Source: Selaginella tamariscina (Eukaryota; Streptophyta; Lycopodiopsida; Selaginellales; Selaginellaceae). Taken from it: a stretch of 64,000 bases of DNA. Below are positions 1 through 64,000 of this stretch, piece by piece (within the stretch, counting starts at the first letter, position 1; the number at the start of each line of letters is the position of its first letter). A model generated the notes under the pieces. That model searched no databases. It was given only the letters and a program-made list of their open reading frames with translations, and was not told the DNA's origin. A program made the translations under genes and the position numbers. The stretch covers positions 248,001 through 312,000 of the forward strand of contig PUQB01000079.1 in the NCBI GenBank assembly GCA_003024785.1, written 5' to 3'.

Positions 1-1250
1 CCCTAACCCTTATTCCCCAGAGGGAACCATGCCTATGTCTAAGAAGACCCTTGCTAAGGAGCTTAGGTTGTTCAACCCTCAGACATGCTCCCACATCTGA
101 GAACGAACACCCTTAACCATGTGTGCAGTAAGCACACTTGGCAAAGAGACCTAACCTCCCTTGGGCATGTGCCCAAGGCTTGGCCCTAGTCCTAGAACAC
201 GAACATGTGCTTGTCAGGTTCACCAACCCCTCCCTTAGGCTCGAGACACGACCCCGTGGGTCATGCCTGAGTGTTGCACTTGTATGAAACCCATCCTATG
301 TCACATGTGTGTGTGGCACCATTTCACAGGACAAGGCTATCTTCATAGCCCCCTTAGAGACAAGAGTTAGACCCAGTGCCACGATGTGGCTCACTAGATG
401 CCAACTCTTAGAGCCCACACTCGGATACCCCTTTGGGAACCTGTCTGCCTGAGAGCTCATCCCCACAGTTAGCTAAGTGCACGGACAATGCTCACATTGT
501 GAGTCAGGATGCGTGACTAGCTGAGTTGTGAGTGCTGCCCTCAGCTTGGCATGGACGAGGAGACTGAAACAGAGTCTTAACGATTACCCAGATGTGCGAG
601 CGGGTTACCGGACGAAAGGAGTTGGCTAACTCCCTGGATGCGTGTCCCGGGCACAACAGTGCAGATTTGCCAACGATAAGGGTAGGCTACCCCTAAAGTG
701 TGACGTACCCCGGGGCGAGTGGGACATAGCGGCATAGCGAGTATGCCTTGATGACATGAGACGAACCCATGCCGGCGGGAGGAGGAACCAGAGACCTCTG
801 TCTCTAGCTTGCTTGCCCACACCTACTCTACCTTTTTCTGTTGACCCCCCCCCCCTAAAATGCCATTCTAATAAGTGGGCTGGCACGGAAATCTATCCCC
901 AATGCAAAAGAGATGGTGAGTTTACCCAATCGACCCCATCAACCCTTAAACCCTACCCCAAGGGGTTTAGGGCATGGGGTTGAGTCAACCCTAGGGTGTT
1001 TCTAACCATATCCAACACGCCGAACTCACCAGAGCTAACCAAAAATCCAAATGGGACACAAATCACCGAGAAGGGGCTTTCTAGAAGGTAAGTGCTAGCT
1101 TCGCCTAGAGTTTCTTGCAAATACCTAATGACACCCGACCAGACCATCACTAGATACCCAAGTGCACTAAACGAGCCTGTTTCTTACACCCTTTAGGGTT
1201 TGTCAACGGACTCGGTAGGTAACAACAAGTAAAGGGTCGAGTCATAATAA
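1..1250. other. No recognised gene; moderately GC-rich non-coding DNA
   Basis: No reading frame here resembles a known protein family. Base composition is richer in G+C than the following 3 kb, with many CCCTTA/CCCTAA-like words and a poly-C run near 847-856. This looks like old repeat or retroelement-derived DNA, but I see no LTR boundary, primer binding site or coding domain, so the class is left open. Confidence 0.4.
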
Positions 1251-2618
1251 AAACTATAACACTCGTTTTTCCACAATATATATATTTCTTTATGTTTTTC
1301 CCATTATGAAATAAACATAACTAAAAATCTTCTACATGTTAATACGATCCTAACATCCCCGTACTAAAAGTATAAAGGTGTACTTATATAATTGCGGGTT
1401 ATAGAGTTCAAGGTATGTGGCCAGTTAATTTTTTTTACTATAGTTATTTTGCATCCGAATGAGCCAGGTTATGCACAGTGGGGATGTGTTGGTCTTTTCT
1501 CGGATGTGTGGATACAGGACAGTCGTACGGGATCCATCACCTAGTTGTACGTCAAGCCCGAAGAGTATAACTCTGAACTTCAGGTACATAATCTCCACTA
1601 CCTAGTAAACTAGTGCTAAGACATTGTGTGTGTGTGTGTGTGTTATACAATGTATCTAATATTACCCTCTTCAAACTTCAGGTCTTGGCGATGAAGGCAC
1701 GGAGGAAGTATAACAGGGAACACTTCATGTTTGAGTCCTTTGTAGTACTGTACCATCCAATGCTCCTCTTTTGGACTTCGAATAAATAAACCAGAGCGAA
1801 AGAGATTAATAATGAACGTCGAAAACCCCTGTATATGGCAGCTGTACACAAAAAATAGTAATAATGTGTGGGTGCGTGCGTGCATGCGTGAGTTGTGTGT
1901 GTGTGTGTGTGTGTGTGTGTTGTATTTTATGATATAGATTAGTAAGCAACTGCATATAATGTATGAACATAGCCAATTATCTTAGAAAAGTTGAAAATGG
2001 CAACCCGTGTTTCACAACACACACAATTATGATAACTAAACATGACTTGCAAGAAGTTTAAAACGTATTGCTTCTGGGCATATTACTTCTACACCTGTTT
2101 CGAATTCATCCCAAAGTGCACTCTTACAGTTCTCTGGCTTTAACAACTCCATAATAACACCGAATTAAAAAGACTAATCAAATCACGCAGACACACATAC
2201 GTATGCGTATATATAATTTTAATACCTGAGCATAATGATCGGCCAATAAGAAAAATGCAGCTGATAATTTAGCCCCAGTACGAACAAGGTCTGACTCTTT
2301 TATAGGAGTTCCTTCAATAAACTCAAACACTCTCTTTGTATAACGTGAGCAGCGTTTTCAGCTCAACAGTAAATGTTATAATTATGGAATTGTGTATTTG
2401 TATGTACATGTATATCTATACTGTATATGAATGTATATGAATGCATAGATGTGGTGTGCTCAGTGATAAGAGAATAACATACGATGGTTTGAACGGCGCC
2501 ATTATGACAACTCGAATGGGGAATGCTGACATATCTGTAAAAGGAAAAGTGTGTACATACATGCATATCGATGCACAGGTATATCATACATATACATTTG
2601 AGTTTTAGATGTATCATA

Positions 2619-2621
<3 letters not shown>

Positions 2622-2699
<78 letters not shown>
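2622..2699. repeat. Compound microsatellite (CT)n(CA)n
   Basis: About 22 CT units run directly into about 16 CA units. The low-complexity reading frames crossing it (runs of Cys-Val and Glu-Arg) are translations of the repeat and not genes. Confidence 0.97.
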
Positions 2700-2701
<2 letters not shown>

Positions 2702-3310
2702 ACCTTTATCATGGCATGGATGTAGAATCCTGAGAGGAAGTGCTCCAGAGTGTCATATGAAATATTTCCACTCAATATAATAAAACGTGATCCAACCACC
2801 TTTTGCAAAGCAAGTCTGCATGTGACTGTGGAAAAAACGTCTCCGTAAAACCCACGAAGATATCAATATTATATATACGCATATATTTATCTGTGTGTTT
2901 GAACGTATGTAGCAACTGGCTTACCTTGGCGCACGGATAACTCTCAACATTTGTGGGACTGCATTATAATAGTCTGAATCATGAATATGAGCCTAAAGAT
3001 CTTCTTATATACGTATACACATATGTATGTGTGTATGTTTATAAACATTTATATGAAATAACACCTCCAAATGCAAAACACGGGTGTATACATATATGTA
3101 TATGTTTAAAACATACATATATATACACTTAAATACCTCCAGATGTAAAACACTGATTCCTGCAGTTGAGTATAATAAAGTCGAACAGGAGCACTGTAAA
3201 ACATGAAAAAATCATTAAGCATAAATCACTGATAAAGCTTATTATCTTAATTTAGTTTATATAATTAAAGACTTACCTGTAGCAAAATACAAAGCAAAGA
3301 CCCGTCGAAA

Positions 3311-3350
3311 GAGCCTAGAGCCTAGAGCCTAGAGCCTAGAGCCTAGAGCC
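3311..3350. repeat. Heptamer tandem repeat GAGCCTA, about 5.7 copies
   Basis: Perfect head-to-tail copies of GAGCCTA. The unit length matches the plant telomere heptamer, but the sequence (TAGGCTC on the other strand) does not match TTTAGGG, so this is a simple tandem repeat rather than interstitial telomere DNA. Confidence 0.95.
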
Positions 3351-4389
3351 TGTTGTGCATAACAGCATTAAGAAACTACACAACTTACAACTTCTTCCGT
3401 ATGCATAATGCAATAGAATATAACATGTTGCTAAAGTATACACCTCGCAGGGAGTGTATGGGTACATATATATCATACATGTATATACTTACGTTTGTCA
3501 GACATACGACAATCTTTCTCCTTGTCACTGTTAAGCCATAGAAGGCCATAGAAGTCCACGGAGGTTCAAGTCCTCAAAGGTGCCGAAGAACACATTCTCG
3601 GTAGCAGTTTCTCCAACAGGTTTATGTTCAGACTGGAGATTCACACACTGCCCAGTAGATGTAATGACCAGAGTACATGCCTGCATGTTCTGAACTCTCT
3701 AGTGCTGGAACAGTGACTTCCATACTCGTTCTATGTAAAAACACATGAGAGAGAGAGAGAGTACTGTCTGATATGACCATCTAATGTAAATGTAAACGGT
3801 AAAGTACGTGTTTATACCCCTGTGTATATAATAGTATGCAACATACATATACATATATATGCATGTGAGATTTATCTAAAAGCTGAGATTTTGTATAGGT
3901 GTCGCAGAAATTTTATCACAGAATCGATCGAAATGTAGAACACACGCACTCACAACACATACCTGGCGTATTCATGCAGGTCGCATTCTCGACAACCACG
4001 CGTGATCGTATTTTATATATTCTTTTTGAGCGTGTACATATTGTTATATTTTAGGTTAAATTGGTGCATAATGCAGCTGAGTATTATTCACGTTTTTAGC
4101 TATTTTTATTTGATTTCTTAAAAAGTTTTTTTTTTTTGTCTTTTAAGAATATTGTTTGTAGCAATTATATATTTCACATATTTAATTATGTGATATGTAT
4201 ATATATATATATGCATGTGTAGTAAGATAGCTATATTTTAAAGATATTTCACCATACTATTGAATTAAATATTTTGTTTTATCATTTCATTCTTTTATAT
4301 ATATAGCAAGGCCGCATTGAAAACTTGAAGAAGTTCACAGTGCCTTGCTAATATGAAGTAAGTTTCAAAGGCGTGTGTGTGCATACGTG

Positions 4390-4423
<34 letters not shown>

Positions 4424-4472
4424 TATATATATATCGCGTGAAGATATTTCAATTATATTGGGTTCGCTAACA

Positions 4473-6140
4473 GGGAAGAGAAGTTACTTGAGGAGCCTTT
4501 ATTAAGCAAACATAATGAGGTAGGTAATTAACAGCTGGAAATGGATTTTAAATATGTGTATATTTTATAATAATTATTTATAGTTAAATTAAAATAGGAA
4601 CTAGTATAATATGTTTTAATATGTGTATATCTGCATTTGTATATACTAATAAACATTATTATTTATGGAGTAGTTTGACATTCAGTTGGGTGAACCCTAT
4701 AATGAAAACGGGTTTCCGCAAGCAGCTATGTCAAGTTGATCTCATCCCTCTGCCGTCAGATCTTGACCCGGGAATATGCCGCGATCGTCTTTGGACGGCC
4801 TGGATCAAGACTCCAGCAGAGAATAAATCTTTGTTCTGGACAATATTTTCATCTTATGGTATTTCATTTAAATATTACACTTAAATTCATAAGTTAAGAG
4901 ATTATGAAAACTATTCTAATTTAATAATACTTAATAACTCTTCAGAATATTTAAACTATTTACAGACATATTTGTAATTAAATATCAAAAGAAAATCTAT
5001 GGATAAAGACTCAAAAACTTGTATAGTATTTAAAAGCCATTTATATAAAGATTAATGTATTAATTATTATTTTTTTGTTAAATGCAGGTAATCAACGACT
5101 GCATGAACTTTTCAGGGCCACTATTCCTTAATGCGATTGTTAAATCCTTGTTAAGTACTTGTTTTGCGTGCGCGTGCGCGTGCGTGTCCGTGTGTGTGTC
5201 TGTACACACGCAATGTACAGAAGGAAGCAATCGTCGATGGATATTGGTATGCTTGTGGACTTGGTGGAGTTTCTTAGCTCAGGTATATTTAATGATTTAA
5301 AATGTAGTAATTAGTAATATTTATGTTTATATAATTAACTTATTCTAAGAACACATATTCATTCAGAGCACACTACATGTTCCTTGTATCAAGACTTAGA
5401 CTCAAGTTAAAAGCAAGTTTAGCACACGTAAGGTGAATTCATAATTTGAAAATTAAGATAAATTTAATTATGTTTTACAGGCCATAAGCATAAGATTAAC
5501 AGAAAGAAACGCTTTCTCTACTGGTGAGATTCAAACTTTAATGTCTGTGGATGCGGATCGAACTATCAACCTTTTTTCGAGTGTGCATGATTTGTGGAGT
5601 ACTATAATTATTAGTTTTTAACCGAAATATATTAGCTAATATTAATTTTTTAATTAATAAATTTTATTTATTATAATTTTATTAAAATTTTCTTAATTAT
5701 TCTCTTAATCATTAACATATTTAAATTTATATGTTGCAATGGGTGTAATATTAAAACAACATTTCAAAATTCATTAAATGTTTAAAGATAATCAACTTAA
5801 CTTTATATTGTTTATACACATTTAATTAATTTATTATACAGGATACGGAGAACCAATGAACTTCTGACTCAGAAAATGTTTGTATCTCTTTGCAAATAGA
5901 ATAAGGATTGCTAGAATGAAGAAGTCAAGTATCTTTATGTAAGTGTAACATGTTTATTAACATATTTTAAATTATACATTAAATATTAACCTTGCTTCAT
6001 ATTATTTTTTAGTTAAAATAATTAATAGACTCGGAAAGTACTTGGATGCTTATTTCTGGGCATGCACACCAATTTGTTCTCCGTGTACACCTTTGCATTG
6101 TTCACTTTACTAGGACATACTTTAGACGCAGCCACCTTTT
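4473..6140 (+). pseudogene. ABCC (MRP) transporter fragment: N-terminal region and first transmembrane domain
   Basis: ABCC proteins are ATP-driven exporters of conjugates with two transmembrane domains and two ATP-binding domains. Exon-like blocks in family order are visible: a linker ending EEPLLSKHNE (4473-4519); an exon with LTFSWVNPIMKTGF (about 4662-4858); VINDCMNFSGPLFLNAIV (from 5088); FSTGEIQTLMSVDADRTINLF (about 5510-5580); RIRRTNELLT and ANRIRIARMK (5842-5920); YLDAYFWACTPI then, one base out of frame, FTLLGHTLDAAT (6033-6136). The MSVDADR and LDAATF wording fits the ABCC10/MRP7-like branch best. No Walker A, signature or Walker B sequence follows; the fragment stops inside the first transmembrane domain and a kinase fragment begins about 100 bases later. 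Frameshifts and the missing three quarters of the protein make it non-functional. Confidence 0.82.
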
Positions 6141-6240
6141 AGAAAACTCTTTCCCTTGTTTTTATGTCACGAGTAGCAGGAACACTATAAGTGTGTGCGT
6201 GTGCGTGTGCATACAGAAACAGTAGTAAGCTGTTGTTTAA

Positions 6241-6630
6241 ATGGCAGGCATGGAACTCTATGAAGAAGAACATCTTCTGGAACCGGTGGACAACAGAGCT
6301 GACAACGTGGACAAAAAGGGTATTAGACGTGGCATTACTATGTATGCAGGCAACTCCTTTAACTAGACCAACAATAGCATGTTGACTGGGACTGAACACG
6401 TGGATTTAAGCTCATTGTCCAAGGGATATTTTAGTACCCTGGATTTAGTTACTAAGCTGCCGCAATTAGGTAAATTCACATATATGTGTGTAATAAACAT
6501 GATTTGAACTAAATTTCTTTTAACATAACTGTAGGTGCTTTAGCAAGAGCAATGTCGATTGTGGAATTAAATTCATCGTGGCGAGGAAGATCATCTTCTG
6601 AAAATATGAATATTCAACCAAGATGAACAT
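6241..6630 (+). pseudogene. Receptor-like kinase C-terminal fragment
   Basis: Reads as the last part of a plant receptor-like kinase domain (LRR-VIII or DUF26-like): AWELYEEEHLLEPVDN-like wording from about 6246, then after a frame change VALLCMQATPLTRPTI (about 6330-6376), which is the kinase subdomain XI pattern (VALLCTQ.SP..RP.M). A tail MLTGTEHVDLSSLSKGYF follows, then an apparent intron (GT at about 6471, AG at about 6534) and a short serine-rich C-terminus ending near 6625. No catalytic subdomains I-IX are present. It lies directly downstream of the ABCC fragment on the same strand, forming a chimeric stretch of two unrelated gene pieces. Called a pseudogene because of the frameshift and truncation. 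Confidence 0.7.
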
Positions 6631-8934
6631 TTACATACATGTATATTCATTTTTTTAAATAGTTGATACAGAAAAGCCTAATCATCTTCTACACATCCAT
6701 TAAAATACTCATTAATGAGTTGCAGCACAAACAGTACTCTTTAATGAAATAGTCTTCAAATGTTTCTACTTATTTCTTAAACATTCATATTCCACTCTTT
6801 TTTAATTTATTGTCATCTCCTTTAGGTCTACGTAGTTTTATAACAGTATATACAATACACTAAACACATTTTTTGGTGGTTGGTTTTTCACCATACACAG
6901 GCTTGTGTCGAGATTGTACAAGTAATCGTATTTAACTCTTTTATACATGTTCAACGCATTCCTTATCACCATTGTGTTCTAGTTCAAAACAACATCTTCC
7001 ACTTCATCCTTGTATATTACTTACCGTTTGAACCCTAATGAAATCCTAATGAGTTTAGTCATGTTATATACAAGTTAATAACCTTTACCCTCTCCAATCG
7101 AACATCTACCGTGGCATTTTCTTGGGTCTGGCGGGGAAAACGCGAGGAAAGGGAAGGAGGATTGTGAAGATGGATGCACACATAGCAAGGTACGCTGCAG
7201 GATCCAGAGACAGAGACAAAGAATCCCGTATTGCGCTGTGATAAGCTTGAGCAGATTTTGCCCTGGCAGGTACTTACCCTCAATTTGTAATGCATCTGTA
7301 TGCGTGTGTTTTTAGTTCTTTGTCTGAAATTTTGAGAGCTTTTCTTTTTAATGTGATGCAAAAAGCAACAATGTACAGTTGTTGGCATATATACATACAC
7401 GATGGTGATGATGATGATGATGATAAATGAGTATGTACAGTTATATGTAGTGTCTATTAGACATCGTGTAGACTTATTATTATTATTATCGTATATTTCT
7501 ATACACTTAAATGGATGTATAGATAGTACATATAAATAAAATATCGTATTGAACAAGCATACCATATTTATTGAGTAAACGTCTTTATATAACCACATAT
7601 CAGTAATATTCTCTCTCTCTCCACACACACAAATACATGTAGAGACCGCATGAGTTATCTTTCTTTTCCCTCATATACGTGTAGATGTACACAAGCAACT
7701 TCTTGCGGCTGTAGTTCTTTTATTTTCTACAGTACATACTATATCTGTATATTTATGTACTATTTATATCTAATTACAAAGATATATACATTTTTAAATA
7801 TATGCTATAGGTGGTAACAAAGCACAGGTTACGGGTAATGGGACCAATGAAGGCAGTCCCTTCTCCCGTTTCTCGGATATAATCGAAGATATCTGTCAGC
7901 TGGGAGCATTTTACAGGTACTCTATCTATTGTGTATATATGATGATTGTACATGCATTTTTGGTACTGTTACATAATATATTTCTTTAAAAATAATTTTT
8001 ACTGCATTTTCCATGGATGCGTGTGTTTGAGGGAGAGATATTTTGGAATGTAACACACATCTTGTATATTACACTGCATTACACACGACATCCTAAACTG
8101 TATATATTGTATGCACACGTACACATATATACTTATATAGCTATGGTGAATAAGTCATATTCACATTTTTTTTTTAAATTATGGGAATAAACCTATTTTT
8201 CCATTACATAACTTAACTTCATAGGATTGTCCTTTGAATAAAAAAGAATTATTACAAAACTAGCTTTAATTTGCATATTAATGGTTAAAAATTATAGATA
8301 ATTTACCTCATGCCTGCATGCATGTGTGTGCGAGTGTCGAGAACCGAGGCTCATAAGCACTATCTTTTATAACAGCGCACAACAAGCTCAGGGACTGAGG
8401 GTCATATTCATCGATAGAAGAAGTGATATGAAATCCACACACACATGACATGTACGTGTGTGTAATGTATAAAATAGAATATACAGAGGAACACTCAGAA
8501 CTGAGGCTCATATCCATTGCTGGAAGTGGCAAGGATCCAGTAAGCAACAAATGTGCCCAATAGATCCCCACGCTAACACATCCACAATGGGAAAACCCGC
8601 GGGAGCATTTGTTTTGAGCAAGCTGGAAACCTCCTGAGCACACGTGTCCCGGCCTCGTAGTGGCTCACCCCGTTCTGCAGTGGAAGCCCAGCCTCCTCTG
8701 GAAGGGGAGGAACACGAACCGTCCGATTGAAAGCGCTGCACAGGCTAGGACCCGCTCTTGGCGTACCTCGTTTTCTGCTCGAAGCTTACTGCAGAACCTC
8801 TCATGTTCACGCTGTCCACTTTGTTTGCTCTTCTGAATCCACAATAGACGGATTTACATGGGAGACTGGCGACTGCAGTCCAGGGATGCCATTGTTATTC
8901 AGATTATACTACTAGGGGATTAGGGGTACAATGT
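6631..8934. other. Intergenic DNA, AT-rich, no recognised gene
   Basis: Apart from the two low-confidence exon-like segments given separately (7170-7916), I recognise nothing. The minus-strand open frame across 7059-7628 is made largely of runs from TGATGA/TTATTA trinucleotides and is not convincing. 8308-8900 is less AT-rich and contains two imperfect copies of a GAGGCTCAT-containing segment (around 8340 and 8500), but no protein family could be named. Confidence 0.45.
7170..7916 (+). CDS. Two exon-like segments of an unidentified protein
   Basis: An ATG at 7170 opens a frame reading MDAHIARYAAGSRDRD, shifts by one base near 7235, then reads CDKLEQILPWQ up to a donor-like CAG|GTACTT at 7269/7270. 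A second segment, 7811-7916, is flanked by TAG| and |GTACTC and reads GGNKAQVTGNG then FSRFSDIIEDICQLGAFYR. Composition is clearly protein-like compared with the AT-rich surroundings, but I do not recognise a family. The link between the segments is an inference from splice-like borders; no further exon was found before the NPF gene. Confidence 0.25.
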
Positions 8935-9115
8935 GGGTTGCGCATATCCTAACGTGGTATATATCATATCCTAATGCAAACTTAATAAGTTAGTATTTTA
9001 ATATTTTATGCAAACTTAAATAAGTTAGTATTAACCACGTAGGATATGCGCAATATATCCTAGGTTGCGCATATCTACTTATTAAGTTTGCAAAATATTT
9101 TAATACGTGGTTAAA
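8935..9115. repeat. Nested fold-back repeat (MITE-like)
   Basis: TTGCGCATATCCTAACGTGG (about 8939-8958) is repeated in reverse complement with one base missing at about 9034-9053, and GGTTGCGCATATC recurs directly at about 9063. The interior word TGCAAACTTAATAAG also occurs directly (about 8974 and 9009) and inverted (about 9080-9095). No transposase and no clear target duplication are visible, so the class is unknown. Confidence 0.65.
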
Positions 9116-9355
9116 GAATTAATAATGCCCTAATATGAAAATCAAAATCTGATCCTTAAGGAATTTGTGGGCTAAAAAAGTCTAAGTTGACCTAGGCAGG
9201 AATTTTCCGGCAGTTTGGGGAGGGTGCCTTTAGAACAAGATTGTTGCTTATCATGCACACGGCATGCAGCGGGGACAACAAGCTTTGTGTGTGTAGTACT
9301 TAATTAATTAATCCTTCTCGTTCTAACCTGTAACCTAGAGACACTGTTTTCCAAC

Positions 9356-11013
9356 ATGTCTCGTGGGTGGTCGGCTTGCAGATTCATCCTTGGTATGCAT
9401 AATCTCAGCAGTTTTACTCGTCGTCTCATGGAATGTTTACCTTTTTGCAGTGTCTCTCTCCATGGAGAGACTTGCCTACTATGCAGTTATGGGGAATTTG
9501 GTGGTCTACATCTCTAAAAAGCTAATTGTTTCAAAGGTAAACGCTGCAAATTTTGTTTCGAATTGGATGGGCACATGTAACCTCACACCGTTGATCGGAG
9601 GCTTCCTAGCTGATTCATATATGGGACAATTCTGGACAATCAATACTTTCTTCGTGTTCTACTTGCCTGTAAGCCACATTAATCAGTTCTTAAGGATCTA
9701 AGTTTGACACTTTCTCCTTCTCCAGGGGATGGTTTTGTTGATGTTATCAGCATGTAACATTGTTTCGGGCCAAAAAGCCATGGCAATTCTACTCTACACA
9801 GCACTGTACACTATAGCCGTGGGATCGGGTGGCCCAAGATCGTGCATTTCGGCACTTGGTGCTTTTCAACTGGACGAGAGTGATGTAGCTAGGAAAACAA
9901 GCTTCTTCAACTGGTGCTACTTCTCCACAAATGTTGGAGGCCTCATCGCAGGTACTGCTTTTGTCTACATTCAACAGGAGGTGAGCTGGCTGCTGGGTTT
10001 GGCATTCCCACTCTAGCAGTTGGGCTCTCGTGCATCATCTTTTGTATGGGGTCACCGCTATACAAACACCAACAGCCTGGTGGAAGCCCACTAGCCCGGG
10101 TGGCACAAGTTTTCGTGGTTGCAGCTAGAAACAGAAGAGAAGCATCACAACGACGCCAATCTTCTATGATTTGCAGGGAGTTTCAGAAACTAGACGAATC
10201 CAACACACGGATGGTTTTCAGTTTCTGGATAAAGCTGCTGTCGTCTCTCAAGATGTTGATCCAAGTTCTGCAGCAACCGTGAGCAAATGGCAGCTTTGCA
10301 CGGTGACGCAGGTCGAGGAGGTGAAGACCATTCTTCGGTTGATACCAATCTGGGCAACGAGCATAATCTTTTCCACCGTCTTCATACAAACATCGACCTT
10401 GTTTGTGCAGCAGGGTGGCCGGATGCAAAACTCCATTTCAAGCTTTAAAGTGCCACCAGCATCGCTTGCAGCCTTTGACACCATCGCAGTCATTGTAGTG
10501 GTGCCACTTTATGACAGGTACTTGGTTCCGCTCCTTCGGAAGTTCATAGGTCAACCACAGGGGTTAACTGATTTACAGAGGATGGGAGTTGGACTCTTCT
10601 TGTCCATGGTAGGAATGGGTGTAGCAGGATTGGTCGAAACATACAGTCGGTTACACCATGCTAAAGGCGAGATGGTGAGCATATTTTGGCAAGTTCCTCA
10701 GTATTTCGTTGTGGGTGCTGCTGGTGTGTTTGCAATTGCTGGACGGACGCAGTTTTTCAATGAGGAGGCGCCTGATGCAATGCGGAGCTTGATTAGTGCA
10801 TTTTCGCTGACCACAAACGCACTGGGGAACTACCTCAGCAGCCTGCTGGTTCTTGTGGTGGATAAGGTCACGACTAAGTCGGACGGAAGAGGCAGTTGGA
10901 TTAACCACCACATTGATTACTTCTTCTGGCTGTTGGCACTTCTTGTTGCCGTTGACCTCAGCTTGTTTATCATATGCGTCCGCTACTACCGGAGAGCCTC
11001 AACCTGTTGCTGA
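9356..11013 (+). CDS. NPF (NRT1/PTR family) proton-coupled transporter, disrupted
   Basis: NPF proteins are plasma-membrane or vacuolar 12-helix proton symporters for nitrate, peptides or hormones. Three exons fit: 9356-9392 (MSRGWSACRFIL), 9451-9668 (MERLAYYAVMGNLVVY, GTCNLTPLIGGFLADSYMG) and 9726-11013 (VGSGGPRSCISALGAFQ, TSFFNWCYFSTNVGG, GSPLYKHQQPGGSPLARVAQV, FQFLDKAAVV, CTVTQVEEVKTILRLIPIWAT, LQRMGVGLF, QYFVVGAAGVF). All four splice borders are GT-AG and join in frame. The proton-coupling ExxER motif of helix 1 reads LSMER, so its first glutamate is leucine. Two frameshifts (about 9985-10000 and 10190-10210) break the third exon. The ATG gives an N-terminus about 30 residues shorter than usual, so an upstream exon may be missing. 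Either a decaying copy or a gene with consensus indel errors; the lost glutamate cannot be an indel artefact. Confidence 0.9.
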
Positions 11014-11039
11014 GGTCAACTGACATTGTGTGAAGTGCC

Positions 11040-11165
11040 TTATAAATTTTACTAATTTACACAGAGTATTAAGTCAAACTTAGTGTACTTTTATTTTTTA
11101 AATATTATATGCTATTTGTTTAATTCATTGGTTTAATTTAAAGTAATGAATCATATTAACTTTCA
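11040..11165. repeat. Left copy of a duplicated AT-rich segment flanking the gypsy element
   Basis: The words ACTAATTTACAC, TGCTATT-GTTTAATTCATT and TTTAATTTAAAGTAATGAAT occur here and again, in the same order and orientation, at about 16208-16355 on the other side of the retrotransposon. It is far longer than a target-site duplication, so it is an older duplication. Confidence 0.6.
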
Positions 11166-11202
11166 TTTAAATGCTTTATCAAATAACTAAGTTAATTCAT
11201 GG

Positions 11203-11405
11203 TGTAAGATACTGTATATTATGTAATGTAACGTATATACGCATGTGTATATACACACATGCATAGTGACACATGGGTGGTGATCTGGCCGCCATGTGTC
11301 AGCGCCACGTGTCGCATGTGTGCCACGTGGCAGGAGGTCTCCTGTATATAAGCAGGGTTTTTGTAGCTTAAGATCTGACATTTTTAATATATATCGGCTC
11401 TTTCA
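11203..11405 (+). repeat. 5' LTR of gypsy element
   Basis: 203 bp starting TGTAAGATAC and ending CTCTTTCA, matched by the 3' copy. It holds a TATATAA box (about 11344-11350) that probably drives the element, and several CACGTG/CCACGTGG-type words (about 11304-11330), the G-box core. A sequence starting TTGGTGGAGAAG directly follows at the primer-binding position; it does not match the usual initiator-tRNA-Met site. Confidence 0.95.
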
Positions 11406-11458
11406 TTGGTGGAGAAGTTGGGTATTCCTTTCTTCCGCCTTTTCCTTTTCGTGTTTTC

Positions 11459-12465
11459 ATGACGATGAATATGGAGACGGCGTTTAGCATTATTGCTACT
11501 GCTATTGATGCACAAACAAAGTTGTTGGAGCGCTTTGTTGAGGGTTCGTCCTCCTCTTCCCCGTCTGAGCCTCATGCCGGGGGATCTGCTTCTAGTACTC
11601 CTTCATCTTCTTCACAGGCCACAAATCCGAGGGTTCGACCCCGATCTTTTTGTGGTGATCCGGGAGATGATGTATACCACTGGTTTGATCATTTCCAAGT
11701 CATTGTTCGTTACCATGGTTGGGATGAGGCCCGTGCTCTCAGAGAATTCCCTACATGTTTGGAAGGCCCTGCGCTCAAGTGGTATAATGGATTGGCTGCG
11801 GAGATTCAAGCCAATAGTAATCGGTTAACGGAATGCCTCAAACGTACGTTTGGCAAAGTTGAGGATTCAGATGATGCTTTCCAACAACTGCATGCGATAC
11901 GACAACATCCTGGTGAGTCTGTTATGCGGTTCAGTATTAGGTTCGGGGATTTAGTTCGGCGTGCATATCCTAACATGCCTGAGCCATTAAGCTCGGTATG
12001 TTATGGCCAACTATGCGACCCGAACTTGTTCGATTCGTTCGGGCTCTTCGTCCTACCACATTGGAGGAAGCTTTTGCACTAGCTCAACGTTTTGAGTTGG
12101 TGCCTGGTGAGGGCCGTGTTCCCCTTGGGTTACCTGCTCCTCTTGTTCAGCGTGCTGATCCAATGGAGGTTGATGCTGCTGCATATGTGCCCGCACGCAA
12201 GCCTTTCGTGGTCGACCTCGGGGCCCACCCCGTGGACCACCTCCACGAAATCGTCCTGCACCTGCTCCAGTACCTGCCCGTGGTGGTCAAAATCCACGGA
12301 TTCGTGACAGGAGGAATCGGAACAATGCAGGTCGACCCAATCAAGTTCATTGTTGGGCCTGTTGGGCCTGGACATACTTGGGGCATGCGATGTGTATCCT
12401 GATTGGCGTCCACCACATCCAGGCTGGCGACCATATGTTCCGGATGGTGTGCCTGTGGCGGCCAT
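11459..12465 (+). pseudogene. Gypsy gag (capsid/nucleocapsid), frameshifted
   Basis: The first frame (11459-~11995) starts MTMNMETAFSIIATAID, has a serine/proline-rich linker, then the retrotransposon gag domain (CGDPGDDVYHWFDHFQ, CLEGPALKWYNGL, QQLHAIRQHPGESVMRF). The frame changes near 11995 and continues with RPTTLEEAFALAQRFE. A CCHC knuckle is split over two frames at about 12355-12395 (CWAC, then GHTWGMRC). Gag packages element RNA into cytoplasmic particles. Two frameshifts separate the capsid, linker and knuckle, so no full product can be read from this copy. Confidence 0.85.
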
Positions 12466-12562
12466 TATGCTAATGATGAGCTTCAGATGACGAAGCCTCT
12501 CTTGCAGGTGGATCTGTTGCGGAAAACGAGTAATCGTACGGGCGACGGAGGGATCCCGTGCG

Positions 12563-13048
12563 ATGGAGACTTCACCTCCATGTTTTTTCCGCTATGCATA
12601 TCAAGGTTTGCAAGTTCCACCAGATCATCCAGTTTTCACATTTTCTGCACGAGTGAATGATCTTTCAGTCACAGTGCTTGTGGATACAGGATCCAGTATG
12701 TCTTCCATAACTGCTTCTCTAGCGCATCGGTGCTCATTACCCTTAAGACGTGCAGATAAGGTCTTGCACATTTTATATGGTAATGGGCAGTCTCGTGCAG
12801 TATCACAGTACACCACTTTGACTACGCTGGTTATGGGTGCCAACTGTAAGTTTCCCTCTGGGTCTCTTAGGGTTGTCCCTTCCCAGGTCTTTGACATCAT
12901 TCTGGGATGTGATTGGTTAAAGCAGTCGAAAGGTACATGTGATTTTTCACTCTCTCCTCCTGTATTACGCTTGGAGTCTGTGTCTTTGCAGTCTGTTCCT
13001 TTTACGAGAAGTTGTTTGCTGTTTGTATCACGCATACAGCTCCTTTGA
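12563..13048 (+). pseudogene. Gypsy aspartic protease domain
   Basis: Contains the catalytic motif LVDTGSSMSSI (about 12678-12710) and the downstream ILGCDWL (about 12898-12918), both typical of Ty3/gypsy retropepsins that process the polyprotein. The frame ends at 13048 and overlaps the start of the reverse-transcriptase frame by a few dozen bases. In an intact element gag and pol usually form one or two long frames, so this boundary is probably another frameshift. Confidence 0.85.
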
Positions 13049-14480
13049 TTCCGGTCTTGGGGTGGTGTTCATCTCAACAGGTTCAAATGCCGGATCCGTC
13101 ACCTGAGTGTCGAGCACACTGCATCGAACAACTTAAGAAACAGTATGCAAGTTTGTTCAAATTTGATCTGTCCCAAGGTGCACGTGTGAAGACTCGACAC
13201 TGTATACCCACCGGCAATGCAAAGCCTTTCAAAGTCCCGGTTCGACGCAGGTCACCAAAGGAGTTATCAGCCATGCGAACAGCTGTTACTGATATGATTG
13301 GTAAACGAGTGTGTCGTCCGTCACGGAGTCCATGGGCATGTGAACCTCATTTGGTTCCCAAGCCTGATGGATCTCTCCGATTTTGTGTGGATTACCGACC
13401 TCTTAACGATGTTACCATCAAAGATGTCTATCCACTTCCGAACTCTGCCGATCTATTAGATCGTTTGGGTCAGAGTCGATGGTTTACTAAGTTGGATTTG
13501 GCATCAGGATATTGGCAGGTTCCTATGGCTGAGGAGGATATTCCAAAAACGGCCTTCCGGACACCATTTGGTCTTTACGAGTTTTTGGTCATGCCTTTTG
13601 GATTGACTTCAGCTCCTGCCACCTTTCAACGCATGATGGATGAGCTTCTTTCCGATATGCCTGATATCACTGCCGATTTTATCGACGATGTGCTCATTCA
13701 TGGGTCTGGTTCTTGGGAGGATCACATTCGTGATGTACGGCGCGTTCTTGATCGATTTCGAGAAGTTGGCCTGAAGTTGAAACTTGAAAAGTGTGTGTTT
13801 GGTTCGACCGACACCACTTACTTGGGTTACCGTATATCTCGAGAGGGTTTACAGGTGGATCCAATGAAGTTGCGAGCTGTTCGAGAGTTCCCTCGTCCTC
13901 GTACAGTACAGGAAGTCCAGCGTTTCTTGGCACGGTGCAGTACTTGGGTCGATTCATCGATCATCTCACTGATCGAACTGCCCCTCTTCGGGAGTTAGTT
14001 CGTCCACAGGTATCTTTCAGGTGGACTCGCAGGTGTCAGCAGGCATTTGACCAGTTAAAAGAGTTCCTGACAACTCCACCATTGCTTCAATACCCAGATT
14101 TTACTCGTCCGTTCATTTTACGAGTAGATGCCTCAGATGTTGGTATTGGTGGTGTATTGATGCAAACTGATGCTGTGGATTCTTCAATTCGACACCCGGT
14201 GGCTTACATTAGTTCACGCCCGGCTGAGCGGAATTATTCCACTACTGAAAAAGAATGCCTTGCTGCTGTTTGGGGTTTTGAACGACTTCATGCCTACTTA
14301 CATGGGAGTGAAAACTTTTGGAGTGTGATCATGCTGCTGTCACTTCCTTGCTAAAACGGAAGAATCTAGTGGGTCGTAGCCAGATGGGCATTACGTCTCC
14401 AAGTATATAACTTTAAGGTGGTGCACAGGCCTGGGCGAACAATGGTGGATGCGGATGCACTTTCTCGAGCACCCCTTTCT
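13012..14480 (+). pseudogene. Gypsy reverse transcriptase and RNase H
   Basis: Reverse transcriptase blocks: FCVDYRPLNDVTIKDVYPLP, TKLDLASGYWQV, TAFRTPFGLYEFLVMPFGL, and the active-site box reading FIDDVLIHG (about 13678-13705; Y/F-x-DD is normal for the group). A frame change near 13935-13950 leads into the connection and RNase H region: FILRVDASDVGIGGVL, STTEKECLAAVWGFE (to about 14310), then after another shift VHRPGRTMVDADALSRAP (about 14419-14472). These enzymes copy element RNA to DNA. All catalytic acidic residues looked for are present; only the frame is broken. Confidence 0.9.
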
Positions 14481-14548
14481 GATTCCACTTTGCCTGCTCA
14501 TGCAGTCGCTGCAGCATTCGGTTTTGATACAAGCCCCTCAGGTATTCG

Positions 14549-15915
14549 ATGCCGACTTACCATCCTTGGAACAGTGGCAGGATGCCCAAAAACGTGAACC
14601 GTGGACGAGGCAATTACGGATGCGTTTGCAAGTCCTCTTCCGAACCGCAGTTTCGACAATATCATGCTCAGTTTCGACTTCAGGATGGTTTATTGTATTT
14701 TATTGGGACAAATCCAGACGACAGATGGCGATTGGCTGTGCCCTCTACATATGTTCCACACCTTCTTCGAGCATATCATGATTCGCCTATTGTTGGAGGT
14801 CATCTTGGTCACCAACGAGTGTTGGAGAAGCTCCGCAGATCCTTTTATTGGCCTAGCATGCGTGGTGATGTGATCAGGTATATTCAGAGTTGTCCCATTT
14901 GTCAAACTCGGAATTCCTCTACGACTCGGGCCATGGGGGTGTTAGAATCCATCAACGTCTCTCGCCCTTTTGAGTTAATTGCAGTGGATTTAATGGGACC
15001 TTTTCCACGTTCTTCTCAAGGTAACCAGTACATCATTGTCGTATCTGATTATTTAACTCGTTGGGTGGAGGTTGGTGCTCTTCCGGATGCAACTGCCCTG
15101 TCAACAGCTTTGTTTTTGTTCGATAATGTGGTTTTGCAGCATTCTTGTCCAGAGCGGATGTTATCAGATAATGGCCCCGCTTTCATTGCAGAGGTATTCC
15201 GAGTGTTGTGTGAGAGGTTAGGGGTAAAACACTCATTTGCCTCTCCATATCATCCACAAACTGATGGTTTGGTGGAGCGATTGAATCGGACCTTCAAGGG
15301 TATGATCTCGAAGTATGTGAACTTCAATCACACTGACTGGGATTGGTATTTGCGATGCTTGAGATTTGCTTATGTAACAGGCATTCAGAGTTCGATTGGT
15401 ATCTCTCCATTCAAGGCATTGTATGGATATGATCCTAAGTTGCCTAGTGAATTGGGATTATCATCAAATCTGCCACGTGCCGAGGATGCGAAAATGTGGG
15501 CTCGACATTTGGATGCTGTCTTACCTCTTCTGCGTGCAGAGTCTGCTGAACATCTTGGTCGGGCTCAAATACAGCAACAATCTTCTTACAATGCACGACA
15601 TCAAACTCCACCAGACTATGCTGACGGTGACTTAGTACTGGTACGTTTTCCCAAGTTAACCGCACCTGGGCTTGCAACTGGTTTATTACATAAGTGGCTT
15701 GGTCCCTACCGAGTTCTCCGAAAGGTTGGTCCTCAGGTGTATCAGGTACAGTTGGTGGGATCTCATGAGGTTGAAATAGTTCACGTAGTTCGAATGAAAC
15801 GGTTTGTTGTTCGAGACTCGTTGACTACATTCGGTCATACCTTAGATGGCCCAACTCACACGGATCCAGGACCATCAGATCCATCACCATCTACACAACC
15901 GCAGAGGGGGGATAA
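14549..15915 (+). pseudogene. Gypsy integrase
   Basis: The longest clean frame of the element. N-terminal zinc-binding HHCC region (HDSPIVGGHLGHQRV ... CPICQ, about 14775-14905), catalytic core with DDE residues in AVDLMGPF, LSDNGPAF and GLVERLNRTF (about 14980-15300), and a C-terminal region (HKWLGPYRVLRKVGPQVYQV, EIVHVVRMKRF). It inserts element DNA into the chromosome. The open frame continues past the 3' LTR start to a stop at 15979, which is fortuitous or reflects a lost stop. Upstream linkage to RNase H is out of frame. Confidence 0.92.
15903..15915 (+). other. Polypurine tract of gypsy element
   Basis: AGAGGGGGGATAA immediately before the 3' LTR; the purine run is the expected primer for plus-strand DNA synthesis. 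Confidence 0.85.
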
Positions 15916-16121
15916 TGTAAGATACTGTATATTATGTAATGTAACGTATATACGCATGTGTATATACACACATGCATAGTGACACATGGGTGGTGATCTG
16001 GCCGCCATGTGTCAGCGCCACGTGTCGCATGTGTGCCACGTGGCAGGAGGTCTCCTGTATATAAGCAGGGTTTTTGTAGCTTAAGGTATCTGACATTTTT
16101 TAATATATATCGGCTCTTTCA
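15916..16121 (+). repeat. 3' LTR of gypsy element
   Basis: 206 bp copy of the 5' LTR with 3 extra bases and no substitution that I could see. It is followed by ATGG, matching the bases before the 5' LTR. Confidence 0.95.
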
Positions 16122-16620
16122 ATGGAATACTTATTTAATTTGATTTAAATCATTTCTATATTTATTTAACAATTTAATTTAATTTTTATAATTTTAAAGG
16201 TTATTACCTCAAATTTACTAATTTACACAACTGACATTACTTTTTTCAAAATTCCATAATTAACAAACTTATTGTAATTCATTTATTTTAAAAACATTCT
16301 TTTGCTATTCATTTAATTCATTAGGTTAATTTAAAGTAATGAATTAATGAAGTAATAAATCTCTGTCTGTGGAGGCCCTAACACCACGGAAGGTTGCCTG
16401 TGTACATGTAGATTACTATAATACTCCATATACATACACATATTACATATAAACTTATTTAATATATAAATAGTGTACATGTGTGCGTGTGCGTGTGTGG
16501 TCATTTAGCTGACCTGCGCATTGCTTCTTGTGATTTTACAAGATGGTATTTTCTTGCAAACTGCTTCATTGGCTTCACTTCCTGAGTTGCAGAAGAAACA
16601 CGGTCGGCAAACGAACAGTT
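16122..16620. other. Gap between two retrotransposons; contains right copy of flanking duplication
   Basis: AT-rich, no gene. 16208-16355 repeats the words found left of the gypsy element (ACTAATTTACAC ... TTAATTTAAAGTAATGAAT). A short GT-rich run lies at about 16480-16498. The last bases before 16621 (CAGTT) are the left target-site duplication of the copia element. Confidence 0.6.
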
Positions 16621-16752
16621 TATTGAGGGAATATTCGTGATTCCCTCTTAGGTCAAGTTGACCCGTCGTGTCTGTTCAGTTCATATAGTCAATAAGAGAG
16701 ACGCCCGGCAGGCCCCGGGCGTAGTGCCAGCAGCGGCTGGCATTCCCGAATA
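16621..16752 (+). repeat. 5' LTR of copia element 1
   Basis: 132 bp. The start TATTGAGGGAAT and the end ATTCCCGAATA form imperfect terminal inverted repeats. It differs from the 3' copy at CCGTCG versus CCATCG and in a small G/C-rich stretch around 16715-16725. Confidence 0.95.
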
Positions 16753-16764
16753 TGGTATCAGAGC
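16753..16764 (+). other. Primer binding site, initiator tRNA-Met type
   Basis: TGGTATCAGAGC directly follows the 5' LTR and is the classic plant retrotransposon site complementary to the 3' end of initiator tRNA-Met. A run of about 21 A residues (16784-16804) lies in the leader before the gag ATG. Confidence 0.95.
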
Positions 16765-16814
16765 AGGATCACGTCCCACTCTGGAAAAAAAAAAAAAAAA
16801 AAAAAGAAAGAAAG

Positions 16815-17760
16815 ATGGCACCCTCATCTTCCTTAACCTTGGAAGTGTACGATGGCAAGGATTTCCAGTCATGGAAAACTCAGATGCTATTTTACTTCAT
16901 GGAAAAGGATCTCTGGAGCGTGATCGAGAGCAGCCTCAAGCCAGAGGACAATGCAGATGAGAAAAAGGAGTGGGACGCCAAGAATAACAAAGCTTTAGGG
17001 GTCCTGGGACGAGGACTCGGAAAGAAATATCGAAGCTACCTTGACATTGACAAGGACGGCGAAGGAAAACTGGGATGCTGTGTGTGCGATCCTTGGTACA
17101 ACAACCAGAGCAAGATTATTGGAACTCAAACTACAGCTGAACAGCCGTAAACATGGGGAGACAGAATCCGTAAGTGATTTTGCCAGTGCTCTTGTAGACA
17201 TCGCCAAGCAGATCGATGCAGTTCAAATGAAGGACTTAGATGAAGATGAGCTGATCACAGCTTTCTTCAAGGGGCTTAGCGGACCAATGCAACTCGCAGG
17301 GTCGCACATTTAAGTTCCAGTAACACTTTCAGCCAGATCGTAGCCGACCTCACAGCGTTGGAGGGTTTTCTCAAGTCAGGGCAAGTGAGCTCAAATGAGA
17401 AAGAATTGGCACTCTTCGCAGGAAAGGGGAAACGATCTGTCACAGTGTGGGACAGACTAGGACCAATGAACGATCAGGGCGAGAGCAGCAAACCAGAAAA
17501 GTTCAAGAAGAAAAAGAAGAATGATCGCTGTAACATTTGCAAGAAACCAGGGCACTGGGCACGAGATTGCACAGATGAAGAGGCCAAGAAAGCTAAGGAG
17601 GCGCGAAAAGCTGAGGCAAAGAGACTGGCAGCAAGAAAGAACAAGTCGGCCAACTTTGCCAGGACAGCAGAAAGTAGCGAGGAAGACAACCAGGAGACGT
17701 GGACGACCATGGCAGCTTGTTCATGGCCACTAGTATCCAGCAGGTTGCGAAGAACACTCT
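16815..17760 (+). pseudogene. Copia element 1 gag
   Basis: Starts MAPSSSLTLEVYDGKDFQSW at 16815, a typical copia gag opening, with MLFYFMEKDLWSVIE. The frame changes near 17075 (ENWDAVCAILGTTTRARLLEL, SDFASALVDIAKQIDA) and again near 17310, then a lysine-rich nucleocapsid with one CCHC knuckle, CNICKKPGHWARDC (about 17529-17570). Gag forms the particle around element RNA. Three frames are needed to follow it. Confidence 0.9.
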
Positions 17761-17765
17761 TGGCA

Positions 17766-19144
17766 CAGAAGCAGAAGTGGTGTACCTTGATTCTGGGGCA
17801 AACAAACACATGACGACACCTCAGGAAATTTTTCACCACGTTGAAGAAGGTCCCAGGAAATAAGCGAATTTTTCTTGGCGACGACTACTCATACAAGGTG
17901 GAGGGTGTTGGGACGATCGACATCAAGCTGCCAACAGGACAGATTGCCAGCGTGAAGAATGTTTACTATGTTCCTGGAGTAAACAAGACACTCTTCTCAG
18001 TGGGAAAGATTGCTGATCGTGATCTGGAGATCACATTCACAAAAAAGATGTGTGCAATCACATACGTGAATGGAAATGGAATAGCTTGTGGGAGCAGACA
18101 GGCCGGTCTCTATCAACTTAATGCCGAGGTGGTGCAGCCAGTAAAAGCTCTTTGCTGGGACGAAAAAAGCAGTGGACCTCCAGACATGGCACAGGAGACT
18201 CGGCCACACCAACCTACAGGACATAAAGAACTAGCGACAAAAGAGATGGTAAAAGGTTTGAGCATCACTTCATCAAGTGCGATGAAGTTTTGCGAGCCGT
18301 GTGCACTCGGTAAACATCACCGGCTCCCTTTTCCACAGATAGCCACTAATCGTGCTAAAGAACCTCTAGCACTGATTCATTCTGATCTCTCTGGCAATAT
18401 GCCCACACTTTCCAGAGACAAGAAGCTATACTTCGTGACCTTCATAGAGACTACTCACGAATCGTAGCAGTGAAGTTCCTCCAGCTCAAGTCAGAAGCCT
18501 TCCAGAAATTCAAGGAATACAAGGCTCAGGTGGAGTTGCAGACAGGAAAGAGAATCAAAATGCTAAGAAGTGATGGAGGTGGGGAGTATACATCCAAGGA
18601 ATTTGCCAGTTTTTGTATTTCCTCTGGAATACAACGGCAATTTTCAATCCCTGACACACAACAGCAGAACGGTGTAGCAGAGCAAATGAATCGCACACTT
18701 CAGGAGGCAGCACGAACTCTCTTGCGAGATTCTGGCTTACCAAACTCGTTTTGGTGTGAGGCCATCACAACGGCAGCATACTTGCGTAACCGCCAGCTCA
18801 CAGCAGCTGTATCAGGGAAGACCCCATATGAAGCGTGGTATGGTGTAAAACCAGATGTGAGCCATCTACGTGTTTTTGGAAGCATTTGCTATGCGCATGT
18901 GCTGAAAAAGCACAGAGATAAACTCGCAAGCACAAGTCAAAAGTGTGTCCTTGTTGGATATGCAGACACAATGAAGGGCTATAAGCTCTTCAACCTCGAA
19001 ACTCAGAAAATGATCGTGAGCAGGGACGTCATCTTTGACGAGTCCAGGATGTATGTAACAAGAAATCTCCTGCCACCGCCAGAGTTTTCTCTCACGGAAG
19101 TAGCTGCGGATGACTCGGAAGAAAGTGAAAACGAATTTAGTTAG
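17766..19144 (+). pseudogene. Copia element 1 protease and integrase
   Basis: The protease motif DSGANKHM lies at about 17789-17812. After a frame change come VKNVYYVPGVNKTLFSVGKI (protease end), a GAG-pre-integrase zinc region (CEPCALGKHHRLPF, about 18292-18333) and the integrase core: LIHSDLSG, then after another shift near 18465 MLRSDGGGEYTSKEF, QQNGVAEQMNRTLQEAARTLL, and the tail KTPYEAWYGVKP, VLVGYADTMKGYKLFN. The three catalytic acidic residues (D, D, E) are all present. Confidence 0.9.
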
Positions 19145-21118
19145 GGCATGCGCAATCACACGAGGCAGAGCTGAAGGAGCCAGGAGGGGAATGGAAGCGA
19201 CGACCAGGATGATCCAGGAGGCAACGAGGACGGTGCAGAGAGCGTAGATGGTGCTGGAGGCGATCCAAATGGAGGTGAGGGCTTGCTCCCTGAAGCTGAA
19301 GGCTTGCCACTCGACATAGCAGGCGTTGGAACCAGTGGGAGCGCTAGAACAGCAAACCCAGTCAGTGGCGAGGAAGACCACGGTGGTGAGCGCATGTTGG
19401 CAGGACCAGGGCTGAAAATAGTGAGGGCAGTTTGAGACGTTCTGGCCGTGAGCGCACACTCACAGAGGCTGGGCGTCAATACAGGGAGCAGCTGGACATA
19501 CAAGCAGCTAAGCGGGCTTCTCGGCAAGAAACCAAGGCTGCTAGAGACAAATCAGTGACAGTGCCAATTCCTAAGACCTCTTACGATCCAGTCTTTTATT
19601 TTGCCAACTCTAGCAATGGAGGAAGAAGGGGAGCAAGGCGAGAACCAGCTTCTACTTCTCTTCAGCCATGGCCGAGATGCACTTGTTCCAAAGACCATGG
19701 AAGAAGCTCTTGCCGGACCTGATGCGGATCAGTGGCGCACTGCTCGTCAAGCTGAGTACAGCTCATTGATGGAGAACAAGACCTAGGATCTTGTGGAGCT
19801 GCCACCTGGGAGGAAGGTGATTAAGACCAAGTTCCTCTTGCGCTCAAGACAGGACCTGATGGAGACACGCACTACAAAGTCAGATTTGTTGCGAGAGGAT
19901 TCTCACAAGTCGAAGGAGTCGACTTCTATGAGACCTTTTCACCAGTGGTGAAGCTTGCATCAATTCGACTTCTCTACAACTTAGCAGCTCACGAAGACAT
20001 GCACGTCGAGCACATGGATGTAACGACGGCGTTCCTGAATGGTGACTTGGAGGAGGAAGTCTACATTGAGCAACCAGCCGGATTTATTGCCAAAGGACGA
20101 GAGCACTTGGTGTGCAAGCTCAAGAAGGCCCTCTACGGCCTGAAGCAATCGCCTCGTGCCTGGTACGCAAAGATGAACTCGTTTCTTCTTGCCCTTGGCT
20201 TCGAGAGTCTCTCTGCAACACTAATGTGTATATTAAGCAAGTGGGAGCTCTCCTGGTGCTGTTGGCTTTGTACGTGGACGACTGCTTGCTCCTCAGCAAA
20301 AGCAAGAAGCTGATTCATCAACTGAAGAAAGATCTCACTCGAGATTCAAGATGGTGGATCTTGGGAGCGTCAAGTACTGTCTTGGCATCCAGATCTTCAG
20401 AGACAGGAGGAAGGGCACACTAGAAATGTCTCAGAAGAAATATATTGAAGAGCTCCTCCAGAAATTCAAGCTTAGTGACGTCAACTCTGCATCAACGCCA
20501 ATGGAAGTTGGCATGCACCTCAGTAAGGACATGGCACCTCAGACGGAAGCAGCGAAAGCAGTGATGGAGAGGATCCCGTACAGGCAGATGGTAGGCAGTT
20601 TAGTCTACCTCATGGTTTGTACCAGGCCAGACATCGCCTATTCAGTGGGAGTGGTTTCGCAGTTCCTGGCAAATCCCGGCTTCCAGCACTGGCAGGCAGT
20701 TAAGCGTGTGTTTGTTACCTGAAGGGGACAGCCGATTATGTTTTGTGCTACACAAAACAAGAGCAGCCTCAACTCAAGCTGCAGGGATTCTTCGGATGCA
20801 GACTGGGCAGGGGAAGTTGATCAGTGTAAATCAACTTCTGGCTACGTCTTCAGCCTGGGCAGCGCAGCAGTTACATGGAGCAGCCAGCGGCAGCCAATCG
20901 TGGCTCTCTCGAGCACAGAGGCTGAGTATATGGGATGACCCAAGCAGCCAAGGAAATTCTTTGGCTCAGGACTCTGCTGAACGGTCTAAGCTACGAGCAA
21001 CGGGAGGCAACGGTTTTGCATTGCGACAATCAAGGAGCTATTGCCTTGACGAAGAATCCAAGATTTCATCGCAGGACAAAACACATCCAGGTTCAGTTTC
21101 ATTTTATTCGTGAACAGT
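19145..21118 (+). pseudogene. Copia element 1 reverse transcriptase and RNase H
   Basis: A linker of several short frames (19145-19790) is followed by reverse transcriptase blocks: VRGFSQ-like region then EHMDVTTAFLNGDLEEEVYI, KKALYGLKQSPRAWY (to about 20170), the active-site YVDD at 20271-20282, then KYCLGIQIFRDR and MVGSLVYLMVCTRPDIAYSV. RNase [34 protein letters not shown] and HCDNQGAIALTKNP. At least four frame changes occur. Domain content is complete, so the element lost little sequence; breaks are small indels. Confidence 0.9.
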
Positions 21119-21270
21119 AGCGGTGAAGAAAGTGGAACTCGTCTACTGTGCTACCACGGAGATGGTGGCAGATATATTCACGAAGGCACTTCCACCAGCA
21201 GTGTTCGCGCGACACGTACAAGCTCTGGGCGTGAAGAAAAGAAGTATCGCGAGCTCAACTTGAGTGGGAG

Positions 21271-21401
21271 TATTGAGGGAATATTCGTGATTCCCTCTTA
21301 GGTCAAGTTGACCCATCGTGTCTGTTCAGTTCATATAGTCAATAAGAGAGACGCCCGGCAGGCCCGGCCGTAGCGCCAGCAGCGGCTGGCATTCCCGAAT
21401 A
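21271..21401 (+). repeat. 3' LTR of copia element 1
   Basis: 131 bp copy of the 5' LTR, preceded by a purine tract (TTGAGTGGGAG) and followed by CAGTT. Confidence 0.95.
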
Positions 21402-23722
21402 CAGTTGACCAGTCGCTCAGCTAGCTTCACCTGCAACTGTGTACATGAGTATACATATGTACACACGAATATATATCTAGAATATTGTTATACATGTATA
21501 TGGGTGTTTGTACCGTTAAAGACACATACGTACTCAGATGTGTCTATATATATATATAACCTGAGGGATGGAAAGATACGAGTTATTAACATGAGAAACA
21601 CGAATGCTCTGTTCTAAGATAGCCTTTAACCAAAGACACCATGTCCAAGTGAGCTTAAGGAAATGCCACCAGCCATACAATATATGCATTCCGCTCTGCA
21701 TCGTATAGCCTACATTTGCTTCCTCTCACGAAACACACAGGATTTCTTTCGTATGTTTTCGGTAACAGCCTTGAATCCGCCTCACTTACCTCCCTGCTGC
21801 TCATCTTCCCTCCTCCTTGGCTGCAATAGATTTCTTGAAATTGTGAGCTCCTGTTCTTGGGATTTTGAGGTTTCCCCACAAAAACCCATGTCTGAAATCT
21901 GGGATTCGAGGGACCCAACAACTGGATGAGGAATTGAGTTCATAGTATATGTTCTTCATCACTGTAAAACAAGTATATCCTGGATTACTCTAGGAATATC
22001 CGTTTACATTTAAATCTTTGAATTTTTTAAATTATAATTACAATGCTATTCATTAGGTAACACAGTTTACCGAAATCCAGACGTGACAGTGTACGTGTAT
22101 GTCCACTTAAATATTATACAATGGTTAAAATAAATTATAGAACTAAATTTTAAAATATAGGTTAAAATATATTTATAAATTGTTGTATAGTTAAATTTAA
22201 ATATTGACGTAAATTTAAAAATATGTAACTTTTAAAAGAAATACTTTAAACTATTTTATATTAATTAAAATGATGTTAATATACATATGCTAAATATATA
22301 TGGTTTAATTTAATATAAAATTTAAAATGACCAATTTTTTGAATGTTGACAGATGACCATGGGAGAAATATATAAACTCACATTGTTATATAAGATATTA
22401 GTGTTTTGCAACTTGTTTTGTTAAGTCAGATCCAACGCAATGGCCATAGTACACGTATGTCCATAAAAATAAGAGCTCCATACAACAATGCTAATATGTG
22501 TATGGCTATGTGGGTGTGCGAGAGTTAACGTGTTAATCAATAATATTCATACACTAAGTTTTAATAAAAAGAATGTATTGTGAAACTTGGATGCATTAGA
22601 ACTTGCAAAAGATTCAATAAGGTATTTATTTTAATTAATTAAATTAATTATCATATAGGCTCTATTAATGGTGTAATGTTTAGATAATTTATTCAGAAAG
22701 GTTAATTAATATTAAATTATTAAATTTTAATAAATTATTTATTCTACCAGCAATTTGGTTCCTTGTTAAACCATATGTTCATGAAGATCATGAACCTAAA
22801 GGCTTGGTTTAGAAGTATGTTTTCAACAAAATTCTAAAACTTATTTTCTTAACCACCCTTAACTTCAGAATTCATGTTGCTAAGGTAAGTTGACATTGTG
22901 TGGAGTGGTTTGGAGAAATACGAGTCTTAAAATAAAGAAAGTTCCATAAATGATTTAAGCTTCTTTCTGTGCGTGGAATAATTTCTTGTGCCTGGAAATA
23001 CAAGGTGAAAGACATACTACTAAACTACTAAAGGTCCGTTTATCCACTAGCTTTTCAACTTTTGTGTAGGACTGATCACATGCTAGAAAGTGCTAACTTA
23101 CTTAAACATGTTCAAAAGGATTTGATGAAACGTTTCTAGTAATTAAGAAAAATCGAGAGAGAACATATAAAATCTTTCAAAAAAGTTAATTTACCAATTG
23201 AGTACCATGTGCTTTAAGGAATCAAAATTTACTAGTAGCAATCTGACTATTATGACTACTGGCACCTAAGAAAGAGAAAGAAACAAATTTGTCAACCTCG
23301 GAGGTTTCTGTGTGAGCAGTGATCCAAAGGCTAAGATGGATCCTTATTTGCTATATAAATAAAGCCTTTTTTACAAGTCATGATACATCATGGGAGCATT
23401 CATATTCTTCTCACTGTTCTCCTCTCTATCATGCACATGGCTCATATTAGCATAGATATAGAAGTGCTTTCTTTGCCAATAGCTTGGTTGAAGAACATTC
23501 TACAGAAGCACAAATCTTTGGATCCACACTTGAGATGGCAAATGATTTCATGTTAGAGCATAATATTGTAAAAGGTGCTAAATTCTAACTCACTTCGCCT
23601 CTCTCCAAGCACGATAATAGCAAAATGTCCTCTCTTCTCCTTGCCTTAGAGGTTTGCACAATGGAGTCCCATGGAATTCATTGTGCTTTTTCACTCAATG
23701 ATATCATGGACTACGTAGAAAA
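21402..23722. other. AT-rich intergenic DNA, no recognised gene
   Basis: Short frames on both strands around 21655-21929 overlap each other and match no family I know. 21930-23600 is AT-rich with frequent stops. I see no exon, RNA gene or structured repeat here. The segment ends at the TGTTGAAA start of the next LTR. Confidence 0.5.
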
Positions 23723-23960
23723 TGTTGAAAATCAGGTAGTTAAAATTACACAATCAGATTTCAATAATGAAAGAACATGGAGCTTAAGAGTTGGGATAGT
23801 CCAAACCAGCGAATTTTGGTGGTAGCAATTTACTACCTACAGTGTTTTGTAGTCATTTTTTACTACAGTATATGGAGTAAAAAATGACTACAAAACACTG
23901 TAGGTAGTGAATTGTTGCCACAAAAAAAAATTTGGACTCCAAACTAGTGTATATAACATT
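23723..23960 (+). repeat. 5' LTR remnant of copia 2, carrying a MITE
   Basis: Matches the start of the 3' LTR (27391-27516) through GATTACACAATCA, GAAAGAACATGGAGC and AGTCCAAA, is interrupted by a 130 bp inverted-repeat insertion, then resumes ACTAGTGTATATAACATTC. Similarity is lost after about 23960, so the rest of the LTR and the primer binding site are missing or unrecognisable. Confidence 0.85.
23806..23935. mobile_element. 130 bp MITE, hAT-like, inserted in an LTR
   Basis: Nearly a perfect palindrome: two arms of about 60 bp, each containing CACTACC/TTACTACC, TACAGTGTTTTGTAGTC and ATTTTTTACT, around a spacer of about 12 bases. The ends are CCA...TGG. It is flanked by AGTCCAAA (23798-23805) and ACTCCAAA (23936-23943), an 8 bp target duplication with one mismatch. 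The 3' LTR at about 27475 keeps the uninterrupted site AGTCCAAACTAG, which proves the insertion. An 8 bp duplication points to the hAT superfamily. It has no coding capacity. Confidence 0.88.
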
Positions 23961-26900
23961 CAAGGAGGAAGTTCCTGTCAACTAATGTGGGAGCGTAACA
24001 ACCATGTAGAGAATAACAACCTTGACACTAAGAGAAGGAAAGGCAATTAGAATCCTTCACTCCAGGTTAGTCGAATCAATATGCTTAGAGGTAAGAACAA
24101 TGAGTGTGTAAGAAATATGCTGGTATTTGATGGAGTGCTTCGAAAATCTGTCCACCACAAAAATGAATGTGATAGAGTCCCAGATCAATAATGCCCGATC
24201 CCTGCAGGTGACGACTTTGACAAACTCGTTCACACACTCCAAGAAAACTTCAACCATTTTGGAGGAATGACTCATTTCTACACTAGTCAAGAAAGTGCTT
24301 GCTCTATGCAACTATTTCTCTGACCCAGTGTTCAGACCATCACCATTTTAAAGAGCCATGACATTCTTCGTTTAACTCACCATCAAAGGCTCCTCCAAAG
24401 GAGCTCCAAGAACAATTCCTCTATTCTTTCAATTGCAGTCACTAGTGAATTAACAACCATTGAAGCCCAATTGCCGCTTGTGGATGAGGATGCTCAAGAG
24501 AAAGGAGATGAGGATGTTCTGGCTACAATGACAAACAACCAAGAAATACCAGCACGAAGGGCCACCCTTTGTAAATGTTCAACGCGGCGTCTTTGCCAAG
24601 AGAGGCCGAGGAGGAGACCCAGTGTTTGCATGCGGACAACCCAGGCACTACAAAAACAATTACCTTGTGGTCAAGTGGTTTGAGTAGTTCAGCATCAGCT
24701 CAAGTGCTAGCACCAACTTAGCTGAAACAGAAGAAGGAGAACATGCGGAAGAAGGAGTAAGCAGGAACTTGAAAAGATTAGCTGTCAAACTGACCTTGGA
24801 TTTAGGATGTGAGAAACACCTAATGAAGAATCAAAAACACTTATAGTGGGTTCTCCTGGCAACTAGGAACATGGTGAGAATGGACAAAGCTTGACGCGCT
24901 TGGAAAAGGAGATGCCAAGATACCTGTAGGAAAGGGAAAATTGCTAAAATTAGAGGATGCTTGGCTTATTCCCTGGATAGTAAAAACAATAGCTAAACTA
25001 GCAGATCATGGGCTAGATGTTACGTTCTCCAAAAATCAATGCAAACTCCAATTTGAAGGACAAATTGTCCTACATGTTCCTAGATGCGACGACTTGTATG
25101 AGCTAGAAATCACCAAGGCTAGGCAAGCCAACTATTCACATGCCAACTACCTTTGTTGACACCTAGCATTGGCATGAGCATTTAGGTCACACTAATGTTC
25201 CATTGATCAAGTGCATTCACCACCAGCAACTGGTTGACGGCCTCAAGCTGAAAGCAATGGACCATGAGGTATATCACGACTACATGCTCGAAAAACAAAC
25301 TAGGTGGAGCTACCGGTCATCATTATCGACAACCTTAGCCCCATTGGAAATCATCCATACAGATGTGTGCAGGCCAATGCGGACAGCCAGCCCCATAGGA
25401 AGAACCTACATGATGACTCTGATCAATGACTACATCAAACACTATGAAGTTTACTTCCTATGCCACAAGTCCGAAGTCCCACAAGTGCTCCAACACTACA
25501 TCAGTTACACAGAAACAACCACGGGAAGGAAGGTAAAAACATTATATTCTAATTTTGGCAATGAATACATAGGGAGGGAGGTGGAGACGTTTCTCACAAA
25601 ACGTGGGTTCACTCACAAGAGGATATGCCCCTACACTCCTCAACAAAACAGAGTGCTGAGAGAAAGAACAAAACTATACTGAACACCACGCATTACTTCC
25701 TGGAGTCATCAAGTATTCCTAGGACCTTTTGGACAGAAGTTGCCAAAGCTACAGTTCATGTACAAAACCTCCTAGAGCACTCAACACACCCAGGAAAAAT
25801 TCCTACAGAGATGTGGATTGGCTAGCATCAGGACGTGAGTCGTCTATGCCATTTTGGTGCCTTAGCATTTGTATCCACCTTCAGTAAAAATCTCAGGAAG
25901 CTCTGGCCCCATAGATGTTTCTCATTGGCTATGAACAAGGGCCAAAAGGTTACTGCCTTCTCAACCCAACCAACATGAAGGTGACTGTGAGCAGCGATGT
26001 GATCTTTGATGAGACCAAGCTATATAAATATCGACAGTAACAAACATCCACACTGACTACTTTGCTTTGGGAACCAGAAAATTGGATGTGGTCGAACAAA
26101 GAGGAAGATGACACTCAAGCAATGGAAATCCCTTCTCCTATGTCTGACCCTGCAAATGAGCCAACTTTTTCAAATGACAAACACCACTCAGCAGTAAAAC
26201 ACCACCTCCAGGACTTCAAGAGCATGTGGCAACCAACTCTCAACAAATGTCTAACAATGGGAACTCTTTGTCTGGCACTCTAAGCAGATACCTCAAGAGG
26301 TCCAGTGTCTCATCCAAAACTGCCTTTTAATCCAAATGGTCTCAAAATGAATCCGCAAGGTCATCCAACACAGCCATCCAAATTGAAACAAGTGTGTCAC
26401 ATCGAGGCAAAAACAAATCCAACTTTCTTTCAACAGACCATGCATGGAAACGAAGCAAGCTTGTGGCAGAAGGAGATGTAGGAGGGAGCTACAATCACAC
26501 AAAGAGAATGATACATTTCATCTTGTCCCTCATCAATCAACCCAAGAAGTTATTGGAGGAAAGTGGGTTTACAAATGTGTCTTCAACTCGGATGAAAAGT
26601 CGATACGTTATAAAGCCAGGTACATAGCAAAAGGCTTTGCACAAGTATCGAGAGTTCACTTCATGGAGACTTTCTCCTTGATCATCAAGGCGACACATTT
26701 TCGAGCACTCCTCACATTCGCTGCACAGTTCAACCTCAAAGCGCACCACCTAGACGTAAAGGTGGTAATTAGTTGATTAGTGGGGCTTGAGGAAATTAGT
26801 TGATACAATTGCCAATCGACCATTCAACATTGGATAGCTACCAAGCGTGTCTTATGCTATCTATGTGGAACCATCTCCTTCGGTCTCACCTACCAGCAAA

Positions 26901-27366
26901 GCTCAACTTCATCCATGAAACTACAAGCTTACAATGATGCAGATTGGGTAGGAGATCCTGACTCACAACTCTCAACTACATGCATGTGTTGTTTGCTCAA
27001 CAGAGCAAGTGTGTCATGGGGAAGCAAACACCAAGTGACATTCGCACTCTCCAATGTAGAAGCCAAATACATTGCTACAAGCTCTTGCACAAGGAAAGTC
27101 ATTTGGTTACACTGCATGCTTTCGAAACTCAAACAAGAACAAATTCAACCAACACAACTTTTTGTGACAACCAAAGTACGATCAAGATGACCAAGAATCC
27201 AATGTTCCACGCTCGTATGAAGCACATTGAGATTCAACACCACTTCATATGTGAGAAGGTCAAGGATGGCAAGATATTTTTGGAGTATGTTCTTACGATC
27301 AAACAATTAGTTAACATATTCAACAAAGCATTGGGAGAGAAGCTGTTTTTCAAGCTCAAACACTAA
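23961..27366 (+). pseudogene. Degenerate copia 2 gag-pol region
   Basis: Recognisable pieces: a gag tail with knuckle remnant VFACGQPRHYKNNY (about 24625-24665); a protease motif decayed to DLGCEKHLM (about 24798-24825); integrase with PLEIIHTDVC, LYSNFGNEYIGRE (second catalytic aspartate replaced by asparagine) and YTPQQNRVLRERT (25340-25680); LLNPTNMKVTVSSDVIFDE at the integrase end (about 25960-26010); reverse transcriptase start KWVYKCVFNSDEKS to HHLDVKVVIS (26560-26775); RNase H NDADWVGDPDSQLSTT to the FVTTKVRS region and CDNQSTIKMTKNPMF (26930-27210). The reverse-transcriptase core with YVDD is deleted between about 26775 and 26815. Confidence 0.85.
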
Positions 27367-27390
27367 CACAAAGTCCTTGCTTAAGGGGAG

Positions 27391-27590
27391 TGTTGAAATA
27401 TCAGGTATTTGAGATTACACAATCAAATTCCAATCATGAAAGGATGTGGAGCTCAAGAGCCATAATACTTGAGAATAGTCCAAACTAGTGTATATAAACA
27501 TTCGTTTTGAATATGAAAGCAATGAAGTTGCCAATTACTCCATCACAACTTCTTGGTTTTCTTTTGTTTTTTCTGAAAACACATAGTAAC
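27391..27590 (+). repeat. 3' LTR of copia 2 (right edge uncertain)
   Basis: Starts TGTTGAAATATCAGG after the purine tract and aligns to the 5' LTR remnant to about 27512. Downstream bases up to the AACACATAG region near 27590 could complete the LTR, but no second copy exists to prove it. Confidence 0.75.
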
Positions 27591-29330
27591 AGATCAAAAG
27601 AGGAAAGTGGTTGTTGACGCCCCAACTTTCAATGCCCCCACTCTACGTGAATGCTTCTTTGGATTAAAATACTAACTTACTAAGTTCACATTTGTCAGGT
27701 CAAAAATGTCACCAAACTTGAGGAAAAGCAGCAAGAGGCTGTTGTTTGTTGTCATGCTTTAGCGTTTCTTTTTCAATTATTAGCATGCCACCATATTAAA
27801 AACTTTTCTATTCTTTAGGTGTAGGCGAAAGACTTGGGAACATGATGTTTAGTTGCCATGGAGATACAACTGTTTGGCCAATAGATTGGTGCTACATTTG
27901 TGGCACTTGAAATTCCTTAGGGCACTTTGGACATTTGCCATTTAAAAAATGAAAACACGCTTTTCTTTGTGTAATGCCAACTTGCAAGCCTACTAAGCTC
28001 TATATATATTATGCAATGCTCAACCATGGCTTGTAAGCTATGTATTCATCATCAATAATATTAATAAGCTGACTTCTATTTATAAATTATGAAACAAAGT
28101 CTCATTCTCTTCCTTGGATGTGTGATTGTGAATGCTGAGGATTACAGCTATGGTAATGATGTTGCTATTGCTTGTACATGAATATTGAGTTTCACACCGC
28201 CAAGTCCAATCCACAAACTAAGTTTGATCTTCAAAACATCTCTTTGCATAAACCATTGACTACCAGCATTAATTTTTTGGTTATGGATGAATGGAGGGGA
28301 TCAATTTCTTTTTAATGGGAAAACTAAATTTTATTTGAAAGTTTTAGCTAATTTAACTTTCCTTGCATCTATGGGCAGCTTCGTTTGCATATAGAATGTT
28401 GACATGCTATTTAACCGACTCGAGTACGGTACAAATTGAACGACTGTAAGACTTTGAGTATAGCCAGAGTGTCTCATCTTTATTATTTCAAGTTGTACAA
28501 CAAGCGTAAGAGTTTCTAAAATGCGATAAATTATAATATTGTTGCTACAACAATTTAGGTGACATGAAAATTCTTTTTTGAACTATGTGCAAAAAGAATG
28601 TCACATCACATTAGATAAGGAGTTTTGTGTAGAGAGTGAAGCTATGGCTTCAAGGTTTGATTGCTCTTACTTTTATGTTACATTCCAAAGTGGTAAGCCA
28701 TAGACTTATTTTCTCACATTAAGCCACATAAGTACTTTGTAATTGCCGTTTTGTAAACTTGGAGTAGGAAGTGTTAAAAAGAAAAAATTACTACCAAATT
28801 ATTACTATAGCTAGATCTTCGTATGTATTTCATAGTCTAAGATTGTTTGCATATAAAATAATTAAAAACTTAACATTGAATTGTTGTGCAAGGTGGACTT
28901 TGTTCATACATGTTGCAGTTAGTGTTTCTAAGTGTTCAAGAATCATCAAAATATACTTCTTGTTTGCTTGCTCTTTTAATAAAAATATGCTTGGAGCATA
29001 GAAGTGTGTGAGGTTTCATTGGCTTGTCCCTAAGAAATTGACATGTTAAAGTGCATGGAATCTCTAAGTAAGACTAACTTCAGAAAAACTTTGCAATAAA
29101 CAATCCACAAAGAACGATAAAAAAAATTCATATAGAATTCAAAGCAAAACATGAATCAGACAAGCTTATCTCTATTCTTATAAACTTATATATGTTCTAG
29201 GATAAAGACCTCTCTACATGATCTCTTGCCTTAGGGATTTTATCAAGATGTTAGTAGTAGCAACAAGAAGAAAGAAGCAAAATTAAGCTTATCCATAACA
29301 TTATTGTCAAATCTTTGAACTGATGATATC
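27591..29330. other. AT-rich intergenic DNA, no recognised gene
   Basis: Frequent stops in all frames and no conserved motif. A frame at 28771-29001 is rich in Leu/Ile/Phe but matches nothing known. No RNA gene or repeat structure of note. Confidence 0.5.
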
Positions 29331-29885
29331 GCAACAACCTGAAATTTTTGGTATGCTGAAATACCCAATCAGAATGTGGTGTCATTTAATGCGTTAGTGG
29401 GGATATATGCCTAGAATGGGCATCTCAACCATGCAATGGGGATGTTTGAAGGATGCCATAGAGGAACATATTGTCATGGAACCATGTTATAAGTCTGTTT
29501 TCTTAGGCTAGTGCAAGTGTGAAACAAGAGGAGATTTACTACAAGATGAACTCCCAAGGTTTATCTCCAAATACTGTGACTTTTACTTTGATACTTAGCA
29601 GATATAATCATGCTGGGAATGTAAGGTCGGGTATCATGTGTTTTAAATGATCATAGCCTTTTACCGAGTATTGAACATTACTGCTACATAATCGACATGT
29701 TTGCACAGGTTGATCATGGCCGAGGGAGTGATGGAGAGTATGCCTTTCGAAGTAGAGGGCAGTGCGTGGTTGACACTTCTATCTGCTTCCAAGGTGCATG
29801 TGAGTTTGATAGTTGCAAAAAGACTATGTGAGATTGATGAGATGAAAGTTGTTGTTTACATACTCGCTATGAATATGTATTAAGA
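29330..29885 (+). pseudogene. PPR (pentatricopeptide repeat) protein relic
   Basis: PPR proteins bind organellar RNA and guide editing or processing. Pieces in PLS-type order are readable across three frames: NQNVVSFNALVGIYAQ-like wording near 29370-29420; EIYYKMNSQGLSPNTVTFTLIL (about 29540-29600), which is a classic L/S repeat; and the end-domain wording MESMPFEVEGSAWLTLLSASKVH then AKRLCEIDEMKVVVYILAMNMY (29730-29880), matching the E domain pattern (MPFEPD..W.TLL.AC..H ... LAMNMY). Stops and shifts break it throughout, and the DYW region is absent. It is an old decayed copy rather than a consensus error. Confidence 0.68.
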
Positions 29886-31792
29886 GGAATCAAGTTTAAA
29901 CCCAACAAACAACCTAAGGTAACCTTGCATTATTATTATTTTTGATTACTTATTAAAACCTTTTAAATATTGTAGGGAAATATCAGTTTAAAACAATATG
30001 ACACATGTGTTGGGAGTTGTGTGGAGCAAGTTGTTAGGAGTTGCAAAAAATTTCCACATACATGGGATGTCACAATCCTAACCATGGAGGTTGTAACAAG
30101 ATAAATTTATATTCCACATGTTTCCAAATGGTGCAACATGCAAGGACATTATGGCTAGCATGTGTTATCTTTACATTGCAATATACGTTTGTATGTCCCT
30201 CGTCATCTTCATTGGGGAGGAATTTACAATTTAGATGTAGCTTAGTTACTTGGTATAATTCAACTTATTATTCAAGTGAAGTTTAAGAAACTTTATTGTG
30301 AGCTTTTCTCAAAGGACATTATAAATGTTGTGATATATATCTTCTTGAAGTGGATCTTATGAAGTGAGGTCATACTCAGTATGCCCCACACATATATGCA
30401 CCTAAAACAATTGTCCAATGACCTTGAAGGTTGGTACTAAAGATAAAGTTGTCATTATTACATTATAGACCCTTCGAACCTAGTATAACATGCTCTCAAC
30501 TTTACCAAATTAATATGTTGTGTATATTTCAAACCAAATTAAACTTGTTACTAATGAAAAAATGCAAAAGAACTTGAATTTGAGCCTATCCTTGTTACAA
30601 AAGGTTTGTACTTATGTTATTAATCTGAATGTGAAAGATAATTCATTATGATATGTAACATGTATTATATTTTGTTAATTATAATAAGAGTAAAGATTGT
30701 GATAATTAAGGGATCTTAACTCAAAAGGGTAAGACAATTGTTATGTCTGATAATGAAGAGTCTAATAATACTATGAAGAAGAGTAGTGTGAATTTATAGG
30801 GTTTTAAAATTTGTGCCTTAGATTAAAGGTAGTTGAAATTGAACATGATACTCTAGAATTAGAACTCATTTGTTTTAAAGAAAAGAGGTTAGTGAGGGGA
30901 TAATGTATTAGGAAAATGGAGTGACTTCTTCTATAGTATGTTTAACCAATGTTACTTAAGAGTACTTAAAGAGTTTGAATCTTTTCATGGTGTTTTTCAC
31001 AAAAGATGAAAAATGTGTTCTTATTCACTATTTTGAGAAGGCTCTAAATGTAACTTCTGTATGGATTAGGACTAACCTATGATAAAGCTCAATTAGTATA
31101 ATATTGTAAATGATAAACCACCATTTTTTGGAGTGGATAATTTAATCTCAACTTTTACTATATATTTCATATATATATATATATATTACATGATCAATCT
31201 TAGTAATAGCTTAATTAATATTTGAAGGATACTATAAATAAATTTAAAAAATTATAACATAAATATGTATAAAAACACATGTATACATAATAAAAGCATA
31301 AGATGTATACAATATCAAGTTGTATTATAAAGAACTACATTGTGTTTATGGATCTTTATGTCTCATCACTCCCACTCTTCTCTGCCTTGATAATAAACTC
31401 ATCATTTATGTTGACATCACTCTTTCCAAAACCTGCCATAGCCTGTGTGTCCATGCTTGTGCTAATGATATGTATTACACCATGTGTGTGAGGATAAAGC
31501 ATACATTTTGCTTGGGTGAGGTCATCCTTTTATAAAGCGTCTCCTAAAAATGATGAACCACAAAAGAATTGCAAGGCATAAAGAGAAGCTGTGTGTGAGA
31601 GAGAGAAGACATTAAACATGCATTTATAAGTGTATATATGTGATATGTATGAATATATACATATGACAACAACTTATTTACATTACGAGGAAGGGTGCCC
31701 TCTCTCTCTATATATATAGTGAGAGTGATCACATTCAACTACTATTACAGGAAAGTTCAAATACGTGCTCATTCTTGTGAAGGAATATATTT

Positions 31793-31837
<45 letters not shown>

Positions 31838-33095
31838 TATATCGTTTCAGGTTGTGAGGGGAACAAAGGACTTCCTTTCCATGTGAATATTCTGAAAGCT
31901 TTAGAAAAACAAATTACTCCCACAAGTGTATAACCGTTATTTGATTATATGTATCACATGTGTGTGTGTGTGTGTGTGTGTGAGTGCAAAACATATATTA
32001 CTTATAATGAAACAAGCACAAATGTGTGTGTGAGAGAGGAGACACGTACATGATTTTTACATGCTCAGGGGATGGATTGGAGCTATTTGTTGCGGAACAA
32101 GCTCTTTCAAGTTATATTCATTGTTCTTCCTCTGTTTCTTCGGACTGTGTGGTGGAAGAGAATGGCAAAAGCAAGAGGGCTAGAGAATACAGAGTAATGG
32201 AAATATAACTCAGAATCCATGTCATGAAAAATAAGTATTGGTATATATTATATAGAACCCTAATTAGGCTAATTACCGTTCAAATTCAAAATCTGACATT
32301 AACGGTATTATAATCTAACTAGGGCTGACAAGGCAGGATTATTTGTAGATTGGAGACGTATAATGTAATATAAATATGAATGTAGTTGCATGTCTAGAAC
32401 TATACATATATACACAGATTTAAATTAATTAGGTTCCTGTGCGTGCGTGCGTGTGCGTAGATAAGATAGTACAATATTTGCCGTATCTCATTACGTACAC
32501 ATTTCATTGGCACAACTCGAAATGTATATATACACACGTAGGTACATATATGGACACGCACATATATTTATGTTGATATGTTCCTTCAGTATACGAGTAC
32601 GAGCAGTCTAGGCTATAAGACATACATATATACATAGTATTGATATGCAAAGTATGCATAAAATTTGTGATTAGTGTAGAGTTTTGAAAATTTAAAATTT
32701 ATAAATTGGTTTATTTATGTTTACACATAAATACACATTAAAACTCAGTTAGGAATTTAAGAATTGGGAGTATTTTGTTGATGCTTCTATAAATAAATAT
32801 AATTAATAGTGTATATAAGTTCAATAACATGTATAATATATTTATTTATTTATAATTTACCTAGTATAAATCATGTTTTTTATTGTCAAGAAAGAACATA
32901 CAGTAAACTTAAGTTTTGGTTTTAATATTTTAAATAGTTCTAAGTATATTCCCTTCATGTGTTATCCAGTGGCAGCCACAAGAACACATTTGTAGAAGCG
33001 ATGAACAGCACAGTAGGATCTCCACTTGGCTCATAGAAGGTGCAGCAGCTGAGAATGTAGATTTCCGGCAGCCTTCACATTCTCCAGGTTGAATT
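29886..33095. other. AT-rich intergenic DNA with simple repeats
   Basis: No recognised gene. Simple repeats: TA near 31165-31187, (TA)n at about 31794-31833, TG near 31963-31981. 32400-32640 is rich in TGCG/TATA alternating words. The 30040-30300 stretch has some longer frames but no family match. Confidence 0.5.
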
Positions 33096-33099
33096 CTTC

Positions 33100-33294
33100 G
33101 TGTTCTCCACCAGTTTGTAGCTACATCCCTGTCTTTGCCGCGGCTATGGCGGCACAGAATCGAAGCCATCGCCGCAGCGGCATCCGCAGCAGTCGCAGAT
33201 GAGGAGGAAAAAGTGCCCAGACCGAGACACCTGCTCCTGTGAAGCCCAAGAAGGGCAAAGCTGCATTGCCCAACAAAAGCGACAGAGTGAGTAG

Positions 33295-33355
<61 letters not shown>

Positions 33356-33807
33356 GTGGCATATATATGAAGACGAGAGGTAAGTGTATGTATTTTGTTG
33401 TTCAGAGGAGGTCCAAGAGATTTCTGGAGCTGCAGGAACTGCGTGAGAAGAGGAAGGATATGAATCCACAGCAGCGATAAGGTTAATGAAACAGACTTCT
33501 TCTTCTAAGTTTGTTGAGACTGCTGAAGTTCATTGCCGGCTTAATATTGATCCCAATACAGTGATCAACAGCTTCGTGCCACTGTAAGTTACACACACAC
33601 ATGTATACACACCACAATGGTGTAGAGTATGCAGAGTTACATGTCTGTATGTTCTTCTTGTGTGAAATAAACACACACTCTCACTCACACACGCTGTTTC
33701 TCTTGTACTTAGTTGTGTATACGCCAATGCAGGTCTCCTTGCCGAAGGGAACTGGAAATGTAGTTCGTATAGCAGTTCTTACGCAAGGTGAGTTTTAGTA
33801 CTTACGC

Positions 33808-33841
<34 letters not shown>

Positions 33842-34382
33842 ACACACACACACACACACGTTTTTATTAACTATAACTGCTGGTTTTAAAGGAGAGAAGC
33901 AAGGTGAGGCCAAGAAGGCTGGAGCAGATGTTTTGGAGGGGAAGAATTTGATTGAGCAAAATTGCTGGTGGTTTCATGGAGTTTGATAAACTGCTTGCAA
34001 CTCCAGATATGATGCCCAGGTATGTATACATATACACATTGATATACATGTACAATGTGTAAACTTATATTGACCTGCTTTGATATTCAGGTTGCAAAGC
34101 TTGGTAGATTATTAGGACCTCGGGGTCTGATGCCAAATCCGAAGGCGGGCACAGTTACAACTGATCTTCCAACAGTATGTATCAACGTCAATTATACATG
34201 TTGCCGCGTGCGTGCCAAGATGTAAATAGTGTTTGACCATTGGTTGATTGATACCAGGCAATAGGAGAGTTAAAGGAGGGAAGTGGAATACAGGGTAGAC
34301 AAGACAGGAATAGTTCACATTCCATTTGGAAAGATGGATTTTACTGATGAAGATCTTCTATTGAATCTTCTAGCAGTTGTGG

Positions 34383-34421
<39 letters not shown>

Positions 34422-34601
34422 CGAGAGAGAGAGAGAGAGAGAGATATCCTAACTAACTTGAGATTTATGAATTCTGTGGAGGTGAACAGGCCAAAAGGAG
34501 CCAAGGGTGTATATTGGAAGACCATCTACATATGCTCTACAATGGGGCCGTCTATTCGGGTTAATAGTAGTCAGTTGCGTGACTTCAAAGTACCTCAATA
34601 G
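33100..34601 (+). CDS. PRPL1: Chloroplast ribosomal protein uL1c, nuclear gene (frameshifted)
   Basis: uL1c is part of the L1 stalk of the plastid 50S subunit, imported by a transit peptide. Seven exons fit: to 33286 (basic transit region, ADEEEKV, then [15 protein letters not shown]); 33406-33583 ([40 protein letters not shown]); 33733-33787 ([18 protein letters not shown]); 33892-34019 ([31 protein letters not shown]); 34091-34174 ([20 protein letters not shown]); 34258-34381 ([20 protein letters not shown]); about 34463-34601 ([20 protein letters not shown] to a stop at 34599). Splice borders are GT-AG. About five one-base shifts occur (near 33220, 33458, 33553, 33957, 34277), several in short A runs. 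The start codon of the transit peptide could not be fixed. Retained introns exclude a retrocopy. Confidence 0.9.
33295..33351. repeat. (GT)n(GA)n microsatellite at the start of uL1c intron 1
   Basis: About 12 GT units followed by about 16 GA units, starting 8 bases after the 5' splice site (GTGAGT at 33287). Confidence 0.97.
34387..34444. repeat. (TA)n(GA)n microsatellite at the start of uL1c intron 6
   Basis: About 17 TA units then GA units, beginning about 5 bases after the GTAACT donor at 34382. Compound CT/CA runs also occupy intron 3 (about 33810-33860). Confidence 0.97.
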
Positions 34602-34925
34602 GAGATTTTGTATACATGCTTTTGGTTTTCTTGTTATATGCTGCTTTCGCATACACTTTGACTATAATGTGAAGTTAAGTTTTCTACATGTGTGTATGTT
34701 CTCTCTCTCCACACACACCACACACACACATTTGTATTTCAAGTACATAGGCTACAGTGTTAGAATAATACAAGACCTACACACATGTACACGTTATGGT
34801 AGGTGTTTAACTTATAGATAATTTGGAAATTATATAATACTAAACGATCAGTTTAATAATTTTCCTTATTAACTATAACGATTTACGTTTGTGTTACACA
34901 TACACGGAGTTAAACACTATACTTC

Positions 34926-36402
34926 TCATTGCACTTCCATCAACCCCTTCTCTACCGCACTTCCAATGTGTTGAAAGAATGTCTTGGTTACACTTGTGAG
35001 ATCGGTGAGCCTGGAGCAAAACTCCACGAAGGAAACATTCGGAGTCTCGTCGGTGTCCTGCAGAACCCTTGAATCTCCTTCTCTGCACAATCATGTAGCC
35101 GTTCTAGGCTTTCTCTGCCTGGCCCTGCAGGTACTCAAAGTAATTCTTCTTAGTTCGTTCTTTCTCAGGGATGTAGTAACCGTACGCATACGTCCATTTC
35201 AAAACCCGGCGGCACTCGATGATCTGCCGCCATGCATCCAAGATGAACTCAAGTTGCTTCTCTGAGTCTTCTGTGTGTTACATAGATACGCTATGTCCTT
35301 CTCCCTTGTGTTTTGCAGGCTTGAATAGCCATCTTTCTCGACGATTCATTCTCTGTCCATCTCTCGTAGTAGTGTACATAACGATCCAGAAAGTGGTTTG
35401 CATTGTTCCTCTTGCTCTCAAGTTGTGTGTAGTTACCCTCGTATCGGTTGCAGCTGTAAAACCCGCCGTGCCCCTTCCAGGGACCCATGCAGAGCCAGCA
35501 AAACTCATACCTGCAAGGATCACTGCAGGTCATGTGCATGCATCCCTGGTTCTTCTCGATTGCCCTTTGCATTTAGGGCATGCCTTGGAGTTTGCAAGTA
35601 TCCAATCCCATGTCTCAGACTCTGAGTTGTTCCTCACCATCCACTCTCTCACTATATCGCACTCAAGCGGCCAGTGGTGCTGCTCTAGACAGTTCCAGCA
35701 AAAATCGTGTGAACACAAGCATTCGACTGCACATGAGGAACTTTCACTCTGGAGCTTCTTAACTGCAAGCTCACATCCGGGCGCGGGACACCACTTGAGG
35801 TCCTTGTTTTCTTCAACAAAGGAACGCAAGAGGTATTTGCTATACCTTGCAAAGTCTTTTTTACTGGAAACGGACTCAACCAAGCGTTCCCCGACTGCTG
35901 CACGACATGAAGGATCAGGGCACCGAAGATTTAAACATCCTGGACCGTCTGCCACTGCAGTATGTACGTAAGCTGCCCAACATGTTGTGCAGTAGAAGTG
36001 TTCTCTACAGAGGGCTGCCCTCATACTATCTGAACCATACCTGTCGTAGCAGATCATACATTGCACCCGCCGTGGAAGTTTTAAAGCTTTGCTCACTGAG
36101 GGCAAACCAGATGCCTTGCGAACTTCCTCCTCGTTCGCGAACCATTCCTCGTTTGCGACGCTTACCGACCACTTGAAGTGTCTCAAAAGAATCCTCGCTT
36201 CTTCTGAGCTAATAAAAAGGACACTCGTTACATCTTCAATGGCCTCCTCTTGTTGCTTACATATCTCGTCCTCTCTTAGAACTACGTATTTCTCCTTAAG
36301 ATGACTGTCACATGTAGAATCGTATTCATTGTCTTCTTCAACATTCATGTCGTTCTCATCGTCGTAGTCTGTGTAATATGAATCCTCCATTTCAGAGTCC
36401 AT
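34926..36402 (-). CDS. RBR E3 ubiquitin ligase, ARIADNE type (frameshifted)
   Basis: RBR ligases accept ubiquitin on a RING2 cysteine and pass it to substrates. From the ATG at 36400-36402: acidic N-terminus (residues 1-30); [12 protein letters not shown] helix (67-78); RING1 with [13 protein letters not shown] and [11 protein letters not shown] (115-142); IBR with [13 protein letters not shown] and [19 protein letters not shown] (202-248); RING2 starting ACPKCK (274-279), then one base out of frame [12 protein letters not shown], whose last cysteine is the expected catalytic one, and [15 protein letters not shown]. The Ariadne domain follows in shifted frames: [55 protein letters not shown], stop at 34926. 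No intron is needed. At least five one-base shifts (near 35566, 35317, 35262, 35105, 35055); the first is in an AAAGGG run. The tail lies 325 bp from the convergent uL1c gene. A CTAGGGTTT telo-box-like word lies just upstream of the ATG. Confidence 0.92.
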
Positions 36403-36989
36403 ACTCTAAAACTAAAGAAACCCTAGTAACTCGATGTTCTTATATACCCTTTTAATGTTTACTTTAACATCCTAATATTAATGATTAAAATTAAGGCTAT
36501 TTACTTTTAATTAGTAATTAACATACCATTTTGATTAAGTTCATCAAGTGAACCTTTTGCATTAAAGCAGACGATTACTACAATATAGGGGTTGTTATGG
36601 AAAACAAAGTGCATATACTGAAAATGACTTACGCATCAAAGCATAATTAATTGCAGATGTACACAGCTACACAGTACCTTATACAATACCAGTGTTTTAC
36701 TGTTTTTATGTGAGAAATCTATACAATGCTTATACAACTACACATGTGTGTGTGCGCGCCCTGTGTGCGAGAGAGAATATTCTTGAAAATCAACAATCCC
36801 ATTGTCATCCCCATGGATATACTTGCACATACACCATATATGCATAGTTTGTGCTTGATTTGGGTGCGTGTGCATATGCACTCTCTCTCTCTCTCTCTAC
36901 ACACACACATGAAAGCTTAGTCTACAAGGGTCTCCAGTATCTGTATATAAAAATGTATTTTTAAACAATAAAACTTGCAATCAAATGTT

Positions 36990-36991
36990 AA

Positions 36992-37084
<93 letters not shown>

Positions 37085-37100
37085 ACACACACACACACAT
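36990..37100. repeat. (ATAC)n(AT)n(AC)n compound microsatellite
   Basis: About 7 ATAC units, then interrupted TA runs to about 37085, then CA units. Confidence 0.95.
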
Positions 37101-38449
37101 ATGCTCACTAACAAATGCAAGACCAAGCCACGCTAGTACGTATATAAGTATATAAGTACAAATCCTCCCGATTACCAAGATATTGGACAGAATATTCTTA
37201 AATTTGAAGTTTTTTGTTCTTTTTTATTTAAATTTTTTACTTACCAATATTGAATAACTAAGCGCTTGTTTAGTTTTTTGGTTTATATAGGACATGCATT
37301 AAATTCACGTAAATCGCATTAAAAAAGTTCATGACTATTAACATTCTATTTTATTGTTAAAAAATAAAAATAAAAAATATGACAACTTTTTGATCTACAA
37401 ATGCAGGAATCTAGAGTTTGATAATTTATTAAGTGTGTAAGGTAATTAAATATATACCGAGGTTAATTATAACATATTTTAAAAGTTACTATAAATATTT
37501 ATGGTGTAGCTAATTTTATAACTAGGACAATCTATTATTAATCCTTTATATATTCCTAATCATATTTAAATTTTCTATAAAGGATATATGAGTTTTCAAA
37601 TTTTAATTTTTTTTATATTTACTATGTTGTGTATCACATGATTAAAAAGCAAAACTGTTATTTATATCAGAGTAATTTAATTCTCAATATAAAAGTTGAA
37701 TAAATAGTAAAAAAATTTATTACAACCTCTATATTCAACATATTAAAAATTTATACGATTACACATATAACATTAGATTGTATTAATTTCTTTTTAGTAG
37801 TGTTCAAATATTTTGTAATTTACATTTAATATTTCTTTTATATTTAAGTTTTTATAAAATTTATATACGCAACAATGTAAATATAGAAATAAACACACAA
37901 CTATAGAAGTGGAGTGGTTGAATGTTTAGTAACTACAGTAATAACTCATGCTATAATAAATATAGCTCCATGTTTCACACATATATTATATGTTAGCTAA
38001 ATATCAAATTATTATTTTTAAATAGAACTTATGCACATAAAACATGTTTAATTAAATTTACATTAACATTTTTAAATGATAGAGTATAATGTGTTAATTA
38101 ACATAAATGCTTAAAAATATCACTCACAATCAACAGAAATCCTAAATCTACACATTGTATTCCAAGGGTAAGAATGTCTGAAGAATGTTAACACATACCC
38201 CCGTAGCATCGTAACACACATAGTATTGCTCACAACAAAATGGGTTGTCATTATCTCTAGTGACATGGGATACCATATCTCTGTGGCGTGTCTTTGTGTA
38301 AATATGTGGCTTAAGTAATGATCTTTAGGAGTGTTGAGTGTGTTGATTACATAATACATGGTTCTTGCTATAATACAGGTATTTTTATGTATTTTCTTTA
38401 GCAGGTGATTATTTAACCCATGCTAAATTAAAACAATGCTAAGTAATTA

Positions 38450-38650
38450 ATTATTATTATTACTATATTTTTTCACTAGAGTGGCTAATTAAATTAAAAA
38501 GAAATTACTAGTGCATAATTTTCATTTAACGGTTATTAAAAAGTTTTTACATATGTATGTTAAATAATGAAAATGCACTACTTAGTATGTTTAATTAAAA
38601 AGATATGTTAAATCCTTTAACTCTCTAGCCACTCTATTATTATTTTCTTA
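38450..38650. repeat. Imperfect fold-back repeat (MITE-like)
   Basis: Outer words CACTAGAGTGGCTAATTA (about 38476) and its near reverse complement CTCTCTAGCCACTCTATTAT (about 38621), inner words GTGCATAATTTTCATTTAAC (about 38512) and GTTAAATAATGAAAATGCAC (about 38560). No clear target duplication. Confidence 0.55.
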
Positions 38651-38686
38651 TATGAAATTATTAATTATAGTTTAGTAGTGTTTCTC

Positions 38687-38732
<46 letters not shown>

Positions 38733-39364
38733 CACACACACGTATATATTATACACAAACATGTGAATGTGTAGAGAGAGAAAGATTTTTAGTATATAGT
38801 TGTGTATATATATATGTATGTCTATTTATACATAAGAATTATTTATTTTGATAATTTATTAATTATACTTATAAAAGAAGATCTTTTTTCTCTCACTAAA
38901 TCTTTCTTCTTCTCTCTCTCTATAAATAAATATATAGATTTATATACATATGTAAACTATATGTATATATTTAAATTTAAATATAACATTGTGCATGCTT
39001 TTTATTAATGTCTTACAAAACTCATGTCATTTTTAATAGTACATGGTAAGTAATGAAATAATATTAATTATATATAGAAAACACATATACACATTTATGT
39101 GTTTGTGTATATATGAAAAAACTCTTAAAAGATTGTGCATATTATTCATATTAATGCATTTACTGATGTTTTTTATAAAATAAGATGACTTTAATCATTG
39201 CTTTCACTACCCCACCTGTTTTTCATTATAAGCTAAAAATATAAAACTTAATTAATTAATCTTGATAAATGTGTTATTCAATTATATTTGATAGTCATAC
39301 AACTAATTAGCAAATGAGAAAACAAACCCATCGTAGAATAAATTTTTTTTTTAATAATTCTATT

Positions 39365-39660
39365 GGTTAGAACAAAATTGCCCGGTTATTTGGTTACGAT
39401 CGAAAAAATTACATATGTGCCATATAAATTATAAATAATAATAACCAACAAGTGGAAACAAAACCATAATAGAATAAATTTATTTTTAATTATATTGGTT
39501 GGGACAATTACCCACCCACTAATGGAAAGTAAACTAATAAAATTAAACGAAATTATTTTTTTACCATGGATTTGTTTTCTCACTTGTTGGTTTTATAATT
39601 TATGTGGCACTTATGTGGCACTCTAGTAGCCAAATAATTAGGCAATTTTGTATGGTTGTA
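39365..39660. repeat. Long fold-back element, about 110 bp arms
   Basis: The left arm (about 39365-39480) with ACAAAATTGCCCGG, TTATTTGGTTAC, ATGTGCCATATAAATTATAA and CCAACAAGTGGAAAACAAA-like words returns in reverse complement at about 39545-39660. A further direct copy of part of the arm (AACAAACCCATCGTAGAATAA) lies just left, at about 39325. It looks like a MITE or solo fold-back with no coding capacity. Confidence 0.7.
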
Positions 39661-40994
39661 TTACTACTAGGCATAATTTAATAATATGTGTATCAAAATT
39701 AATTAATTAAGTTTAAATTACCTTATAAAAGATTTTAAATAACATTTTATAACATTAATGTCTTTAGTAAACTCAAATGAATTAGTAGCTGAATAACCAA
39801 AAATATTATTAATAGTATTATTAATTTGATCTTTTAAATATATTAAAACCTTATTATCTTGTAATTCTTATTACATTCTTATAAATTAATAGAACAAACA
39901 AATAACTAATTTAAACTTTTGTTCTAATTATAGTAATCTAACGTTACTCAAGTGCACATTAAATGCATAATCAAAGGCCATATATTGTGTAATAAGCAAT
40001 CAAAATATAATTTTTTTTATAATTAGAAGTTCTTAAATATAATACATGTTTTAAATTATATATAAAAGTATCAAAATAATTTATTATTGATATACTCTAA
40101 TTTCATAATTTTTATTTCTTAAATATAATTTAATGCATAAAGTTTAAAACTTTAAAAGGTAAGGAATATAAATTATTAATTCATGGTGCATAAATAATTC
40201 ACATTTTGTATATAATAACAGTCACATCATGCATGTATGATTTATAATCTTATAATTAAGTTATAAGACTTTCACATTTTAAGTATAATATGATTTTTAA
40301 TGTTTTAAAGAAAATTATTAATTAAAAACCTTTTAATGGCTTAGATTAACTCAGAACATATTCTTATCGTTATTTTAAATATGCTTATATAAAATATGTG
40401 ATAAACATGTATTATATCTTAATTATAATTCAATCACAAGTTAAGACCTTGCTATGCTCATTAAGTTGTTTCATTGATTAAGTAAATAAAATTTATTAAA
40501 AAGCTATACAAGTTTAATAAAATTAACATGTTTTGTAAAAAATATGACATTAAATTTTATTTTTTTAATATTTAAAAAATGAATTTTTAATCTTAATTTA
40601 ATATGTCAAGTTCTTTAACATAATAGTTTTGTGGATTAAAATTTTGAAAATTATTTTATGTTTTTCATTTTTATCAAGTTATTATGTATGAAAATTACAT
40701 ATTAGTTTGTGAACTAAATTTTTAAAGAGAAACTTTAATAATTTTGTTAATTTTAAGTTTTTTAAGATAATGTATGTTATTAAATGAATAAGAATGTAAG
40801 AATGAATAAAAGAATAAAGAAAAAAGAAATATATGTAACATAACATTTGTAATAATAAATAAACAAAAAAGTAAAATAGAATTAACAAAGAGATATAAAT
40901 AAATAAGTCTATACAATTTTGAAATGTACATAAGTGTATTTAAAAAATGATCATTCATTAAAAATGTATGTCAAATCACTCTTAATAAAAGTTA

Positions 40995-41155
40995 TTTATT
41001 ATTATTATTATTTATTTATTATTATTATTATTATTTTTATTATTATTATTATTAATTATTATTATTATTATTATTTATTATCTATTATAATTATTATTAT
41101 TATTATTATTAATATTTATTATTATTTTTATTATTATTATTATTATTAATATATT
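40995..41155. repeat. (TTA)n/(ATT)n trinucleotide cluster
   Basis: About 160 bases of nearly uninterrupted ATT trinucleotides with minor breaks. Confidence 0.95.
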
Positions 41156-41961
41156 TATAAAAATAGCATGAAGAAAAGAAAAAAAGAAAATTAATATGTA
41201 CCAAAACTCTTTATTTTTTATTAACATGTTTATATAAAATATTTAATAAATATATATTATATCTCAATTATAATTAAAATACAACTTAAGACCTTGTCAT
41301 TCTTATTAAGTTAGTTTATTTTTCCATCAATTAAATAAATTATTTAAATCTAACAAAATCATACATATGTTTTGTGAAAAACATGATATTACTAAAAAGT
41401 TTATTTAATATGTCCTTATTAATACTCAACAAGATACACTCATATTAAAAATTATAATAATAAATGTTTCTTATGTAAATTGTATAGTTCAGTGTATATA
41501 AAAATACACAACTGAGCAATCTATAATGCATATAATTTGAAATTAGTATTATTAATTGTAAAGGTTTTGAACCATCTTAAAAAAGTTATAAATTTATTAT
41601 TAATTATATTTTTAATACGATAATCTTGTGAACAAAATTTAAACCTATTTTATATTTTTCATTTATGTTAAGTTATTATGTACTTTATATCATGACTATT
41701 GCATGATAATTTTGTGGAATAAATTTCTTTCAAAAAATTTAATGCATTTTTATTAAAAATTATGTATTATTTTCATTAAAACATCACATAAAATAAACAT
41801 ATTATAAATGAAACATCATAATAAAACTTTTATTATTACCAATTTCAATCCTTTAACATAATATAAAATGTAACTTTTCATAATAACTTAAATCCTTGTT
41901 ATAATATAGCTTGTAACTTTTCATTAATATGTTTAATGATTTTAAAAACTTATTAAAACAA

Positions 41962-41962
<1 letters not shown>

Positions 41963-42017
<55 letters not shown>
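41963..42017. repeat. (TA)n microsatellite
   Basis: About 27 uninterrupted TA units. Confidence 0.97.
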
Positions 42018-42019
<2 letters not shown>

Positions 42020-43154
42020 ATTATTTTTATGTTTAACTTTATTTTTTTTAGTATTGAAAACACTGAAATTTATCCCAATTTCACACAAAATTAATTTGTT
42101 AATCTTTATATTTTGTACGATCTGTAAATTAAAAATAACTTTTTTATTTAATTTAGTTATCAATGAAGAATTATTTATTAACATCTAATTGAGTAATACT
42201 TTTAAATATATTATAAGAAGACATTAAAGATGTATGACATATCTAATTCTTATTAATTATAAATTTATAAGAAATTTAGTTAATATATTTACTTAAAATT
42301 ATAATAATATATAACTTTAATATATGTTTTGGTATAATATCTTCTAAGCTTTGAAAATGCCTTACAATTACAATTCAAAATTAAAAATAAATTCAATTAA
42401 AAATGCATTATGCTACTCAATTAGAATTTTATGATTTAATGTTGGAAAAACAAGTGCGACACATCAAATATTCTATTAATTAAATTAAAACAAGTACAAC
42501 TTTTTATTTAAGAGAGAGTAAGAATCTATCTATAAATTTAGTGTTTAAGAAAATTATAAGAAATGTGTGCATATTCATAATTTAAGATTTAAACTTGTTC
42601 TCAAAAAGATTTTATTTATTATTTTATTAAGTATTATTTATTGATAATTATTATTTTATCTCTTTTTAAATTATGCTATCATAAGCAATTAATTAACAAT
42701 ATATTGTTAGATTTTCTAAAGCAGTTATGTTTATATCTAAAAAACTACTGTATTTGAAAGGAAAATTGTAAAAAAAACTAATCATGTTTTGACTCATATA
42801 TAAAATCATTAACAAATTAATCTTTTCAATATATAAATTACATACAGTAGAGTTTTATAATATTTTTTTGGTTTTCTAACATTGATATAAATGAATGCAA
42901 AGTTGTCATATATGACAACATTACTATACAGACTGTATGTTATACATAGGTACATATAGTAATTTAAAATGTAATGTACTATACATATTATAAATATATA
43001 TATAAGTCTCTCCAATTAGAATATAACAGTGAAATATATAGATAAAATAATAATAAGACGAGTATATTATTATTATTTTATTATTTTTATTATTCCTATA
43101 TTTTTATTTACCATACCCTGTTTCCACTGCACGCATTTTTTCCCAGCTATATCC

Positions 43155-43955
43155 ATGGAAGAAACGCAAGCGACCATGCACATTGCAGGTGTTGATCCAC
43201 CAGACAAGCCCAGCAGTCGATCGAATTGGATCCTGAGGCTTCAATCCAGTGCACCGGCTGGTCCGAGGAGAACCCGACAGTCGGATTGTGCCGACGAGCG
43301 CTGGTGCAGGCGCAGAAATAGGAGCAATCTGTGGGGACGGGATACGTTCCTGATACCAAGAGGAGTCTCCTGCAGTACAAGCGACCGATACCAGTAGTGA
43401 AGAAGTGTTTCGTCTCCCTCCATACAGTACATTCCAGGATCAACAAGATCCCAAGAATCACCGTAACTGTGAAGGCCTTGCTTCGCTCCTCACACCTGTG
43501 ATATGTATGAGAAGATATAAAGGAGCATCATCCACAAGTGAGTGTTTAGTGCTAATTTAACATATTATAATTAATATCTTTTTCTTCCGTACAGATATGG
43601 ATAAAGATAGAATCCAACGAGAAGACATCCAGGTGAGCAATATAGAGTGTGATATATAGTTTATTCAACACACGCACGCACACACATACACATGCGGACT
43701 GAGCATGGAAGCTTTCAGAAAGGGGAGGTTTTTGTACATGAAGAGTCAGTTATCAGCAAGCCGAACTACAACAGAGGATTAAAGAACGAATGGATCAACA
43801 GGTGGAGCGATGATAATACCGTCTATGTTCCGAGTGCAGCTGCAATGGCTATTGTTGGTAAATCGTCCTTCGATTTACATTCCAATTCCTCATGGTCCAA
43901 CTCTGTTACTGCTTGGCAAGACGATGATCATCGTTTTGGTTCAAGTTTTCCGTAA
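43155..43955 (+). CDS. Unrecognised split gene
   Basis: I do not recognise the protein. The DNA changes abruptly from AT-rich desert to coding-like composition. An ATG at 43155 opens MEETQATMHIAGVDPPDKPS; the frame stays open to 43395, and another frame continues EEVFRLPPYSTFQDQQ to LLTPVICMRRYKGASS (to about 43532). Splice-like borders then define a small exon 43595-43632 (MDKDRIQREDIQ) and a last exon 43704-43955 reading HGSFQKGEVFVHEE, GLKNEWINRWSDDNTVYVPS, AAMAIVGKSSFDL and ending DDDHRFGSSFP at a TAA. At least one frame change is needed in the first exon. No domain, signal or membrane segment is evident. It lies 150 bp upstream of bL12c on the same strand. Confidence 0.5.
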
Positions 43956-44083
43956 TGAAATGCCATTTTGTTGCATCTAACCCGCGTGCGTGTGTGTGCG
44001 TGTGCGTGTGTGAGAGAGAATACATGGATGTTGACGTGGCGCAAGGAGGGTCCTGCATTTTGAGGATAGTGCCCATCAGCTAG

Positions 44084-44098
44084 AACCCTAAACCCTAG
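44084..44098 (+). promoter_or_regulatory. Telo-box upstream of bL12c
   Basis: AACCCTAAACCCTAG contains the AAACCCTA telo-box, about 10 bases before the ATG. Telo-boxes are common near the start of plant genes for the translation machinery, often in the 5' untranslated region, which fits the neighbouring ribosomal protein gene. Confidence 0.7.
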
Positions 44099-44108
44099 TC
44101 GCGCGGAT

Positions 44109-44670
44109 ATGGCTTCCGTCCAGGCAGCAGCGGTCTCAATTGGCGCAGCGCCACACAGAGAGGTACGCAATTCCCATCTCACCACAGATCCGTCGTCAAG
44201 AATCGCGACATTGAGGACGGGAACACTGCATTCTTTGAGTAACAGACGAGGAGGGTTGGTGCTCCGTGCGGCAGCCACAGACCTGGATAAGCTGGTTGAA
44301 GACGTAAAGAATCTGACGCTAGAGGAAGCGCGGCAGCTCGTGGAGAAAGCTAGAGAGCGCATTGGGTGTGTCTGCGTCCGCATTTGCGGCTGCCCCTGTA
44401 GCGGCTGGCGGTGGAGGTGCAGCAGCTGCTGAGGCAGCTCCTGCAGTGGAGGAGCAGACGGAGTTCGATCTTCTGCTCGAGGAGGTGCCCAGTAACGCAA
44501 GGATTGCAGTGATTAAGGCGATTAGAGCGATTACTAACCTTGGGCTGAAGGAGGCCAAGGATTTGATTGAGGGGCTGCCTAAGAAGATCAAGGAGGCTAT
44601 TGGCAAGGACGAGGCCGAGGAGGCCAAGAAGCAACTCGAGGCTGCCGGTGCCAAATGCACTGTTAAGTGA
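44109..44670 (+). CDS. RPL12: Chloroplast ribosomal protein bL12c, nuclear gene (one frameshift)
   Basis: bL12 (L7/L12) forms the flexible stalk of the 50S subunit that recruits translation factors; the plastid form is imported from the cytosol. From the ATG at 44109: a Ser/Thr/Arg-rich transit peptide of about 55-60 residues, the dimerisation region [28 protein letters not shown], an alanine/glycine hinge ([19 protein letters not shown]), then the conserved C-terminal domain [54 protein letters not shown] and stop at 668-670. A single extra base, most simply one G in GGG at 44364-44366, separates dimerisation region and hinge. Everything else is intact, with no stop substitution, and the gene is intronless as usual. 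I favour a sequence error or very recent lesion. Confidence 0.93.
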
Positions 44671-44769
44671 GCACCATTCTTTTGTTCGGTTGTCTGCGCA
44701 CAGGTCAGGTTGTGCCTTGTAAAATTAACAAAAGTACATGCTGGTTTTTTCCTAAGCACTCTTTCTCTA

Positions 44770-44979
44770 ATATATATATGTATGTATATGTATATATAAT
44801 ATATATATATATATAATATATATATATAGTAGGTATATATATATTATATATATTATATATTATTAGGTATATATATATATATATAGTAGGTATATCATTT
44901 ATACTTGTGTGATATGCTCACGCACACACGAAGTACTAGTGTAAGAATTTGAATAAGAATCATCATTATTCGTCTGTTG

Positions 44980-45022
<43 letters not shown>

Positions 45023-45035
45023 CACTCACACACAA
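44770..45035. repeat. AT-microsatellite cluster with TAGTAGGTATAT repeats
   Basis: Interrupted TA runs (44770-44890) containing several copies of TAGTAGGTATAT or TATTAGGTATAT, then (TA)n at about 44983-45012 and a CA stretch. Confidence 0.9.
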
Positions 45036-45847
45036 AGACTTTAGACCTGGTATATTGTGATTAAGTCAATAAGGTGCGTGTGTGTGTATATGTTGTGTTG
45101 TGTGTGTGTGTGCTTTTATTATTAAAAATTATTTGTCTTTTGACTTTTTATATTTTAAATTATTTAATAGATATATAAATTTTTGGTAATTTTCAAAATT
45201 TTCAGGGGAATATTAAATACAATAAATTTCATAGAATAATAAATAAAAATAATATACAGTATTGAGTTTCTGGATTTGGAAAAAAATGCTGTATTTTTTG
45301 AATTCCACCATGTCCGAGCAATCCAACGCAATGATGACACCTCGTGGGAGACATGATACGGCGGAACTAAACAAGCAACAGAACAACAAAGATATAAACA
45401 GAAAATAAAGGTATTGATATATAAAAGACAAATAGGTATAATATTATATAATTAAGTGTTAATGATAAATATGTAATATGTTTATATATAACCTTATATG
45501 AATGATATTTAATAATATAATATAATATTTAAATATGTTGCTGACATGTAACAGCACCGCCTGTTTCACCTAACAAACAACAGAAAACGAATATAACAAA
45601 TAAATTCCAAAAACAATTAAATATGTTTTTTTAAATTTTAATAAATTATTATTATATTTATAGACTAGCTGTAGATATTAAAGATAAGGTTTCTCAGGTA
45701 ACCAAGGAGATATCACATAGAATAATATCAGGGTCTCCCACTTGTGTGGAAATACAGATGGGCAGGCATCTTGGATTAGTCAAACCCCATTTTATTTTTA
45801 ATTAATTTCAAAATAAAAAAATAAAAACATTCAAAACTTTAATTTAA
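45036..45847. other. AT-rich intergenic DNA
   Basis: TG runs at about 45075-45112, otherwise no recognisable feature. A less AT-rich patch around 45680-45780 matches nothing I know. Confidence 0.5.
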
Positions 45848-46017
45848 GAGTCGTTTCGCATCACACTTAACTTAACTTAAGTGGACTTAAGTAAGGGAAA
45901 ATCCTTAACACAATCCCTTAATTTAAGTTAGCCTTAACTTGTGCAAATCAAATGCACCCTTAACCCTTACTTAATTTATGCGTGTTAAATTAAGTTAAGT
46001 GTAGTGCGAAACGACCC
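45848..46017. mobile_element. Tourist-like MITE (PIF/Harbinger type), 170 bp
   Basis: Terminal inverted repeats of about 30 bp: GAGTCGTTTCGCATCACACT at the left and, on the other strand at the right, GGGTCGTTTCGCACTACACT. They continue into CTTAACTTAA on both sides. The element is flanked by TAA on both sides (45845-45847 and 46018-46020), the 3 bp duplication expected for PIF/Harbinger elements. No coding capacity. Confidence 0.85.
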
Positions 46018-46020
46018 TAA

Positions 46021-46805
46021 ATCCTTTAAAAAAAACATTGTACCTATTTTAACAATAAATAAATGTGTATATATAGGCTTGTACAACCTGATTTCAAAAA
46101 ATTTCCCACCCTGCAACAAGCAAAAGTCTCTCTCCTATATCTATGTTCAGAGGAATATACCAGAATATGCTATGGATAATGCAAAAGAATTCCTATTGTG
46201 ATTATTAAATAAAAGGTATAAAAGCATTTCTTTCAATGAGCCGCTTTACCCTTTCCCCTTAATTAAGGGCAAAGTTACAAGCTAGCTTGTTATAGGCTTG
46301 TTTGGGTTGGTCCTCTGATATTTTCTGTGTCAATCCATGTGAGAGCTGAGCTTTCCCTTTCACAAACACCCTTGTGCTACCCTTCACTAAACCTTTGCCC
46401 TTTTATCCTGACCCAGTCAGACTAGTGTCTTATAAGTCATATATATTTAAATATATATGATTTGATCTGATCCCATTATATAATCCTTCGTTTTTGAGTG
46501 TTTTTGTTTTGTCTTCATATTGAATGAAACAGATCCATAAGATCCATGTCTCAAAGATAGAATATCTTCTAAATATGTGTTATAACAAAGGTTTCCCCTT
46601 TTCTTTTTATAAGGCTTTCTTTGTCAAACAAAGGGCAGACACTGAACAAGGGTACAATCTAAAAGGGTTAAGGGCAGCACCCTTTTATTTTTTTCCATGA
46701 ATCATGAATGCCCTTGTTGAGATCTATAAAGAATCACTGTTCTTGCCAAGCTGCTCATTCAAACACATTGGTATCTTGGAAGATTAGTGCGTGTTTAACA
46801 AGATA
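46021..46805. other. Probable promoter region of the LPTEWTY gene
   Basis: No coding sequence. It contains many AAGGG/CCCTT words and a TATATAAT-like word near 46477. Placement as promoter is inferred from the ATG at 46806. Confidence 0.4.
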
Positions 46806-47850
46806 ATGAATAATTTTAAGGATTTCTCCATGGATTCGACTGAGGAAGACGATGATTTTGTTGCTGGGCTTGTGGAACAGATGGCTCATTCTATGCTTGA
46901 TGAAGGAGATGAAGATGATAAATGGCTGCCCATTTCTTCAGAGGTACATTCATTTTCTGCACATTTCAAGCATTTGGGTAGTGTATATATGTGCTATTCT
47001 CTATTGGGTTGTGCTCGCATCTCGTTTTTGCATACTGGGTTCTTCAGGAAACAGTATAGTTCGTAAGATTCTTTCATTCCTGTGCATGGGGAAAGCCTTT
47101 CCCGTGTTCTTAGCATCCCAGATGAAACAATGAGCCAATATTCTGATCAGTGGGTTTCAGGAGAGAGAGAGAGAGAGAGCGAAGCTCAAAAGCTCGCATT
47201 CTTTCAATATATACATACATTTTGCAATAGTTACTGAACAAATCTCAGAGAACTTTCCCCTTTATTCCGGGGAAAGTCTTTCGTATCCTAGATAGAACAG
47301 AGAAAACCCAACAACGACCGACCGCTTTCCCCTTGTTCCAGTGTGTTTTTTCACATGCCGGATAAGTCTATTTGGGCATTAGTCTAATAGAGTGTTTCAC
47401 AAACCCACAGAGAGAGAGAGAGAGAAGCATTGTCCGACACACACTCACACATGCACGCACGCACTCTGGGTTGTGTATATAAATTCGATTAATGCAGAGG
47501 AGGAGCTGGAGCTCTACAAACACAAGTCCAAGTCCGGCAGTGTCACCACCAACGCCACTCCATCACTTGAACTACGAAGCACAGAACGATGCGTGGGAGT
47601 TGCTTCACATGGCAGCACAGGAAGTGATGAGGTTGAAGATGGGTACCACTGCACCTTCTCCACACATCCAATCTTCAGCATATCGGCAAGTTGAGATTTC
47701 GCCAGCAGTGTACAGTGACGTTCAACCGGCTTCTACCAGGCAAGTTTGTCCTCCTGCATTTGGACAACACGAATGGAAGCAGAGAAGTACTTCTCAAAGG
47801 CATCCCACCTGCTTCCAGGTAATAATATCATATACATATACATATGAGTC

Positions 47851-47895
<45 letters not shown>

Positions 47896-48147
47896 GAGTC
47901 AATTGCAAGTTTCACATTGAACAGGTATAAAAGTATTTTTTTTAGGTGTTTTGTGTATGTTAGTCCTCGTACATTTACTTTTACAGCTTTAGTTTAAACA
48001 TTGCTAGTCGTTATCTGCTTAACTTATTATCCAACTGCCAATATGTATATAATATTCTAGTTTGCATATAGCAGTACCACGTACAGATGTATGTATGTAT
48101 ATATTATACTTCTGTACATGTGATTGAACAAGGATATTTTGTTTTAT

Positions 48148-48195
<48 letters not shown>

Positions 48196-49607
48196 TTTTT
48201 GTTTTATTTAAGAGGGGGTCGCACATTTTGCTTTTACAGCTTTAGTTCAAACATTGCAGGTGTAAGCTATATATATATACCCACCGACTTGTACGCGACA
48301 ACATATAAGTAATATTTAGTTTACCTTTCAGAATACTCTTTATGTAGTTTGCTTTACATGATTCTGATTCTGTTACACGTAGAGACATATGTACATACTA
48401 TAGGTGTATATGCTGTTTAAGTTTAAATTTAAATGTATGCTTTATGCTTACAGCCTTTTGATGTGTTTTTTAATTTAAATTGTTACTTTTATGTTGCTAT
48501 ACCCAGCTTTATTTAATTTATGACGGTGTGTGTGTGTGTGTGTGTAACATAGTTAAATTCAGCAGGTTGCTTTTGTATAACTTAGTAAAAGCATTCATTG
48601 ATTGTGTGATATATGATATCAAATTAAATATTAGATTATGATATTTATGTGTTTTTCTTGTGTGTGTGTGTGTGTGTGTGTGTGGAGAGAGAGAGAGAGA
48701 GACGTAGCACATTGTAAACATTGTACTTTGCTTAACAGAATCAAGTGGCAAACCAAGGATTGCGTGGAACAGGCGACGAATATTCCAGCAGCAACAGCTG
48801 ATACAGCAGCAAGTGAGACAAATCGCAAACCGTAATCTGCAGCAGCATCCAACGGCTGGGAATCCACCTCACAGACCGACAACAATGCATCCTGTCGCTT
48901 GTTCCCCGACAGCAGGTATGCATGTCGGCTGTTCCCCGACAGGGACAAATTCTCATCATTGGAACCCGGTCAATGCGGTCAACGGGAGTGGTATGAGGGC
49001 TGTGTTCTTAAGGGGTCCCGGTTTTGGTAGTAGTACTTCTAATGGGACTGGTGTTTTTCTCCCTCAAGCTACTAATAATGCTCGAGAGCCTAAACGTAAA
49101 CCTTGTAAGTTTATACTCTCGTGTATATACGTCATATATTATACACATATGTAACACACAGTATGTACCATAGTATGTGTGTTTGTGCGTTTAATTTACG
49201 ATTTATATATTTTTATGTATTGCAAATGTAAATAATTGAAGTTCGTGTGTACAGCTTGCTCTACGGTTTTACTTCCTTCACGAATAGTTGAAGTTTTAAA
49301 TCTTAATGTGGACGAATTACAATACCAACCTCACTCAGTACAGCCAACTAATGGTAGGCATATATATAATATATGCATAGATACAGTATTAGATACACAC
49401 ATCATACACAGACACATACACATACACACATACACATACAATATGAATGCATATATATGTATGTATTATTATTGTAGTTGTTCAAGGCGGTGGCGATGGG
49501 GATGATTATTTAAGTGCTCATCTTTCCAAGTCATACTCCGCATGCTCTCCAACTCGTGGCACCATTCTGCAGCAGAGCACGCCCTCCCCACGGAATGGAC
49601 TTACTAA
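46806..49607 (+). CDS. Plant-specific protein of unknown function ending LPTEWTY
   Basis: Five exons: 46806-46943 (acidic FVAGLVEQMAHSMLDEGDED), 47498-47818 (SP-rich, then NDAWELLHMAAQEVMRLKM), 48739-49104 (PRIAWNRRRIFQQQQ, GSGMRAVFLRGPG, GTGVFLPQA), 49255-49353 (SCSTVLLPSRIVEVLNLN), 49488-49607 (ending LPTEWTY, stop 49605-49607). I know this motif order (acidic helix, AW.LL..AA.EV.R.KM, Gln-rich segment, GSGMRAVFL, GTGVFLP, CSTVLLP.R.VE.LNL, LP.EWTY) from a family of uncharacterised plant proteins; biochemical function is unknown to me and the composition suggests a nuclear, largely disordered protein. Two frame problems exist: the exon 2/3 junction does not join in frame, and exon 5 needs a one-base shift (near 49570-49580) to reach the LPTEWTY end. 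Introns 2-4 are rich in CA, GA and TA repeats. Confidence 0.72.
48150..48193. repeat. (GA)n microsatellite in intron 2 of the LPTEWTY gene
   Basis: About 21 GA units. It sits inside an imperfect tandem duplication of about 245 bp: the segment CTTTTACAGCTTTAG...AAACATTGC occurs at about 47980 and again at about 48229. CA runs (47857-47888) and a TG/GA run (48661-48701) flank the intron. Confidence 0.9.
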
Positions 49608-50371
49608 ATTAAAGGCCTTTAAAGTTTTTTTTAAAGGCCTTTAGATGTTTTAACGGACAAGTTTACCTCAGGTTTGCCTCCTTTGTATATATTAATAATA
49701 TGAGGAGAAACATCAAAGGAGATTGATTTTTACTTTTTTTATTTTATAAAATTTCTACTTTTTTTTTACTTAGTGAGATGGATAAGAAGGATTTACTTGA
49801 TTTTGTATGATAACATACCAAATAAGTGAACTTTATGTTCTTGTGTTATTTTTAATATAATTTATATATAATGTTCCCGAAATTAAATAAATAATTTAAT
49901 AATTATTGTAATTTCAAATATTAAAATACACTGAAATTTTAATAATAGTCTGGATTGCATATTATATTATTAACTTATATATTATGAGTTAAAAATTAAA
50001 AAAATATGTCATTTCTTTTACATTTGCTACTATGATATTTTTTAATATTTAACACTTGTTGAATTTCATACAACATATGTTATTCAAATAAGAGGGAAAA
50101 ATATAAAATTTACCACCCAGCATATTCAACATATATACATGGAATATACTCTACTGTTCACTCTTTACATTAGGGCACACGGAGTGCAATGTACTGATTT
50201 GCGATGGCGTACCCGTGATCCTTTGGCAAATTGCGTGTGCCGAACACACCAGGAAGCGCTCTACTCCAAGATCTATCCGGTAAGCAGCACAATCTCTCTC
50301 CCTCTCTTTCTCTCTCACATTGAAATCTCAAATGCAGTAATTAGATCTTGGTGGGGTTGATCACAGATCCA
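49608..50371. other. AT-rich intergenic DNA; possible first exon of the PILS gene near 50140-50280
   Basis: 49620-50100 is AT-rich without features except an AAAGGCCTTTA repeat at 49611-49641. From 50139 composition becomes coding-like, with a donor-like CCGGTAAGCAG at about 50278-50288, so a 5' exon of the following gene is possible but its protein match is not recognisable. Confidence 0.4.
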
Positions 50372-51696
50372 ATGGAGCTGAGGCTGATGATGGAGCAACT
50401 CATACTGGGGTAACCTCCGCGAATGGCTCTCAACCAAACATATTGGGACCCGTGGTGCCCGTGTTGAAGATCATGAGCATATGCATGGTCGGCCTCGTAC
50501 TGACGCACCCGAAGATCGCAGTACTCAACCCGGAAGCCTGCAAAGTTGTGTCAAAAGTCGTCTTCGCCCTCTTCCTGCCATGTCTGATCTTCACTGAGCT
50601 CGGTAAGTCGGTGACACCCAACAACATGCGCGAGTGGTGGTTCATACCGGTGAACGTTCTCATCAGCTATGCTGTGGGATGCCTTTTCGGCTACTTGGTG
50701 GCGCTTATTTGTCGTCCTCCACCGCAGTTCTTCCGGTTCACCGTCGTGATGACCGGTATCGGAAACACAGGTAACATACCGCTGTCGATAGTGCAGTCGA
50801 TCTGCCACGGATGGAACCCGTTTGGTAAGCAGTGCAAGCAGACCGGTGTTGCCTATGTGTCATTTGCACAGTGGATAGCGGTTATCATAGTGTATGTGTT
50901 CGTATACCACATGCTGGAGCCTCCGAGGGATTATTACTGTTACTCGGACGAGATCAACTCGGTTGAGGAGGGCGCCGGTAACAGAATGCCGGACTTGGTA
51001 GAGGCGGAGTGGCCGGGGTGAAGTCGGCGGCCACCGAGGAGATGCGGACTCCCTTTCTGAGCAGGATCTTCCGTCTGTCTTCCTTCAGCGACCAGCCTAC
51101 GAGCCCACCGTCGGGCGACCGTATCCGGTGTCTGGCCGAGCCGAGAGTAGTGAGAAAGATGAGGATGTAGCGGAACGGACCCCGCTCCAGCATATGCTAC
51201 AGCCGCCGACTGTTGCCTCTCTCCTGGCAATACTGGTTGGATCCGTCCACGGACTGAAGTCGATAGTCTTTCGGCTCCGGTGCGCCTCTCGAGTTTTTCA
51301 CCGACGGTTTAACTATCATGGGGAATGCGATGGTGCCATGCATAATGCTTGTGTTGGGAGGGATGTTTTCTGTCGGACCGGCAAAGTCTGAGTTAGGACT
51401 GCGTACCACAGTGGGGATTTGTGTCACCAGATTGGTGTTGCTGCCGGCAGTCGGGATCGGCATTGTGGTTGCGGCGGGGAAGCTTGGGTTCCTGCCCGAG
51501 GGCGACAAGATGTTCCACCTTGTGCTCCTGCTCCAGCACACCATGCCGAGCTCCATACTCATGGCGGGACTGACGAGTCTGAGGGGATACGGGGAGAAGG
51601 AGGCGTCGTCCGTGCTGTTCTGGGCAGCACGCCTTCTCCCTCGTCACCATCGCAGCATACATTGCGGTCTTCTTCAAGTATATAAGCTACATCTGA
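50372..51696 (+). CDS. PILS (PIN-LIKES) auxin carrier, PILS6-like (frameshifted)
   Basis: PILS proteins are 10-helix carriers in the endoplasmic reticulum that limit nuclear auxin. The frame reads GPVVPVLKIMSICMVGLVLT, VVFALFLPCLIFTELGKSVT, MREWWFIPVNVLISY, VVMTGIGNTGNIPLSIVQSIC and TGVAYVSFAQWIAVIIVYVFVY (to about 50910), then a central loop. The second half in other frames: LQPPTVASLLAILVGSV, GAPLEFFTDGLTIMGNAMVPC, ELGLRTTVGICVTRLVLLPA, KLGFLPEGDKMFHLVLLLQHTMPS, GYGEKEASSVLFW, and a tail FSLVTIAAYIAVFFKYISYI ending at 51694-51696. Four one-base shifts occur (near 51015 in GGGG, about 51110, 51277 in TTT, 51624 in GGG). No stop substitution is needed. The start codon is upstream and not fixed. 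LPCLIF and WWFIPVN point to the PILS6-like branch. Confidence 0.88.
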
Positions 51697-51929
51697 ATGT
51701 TTTTGCCCGTTTTTAAGAACGGATTATTACTAAGTGTAACACACTGTAATCAAAATAACTTCTTTATTATTTTTGCTCAAGTAATATCGTGTGTGCGCGC
51801 GTGCGTGTGTAGTATGCACATACAGATATATGGATATATGTGTATACATGTGTGTGTGTAATGTCTATATAGTCCATTCATTGAAGGAGTATGCTCTGCG
51901 ATTACAGGTGTCGTTATAATCGTTGTGTG

Positions 51930-52135
51930 TGTGCGTGTGTGTGTGTGATATTTGCTAATTGGATTGCAGTTACTAGGCACTTCTCCTTTGTTGGTTGCCA
52001 CACCTGCAAATCCGGACGATTAGGTGTGTAAAGCTACACACTTCTGTGTAGCGTGTATATATTTATATATTATATTCTAACAAAGCTATCATATTAATAC
52101 TTAAGCAGGAAGTTATATGTGTTAACTTTTAAGTT
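51930..52135 (+). pseudogene. NAOD exon 2 relic (direct copy)
   Basis: The words GATATTTGCTAATTGGAT, CTCCTTTGTTGGTTG and GCAAATCCGGACGATTA, followed by the donor region and TATCATATTAATACTTAAG, match in order the intron 1 end, exon 2 3' part and intron 2 of the intact NAOD gene (58715-59035). About 125 bases of exon 2 are deleted, the tryptophan codon before the donor has become a stop, and exon 1 is absent. It lies 230 bp after the PILS gene, the same order as in the second copy. Confidence 0.85.
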
Positions 52136-52853
52136 TGAAATGAATGTTTACATACTAAAGTAAGCTTCATTAGGATGCTCTTAATCAGCTTAACTGGGAG
52201 TTTAGTATGATCATTATGTTTAGTGTAGTAACTAAACTCGCCAGTGTTTAACTTGCTATGCAGAATAGCCACGGGTGCTGCAAAAGCTGGAAGTGCGACT
52301 AATAATCTCTGGGAACTTAACCGGTCCTTGTTACATGGAACCAAACTCATATCCAATACCTTGGGTTTGCTCCCCAGTGCACGTCTACGTGTACATACAC
52401 AATCACGCACGCACTCACAACATATCTCTAGAACACAGTCAAGGGCCAACTCCAGGAAAGTGTAACCATCCCACAGCCCAAATCCCAGCTACCACAGTCA
52501 CACAGGCCACCTGACCTCCACCGGTCGACAATGCCCCAGGACATTCCTGGCCAGTAGCGTTTCCCGCTACGGTGTTTATAATAAAAAAATAAAAACTATT
52601 AACAACTGCTCTTACTTACACTGTGTCCCTGCTGTGCTCTTTCATTACCTACACAGTAAATCAGCACACACACGTATATTACTCAATATACTGTATGTAC
52701 TTGATTTAAATGTGTAATGCTAAGAATGTAATTATCTATGTCTGCATACGTGCTTCTCTCTCTCTACCCACACGCACGTTCACACATGGATAGTGTACAG
52801 CGGCGATGTTATTTCACCTCCCTAAGGAATGGGATGAACGTTTCTATCGTGAA
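52136..52853. other. Intergenic segment at an inversion boundary
   Basis: Left of here sequence matches the second block in direct orientation, right of 53225 in inverted orientation. 52250-52560 is less AT-rich and has coding-like composition (WELNRSLLHGTKLISNTLG in one frame), but I do not recognise it. GT/CA-rich words occur around 52760-52800. Confidence 0.4.
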
Positions 52854-52924
52854 GCACTGCTGGTCTAGTGGTAGAATAGTTCCCTGCCACGGAACAGACC
52901 CGGGTTCGATTCCCGGGCAGTGCA
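52854..52924 (+). tRNA. trnG-GCC: tRNA-Gly (GCC)
   Basis: A 71-base cloverleaf: acceptor stem GCACTGC pairs with GCAGTGC, D-arm TGGTCTAGTGGTAGA, anticodon stem GTTCC/GGAAC around loop CTGCCAC with anticodon GCC at 52886-52888, T-arm CCGGGTTCGATTCCCGG, discriminator A. It reads glycine GGC/GGT codons in the cytosol. Internal A box (52861-52871) and B box GGTTCGATTCC (52903-52913) are intact, and CCA is not encoded, as expected for a nuclear gene. It looks functional. Confidence 0.97.
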
Positions 52925-52928
52925 TATC

Positions 52929-52934
52929 TTTTTT
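52929..52934 (+). terminator. RNA polymerase III terminator
   Basis: A run of six T residues four bases after the tRNA end. Confidence 0.85.
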
Positions 52935-53224
52935 ACCATTTTGCAAAATACTCGTGGCACCAAGGTTTATATCACACGTGTGCAGAAACAGTTTTCTGCT
53001 AGTTTTCGGGTATATATCAGAGCACGTATTCAATTAAGCATCACGGAGTGTGAGTGCGTGTGCCGGTGTACGGATATGCAGAGCGCATGTGTGTGTTTGT
53101 AAGTGTGTATTTATACAGGAACAATGACGATAAAGTTACAAGTAGTTTTTTATGTTAAACAAGATGGAGTGTTTAAAATAAGAAGTAATTCATGTTGTTA
53201 TACATAAACACGAGTAGTGTTTGA

Positions 53225-53595
53225 ATGTACACATTAGAAACAGCGTGTGCATGCGTGCGTGTGTGTGTTGAAGCCAAACACGACAGTTTTCTGTGCATCT
53301 TTAACACTCTCTTGCTCGGACAAAACTCGAGGCTCCTGGCCGATCCACATCCGAGAGTAGCGGACCTGTTCGTGATAGACCGTTGCCTGCAATGCCCTGC
53401 AGCTGCTATGAGATGCTGGTGGAGTGACGTCGAGAATCTGCCAAGCGACCAACCTGGATACATGGAATATTGCATTCCCCCTCATCGATCACGAGCTTCG
53501 AGCTCGACACTAACAATTAACTGTCCAGATCATCCAGAGATCTCGGAGTGCGAACAACATCCGGTTGAGTGCATCTCGCAGTACGTTTTATATAG
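53225..53595 (-). pseudogene. DUF3527 gene relic, inverted copy
   Basis: The minus strand matches, in order, parts of exon 1 and intron 1 of the DUF3527 gene at 62750-63200: GAGATCTCTGGATGATCTGG, TATCCAGGTTGGTCGC, GACGTCACTCCACCAGCATC, CTCTCGGATGTGG, CCAGGAGCC and TGTTTGGCTT, then the CA-rich start of intron 1. Small deletions and shifts prevent any product. Confidence 0.85.
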
Positions 53596-53764
53596 AGAGA
53601 GATTGCTACGCATACGAATCCTCACATTGTTTCATCGTCACTCACAGACGATGTAGAATGTCATGTAAGCAAAGTATATTCATATCAGGAAAATTAATAT
53701 AATGCAGCATCGCACGTTCCAATGATGCTTGAACAGTCTTCTTTTGATATTATATTGTCTAAGT

Positions 53765-53825
<61 letters not shown>

Positions 53826-54465
53826 TTAGCACATCGTGAACCTACGCCCTTAAGTTCAAATTTAAGGGTTCCCGTTAAAAAATGCGTAATTCTATAAAGC
53901 ACCACGTACCAACTACATAAGAGCAAGACCGTAACCTAAACAATAATATAACGAGCGGACGCTGCACACATGCACATATGCACGCTTGCTCATACGTCTA
54001 CGTGTATGTAATAAACTTCATATTTTCAAACTCTAGGACCATATTTTATCTAAATGGGATGTTCATCTAATTCATTAATGAACGAACTTCCATGTAAATG
54101 CTTTCTTTATCAATTTATTAAGTAAATTAATTAGTAAATTCATTTAAATTTATTAATTCATGGGACATTCACTTAAGCAATTTAAAGCATTTTTACAGAG
54201 TTGATTCAAAGAATTTTTATAAAAATAATATGTGAAATTTGAAGGCTATTTAGATAATTTTATGTAACAGCTCATTCTCACACAGACGCGCTCGCGTTTC
54301 TGTGTGTACACCGGCGTACTGGATATGTCAACATCATCCATACAATACACGCTAGAAAGCACTCGAAGGATTTATATACAGTTGCTGTCTGTACATAAGA
54401 TCTAATACAAAAAAAATGTGTGTGTGCGTGCGTGTGGTGTGTGTGTGAGTGTGAGTGAGTGAGAA
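53596..54465. other. Decayed inverted copy of the NAOD-DUF3527 intergenic region
   Basis: Short matches to the reverse complement of about 61100-62700 (for example GACATTCTACAT near 53650) suggest it belongs to the inverted block. It contains TA/GA repeats (53767-53821) and AT-rich filler; no gene. Confidence 0.45.
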
Positions 54466-54469
54466 GAGA

Positions 54470-54583
54470 GAATGAGACATACTTTAATCCATGACGGAAA
54501 GCACAAGAAAACTATGGTGAAAGTTGTTCGCTCAGTACACCAGAAACTGCCAGATTCATCGAAACAAACAATGTACAACACTG

Positions 54584-54631
<48 letters not shown>

Positions 54632-55112
54632 CTATAAAGCATTTAGTGTATGAATAGTTACTTCTTTATTACACATACGTATAAATGTACAGTATACTTA
54701 TACATCTACACCTGTCAGATGATACCCGACTTCTACATGGACACATATGTGTGTACAATACACGCTAACGATAAATACAATACGACATCAGACCTACAAT
54801 ACACACAAGTTCGAAAGCACATATCGGGGGGAGGTTTTTACCAAACATTCTCGTCAAATCCTTCGTCCTATTAAGAAAAATGTTAATTTTACCATGTGTA
54901 TATACGCATGTGATAATGTGTCAACACGCACACATGTATACACACACACGTATGTACATATACGTACCTTAAGCCTTCCTCAAGTAAAATGTAGTTGTCT
55001 ACAGGACCTCTCCAAGCTCGTCAATATTCGCATTAATGTCCTCAACGTAGGCTTTGATTTTCTTAACCACGTCCTTCACACTGACCGATTGGACTTCTCT
55101 CTCTCTCACGCA
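54470..55112 (-). pseudogene. NAOD 3' relic, inverted copy (exons 9, 11, 12 and 3' flank)
   Basis: The minus strand of 54970-55085 matches exon 9 of NAOD (GAAGGACGTGGT, GACATTAATGCGAATATTGAC, GGTCCTGTAGACAACTACAT). 54785-54895 matches exon 11 and the start of exon 12 with their intron (AATAGGACGAAGGATTTGA, TTGTAGGTCTGATGTCG). 54475-54680 matches the 3' flank of NAOD around 60900-61120 (TTAGTGTATGAATAGT, AACATTGATATATA-type words). Exon 10 and parts of exon 12 are deleted. Confidence 0.85.
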
Positions 55113-57559
55113 CGCACGCACACGCACACGCACACGCACGCACGCATGCACAACTGAACTTGTAAAACGGAATTACGATACATGTTGTTAGACATTTTAA
55201 AGTTAATTGTATGTCTAGATTATAAACTTTATTAACAATGTCATTTGGGAAGTTCTATAATCAAAACATCTTTTTGTATTACTAAACAAACTTAGTGCAC
55301 GGTTCAATGTTGGTGGATGCCTTAAGAAGCATGAATGTTGAAAATTTATAAGGGTTTCAATGGCTGCAAATGCAACACACAACACTACCAATGAGGATGG
55401 CGAGGTGTCCCTCATATACACGTCACGCATAGTATTGTTCAGTGATATATGCCGTAGTAAGAAAATGCTACAGATTAGTAATTAAATTAAATTAGTAATT
55501 AGATTAATAATTAAACATTTCTGTAGATTTTTTGACTACGGATTTAATCACTAGTATTGTTAAGTATCTCATTTTTTTAAACATGATGAAATATGACTGT
55601 TTTTTTAAGAGATTAAATCTTATAAAAGGAGAGATTAAAAACATTGCAAGTAATTGAGAAATGTGGAGATGTAAAAGATATTGTGAAATAATAAATTAAA
55701 TTTAAAAAACAATTTATATATCATGAAGCTACTAAAAAACCTTGTCTTTATAATATAACTTGTAAACAAGGGGATTAATAGTAAATTTGATAGAAATAAA
55801 TGTGTGTTATAGATTAGAGAAGAACAATATATTTTATGAGATGGCAATGTAAAAATGTTTTCCTCACATGGTTTTAAGAATAATTGTTTTTCATTATAAA
55901 TTTTCTAGGGTTAAATCTTAATATTAATGCAGTTACACTAAAATACATAGAAAGAAATTGACTGGTTTATGAGGTCCAAGGGCATACAGAAGGCATTTTG
56001 AAATTTAATATGTATGTATGTTAAGTAAGCATTTAAGGATCTTTTAAAGCCTTAATAATTAACTTGAGAAATAATTGAAATATATACATATAAGCTTATA
56101 TGTGCACTTAAATTTGCAGTTTATATTTGATCACGTTCATCTATAATTATAACTATTACACAAAGGTTTTTTTTTATATAACAAATGAAAAAGTAATTAG
56201 GCATACATATACATTGTGAAAGAATATATTTTTTGGGATTTTGAGGAGTATTCTTCAAAGTACATAGTGATACATTAATGCAGATCTGCTTAGACACCAC
56301 ACAGTGTTTTTAAATGAAAAAATCATTAATAATGAATGCTAATAAAGAGTATATTGATTTCTTCTTTGGGCATATGCAATAAAGATAGTGGTAATCATTT
56401 GAAATTACTTATTTCATTTTTTAATCTTAATGTGATTCTTTAACACCTTTAATATAAAATTAGAGCATATATAAGAATATTTTAAAGGTATGGGTGTTTG
56501 TTTTTATGAAATAAAAGAAAAATGTAGTTAAGACACATGAAAATTATTTTTTTAGTTAAGTACTTTGTTACAAAAAGCTACATGTTTTATAATCTATATA
56601 ATTGTTATTTAATATAATTTTGATGATAGTTTTATTTATAAAGATTAAGAATTTAAAATAATGAACATTATGAGTGGGTTGAGATAATAATGATGATGAA
56701 GACAAAGTTTAATGAATTCATGTTTTAATGCTTAAGAACATGAATAATGTCTCTTGATTAATAAGATATTAATCACAAGATTGTTATTGATAATAAAGTG
56801 AATTGTTAAAGTATTTAAAGTAGTTACCGAGTATTTTAAGGAAAAAAAAAAAAAGGCTTTAACAAAAATATTTGAGAGGTACAAAAAAATTTACTTAAAC
56901 ATCTCTTATAATAACCAAAATCAAAGGTATTTATGAAGCTGACATTTGTTTTTACATATTTGCTAATTAAGAATTAACAATGATTATTTTTTATCAGCAA
57001 CCATATAAACAAATTTAAAACTAATAAAGAATTTACTCAAAAACATATTTAAAATGACGAACTTAAAATTTTTGAAACAAATAAATTTTTTACTTAAGAA
57101 CAAGTTTAAATGATAAGCTTAGAAATTTTAAAACAAATAAAAAATTTATTATGTTCAAAATAATAGACTTATGTGAAGTAAGTTGTTAGGCATAAAATTA
57201 ATTAAAGACACTGATAATGGGGTTGAAGGTAACATAAATTAATTAAATATTCAAATTATTAAAGGAACATGACATAAAAAATTATAAATTAATGTCTTTG
57301 TTCATGCTTATTAGTCCGAAGTTCACTTAATCACATGTATGACATTACAAGATCCCTTAAATATTAATTACTTATGGCAATTTATTATATGTACCATTTT
57401 ATAAAAGGCATTAGAAGAGTGACAAGCTGTTAAAGTAATTATGTTATACATGTTAGTAAGTTGGTGATTATATTATTATTCATGATTATTAAAAATATAG
57501 GTGGAGTATTTAACATTGATGATTATTAAAATACATTGGTGGTTAGAATTGTAATGTGT
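55113..57559. other. AT-rich intergenic DNA, no recognised gene
   Basis: CA/CGCA repeats at 55105-55148, then AT-rich DNA with many stops. A minus-strand patch at 55215-55430 has slightly higher GC but no family match. Confidence 0.5.
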
Positions 57560-58345
57560 GATTCAACCCAAAAGTATGCAAAGTTGTGTTAAAATTTGTA
57601 TTCAACCTCTTCTTACCACATTTGATCTTTATTAAGCTTAACAAGTTAATAACACCCAACAACATGTGGAAATGGGGATTTATACTAGTCAACATGTCAA
57701 TCAATTGTAAAAGTATTATCTTTTTTTTATTAACCATAAAGACAAGTGTTATAAAAAAGGTTTATGTGTTACTTAATTGAGTGACATATAATTTACATGA
57801 GTGACTCTCACACTTTGTGGTGCTTATTTATTGTACTTCATTATAATTTTTTTGGTTCATTATAACATATCATGTCTAACTAAGTTAAGGGTTGTGAGGA
57901 AGACAAAGATTATGTTTAAATGCACCTTACTTCAACATATGTTACAATAATTCATTGTTACCTTGGATATGTGCATAGAATCTTTAGCTCTAGTGCAACT
58001 CTCAAATTATTCATTAGACAATCTAATTATCCCAAAATTATAAAAAAAATGTTTCGTTATTATTATTATTATTGTGGGGAATGTGATGATGGTATGCATA
58101 ATAATTGCTATTGAACTTACAAAGTCTTAATTAGTACTACATTAAATCTACATCACTAGATTGGTGTTGCTACTTGTACTTGGGGTATTCATTACAGTTG
58201 CCTCAAGAAAGCTTGAGTTTTTGGGGGACAAGATGTTCCACCTTGTATACCATGTTGAGCTCAAAATGGGGTCTGATGAATCTCAATAGATACAGGGGAA
58301 GGAGGCATTGTCCTTGCTGTTCTCATAACATGCCTTGTAATCAAT
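57560..58345 (+). pseudogene. PILS carrier relic, second copy, GC-to-AT decayed
   Basis: Aligns to the PILS gene at 50522-51640: the first stretch reads CKVVLKFVFNLFLPHLIFIKLNK then ITPNNMWKWGFILVNM (57575-57710). 58074-58330 matches GGGGAATG-GATG-T-TGCATAAT, CACTAGATTGGTGTTGCT, GACAAGATGTTCCACCTTGT and GGGGAAGGAGGCATTGTCC. Most differences from the first copy are C to T or G to A changes; there are also deletions and stops. It lies directly upstream of the intact NAOD gene. Confidence 0.88.
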
Positions 58346-58461
58346 TCTTATTTTGAGCAATCGTTTAGGTTAGTACTCTGTTTTGGGGTTTTTAAATTTA
58401 GAGTACCCTGTTTAGGGTCAGTTTAATAAGCTTAATTAGACCCTAGAACAGGGTGAAGACA

Positions 58462-60754
58462 ATGGGCATGGGAGTGGAGGGTGTGAAGGCGCTGCAGCTG
58501 GACGATGATGCGTTTGTGAAGCTGCTGGGTAAGCTGATCGGCGAGGCCAAGCATTTGCAGAACAATCCTCCGGAATTAATCCCTCAGGAAGATCTGGCTG
58601 CCAGGTACAGATGTGCGTGAGTATTACTTTGATTTATTTATGTTCAAACATAGACATTACACGCGCATACGTATATCCCGTGTGTGTAAAACACCTTGGA
58701 CTGGTGCGCGTGCGTGTGTGTGTGATTTGCTAATTGGATGAAAGTAACGAAGGCACGTACTTGAAGTCCTCAATCCGCTGAGTACAACAAATGGAGGGCC
58801 ACTGACTGTGAAACATGTGAGCCATGCACAAGGCAGAGGCAATCTCATCATCGAGTATCCAGGAACTGAGCCTGGAAAGGTTGTCTCCTTTGTTGGTTGT
58901 CACATGGATGTTGTCACTGCAAATCCGGACGATTGGGTATGTAAATCTTATAGGTATAACATGTATATATTTATATTTATAGAATTTAAGATTCAAACTA
59001 GATATCATATTAATACTTGAGGAACAAGTTATACACACGTTGGACTCCTTTGTTTATGCAGGAATTCGATCCGTTTAGTTTGAGCATAGACGGTGACAAG
59101 CTTCGAGGTCGAGGAACAACAGATTGTCTAGGCCATGTTGCTCTTGTGACTGATCTCATGCGGCAGCTTGGAGAGAAGAAACCCAGGTATGTATGTGTGT
59201 CCACACATGATTTTTATTTTTTCACAATACATATTATGTGTATTTATAGTTTAAAAACAACTGTGGTGGCTGTTTTTATTGCGAATGAAGAAAACTCATC
59301 CGTAGTTGATATCGGAGTGGATGCTCTTGTCAAGGATGGACTTTTAGACAACTTGAAGAACGGTCCTTTGTAAGTGCTCTTTATATATATTTGTGTGTGT
59401 GTGTGTGTTTACATACATAATGCTGCATATAGATATATACAGGTTGCATTTACAGGTTTTGGATTGACACAGCTGATAAACAACCCTGTATTGGCACCGG
59501 AGGCATGATCTCATGGAAGCTGACTGCACATGGAAAGCTCTTCCATAGTGGTCTTCCACACAAGGTGAAGTTATCTTGTGTGTGGGTTTTTTTTTGGGGG
59601 GGGGGGGTTAATCAGTTAACTAGCATTGCTAATACATAATAAGTAATGCAGGCAATTAATCCACTTGAGCTTTGTATGGAAGCCTTTAAAGAGATTCAAA
59701 TACGGTTTTATGCTGATTTCCCTGCTCATCCAAGCGAGAAAGTGTATGGTTTTGCAACACCATCCACAATGAAGCCTACACAATGGATTTGTAAGTTATG
59801 ATATATATATTAGTCGCCTAATAATTCCTGTGTTTAAGACCCTGGAGGTGGAATTAATCAAATTCCTGGAGAGTGCACCATTTGTGGGGACTGCAGGTTC
59901 GTTGAATATTCTTGTAAAATTGAAGAAGTATACATACAAGTATTTTATAATGTCTAACAACGTTTATCGTTTTTTGATCAGGATAACTCCGTTTTACAAG
60001 TAAGTTCACTCATTTCGGTTGTGTATGTGTGTGAGAGACACACACACACACACACACACACATCTGTGTTTAGTGTGAAGGACGTGGTGAAGAAAATCAA
60101 AGGATATGTTGATGACATTAATGCGAATATTGACAAGCTTGGAGTCAGAGGTCCTGTATCCAACTACATTTTACCGGAGGAAGGTTTAAGGGGAAGGTAG
60201 GTGCACACATATATACGTACAGGCATTTATGTACATATGTGTCTATAGATTAAGTGTATAATATTGTTTTGATTTCTTATACAGACTAGATATACAATTC
60301 GATGAGATGATGATGTCCGGCGTTGCATGTAACCTTGACTCCCCAGGCTTTCATGCATTGAAGAAAGCCACTGAAGAAGTTGTTGGCGTGTGTAAACCAT
60401 ACTCCATCACGGGCTCACTCCCATTAATCCGCGAGTTGCAGGTAAACATATACAATACATACACACGCATACATATATATAGTGCGTGTCTGTGTTTTTC
60501 TCTATACGTCCGACCTGGCACAGCTTGTCCGATATACATGGTAACATTAACATTGTTCTTAATAGGACGAAGGATTTGATGTACAGACAGCAGGATATGG
60601 TAAGAAAGTTTGGTAAAATGCTCTCTTACGTGTGTGTATTGTAGGTCTGATGTCGACATACCATGCTCGTAACGAGTACTGCTTGTTGTCCGATATGAGG
60701 CAGGGCTTCCAAGTCATGGCCAGTATTATTTCTCAACTAGAAGAGCCCTCTTAG
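58462..60754 (+). CDS. NAOD: Acetylornithine deacetylase (M20 peptidase family), intact
   Basis: Removes acetate from N-acetylornithine to give ornithine for arginine and polyamine synthesis. Twelve exons: 58462-58604, 58753-58936, 59062-59186, 59250-59369, 59456-59564, 59652-59790, 59839-59896, 59982-59999, 60074-60196, 60285-60441, 60566-60599, 60645-60754. They sum to 1320 bases, 439 residues plus stop, matching the usual plant length of about 440. All introns are GT-AG. Metal-site motifs: HMD (residues 98-100), RGTTDCLGH with D130, EEN (164-166); also FHSGLPHK, GGINQIPGECTICGD, GVACNLDSPGFHALKKATEEVVG, and GLMSTYHARNEYCLLSDMRQGF near the C-terminus. Exon 8 is only 18 bases. No transit peptide is evident. 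Several introns are dominated by TG, CA and TA repeats. It is the only multi-exon gene here with no frame problem. Confidence 0.96.
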
Positions 60755-62264
60755 AGGTACGTATTGTATTTTGTCATTAACGTATATTGTACACACCTAT
60801 ATGTGTCGTGTGTAAGTTGAGTATCTTCTGACGGATATTGTCTGTATGTATGTAGTTTTATAAATGATACATATTGACATATATACATATATGTACGTAT
60901 GTGTAATAAAGAAGGGACTATTCATACACTAAATGCTTTATAGTGATACTATACTATATATATGTATATATCAGTGTTTGTACATCGCTTGATGTGATGA
61001 ATGACATTATATTCCATCTGGCAGTTTCTATACGACCCTGGTGTACTGAGCGGACATGGAGATGCAACTTTCAACATAGTTATCTTGTGTTTTCCGTCAT
61101 GGATGAATAAAAGTATGTCTCACACACACATACGTGTATACTGGTTTTTCTTTGTGTATTGTACATGGATACATGGATTATGTACAGACAGCAACTGTAT
61201 AAAAATCCTTGGGAGGTGCTTTCTAACGTGTATGATGTTGACATCCATACACCTTCCAATACAGTACTCTGTATTTGTCATTGTGTATGTACACAGAAAG
61301 AAACGCGCGGAGTGTGTGCGTGCGTGTGTATGTGTGCGAGAGAGAGACCTTTTGTCTTACGTAGAATAATAAATGTACTCAAACGGTGTACATACATATA
61401 TAGGCATAGTGTTGCGTACATTACGCACGCTCGGTATAATGTACACCGTATATACACAGTGGATAAATACATTGCTTGTGTTGACGACATCAACATTATA
61501 TACTACATGTGGTAGGTCTTTGTAGGTTTTGTATACGGTCTTGCTTTTTTTATAGTTGGTACATAGTGTTTTAATAGAAATACGTACATTCGACGTACAT
61601 ACTTAAATATATCCCCCGTTAACTTTACCTTTAGCGTGTAGGTTTTTTCAAAGCTAGTTTAGTGCACCTCACGATGTACTAAAGTCTATGTGAGCATCAC
61701 CGTATCCTGATTGAACATCGTGCCACGTCACTCGCCACGTCGGTGCGGAATGCCTGCGTGGCATTACACGTCATCATTGTTAATCATGCAATTCTCGGAT
61801 ATAATGCTTTCATTTCCCAATGTGCATCGATTGCTTTCGGCGCTATCTGTGCGAGATGACATTCTACATGGGGGCTCTGTGAGTGCTTATCAATTCAACA
61901 ATATGAAGATTTATAGACTATGGGTATGCAATCTCAAATTCGAGTATAGAGGCATTTATTGAGTGACAAGGGGGCTCTGTATGTTTCCTTATAAGAAGCT
62001 GGCATGTTACAGTTCTTTCCAAGTCTGGATGTACAACAGATATGACCGTTTGAGGCATTCTTGCTGGATTCAGGTATAATGTGTGTTTGTTATTCACAAG
62101 AAGGGGATGAATAATTGTCACCAGTAGTAGGAGGGGTGCATTTTTATCCTCGAGAAGGGTAGGAGACAGCGCAACTGTGTCAGGTGACACACCGTTTTGT
62201 CTGCATCACCTAACTTACTTGTGTTTTTACTCTCACAGTACTGACTGAGTGGTGAAAAAAAACA
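60755..62264. other. Intergenic region between NAOD and the DUF3527 gene
   Basis: 60760-61500 is rich in alternating TA/TG words and has an inverted counterpart at 54330-54680. A GCCACGTC direct repeat lies near 61725-61741 and may be promoter-related. No coding sequence recognised. Confidence 0.5.
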
Positions 62265-64000
62265 ATGCCAGCGTCTGCATCGAAAGCTCCAAGTCCACAT
62301 GGAGTAAGATACAGCAGTGCGAAGAAGAACGGGTGCTCGCTAGGGAGCATTTTCGACAGCCCGGCTGCTTTTGAGGACTCACTCGACAGGAAGAAGATCG
62401 ATTTCTGTAGCAGAATCGACATGCTGGAATGCCAGATCAGAAGCATGGACACATGGGTCGGAGAAAGCAGAACGACTTTCCAGAAAGTGGCCCATTACAG
62501 AGATTCCGACTCCACTTCGGACCGTGCGAAAGCGCCTCGGACACGGACAAGGAGGAGCAACAGTGAAAGCAGCTACAATCCGTCTACAACAGTGATCCCC
62601 TCGTGTAGAAGGAGGCTTGAGTTAGATGTTCCAGTAGCAACCGTGCCTCTTCTGGATGACTGCGAGATCTTCTCGGACAATTCGAGGTCTGGTAGAGACG
62701 AGTGCATGGAAATGGATTTCATGGGAACCGGATCTACCGCGGATTGTACTCGACATACTCCTTCGCCATCTCTGAGATCTCTGGAGGATCTGGACAGCTC
62801 AATCGGCAGTGTGGAGCTCGAACAGGAAAGCTTCTCAAGGGGGCGGTCACTGAGGGGAACGCTGAGAGACGGGCAGTATTCCGTATATCCAGGTTGGTCG
62901 CGCTCTTACAAGTCGCTCTCCCAGGAGAATGGCAGATTCAGGACGTCACTCCACCAGCATCTCGTAGGGCAATGCAGACATCGCTCCACTGCTCTCGGAT
63001 GTGGTTCAGCCAGGAGCCTTAAGTTTTGTCTCAGTACGAAAGCTCTCAGCAGTGTTGAAGATGTAAAGGCTCCATTGTTAAAGCCACAGAGAACTCTCAC
63101 AAAGCACTTCCTGGTCAAGTGTATCCAGAAGGGAATCAAGTGTTTGGCTTGTAATGGTAACACACACGCACACACACGCGCACACACTAATGTGTATATG
63201 TACCAGGTGTGTTGCAGATTGGGATACCGAGGTTGCACCAGATGGTACTTCGCAAACCGAGGAAGTTAGTCTTTGGGAGGGGAAATAAGAGTGTCTCTGA
63301 GGTTGCAACGGTTCAGTCGTCACAGAGTAACTCCTGCCAAGAAACTACTACATGTTTGATCGGTTATCTTCAAGGTATTGTCAGGCATGGTGTCACTAGC
63401 TACAGCTTTTGGATGGATGGTCTTAATGAGGTGTTTGTCGCCAAGTTCTCAAGGTATTCACACACACACACACACACACACATTGTGCACTACATAAAAC
63501 AGCATCTCTCTCTCTAGTTTTGATGTTCTTATTTAACATAAAGCTACTTTTAACTTTGTCGTTGTCACTATCATAGTTATAGTCATTGTCACTGTTATAC
63601 ATAAAACAACCTCTCTTTCATTGAAATATACATCAAAGCACACTTACAAACGTACACCCACACACGCACACAAGTCAGTTAAAATAATATACTGTTGCTG
63701 CTGGTATAGTTTAACTAAACACCTGCTCTGCGATATGCCCTGTCTGTGCATATGTTAATCATGTTAAAAAAAAGAAAAAGTATTATGATATATATACACA
63801 GGGAGCAGCAGAAAACTGTTTCATTCTACACCTGTAAGGGCAAGGAACGATCAACGTGGCGGCACAGGATGAAGACGCGTGTGGTGAACCTGGTGGGAAC
63901 GATGAACTTCGGGTGCCACGTGTATTCGGAGGTAGACTCCAGAGGCAAAGTTATGCACTACATGGACTCGGAGTTTACCTTGTTTGATGAGAAGCAGGAG
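62265..64000 (+). CDS. DUF3527 domain protein, partial (runs off the window)
   Basis: From ATG 62265, exon 1 (62265-63156) encodes a serine/arginine-rich, mostly disordered N-terminus (MPASASKAPSPHGVRYS, RSLEDLDSSIGSVELEQE, TLTKHFLVKCIQKGIKCL). Exon 2 (63218-63453): DTEVAPDGTSQTEEVSLW, then after one shift VRHGVTSYSFWMDGLNEVFVAKFS. Exon 3 (from 63802): QQKTVSFYTCKGKER, RVVNLVGTMNFGCHVYSEV, MDSEFTLFDEKQE to the window end. The pattern G...Y.F.....EVFVAK...(short intron)...SFY..K, VVG.M..., .EF.L.D is that of plant DUF3527 proteins, whose biochemical role is unknown. The exon 2 shift is best explained by one extra G in the GGGG run at 63279-63282. The introns start with CA-rich repeats. A broken inverted copy lies at 53225-53595. 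Confidence 0.78.

Follow-up and report, generated by a model that had tools for sequence, protein, structure and literature searches.

Three described systems come closest to the locus reported here, which lies in a 64,000-nucleotide stretch of Selaginella tamariscina DNA (the window). In reciprocal gene loss after duplication, as at this locus, two copies of one event each lose different members. Here, however, the copies lie side by side in linkage, and the same losses appear in both haplotype contigs wherever these can be read, so that hybrid incompatibility by way of divergent resolution is not at issue; between the two haplotype contigs of this one assembly no alternative losses were seen, the second contig (C1055) carrying the same PILS relic and the same inversion junction. 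Methylation-associated C>T decay of silenced plant duplicates and transposons shares with our locus the CG>CHG>CHH order of change and the depletion of CpG, but among the three genes considered here the excess is seen in PILS-B only, and methylation would be read from the sequence pattern. The PILS2 subfamily of PIN-LIKES putative auxin carriers resembles the gene that we call PILS-A in its Mem_trans domain and in lacking introns where a relative on contig C1015 has them. Its members are reported as single-exon genes in Selaginella and angiosperms in the extract of PMC3470039, and PILS-A differs from the subfamily by a frame change near 51,010 found in both contigs. We call PILS-A PILS2-like by domain and intron absence rather than by tree. 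Among the literature titles listed on linked reciprocal loss with inversion, or on methylation-linked decay of duplicates, there was no close match, and absence from print is not claimed.

Layout and shared origin of the two blocks

The window was compared with itself at E<=1e-3, yielding 13 matched pieces, and a further 20 kb past its end was added to the comparison of the two blocks. The features are as follows (numbers above 64000 continue the window scale).

50.4-55.24 kb: block A, a PILS-NAOD-DUF3527 copy
50372..51696, plus: PILS-A, PILS2-like, the putatively kept PILS copy (PF03547; C1055 alignment)
51929..52117, plus: relic of NAOD-A exon 2, still in its original orientation but internally deleted (matches 58704-59033 in pieces, at 71% and 89%)
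52118..52175, no strand: interval with the junction of the inversion, where the intron 2 side of NAOD meets the 3' flank of DUF3527 (plus match stops at 52117; strong minus match from 52176)
52176..53548, minus: DUF3527-A relic, inverted and heavily deleted (minus matches to 62770-65564)
52854..52924, plus: tRNA-Gly (GCC) of block A (ARAGORN; Rfam RF00005, 58.7 bits)
54345..55241, minus: inverted relic of the 3' exons of NAOD-A with the flank downstream of them (minus matches to 59906-61233)
55440..55553, no strand: near-palindromic dispersed repeat of ~115 bp, MITE-like, with inverted termini, ~200 bp past the point where the inverted segment ends on its right
55700..58399, no strand: CpG-depleted AT-rich island around PILS-B (at most 1 CpG in each of nine 300-bp bins vs 2.3-9.7 expected)
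57.5 to ~65.6 kb, beyond the window end: block B, a PILS-NAOD-DUF3527 copy
57500..58345, plus: PILS-B, a relic after C>T/G>A erosion, ends approximate (A/B alignment)
58462..60754, plus: NAOD-B, an N-acetylornithine deacetylase-like gene, complete with 12 exons and 439 aa (gene model and domains)
62265..64000, plus: DUF3527-B, first part of a gene running to ~65611, past the window (PF12043; exon pieces)
64375-64445, just past the window end: tRNA-Gly (ACC), block B copy, antisense between DUF3527-B exons

By sequence, blocks A and B are copies of one PILS-NAOD-DUF3527 block, adjacent in tandem. On the plus strand the self-comparison pairs two PILS pieces (50525-50655 with 57563-57693; 51424-51621 with 58153-58323) and NAOD exon 2 (51929-52117 with 58704-59033); on the minus strand it pairs the NAOD 3' part and downstream flank (54345-55217 with 59929-61233) and DUF3527 (53127-53548 with 62770-63562). 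The initial annotation had proposed a self-comparison for colinear similarity outside the coding pieces, and such similarity is present: the non-coding flank 54345-54398 matches block B at 89%, and introns and intergenic flanks match between the blocks. Gene order agrees once the inversion is undone. Transversion divergence is the same in the PILS part (36/465) and in the rest (115/1545; p=0.84), so one duplication suffices, and by this measure the copies of PILS, NAOD and DUF3527 date to one event. With a K80 of 0.161 over thresholded columns and a rate of 1.3e-8 per bp per year, as quoted in the extract of PMC5750206, the duplication would be roughly 6 million years old, probably an underestimate since the calculation left out divergent columns and took in coding sequence. 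C1055 has the same block structure where it is readable, N at 35001-37500 hiding the middle of its block A.

Inversion in block A and the genes of block B

Block A has an inversion that runs from the middle of NAOD through DUF3527, and NAOD-A is broken by it. The inverted match forms one segment (A 52118-55241 vs B 59906-65682), with an alignment score of 1829 vs at most 788 in five shuffles; the minus-strand match is strong up to 52176 and weak beyond, to 52118. The junction, located to within 58 bp, is also found in C1055, aligned through to 52281. The DUF3527-A relic retains a PF12043 match (52458-52532, minus, E=7.5e-4). NAOD exons 3-7 have no counterpart above shuffles on either strand of 51700-58400, the nearest trace (exon 3, plus strand) having a score equalled by 3 of 30 shuffles, and exon 1 has none on the plus strand of 51700-51990. 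That these exons left no trace in block A means that this was not a clean inversion. Of NAOD and DUF3527 block A keeps relics, as the initial annotation had it. We suggest that the inversion had one end within NAOD and spanned the equivalent of ~5.8 kb in block B, and that it would have split NAOD-A and turned round its 3' half and DUF3527-A before deletions followed.

In block B, the NAOD-B residues match PF01546 (Peptidase_M20, E=7.1e-23) and PF07687 (M20_dimer, E=2.4e-14) in an open frame; we take this M20 peptidase family gene to be an NAOD (N-acetylornithine deacetylase), a name that Pfam does not supply. It has one private 1-bp frame break in C1055, and differs from a near-full-length second NAOD on C771 by a dN of 0.31. 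At a cut-off of 25.9 bits, PF12043 matches C1159:313132-313224 (33.8 bits), C1159:313354-313488 and C1055:24618-24911 (72.3 bits). Each of five DUF3527-B exon pieces, examined singly and unspliced, has an open frame in C1055, while the window contig shows two private 1-bp frame breaks, gaps that are missing from C1055. An intact NAOD and a DUF3527 gene had been assigned to this block; the former stands, with 12 exons and 439 aa, and the latter does so in the C1055 pieces, with single-base gaps in the window.

Erosion of PILS-B and the state of PILS-A

PILS-B had been called decayed, and it is a relic with a distinctive mutational record. Taking A as proxy for the ancestor, C>T/G>A changes outnumber their reverse 80:8 in PILS and stand at 53:53 in the rest of the block (p=4e-10); in an earlier alignment of this PILS region, with 513 columns, the ratio was 93:12. 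Rates from A to B, on the same polarity, are 0.52, 0.32 and 0.21 at CG, CHG and CHH sites in PILS, vs 0.15, 0.10 and 0.06 elsewhere. The CpG observed/expected ratio is 0.09 over 57480-58460 and 0.98 over 51700-55217. NAOD-B, too, is poor in CpG at 59300 (4 vs 12.2 expected) and at 59600 (3 vs 11.4), so the depletion extends beyond the island. As for transposons that might account for 55280-57480, only the MITE-like repeat was found; with 40 of 725 candidates scored, it has at least 43 matches that lie neither at this locus nor on C1055. Among the candidates scored, the remainder of the interval matched only itself and C1055. PILS-B may be pictured as having joined an AT-rich, CpG-poor island and been eroded by deamination-type mutation, presumably linked to methylation, with NAOD-B, starting ~120 bp downstream, keeping its coding frame.

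PILS-A carries PF03547 (Mem_trans) as two pieces (E=7.2e-42 and 2.2e-23), has a GC content of 0.557 and a CpG observed/expected ratio of 0.92, and lacks the introns present in its relative on C1015. A lineage-specific retrogene origin, considered on account of this lack of introns, was dropped, single-exon PILS2 genes being reported for Selaginella and angiosperms in the PMC3470039 extract. PILS-A and its C1055 counterpart are 99.4% identical and differ by five private 1-bp gaps and five substitutions; the C1055 frame starts with an ATG at the position equivalent to 50372. The frame is interrupted by four single-base breaks in the window and by one in C1055; every private break is missing from the other contig, and a change near 51,010 is common to both. 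Between the contigs, 153 of 241 indels are 1 bp long, with 293 substitutions in 37,098 columns, a pattern that long-read assembly would give, and the private gaps in the PILS-A and DUF3527-B window frames are probably assembly errors. The description of PILS-A as well preserved is therefore supported by its domain and qualified by its broken window frame: it counts as kept only if the private breaks are such errors and the 51,010 change is harmless.

Alternatives and meaning of the complementary loss

Our preferred reading, to which we give a probability of about 0.8, is that one tandem duplication, an inversion in block A and deamination-type erosion of PILS-B produced a locus that would keep PILS in A and NAOD and DUF3527 in B. 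The ancestral unit would have comprised a PILS2-like gene, NAOD, and DUF3527 with an intronic antisense tRNA-Gly, duplicated once. The most serious competitor, though unlikely, is that both PILS copies are dead, PILS-A being a young pseudogene, so that only NAOD and DUF3527 survive here and the two blocks do not share out a complete set. The four breaks in the window, the one in C1055 and the shared change near 51,010 speak for it; against it, each private break is missing from the other contig, private 1-bp breaks of the same kind affect DUF3527-B (two, window contig) and NAOD-B (one, C1055), the indels between contigs are mostly 1 bp as from long-read assembly, and PILS-A retains normal CpG and residues of a distant PILS.

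That last point also bears on whether PILS-A gained GC instead of PILS-B losing it, which the GC-rich PILS-A and the inferred polarity would allow. We consider this very improbable: CpG is near zero over the whole 55.7-58.4 kb island, beyond PILS-B alone; of the 26 sites in two aligned stretches where A and B carry different residues, the distant PILS on C1015 has the A residue at 15 and the B residue at none; and reverse-class changes are rarer in PILS (8/465) than elsewhere (53/1545). Just as improbable is that the genes were copied singly, at different times or as retrocopies. Such copying would fit the traceless NAOD exons 1 and 3-7 and the intronless PILS, but introns and intergenic flanks match, transversion divergence is equal, the tRNA was copied along, and single-exon PILS2 genes are on record in the extract cited above.

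The initial annotation had read the locus as a segmental duplication with reciprocal loss; a single event is upheld by transversions and flanks, while the inversion, the deamination signature and the tRNA had been overlooked. Losses do differ by copy, block A having decayed forms of NAOD and DUF3527 and block B of PILS, and each decayed gene has a better-kept partner opposite. The idea of one functional set divided between the blocks is to be qualified: PILS-A counts as kept on the conditions given above and, given the second NAOD on C771 and matches of PF03547 and PF12043 on other contigs, the gene set here is not unique. The complementary loss is real, yet it is what chance would produce: by our own arithmetic the expectation is 3/4 for three independent random losses, or 1/2 if the inversion took NAOD and DUF3527 together.

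The tRNA-Gly was duplicated along with the block, and its copies are identical at 70 of 71 positions, the sole difference being the first anticodon base (the rare ACC in B). The ACC copy occurs in both haplotype contigs; genome-wide, a 35-base pattern with at most 2 mismatches has 50 matches, 48 GCC and 2 ACC, the latter being the two haplotypes. The tRNA-Gly(ACC) isoacceptor is said in one review to be universally missing. It seems quite improbable that the block duplication freed the gene to change its anticodon and that the B copy is a working tRNA-Gly(ACC), but this copy offers a test of why the isoacceptor is so rare.

Complementary decay at this locus is an ordinary fate of duplicates, in an unusually clear record. 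One duplication would have been resolved by two routes a few kb apart, a gene-breaking rearrangement and a methylation-type erosion next to which the following gene, ~120 bp off, kept its coding frame. The case is compact and internally dated, and since transversions have diverged equally throughout the block, they give a built-in control against which to measure the excess of C>T.

Structure of the duplicated PILS-NAOD-DUF3527 block

Block A and block B match along PILS, NAOD (N-acetylornithine deacetylase-like) and DUF3527, together with their non-coding flanks, within the following local context (window coordinates, carried on past the window end at 64,000; suffixes -A and -B denote the block):

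35107-36405 and 73059-74464, both minus strand: two paralogous genes (41% amino acid identity over 171 residues), which we take to resemble ARIADNE-type RBR ubiquitin ligases
37001-43000: strongly AT-rich region, GC 0.14-0.25
50.4-55.24 kb: block A
52854-52924: tRNA-Gly(GCC) in block A, 58.7 bits
55440-55553: near-palindromic MITE-like repeat with many genome copies, lying ~200 bp beyond where the inverted segment stops on the right
57.5 to about 65.6 kb: block B, extending past the window end
64375-64445: tRNA-Gly in block B, antisense between DUF3527-B exons, 56.4 bits, in both haplotype contigs
74977-76838 and 82571-84000 (the latter inverted): the 3' end of DUF3527 again, in two more incomplete copies accompanied by tRNA remnants, 80% identical to block B and mutually 88.5% and 96.6% in two pieces

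The assembly comprises 300,702,823 bases in 1391 contigs, with the window (37.7% GC) located in contig C1159. A review's table entry for Selaginella tamariscina gives a genome size of 150 Mb, a 300.73 Mb assembly and 37.4% GC, obtained with PacBio and Falcon (PMC8558194), and we infer that a good part of both haplotypes is present. C1055, a contig of 123 kb, is consistent with a second haplotype; its retrieved parts are colinear with 36838-52281 and 54863-76937, and the 37,098 columns aligned contain 293 substitutions (0.79%). Positions 35001-37500 of C1055 are N, and the counterpart of 52282-54862 therefore lies outside this comparison.

Plus-strand matches between the blocks encompass PILS and NAOD exon 2, while the remaining NAOD match and the entire DUF3527 match form a single minus-strand segment (A 52118-55241, B 59906-65682). 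Block A is therefore a copy inverted from mid-NAOD to beyond DUF3527. The plus match stops at 52,117 and the strong minus match starts at 52,176; C1055 reads through this junction, which makes the inversion older than the separation of the haplotypes. No detectable trace of NAOD exons 1 and 3-7 was found in block A, so the inversion was accompanied by loss of sequence.

Retained genes

The 12 exons of NAOD-B give an open frame of 439 residues with M20 and M20_dimer domains; in C1055, exon 9 carries one frame-breaking single-base gap. The DUF3527-B frame is open in C1055 in all five exon pieces, each taken separately, and the window contig presents two frame-breaking single-base gaps (near 64,000 and 65,138) and a compensating pair near 65,363. 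In PILS-A, where the two contigs differ by 5 substitutions and 5 gaps over 1663 columns, four such frame-breaking gaps belong to the window contig alone and one to C1055 alone. Because private 1-bp gaps affect all three genes and 153 of the 241 inter-contig indels are 1 bp long, assembly error is the simplest reading.

An additional PILS-A frame change near 51,010, common to both contigs, could reflect an error made in both, a true lesion or a short intron; for the last, 21 GT-AG pairs of 41-140 bp would keep the frame open on paper. At 26 residues differing between PILS-A and PILS-B, taken from two hand-picked aligned stretches, a distant PILS relative on C1015 shares the A residue in 15 cases and the B residue in none, which marks PILS-A as the copy that was constrained.

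Age and decay of the two blocks

Divergence was counted in locally alignable stretches (identity ≥0.55 over 41 columns), dropping other columns. Transversions amount to 36/465 in PILS and to 115/1545 when NAOD exon 2 and the inverted segment are pooled (p=0.84, Fisher test), and this equal divergence points to a single age and one duplication event. Transitions are unequal: A-to-B C>T/G>A changes versus the reverse number 80:8 for PILS and 53:53 for the remaining columns (p=4e-10), with A-to-B C>T per-site rates at CG, CHG and CHH of 0.52, 0.32 and 0.21 in PILS and 0.15, 0.10 and 0.06 elsewhere. CpG observed/expected is 0.09 in PILS-B, 0.92 in PILS-A and 0.98 in block A at 51.7-55.2 kb. CpG is almost nil in all nine 300-bp bins of 55.7-58.4 kb, climbs to 11, against 15.9 expected, in the bin that follows, at the NAOD-B start, and is low too in NAOD-B bins at 59.3 kb (4 versus 12.2 expected) and 59.6 kb (3 versus 11.4). 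The CG>CHG>CHH order is the pattern expected under cytosine methylation, and PILS-B itself was presumably once methylated. In S. lepidophylla, methylation is reported to be absent from gene bodies and, in intact LTR elements, high at CpG and CHG but comparatively low at CHH (PMC5750206); PILS-B has a higher CHH rate than this pattern would predict.

Whereas the whole inverted segment differs at 14% of counted columns, the two tRNA-Gly copies differ at 1 of 71 bases, the first anticodon base (ACC in B), which means that both were conserved or converted. Genome-wide matches to a 35-base pattern with ≤2 mismatches, which more divergent tRNAs escape, are GCC in 48 of 50 cases, the 2 ACC being the two haplotypes of the block B copy. 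Arrays of tRNA-Gly(GCC) genes, often spaced about 2.1-2.5 kb, occur on C661, C394 and C909. One review terms tRNA-Gly(ACC) universally missing (PMC8007984), while another paper gives 767 database entries for it (PMC6720975). The block B copy is more probably a new pseudogene.

Complementary loss

The initial annotation had proposed reciprocal gene loss between the blocks. By our own arithmetic, random independent loss in three genes places losses on both blocks with probability 3/4, or 1/2 if the inversion removed NAOD and DUF3527 together. Judged by match, intactness aside, C771 carries a near-full-length second NAOD and C744 a partial one. PF12043 (DUF3527) exceeds the cut-off on C91, C704, C136 and C455, and PF03547 (Mem_trans) occurs on seven contigs besides C1159 (PIN and PILS pooled, C1055 haplotype included); among the matches listed, only C1159 and C1055 carry both domains. 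Since the blocks are linked and C1055 has losses identical to those of the window contig where readable, the consequence of divergent resolution does not follow here.
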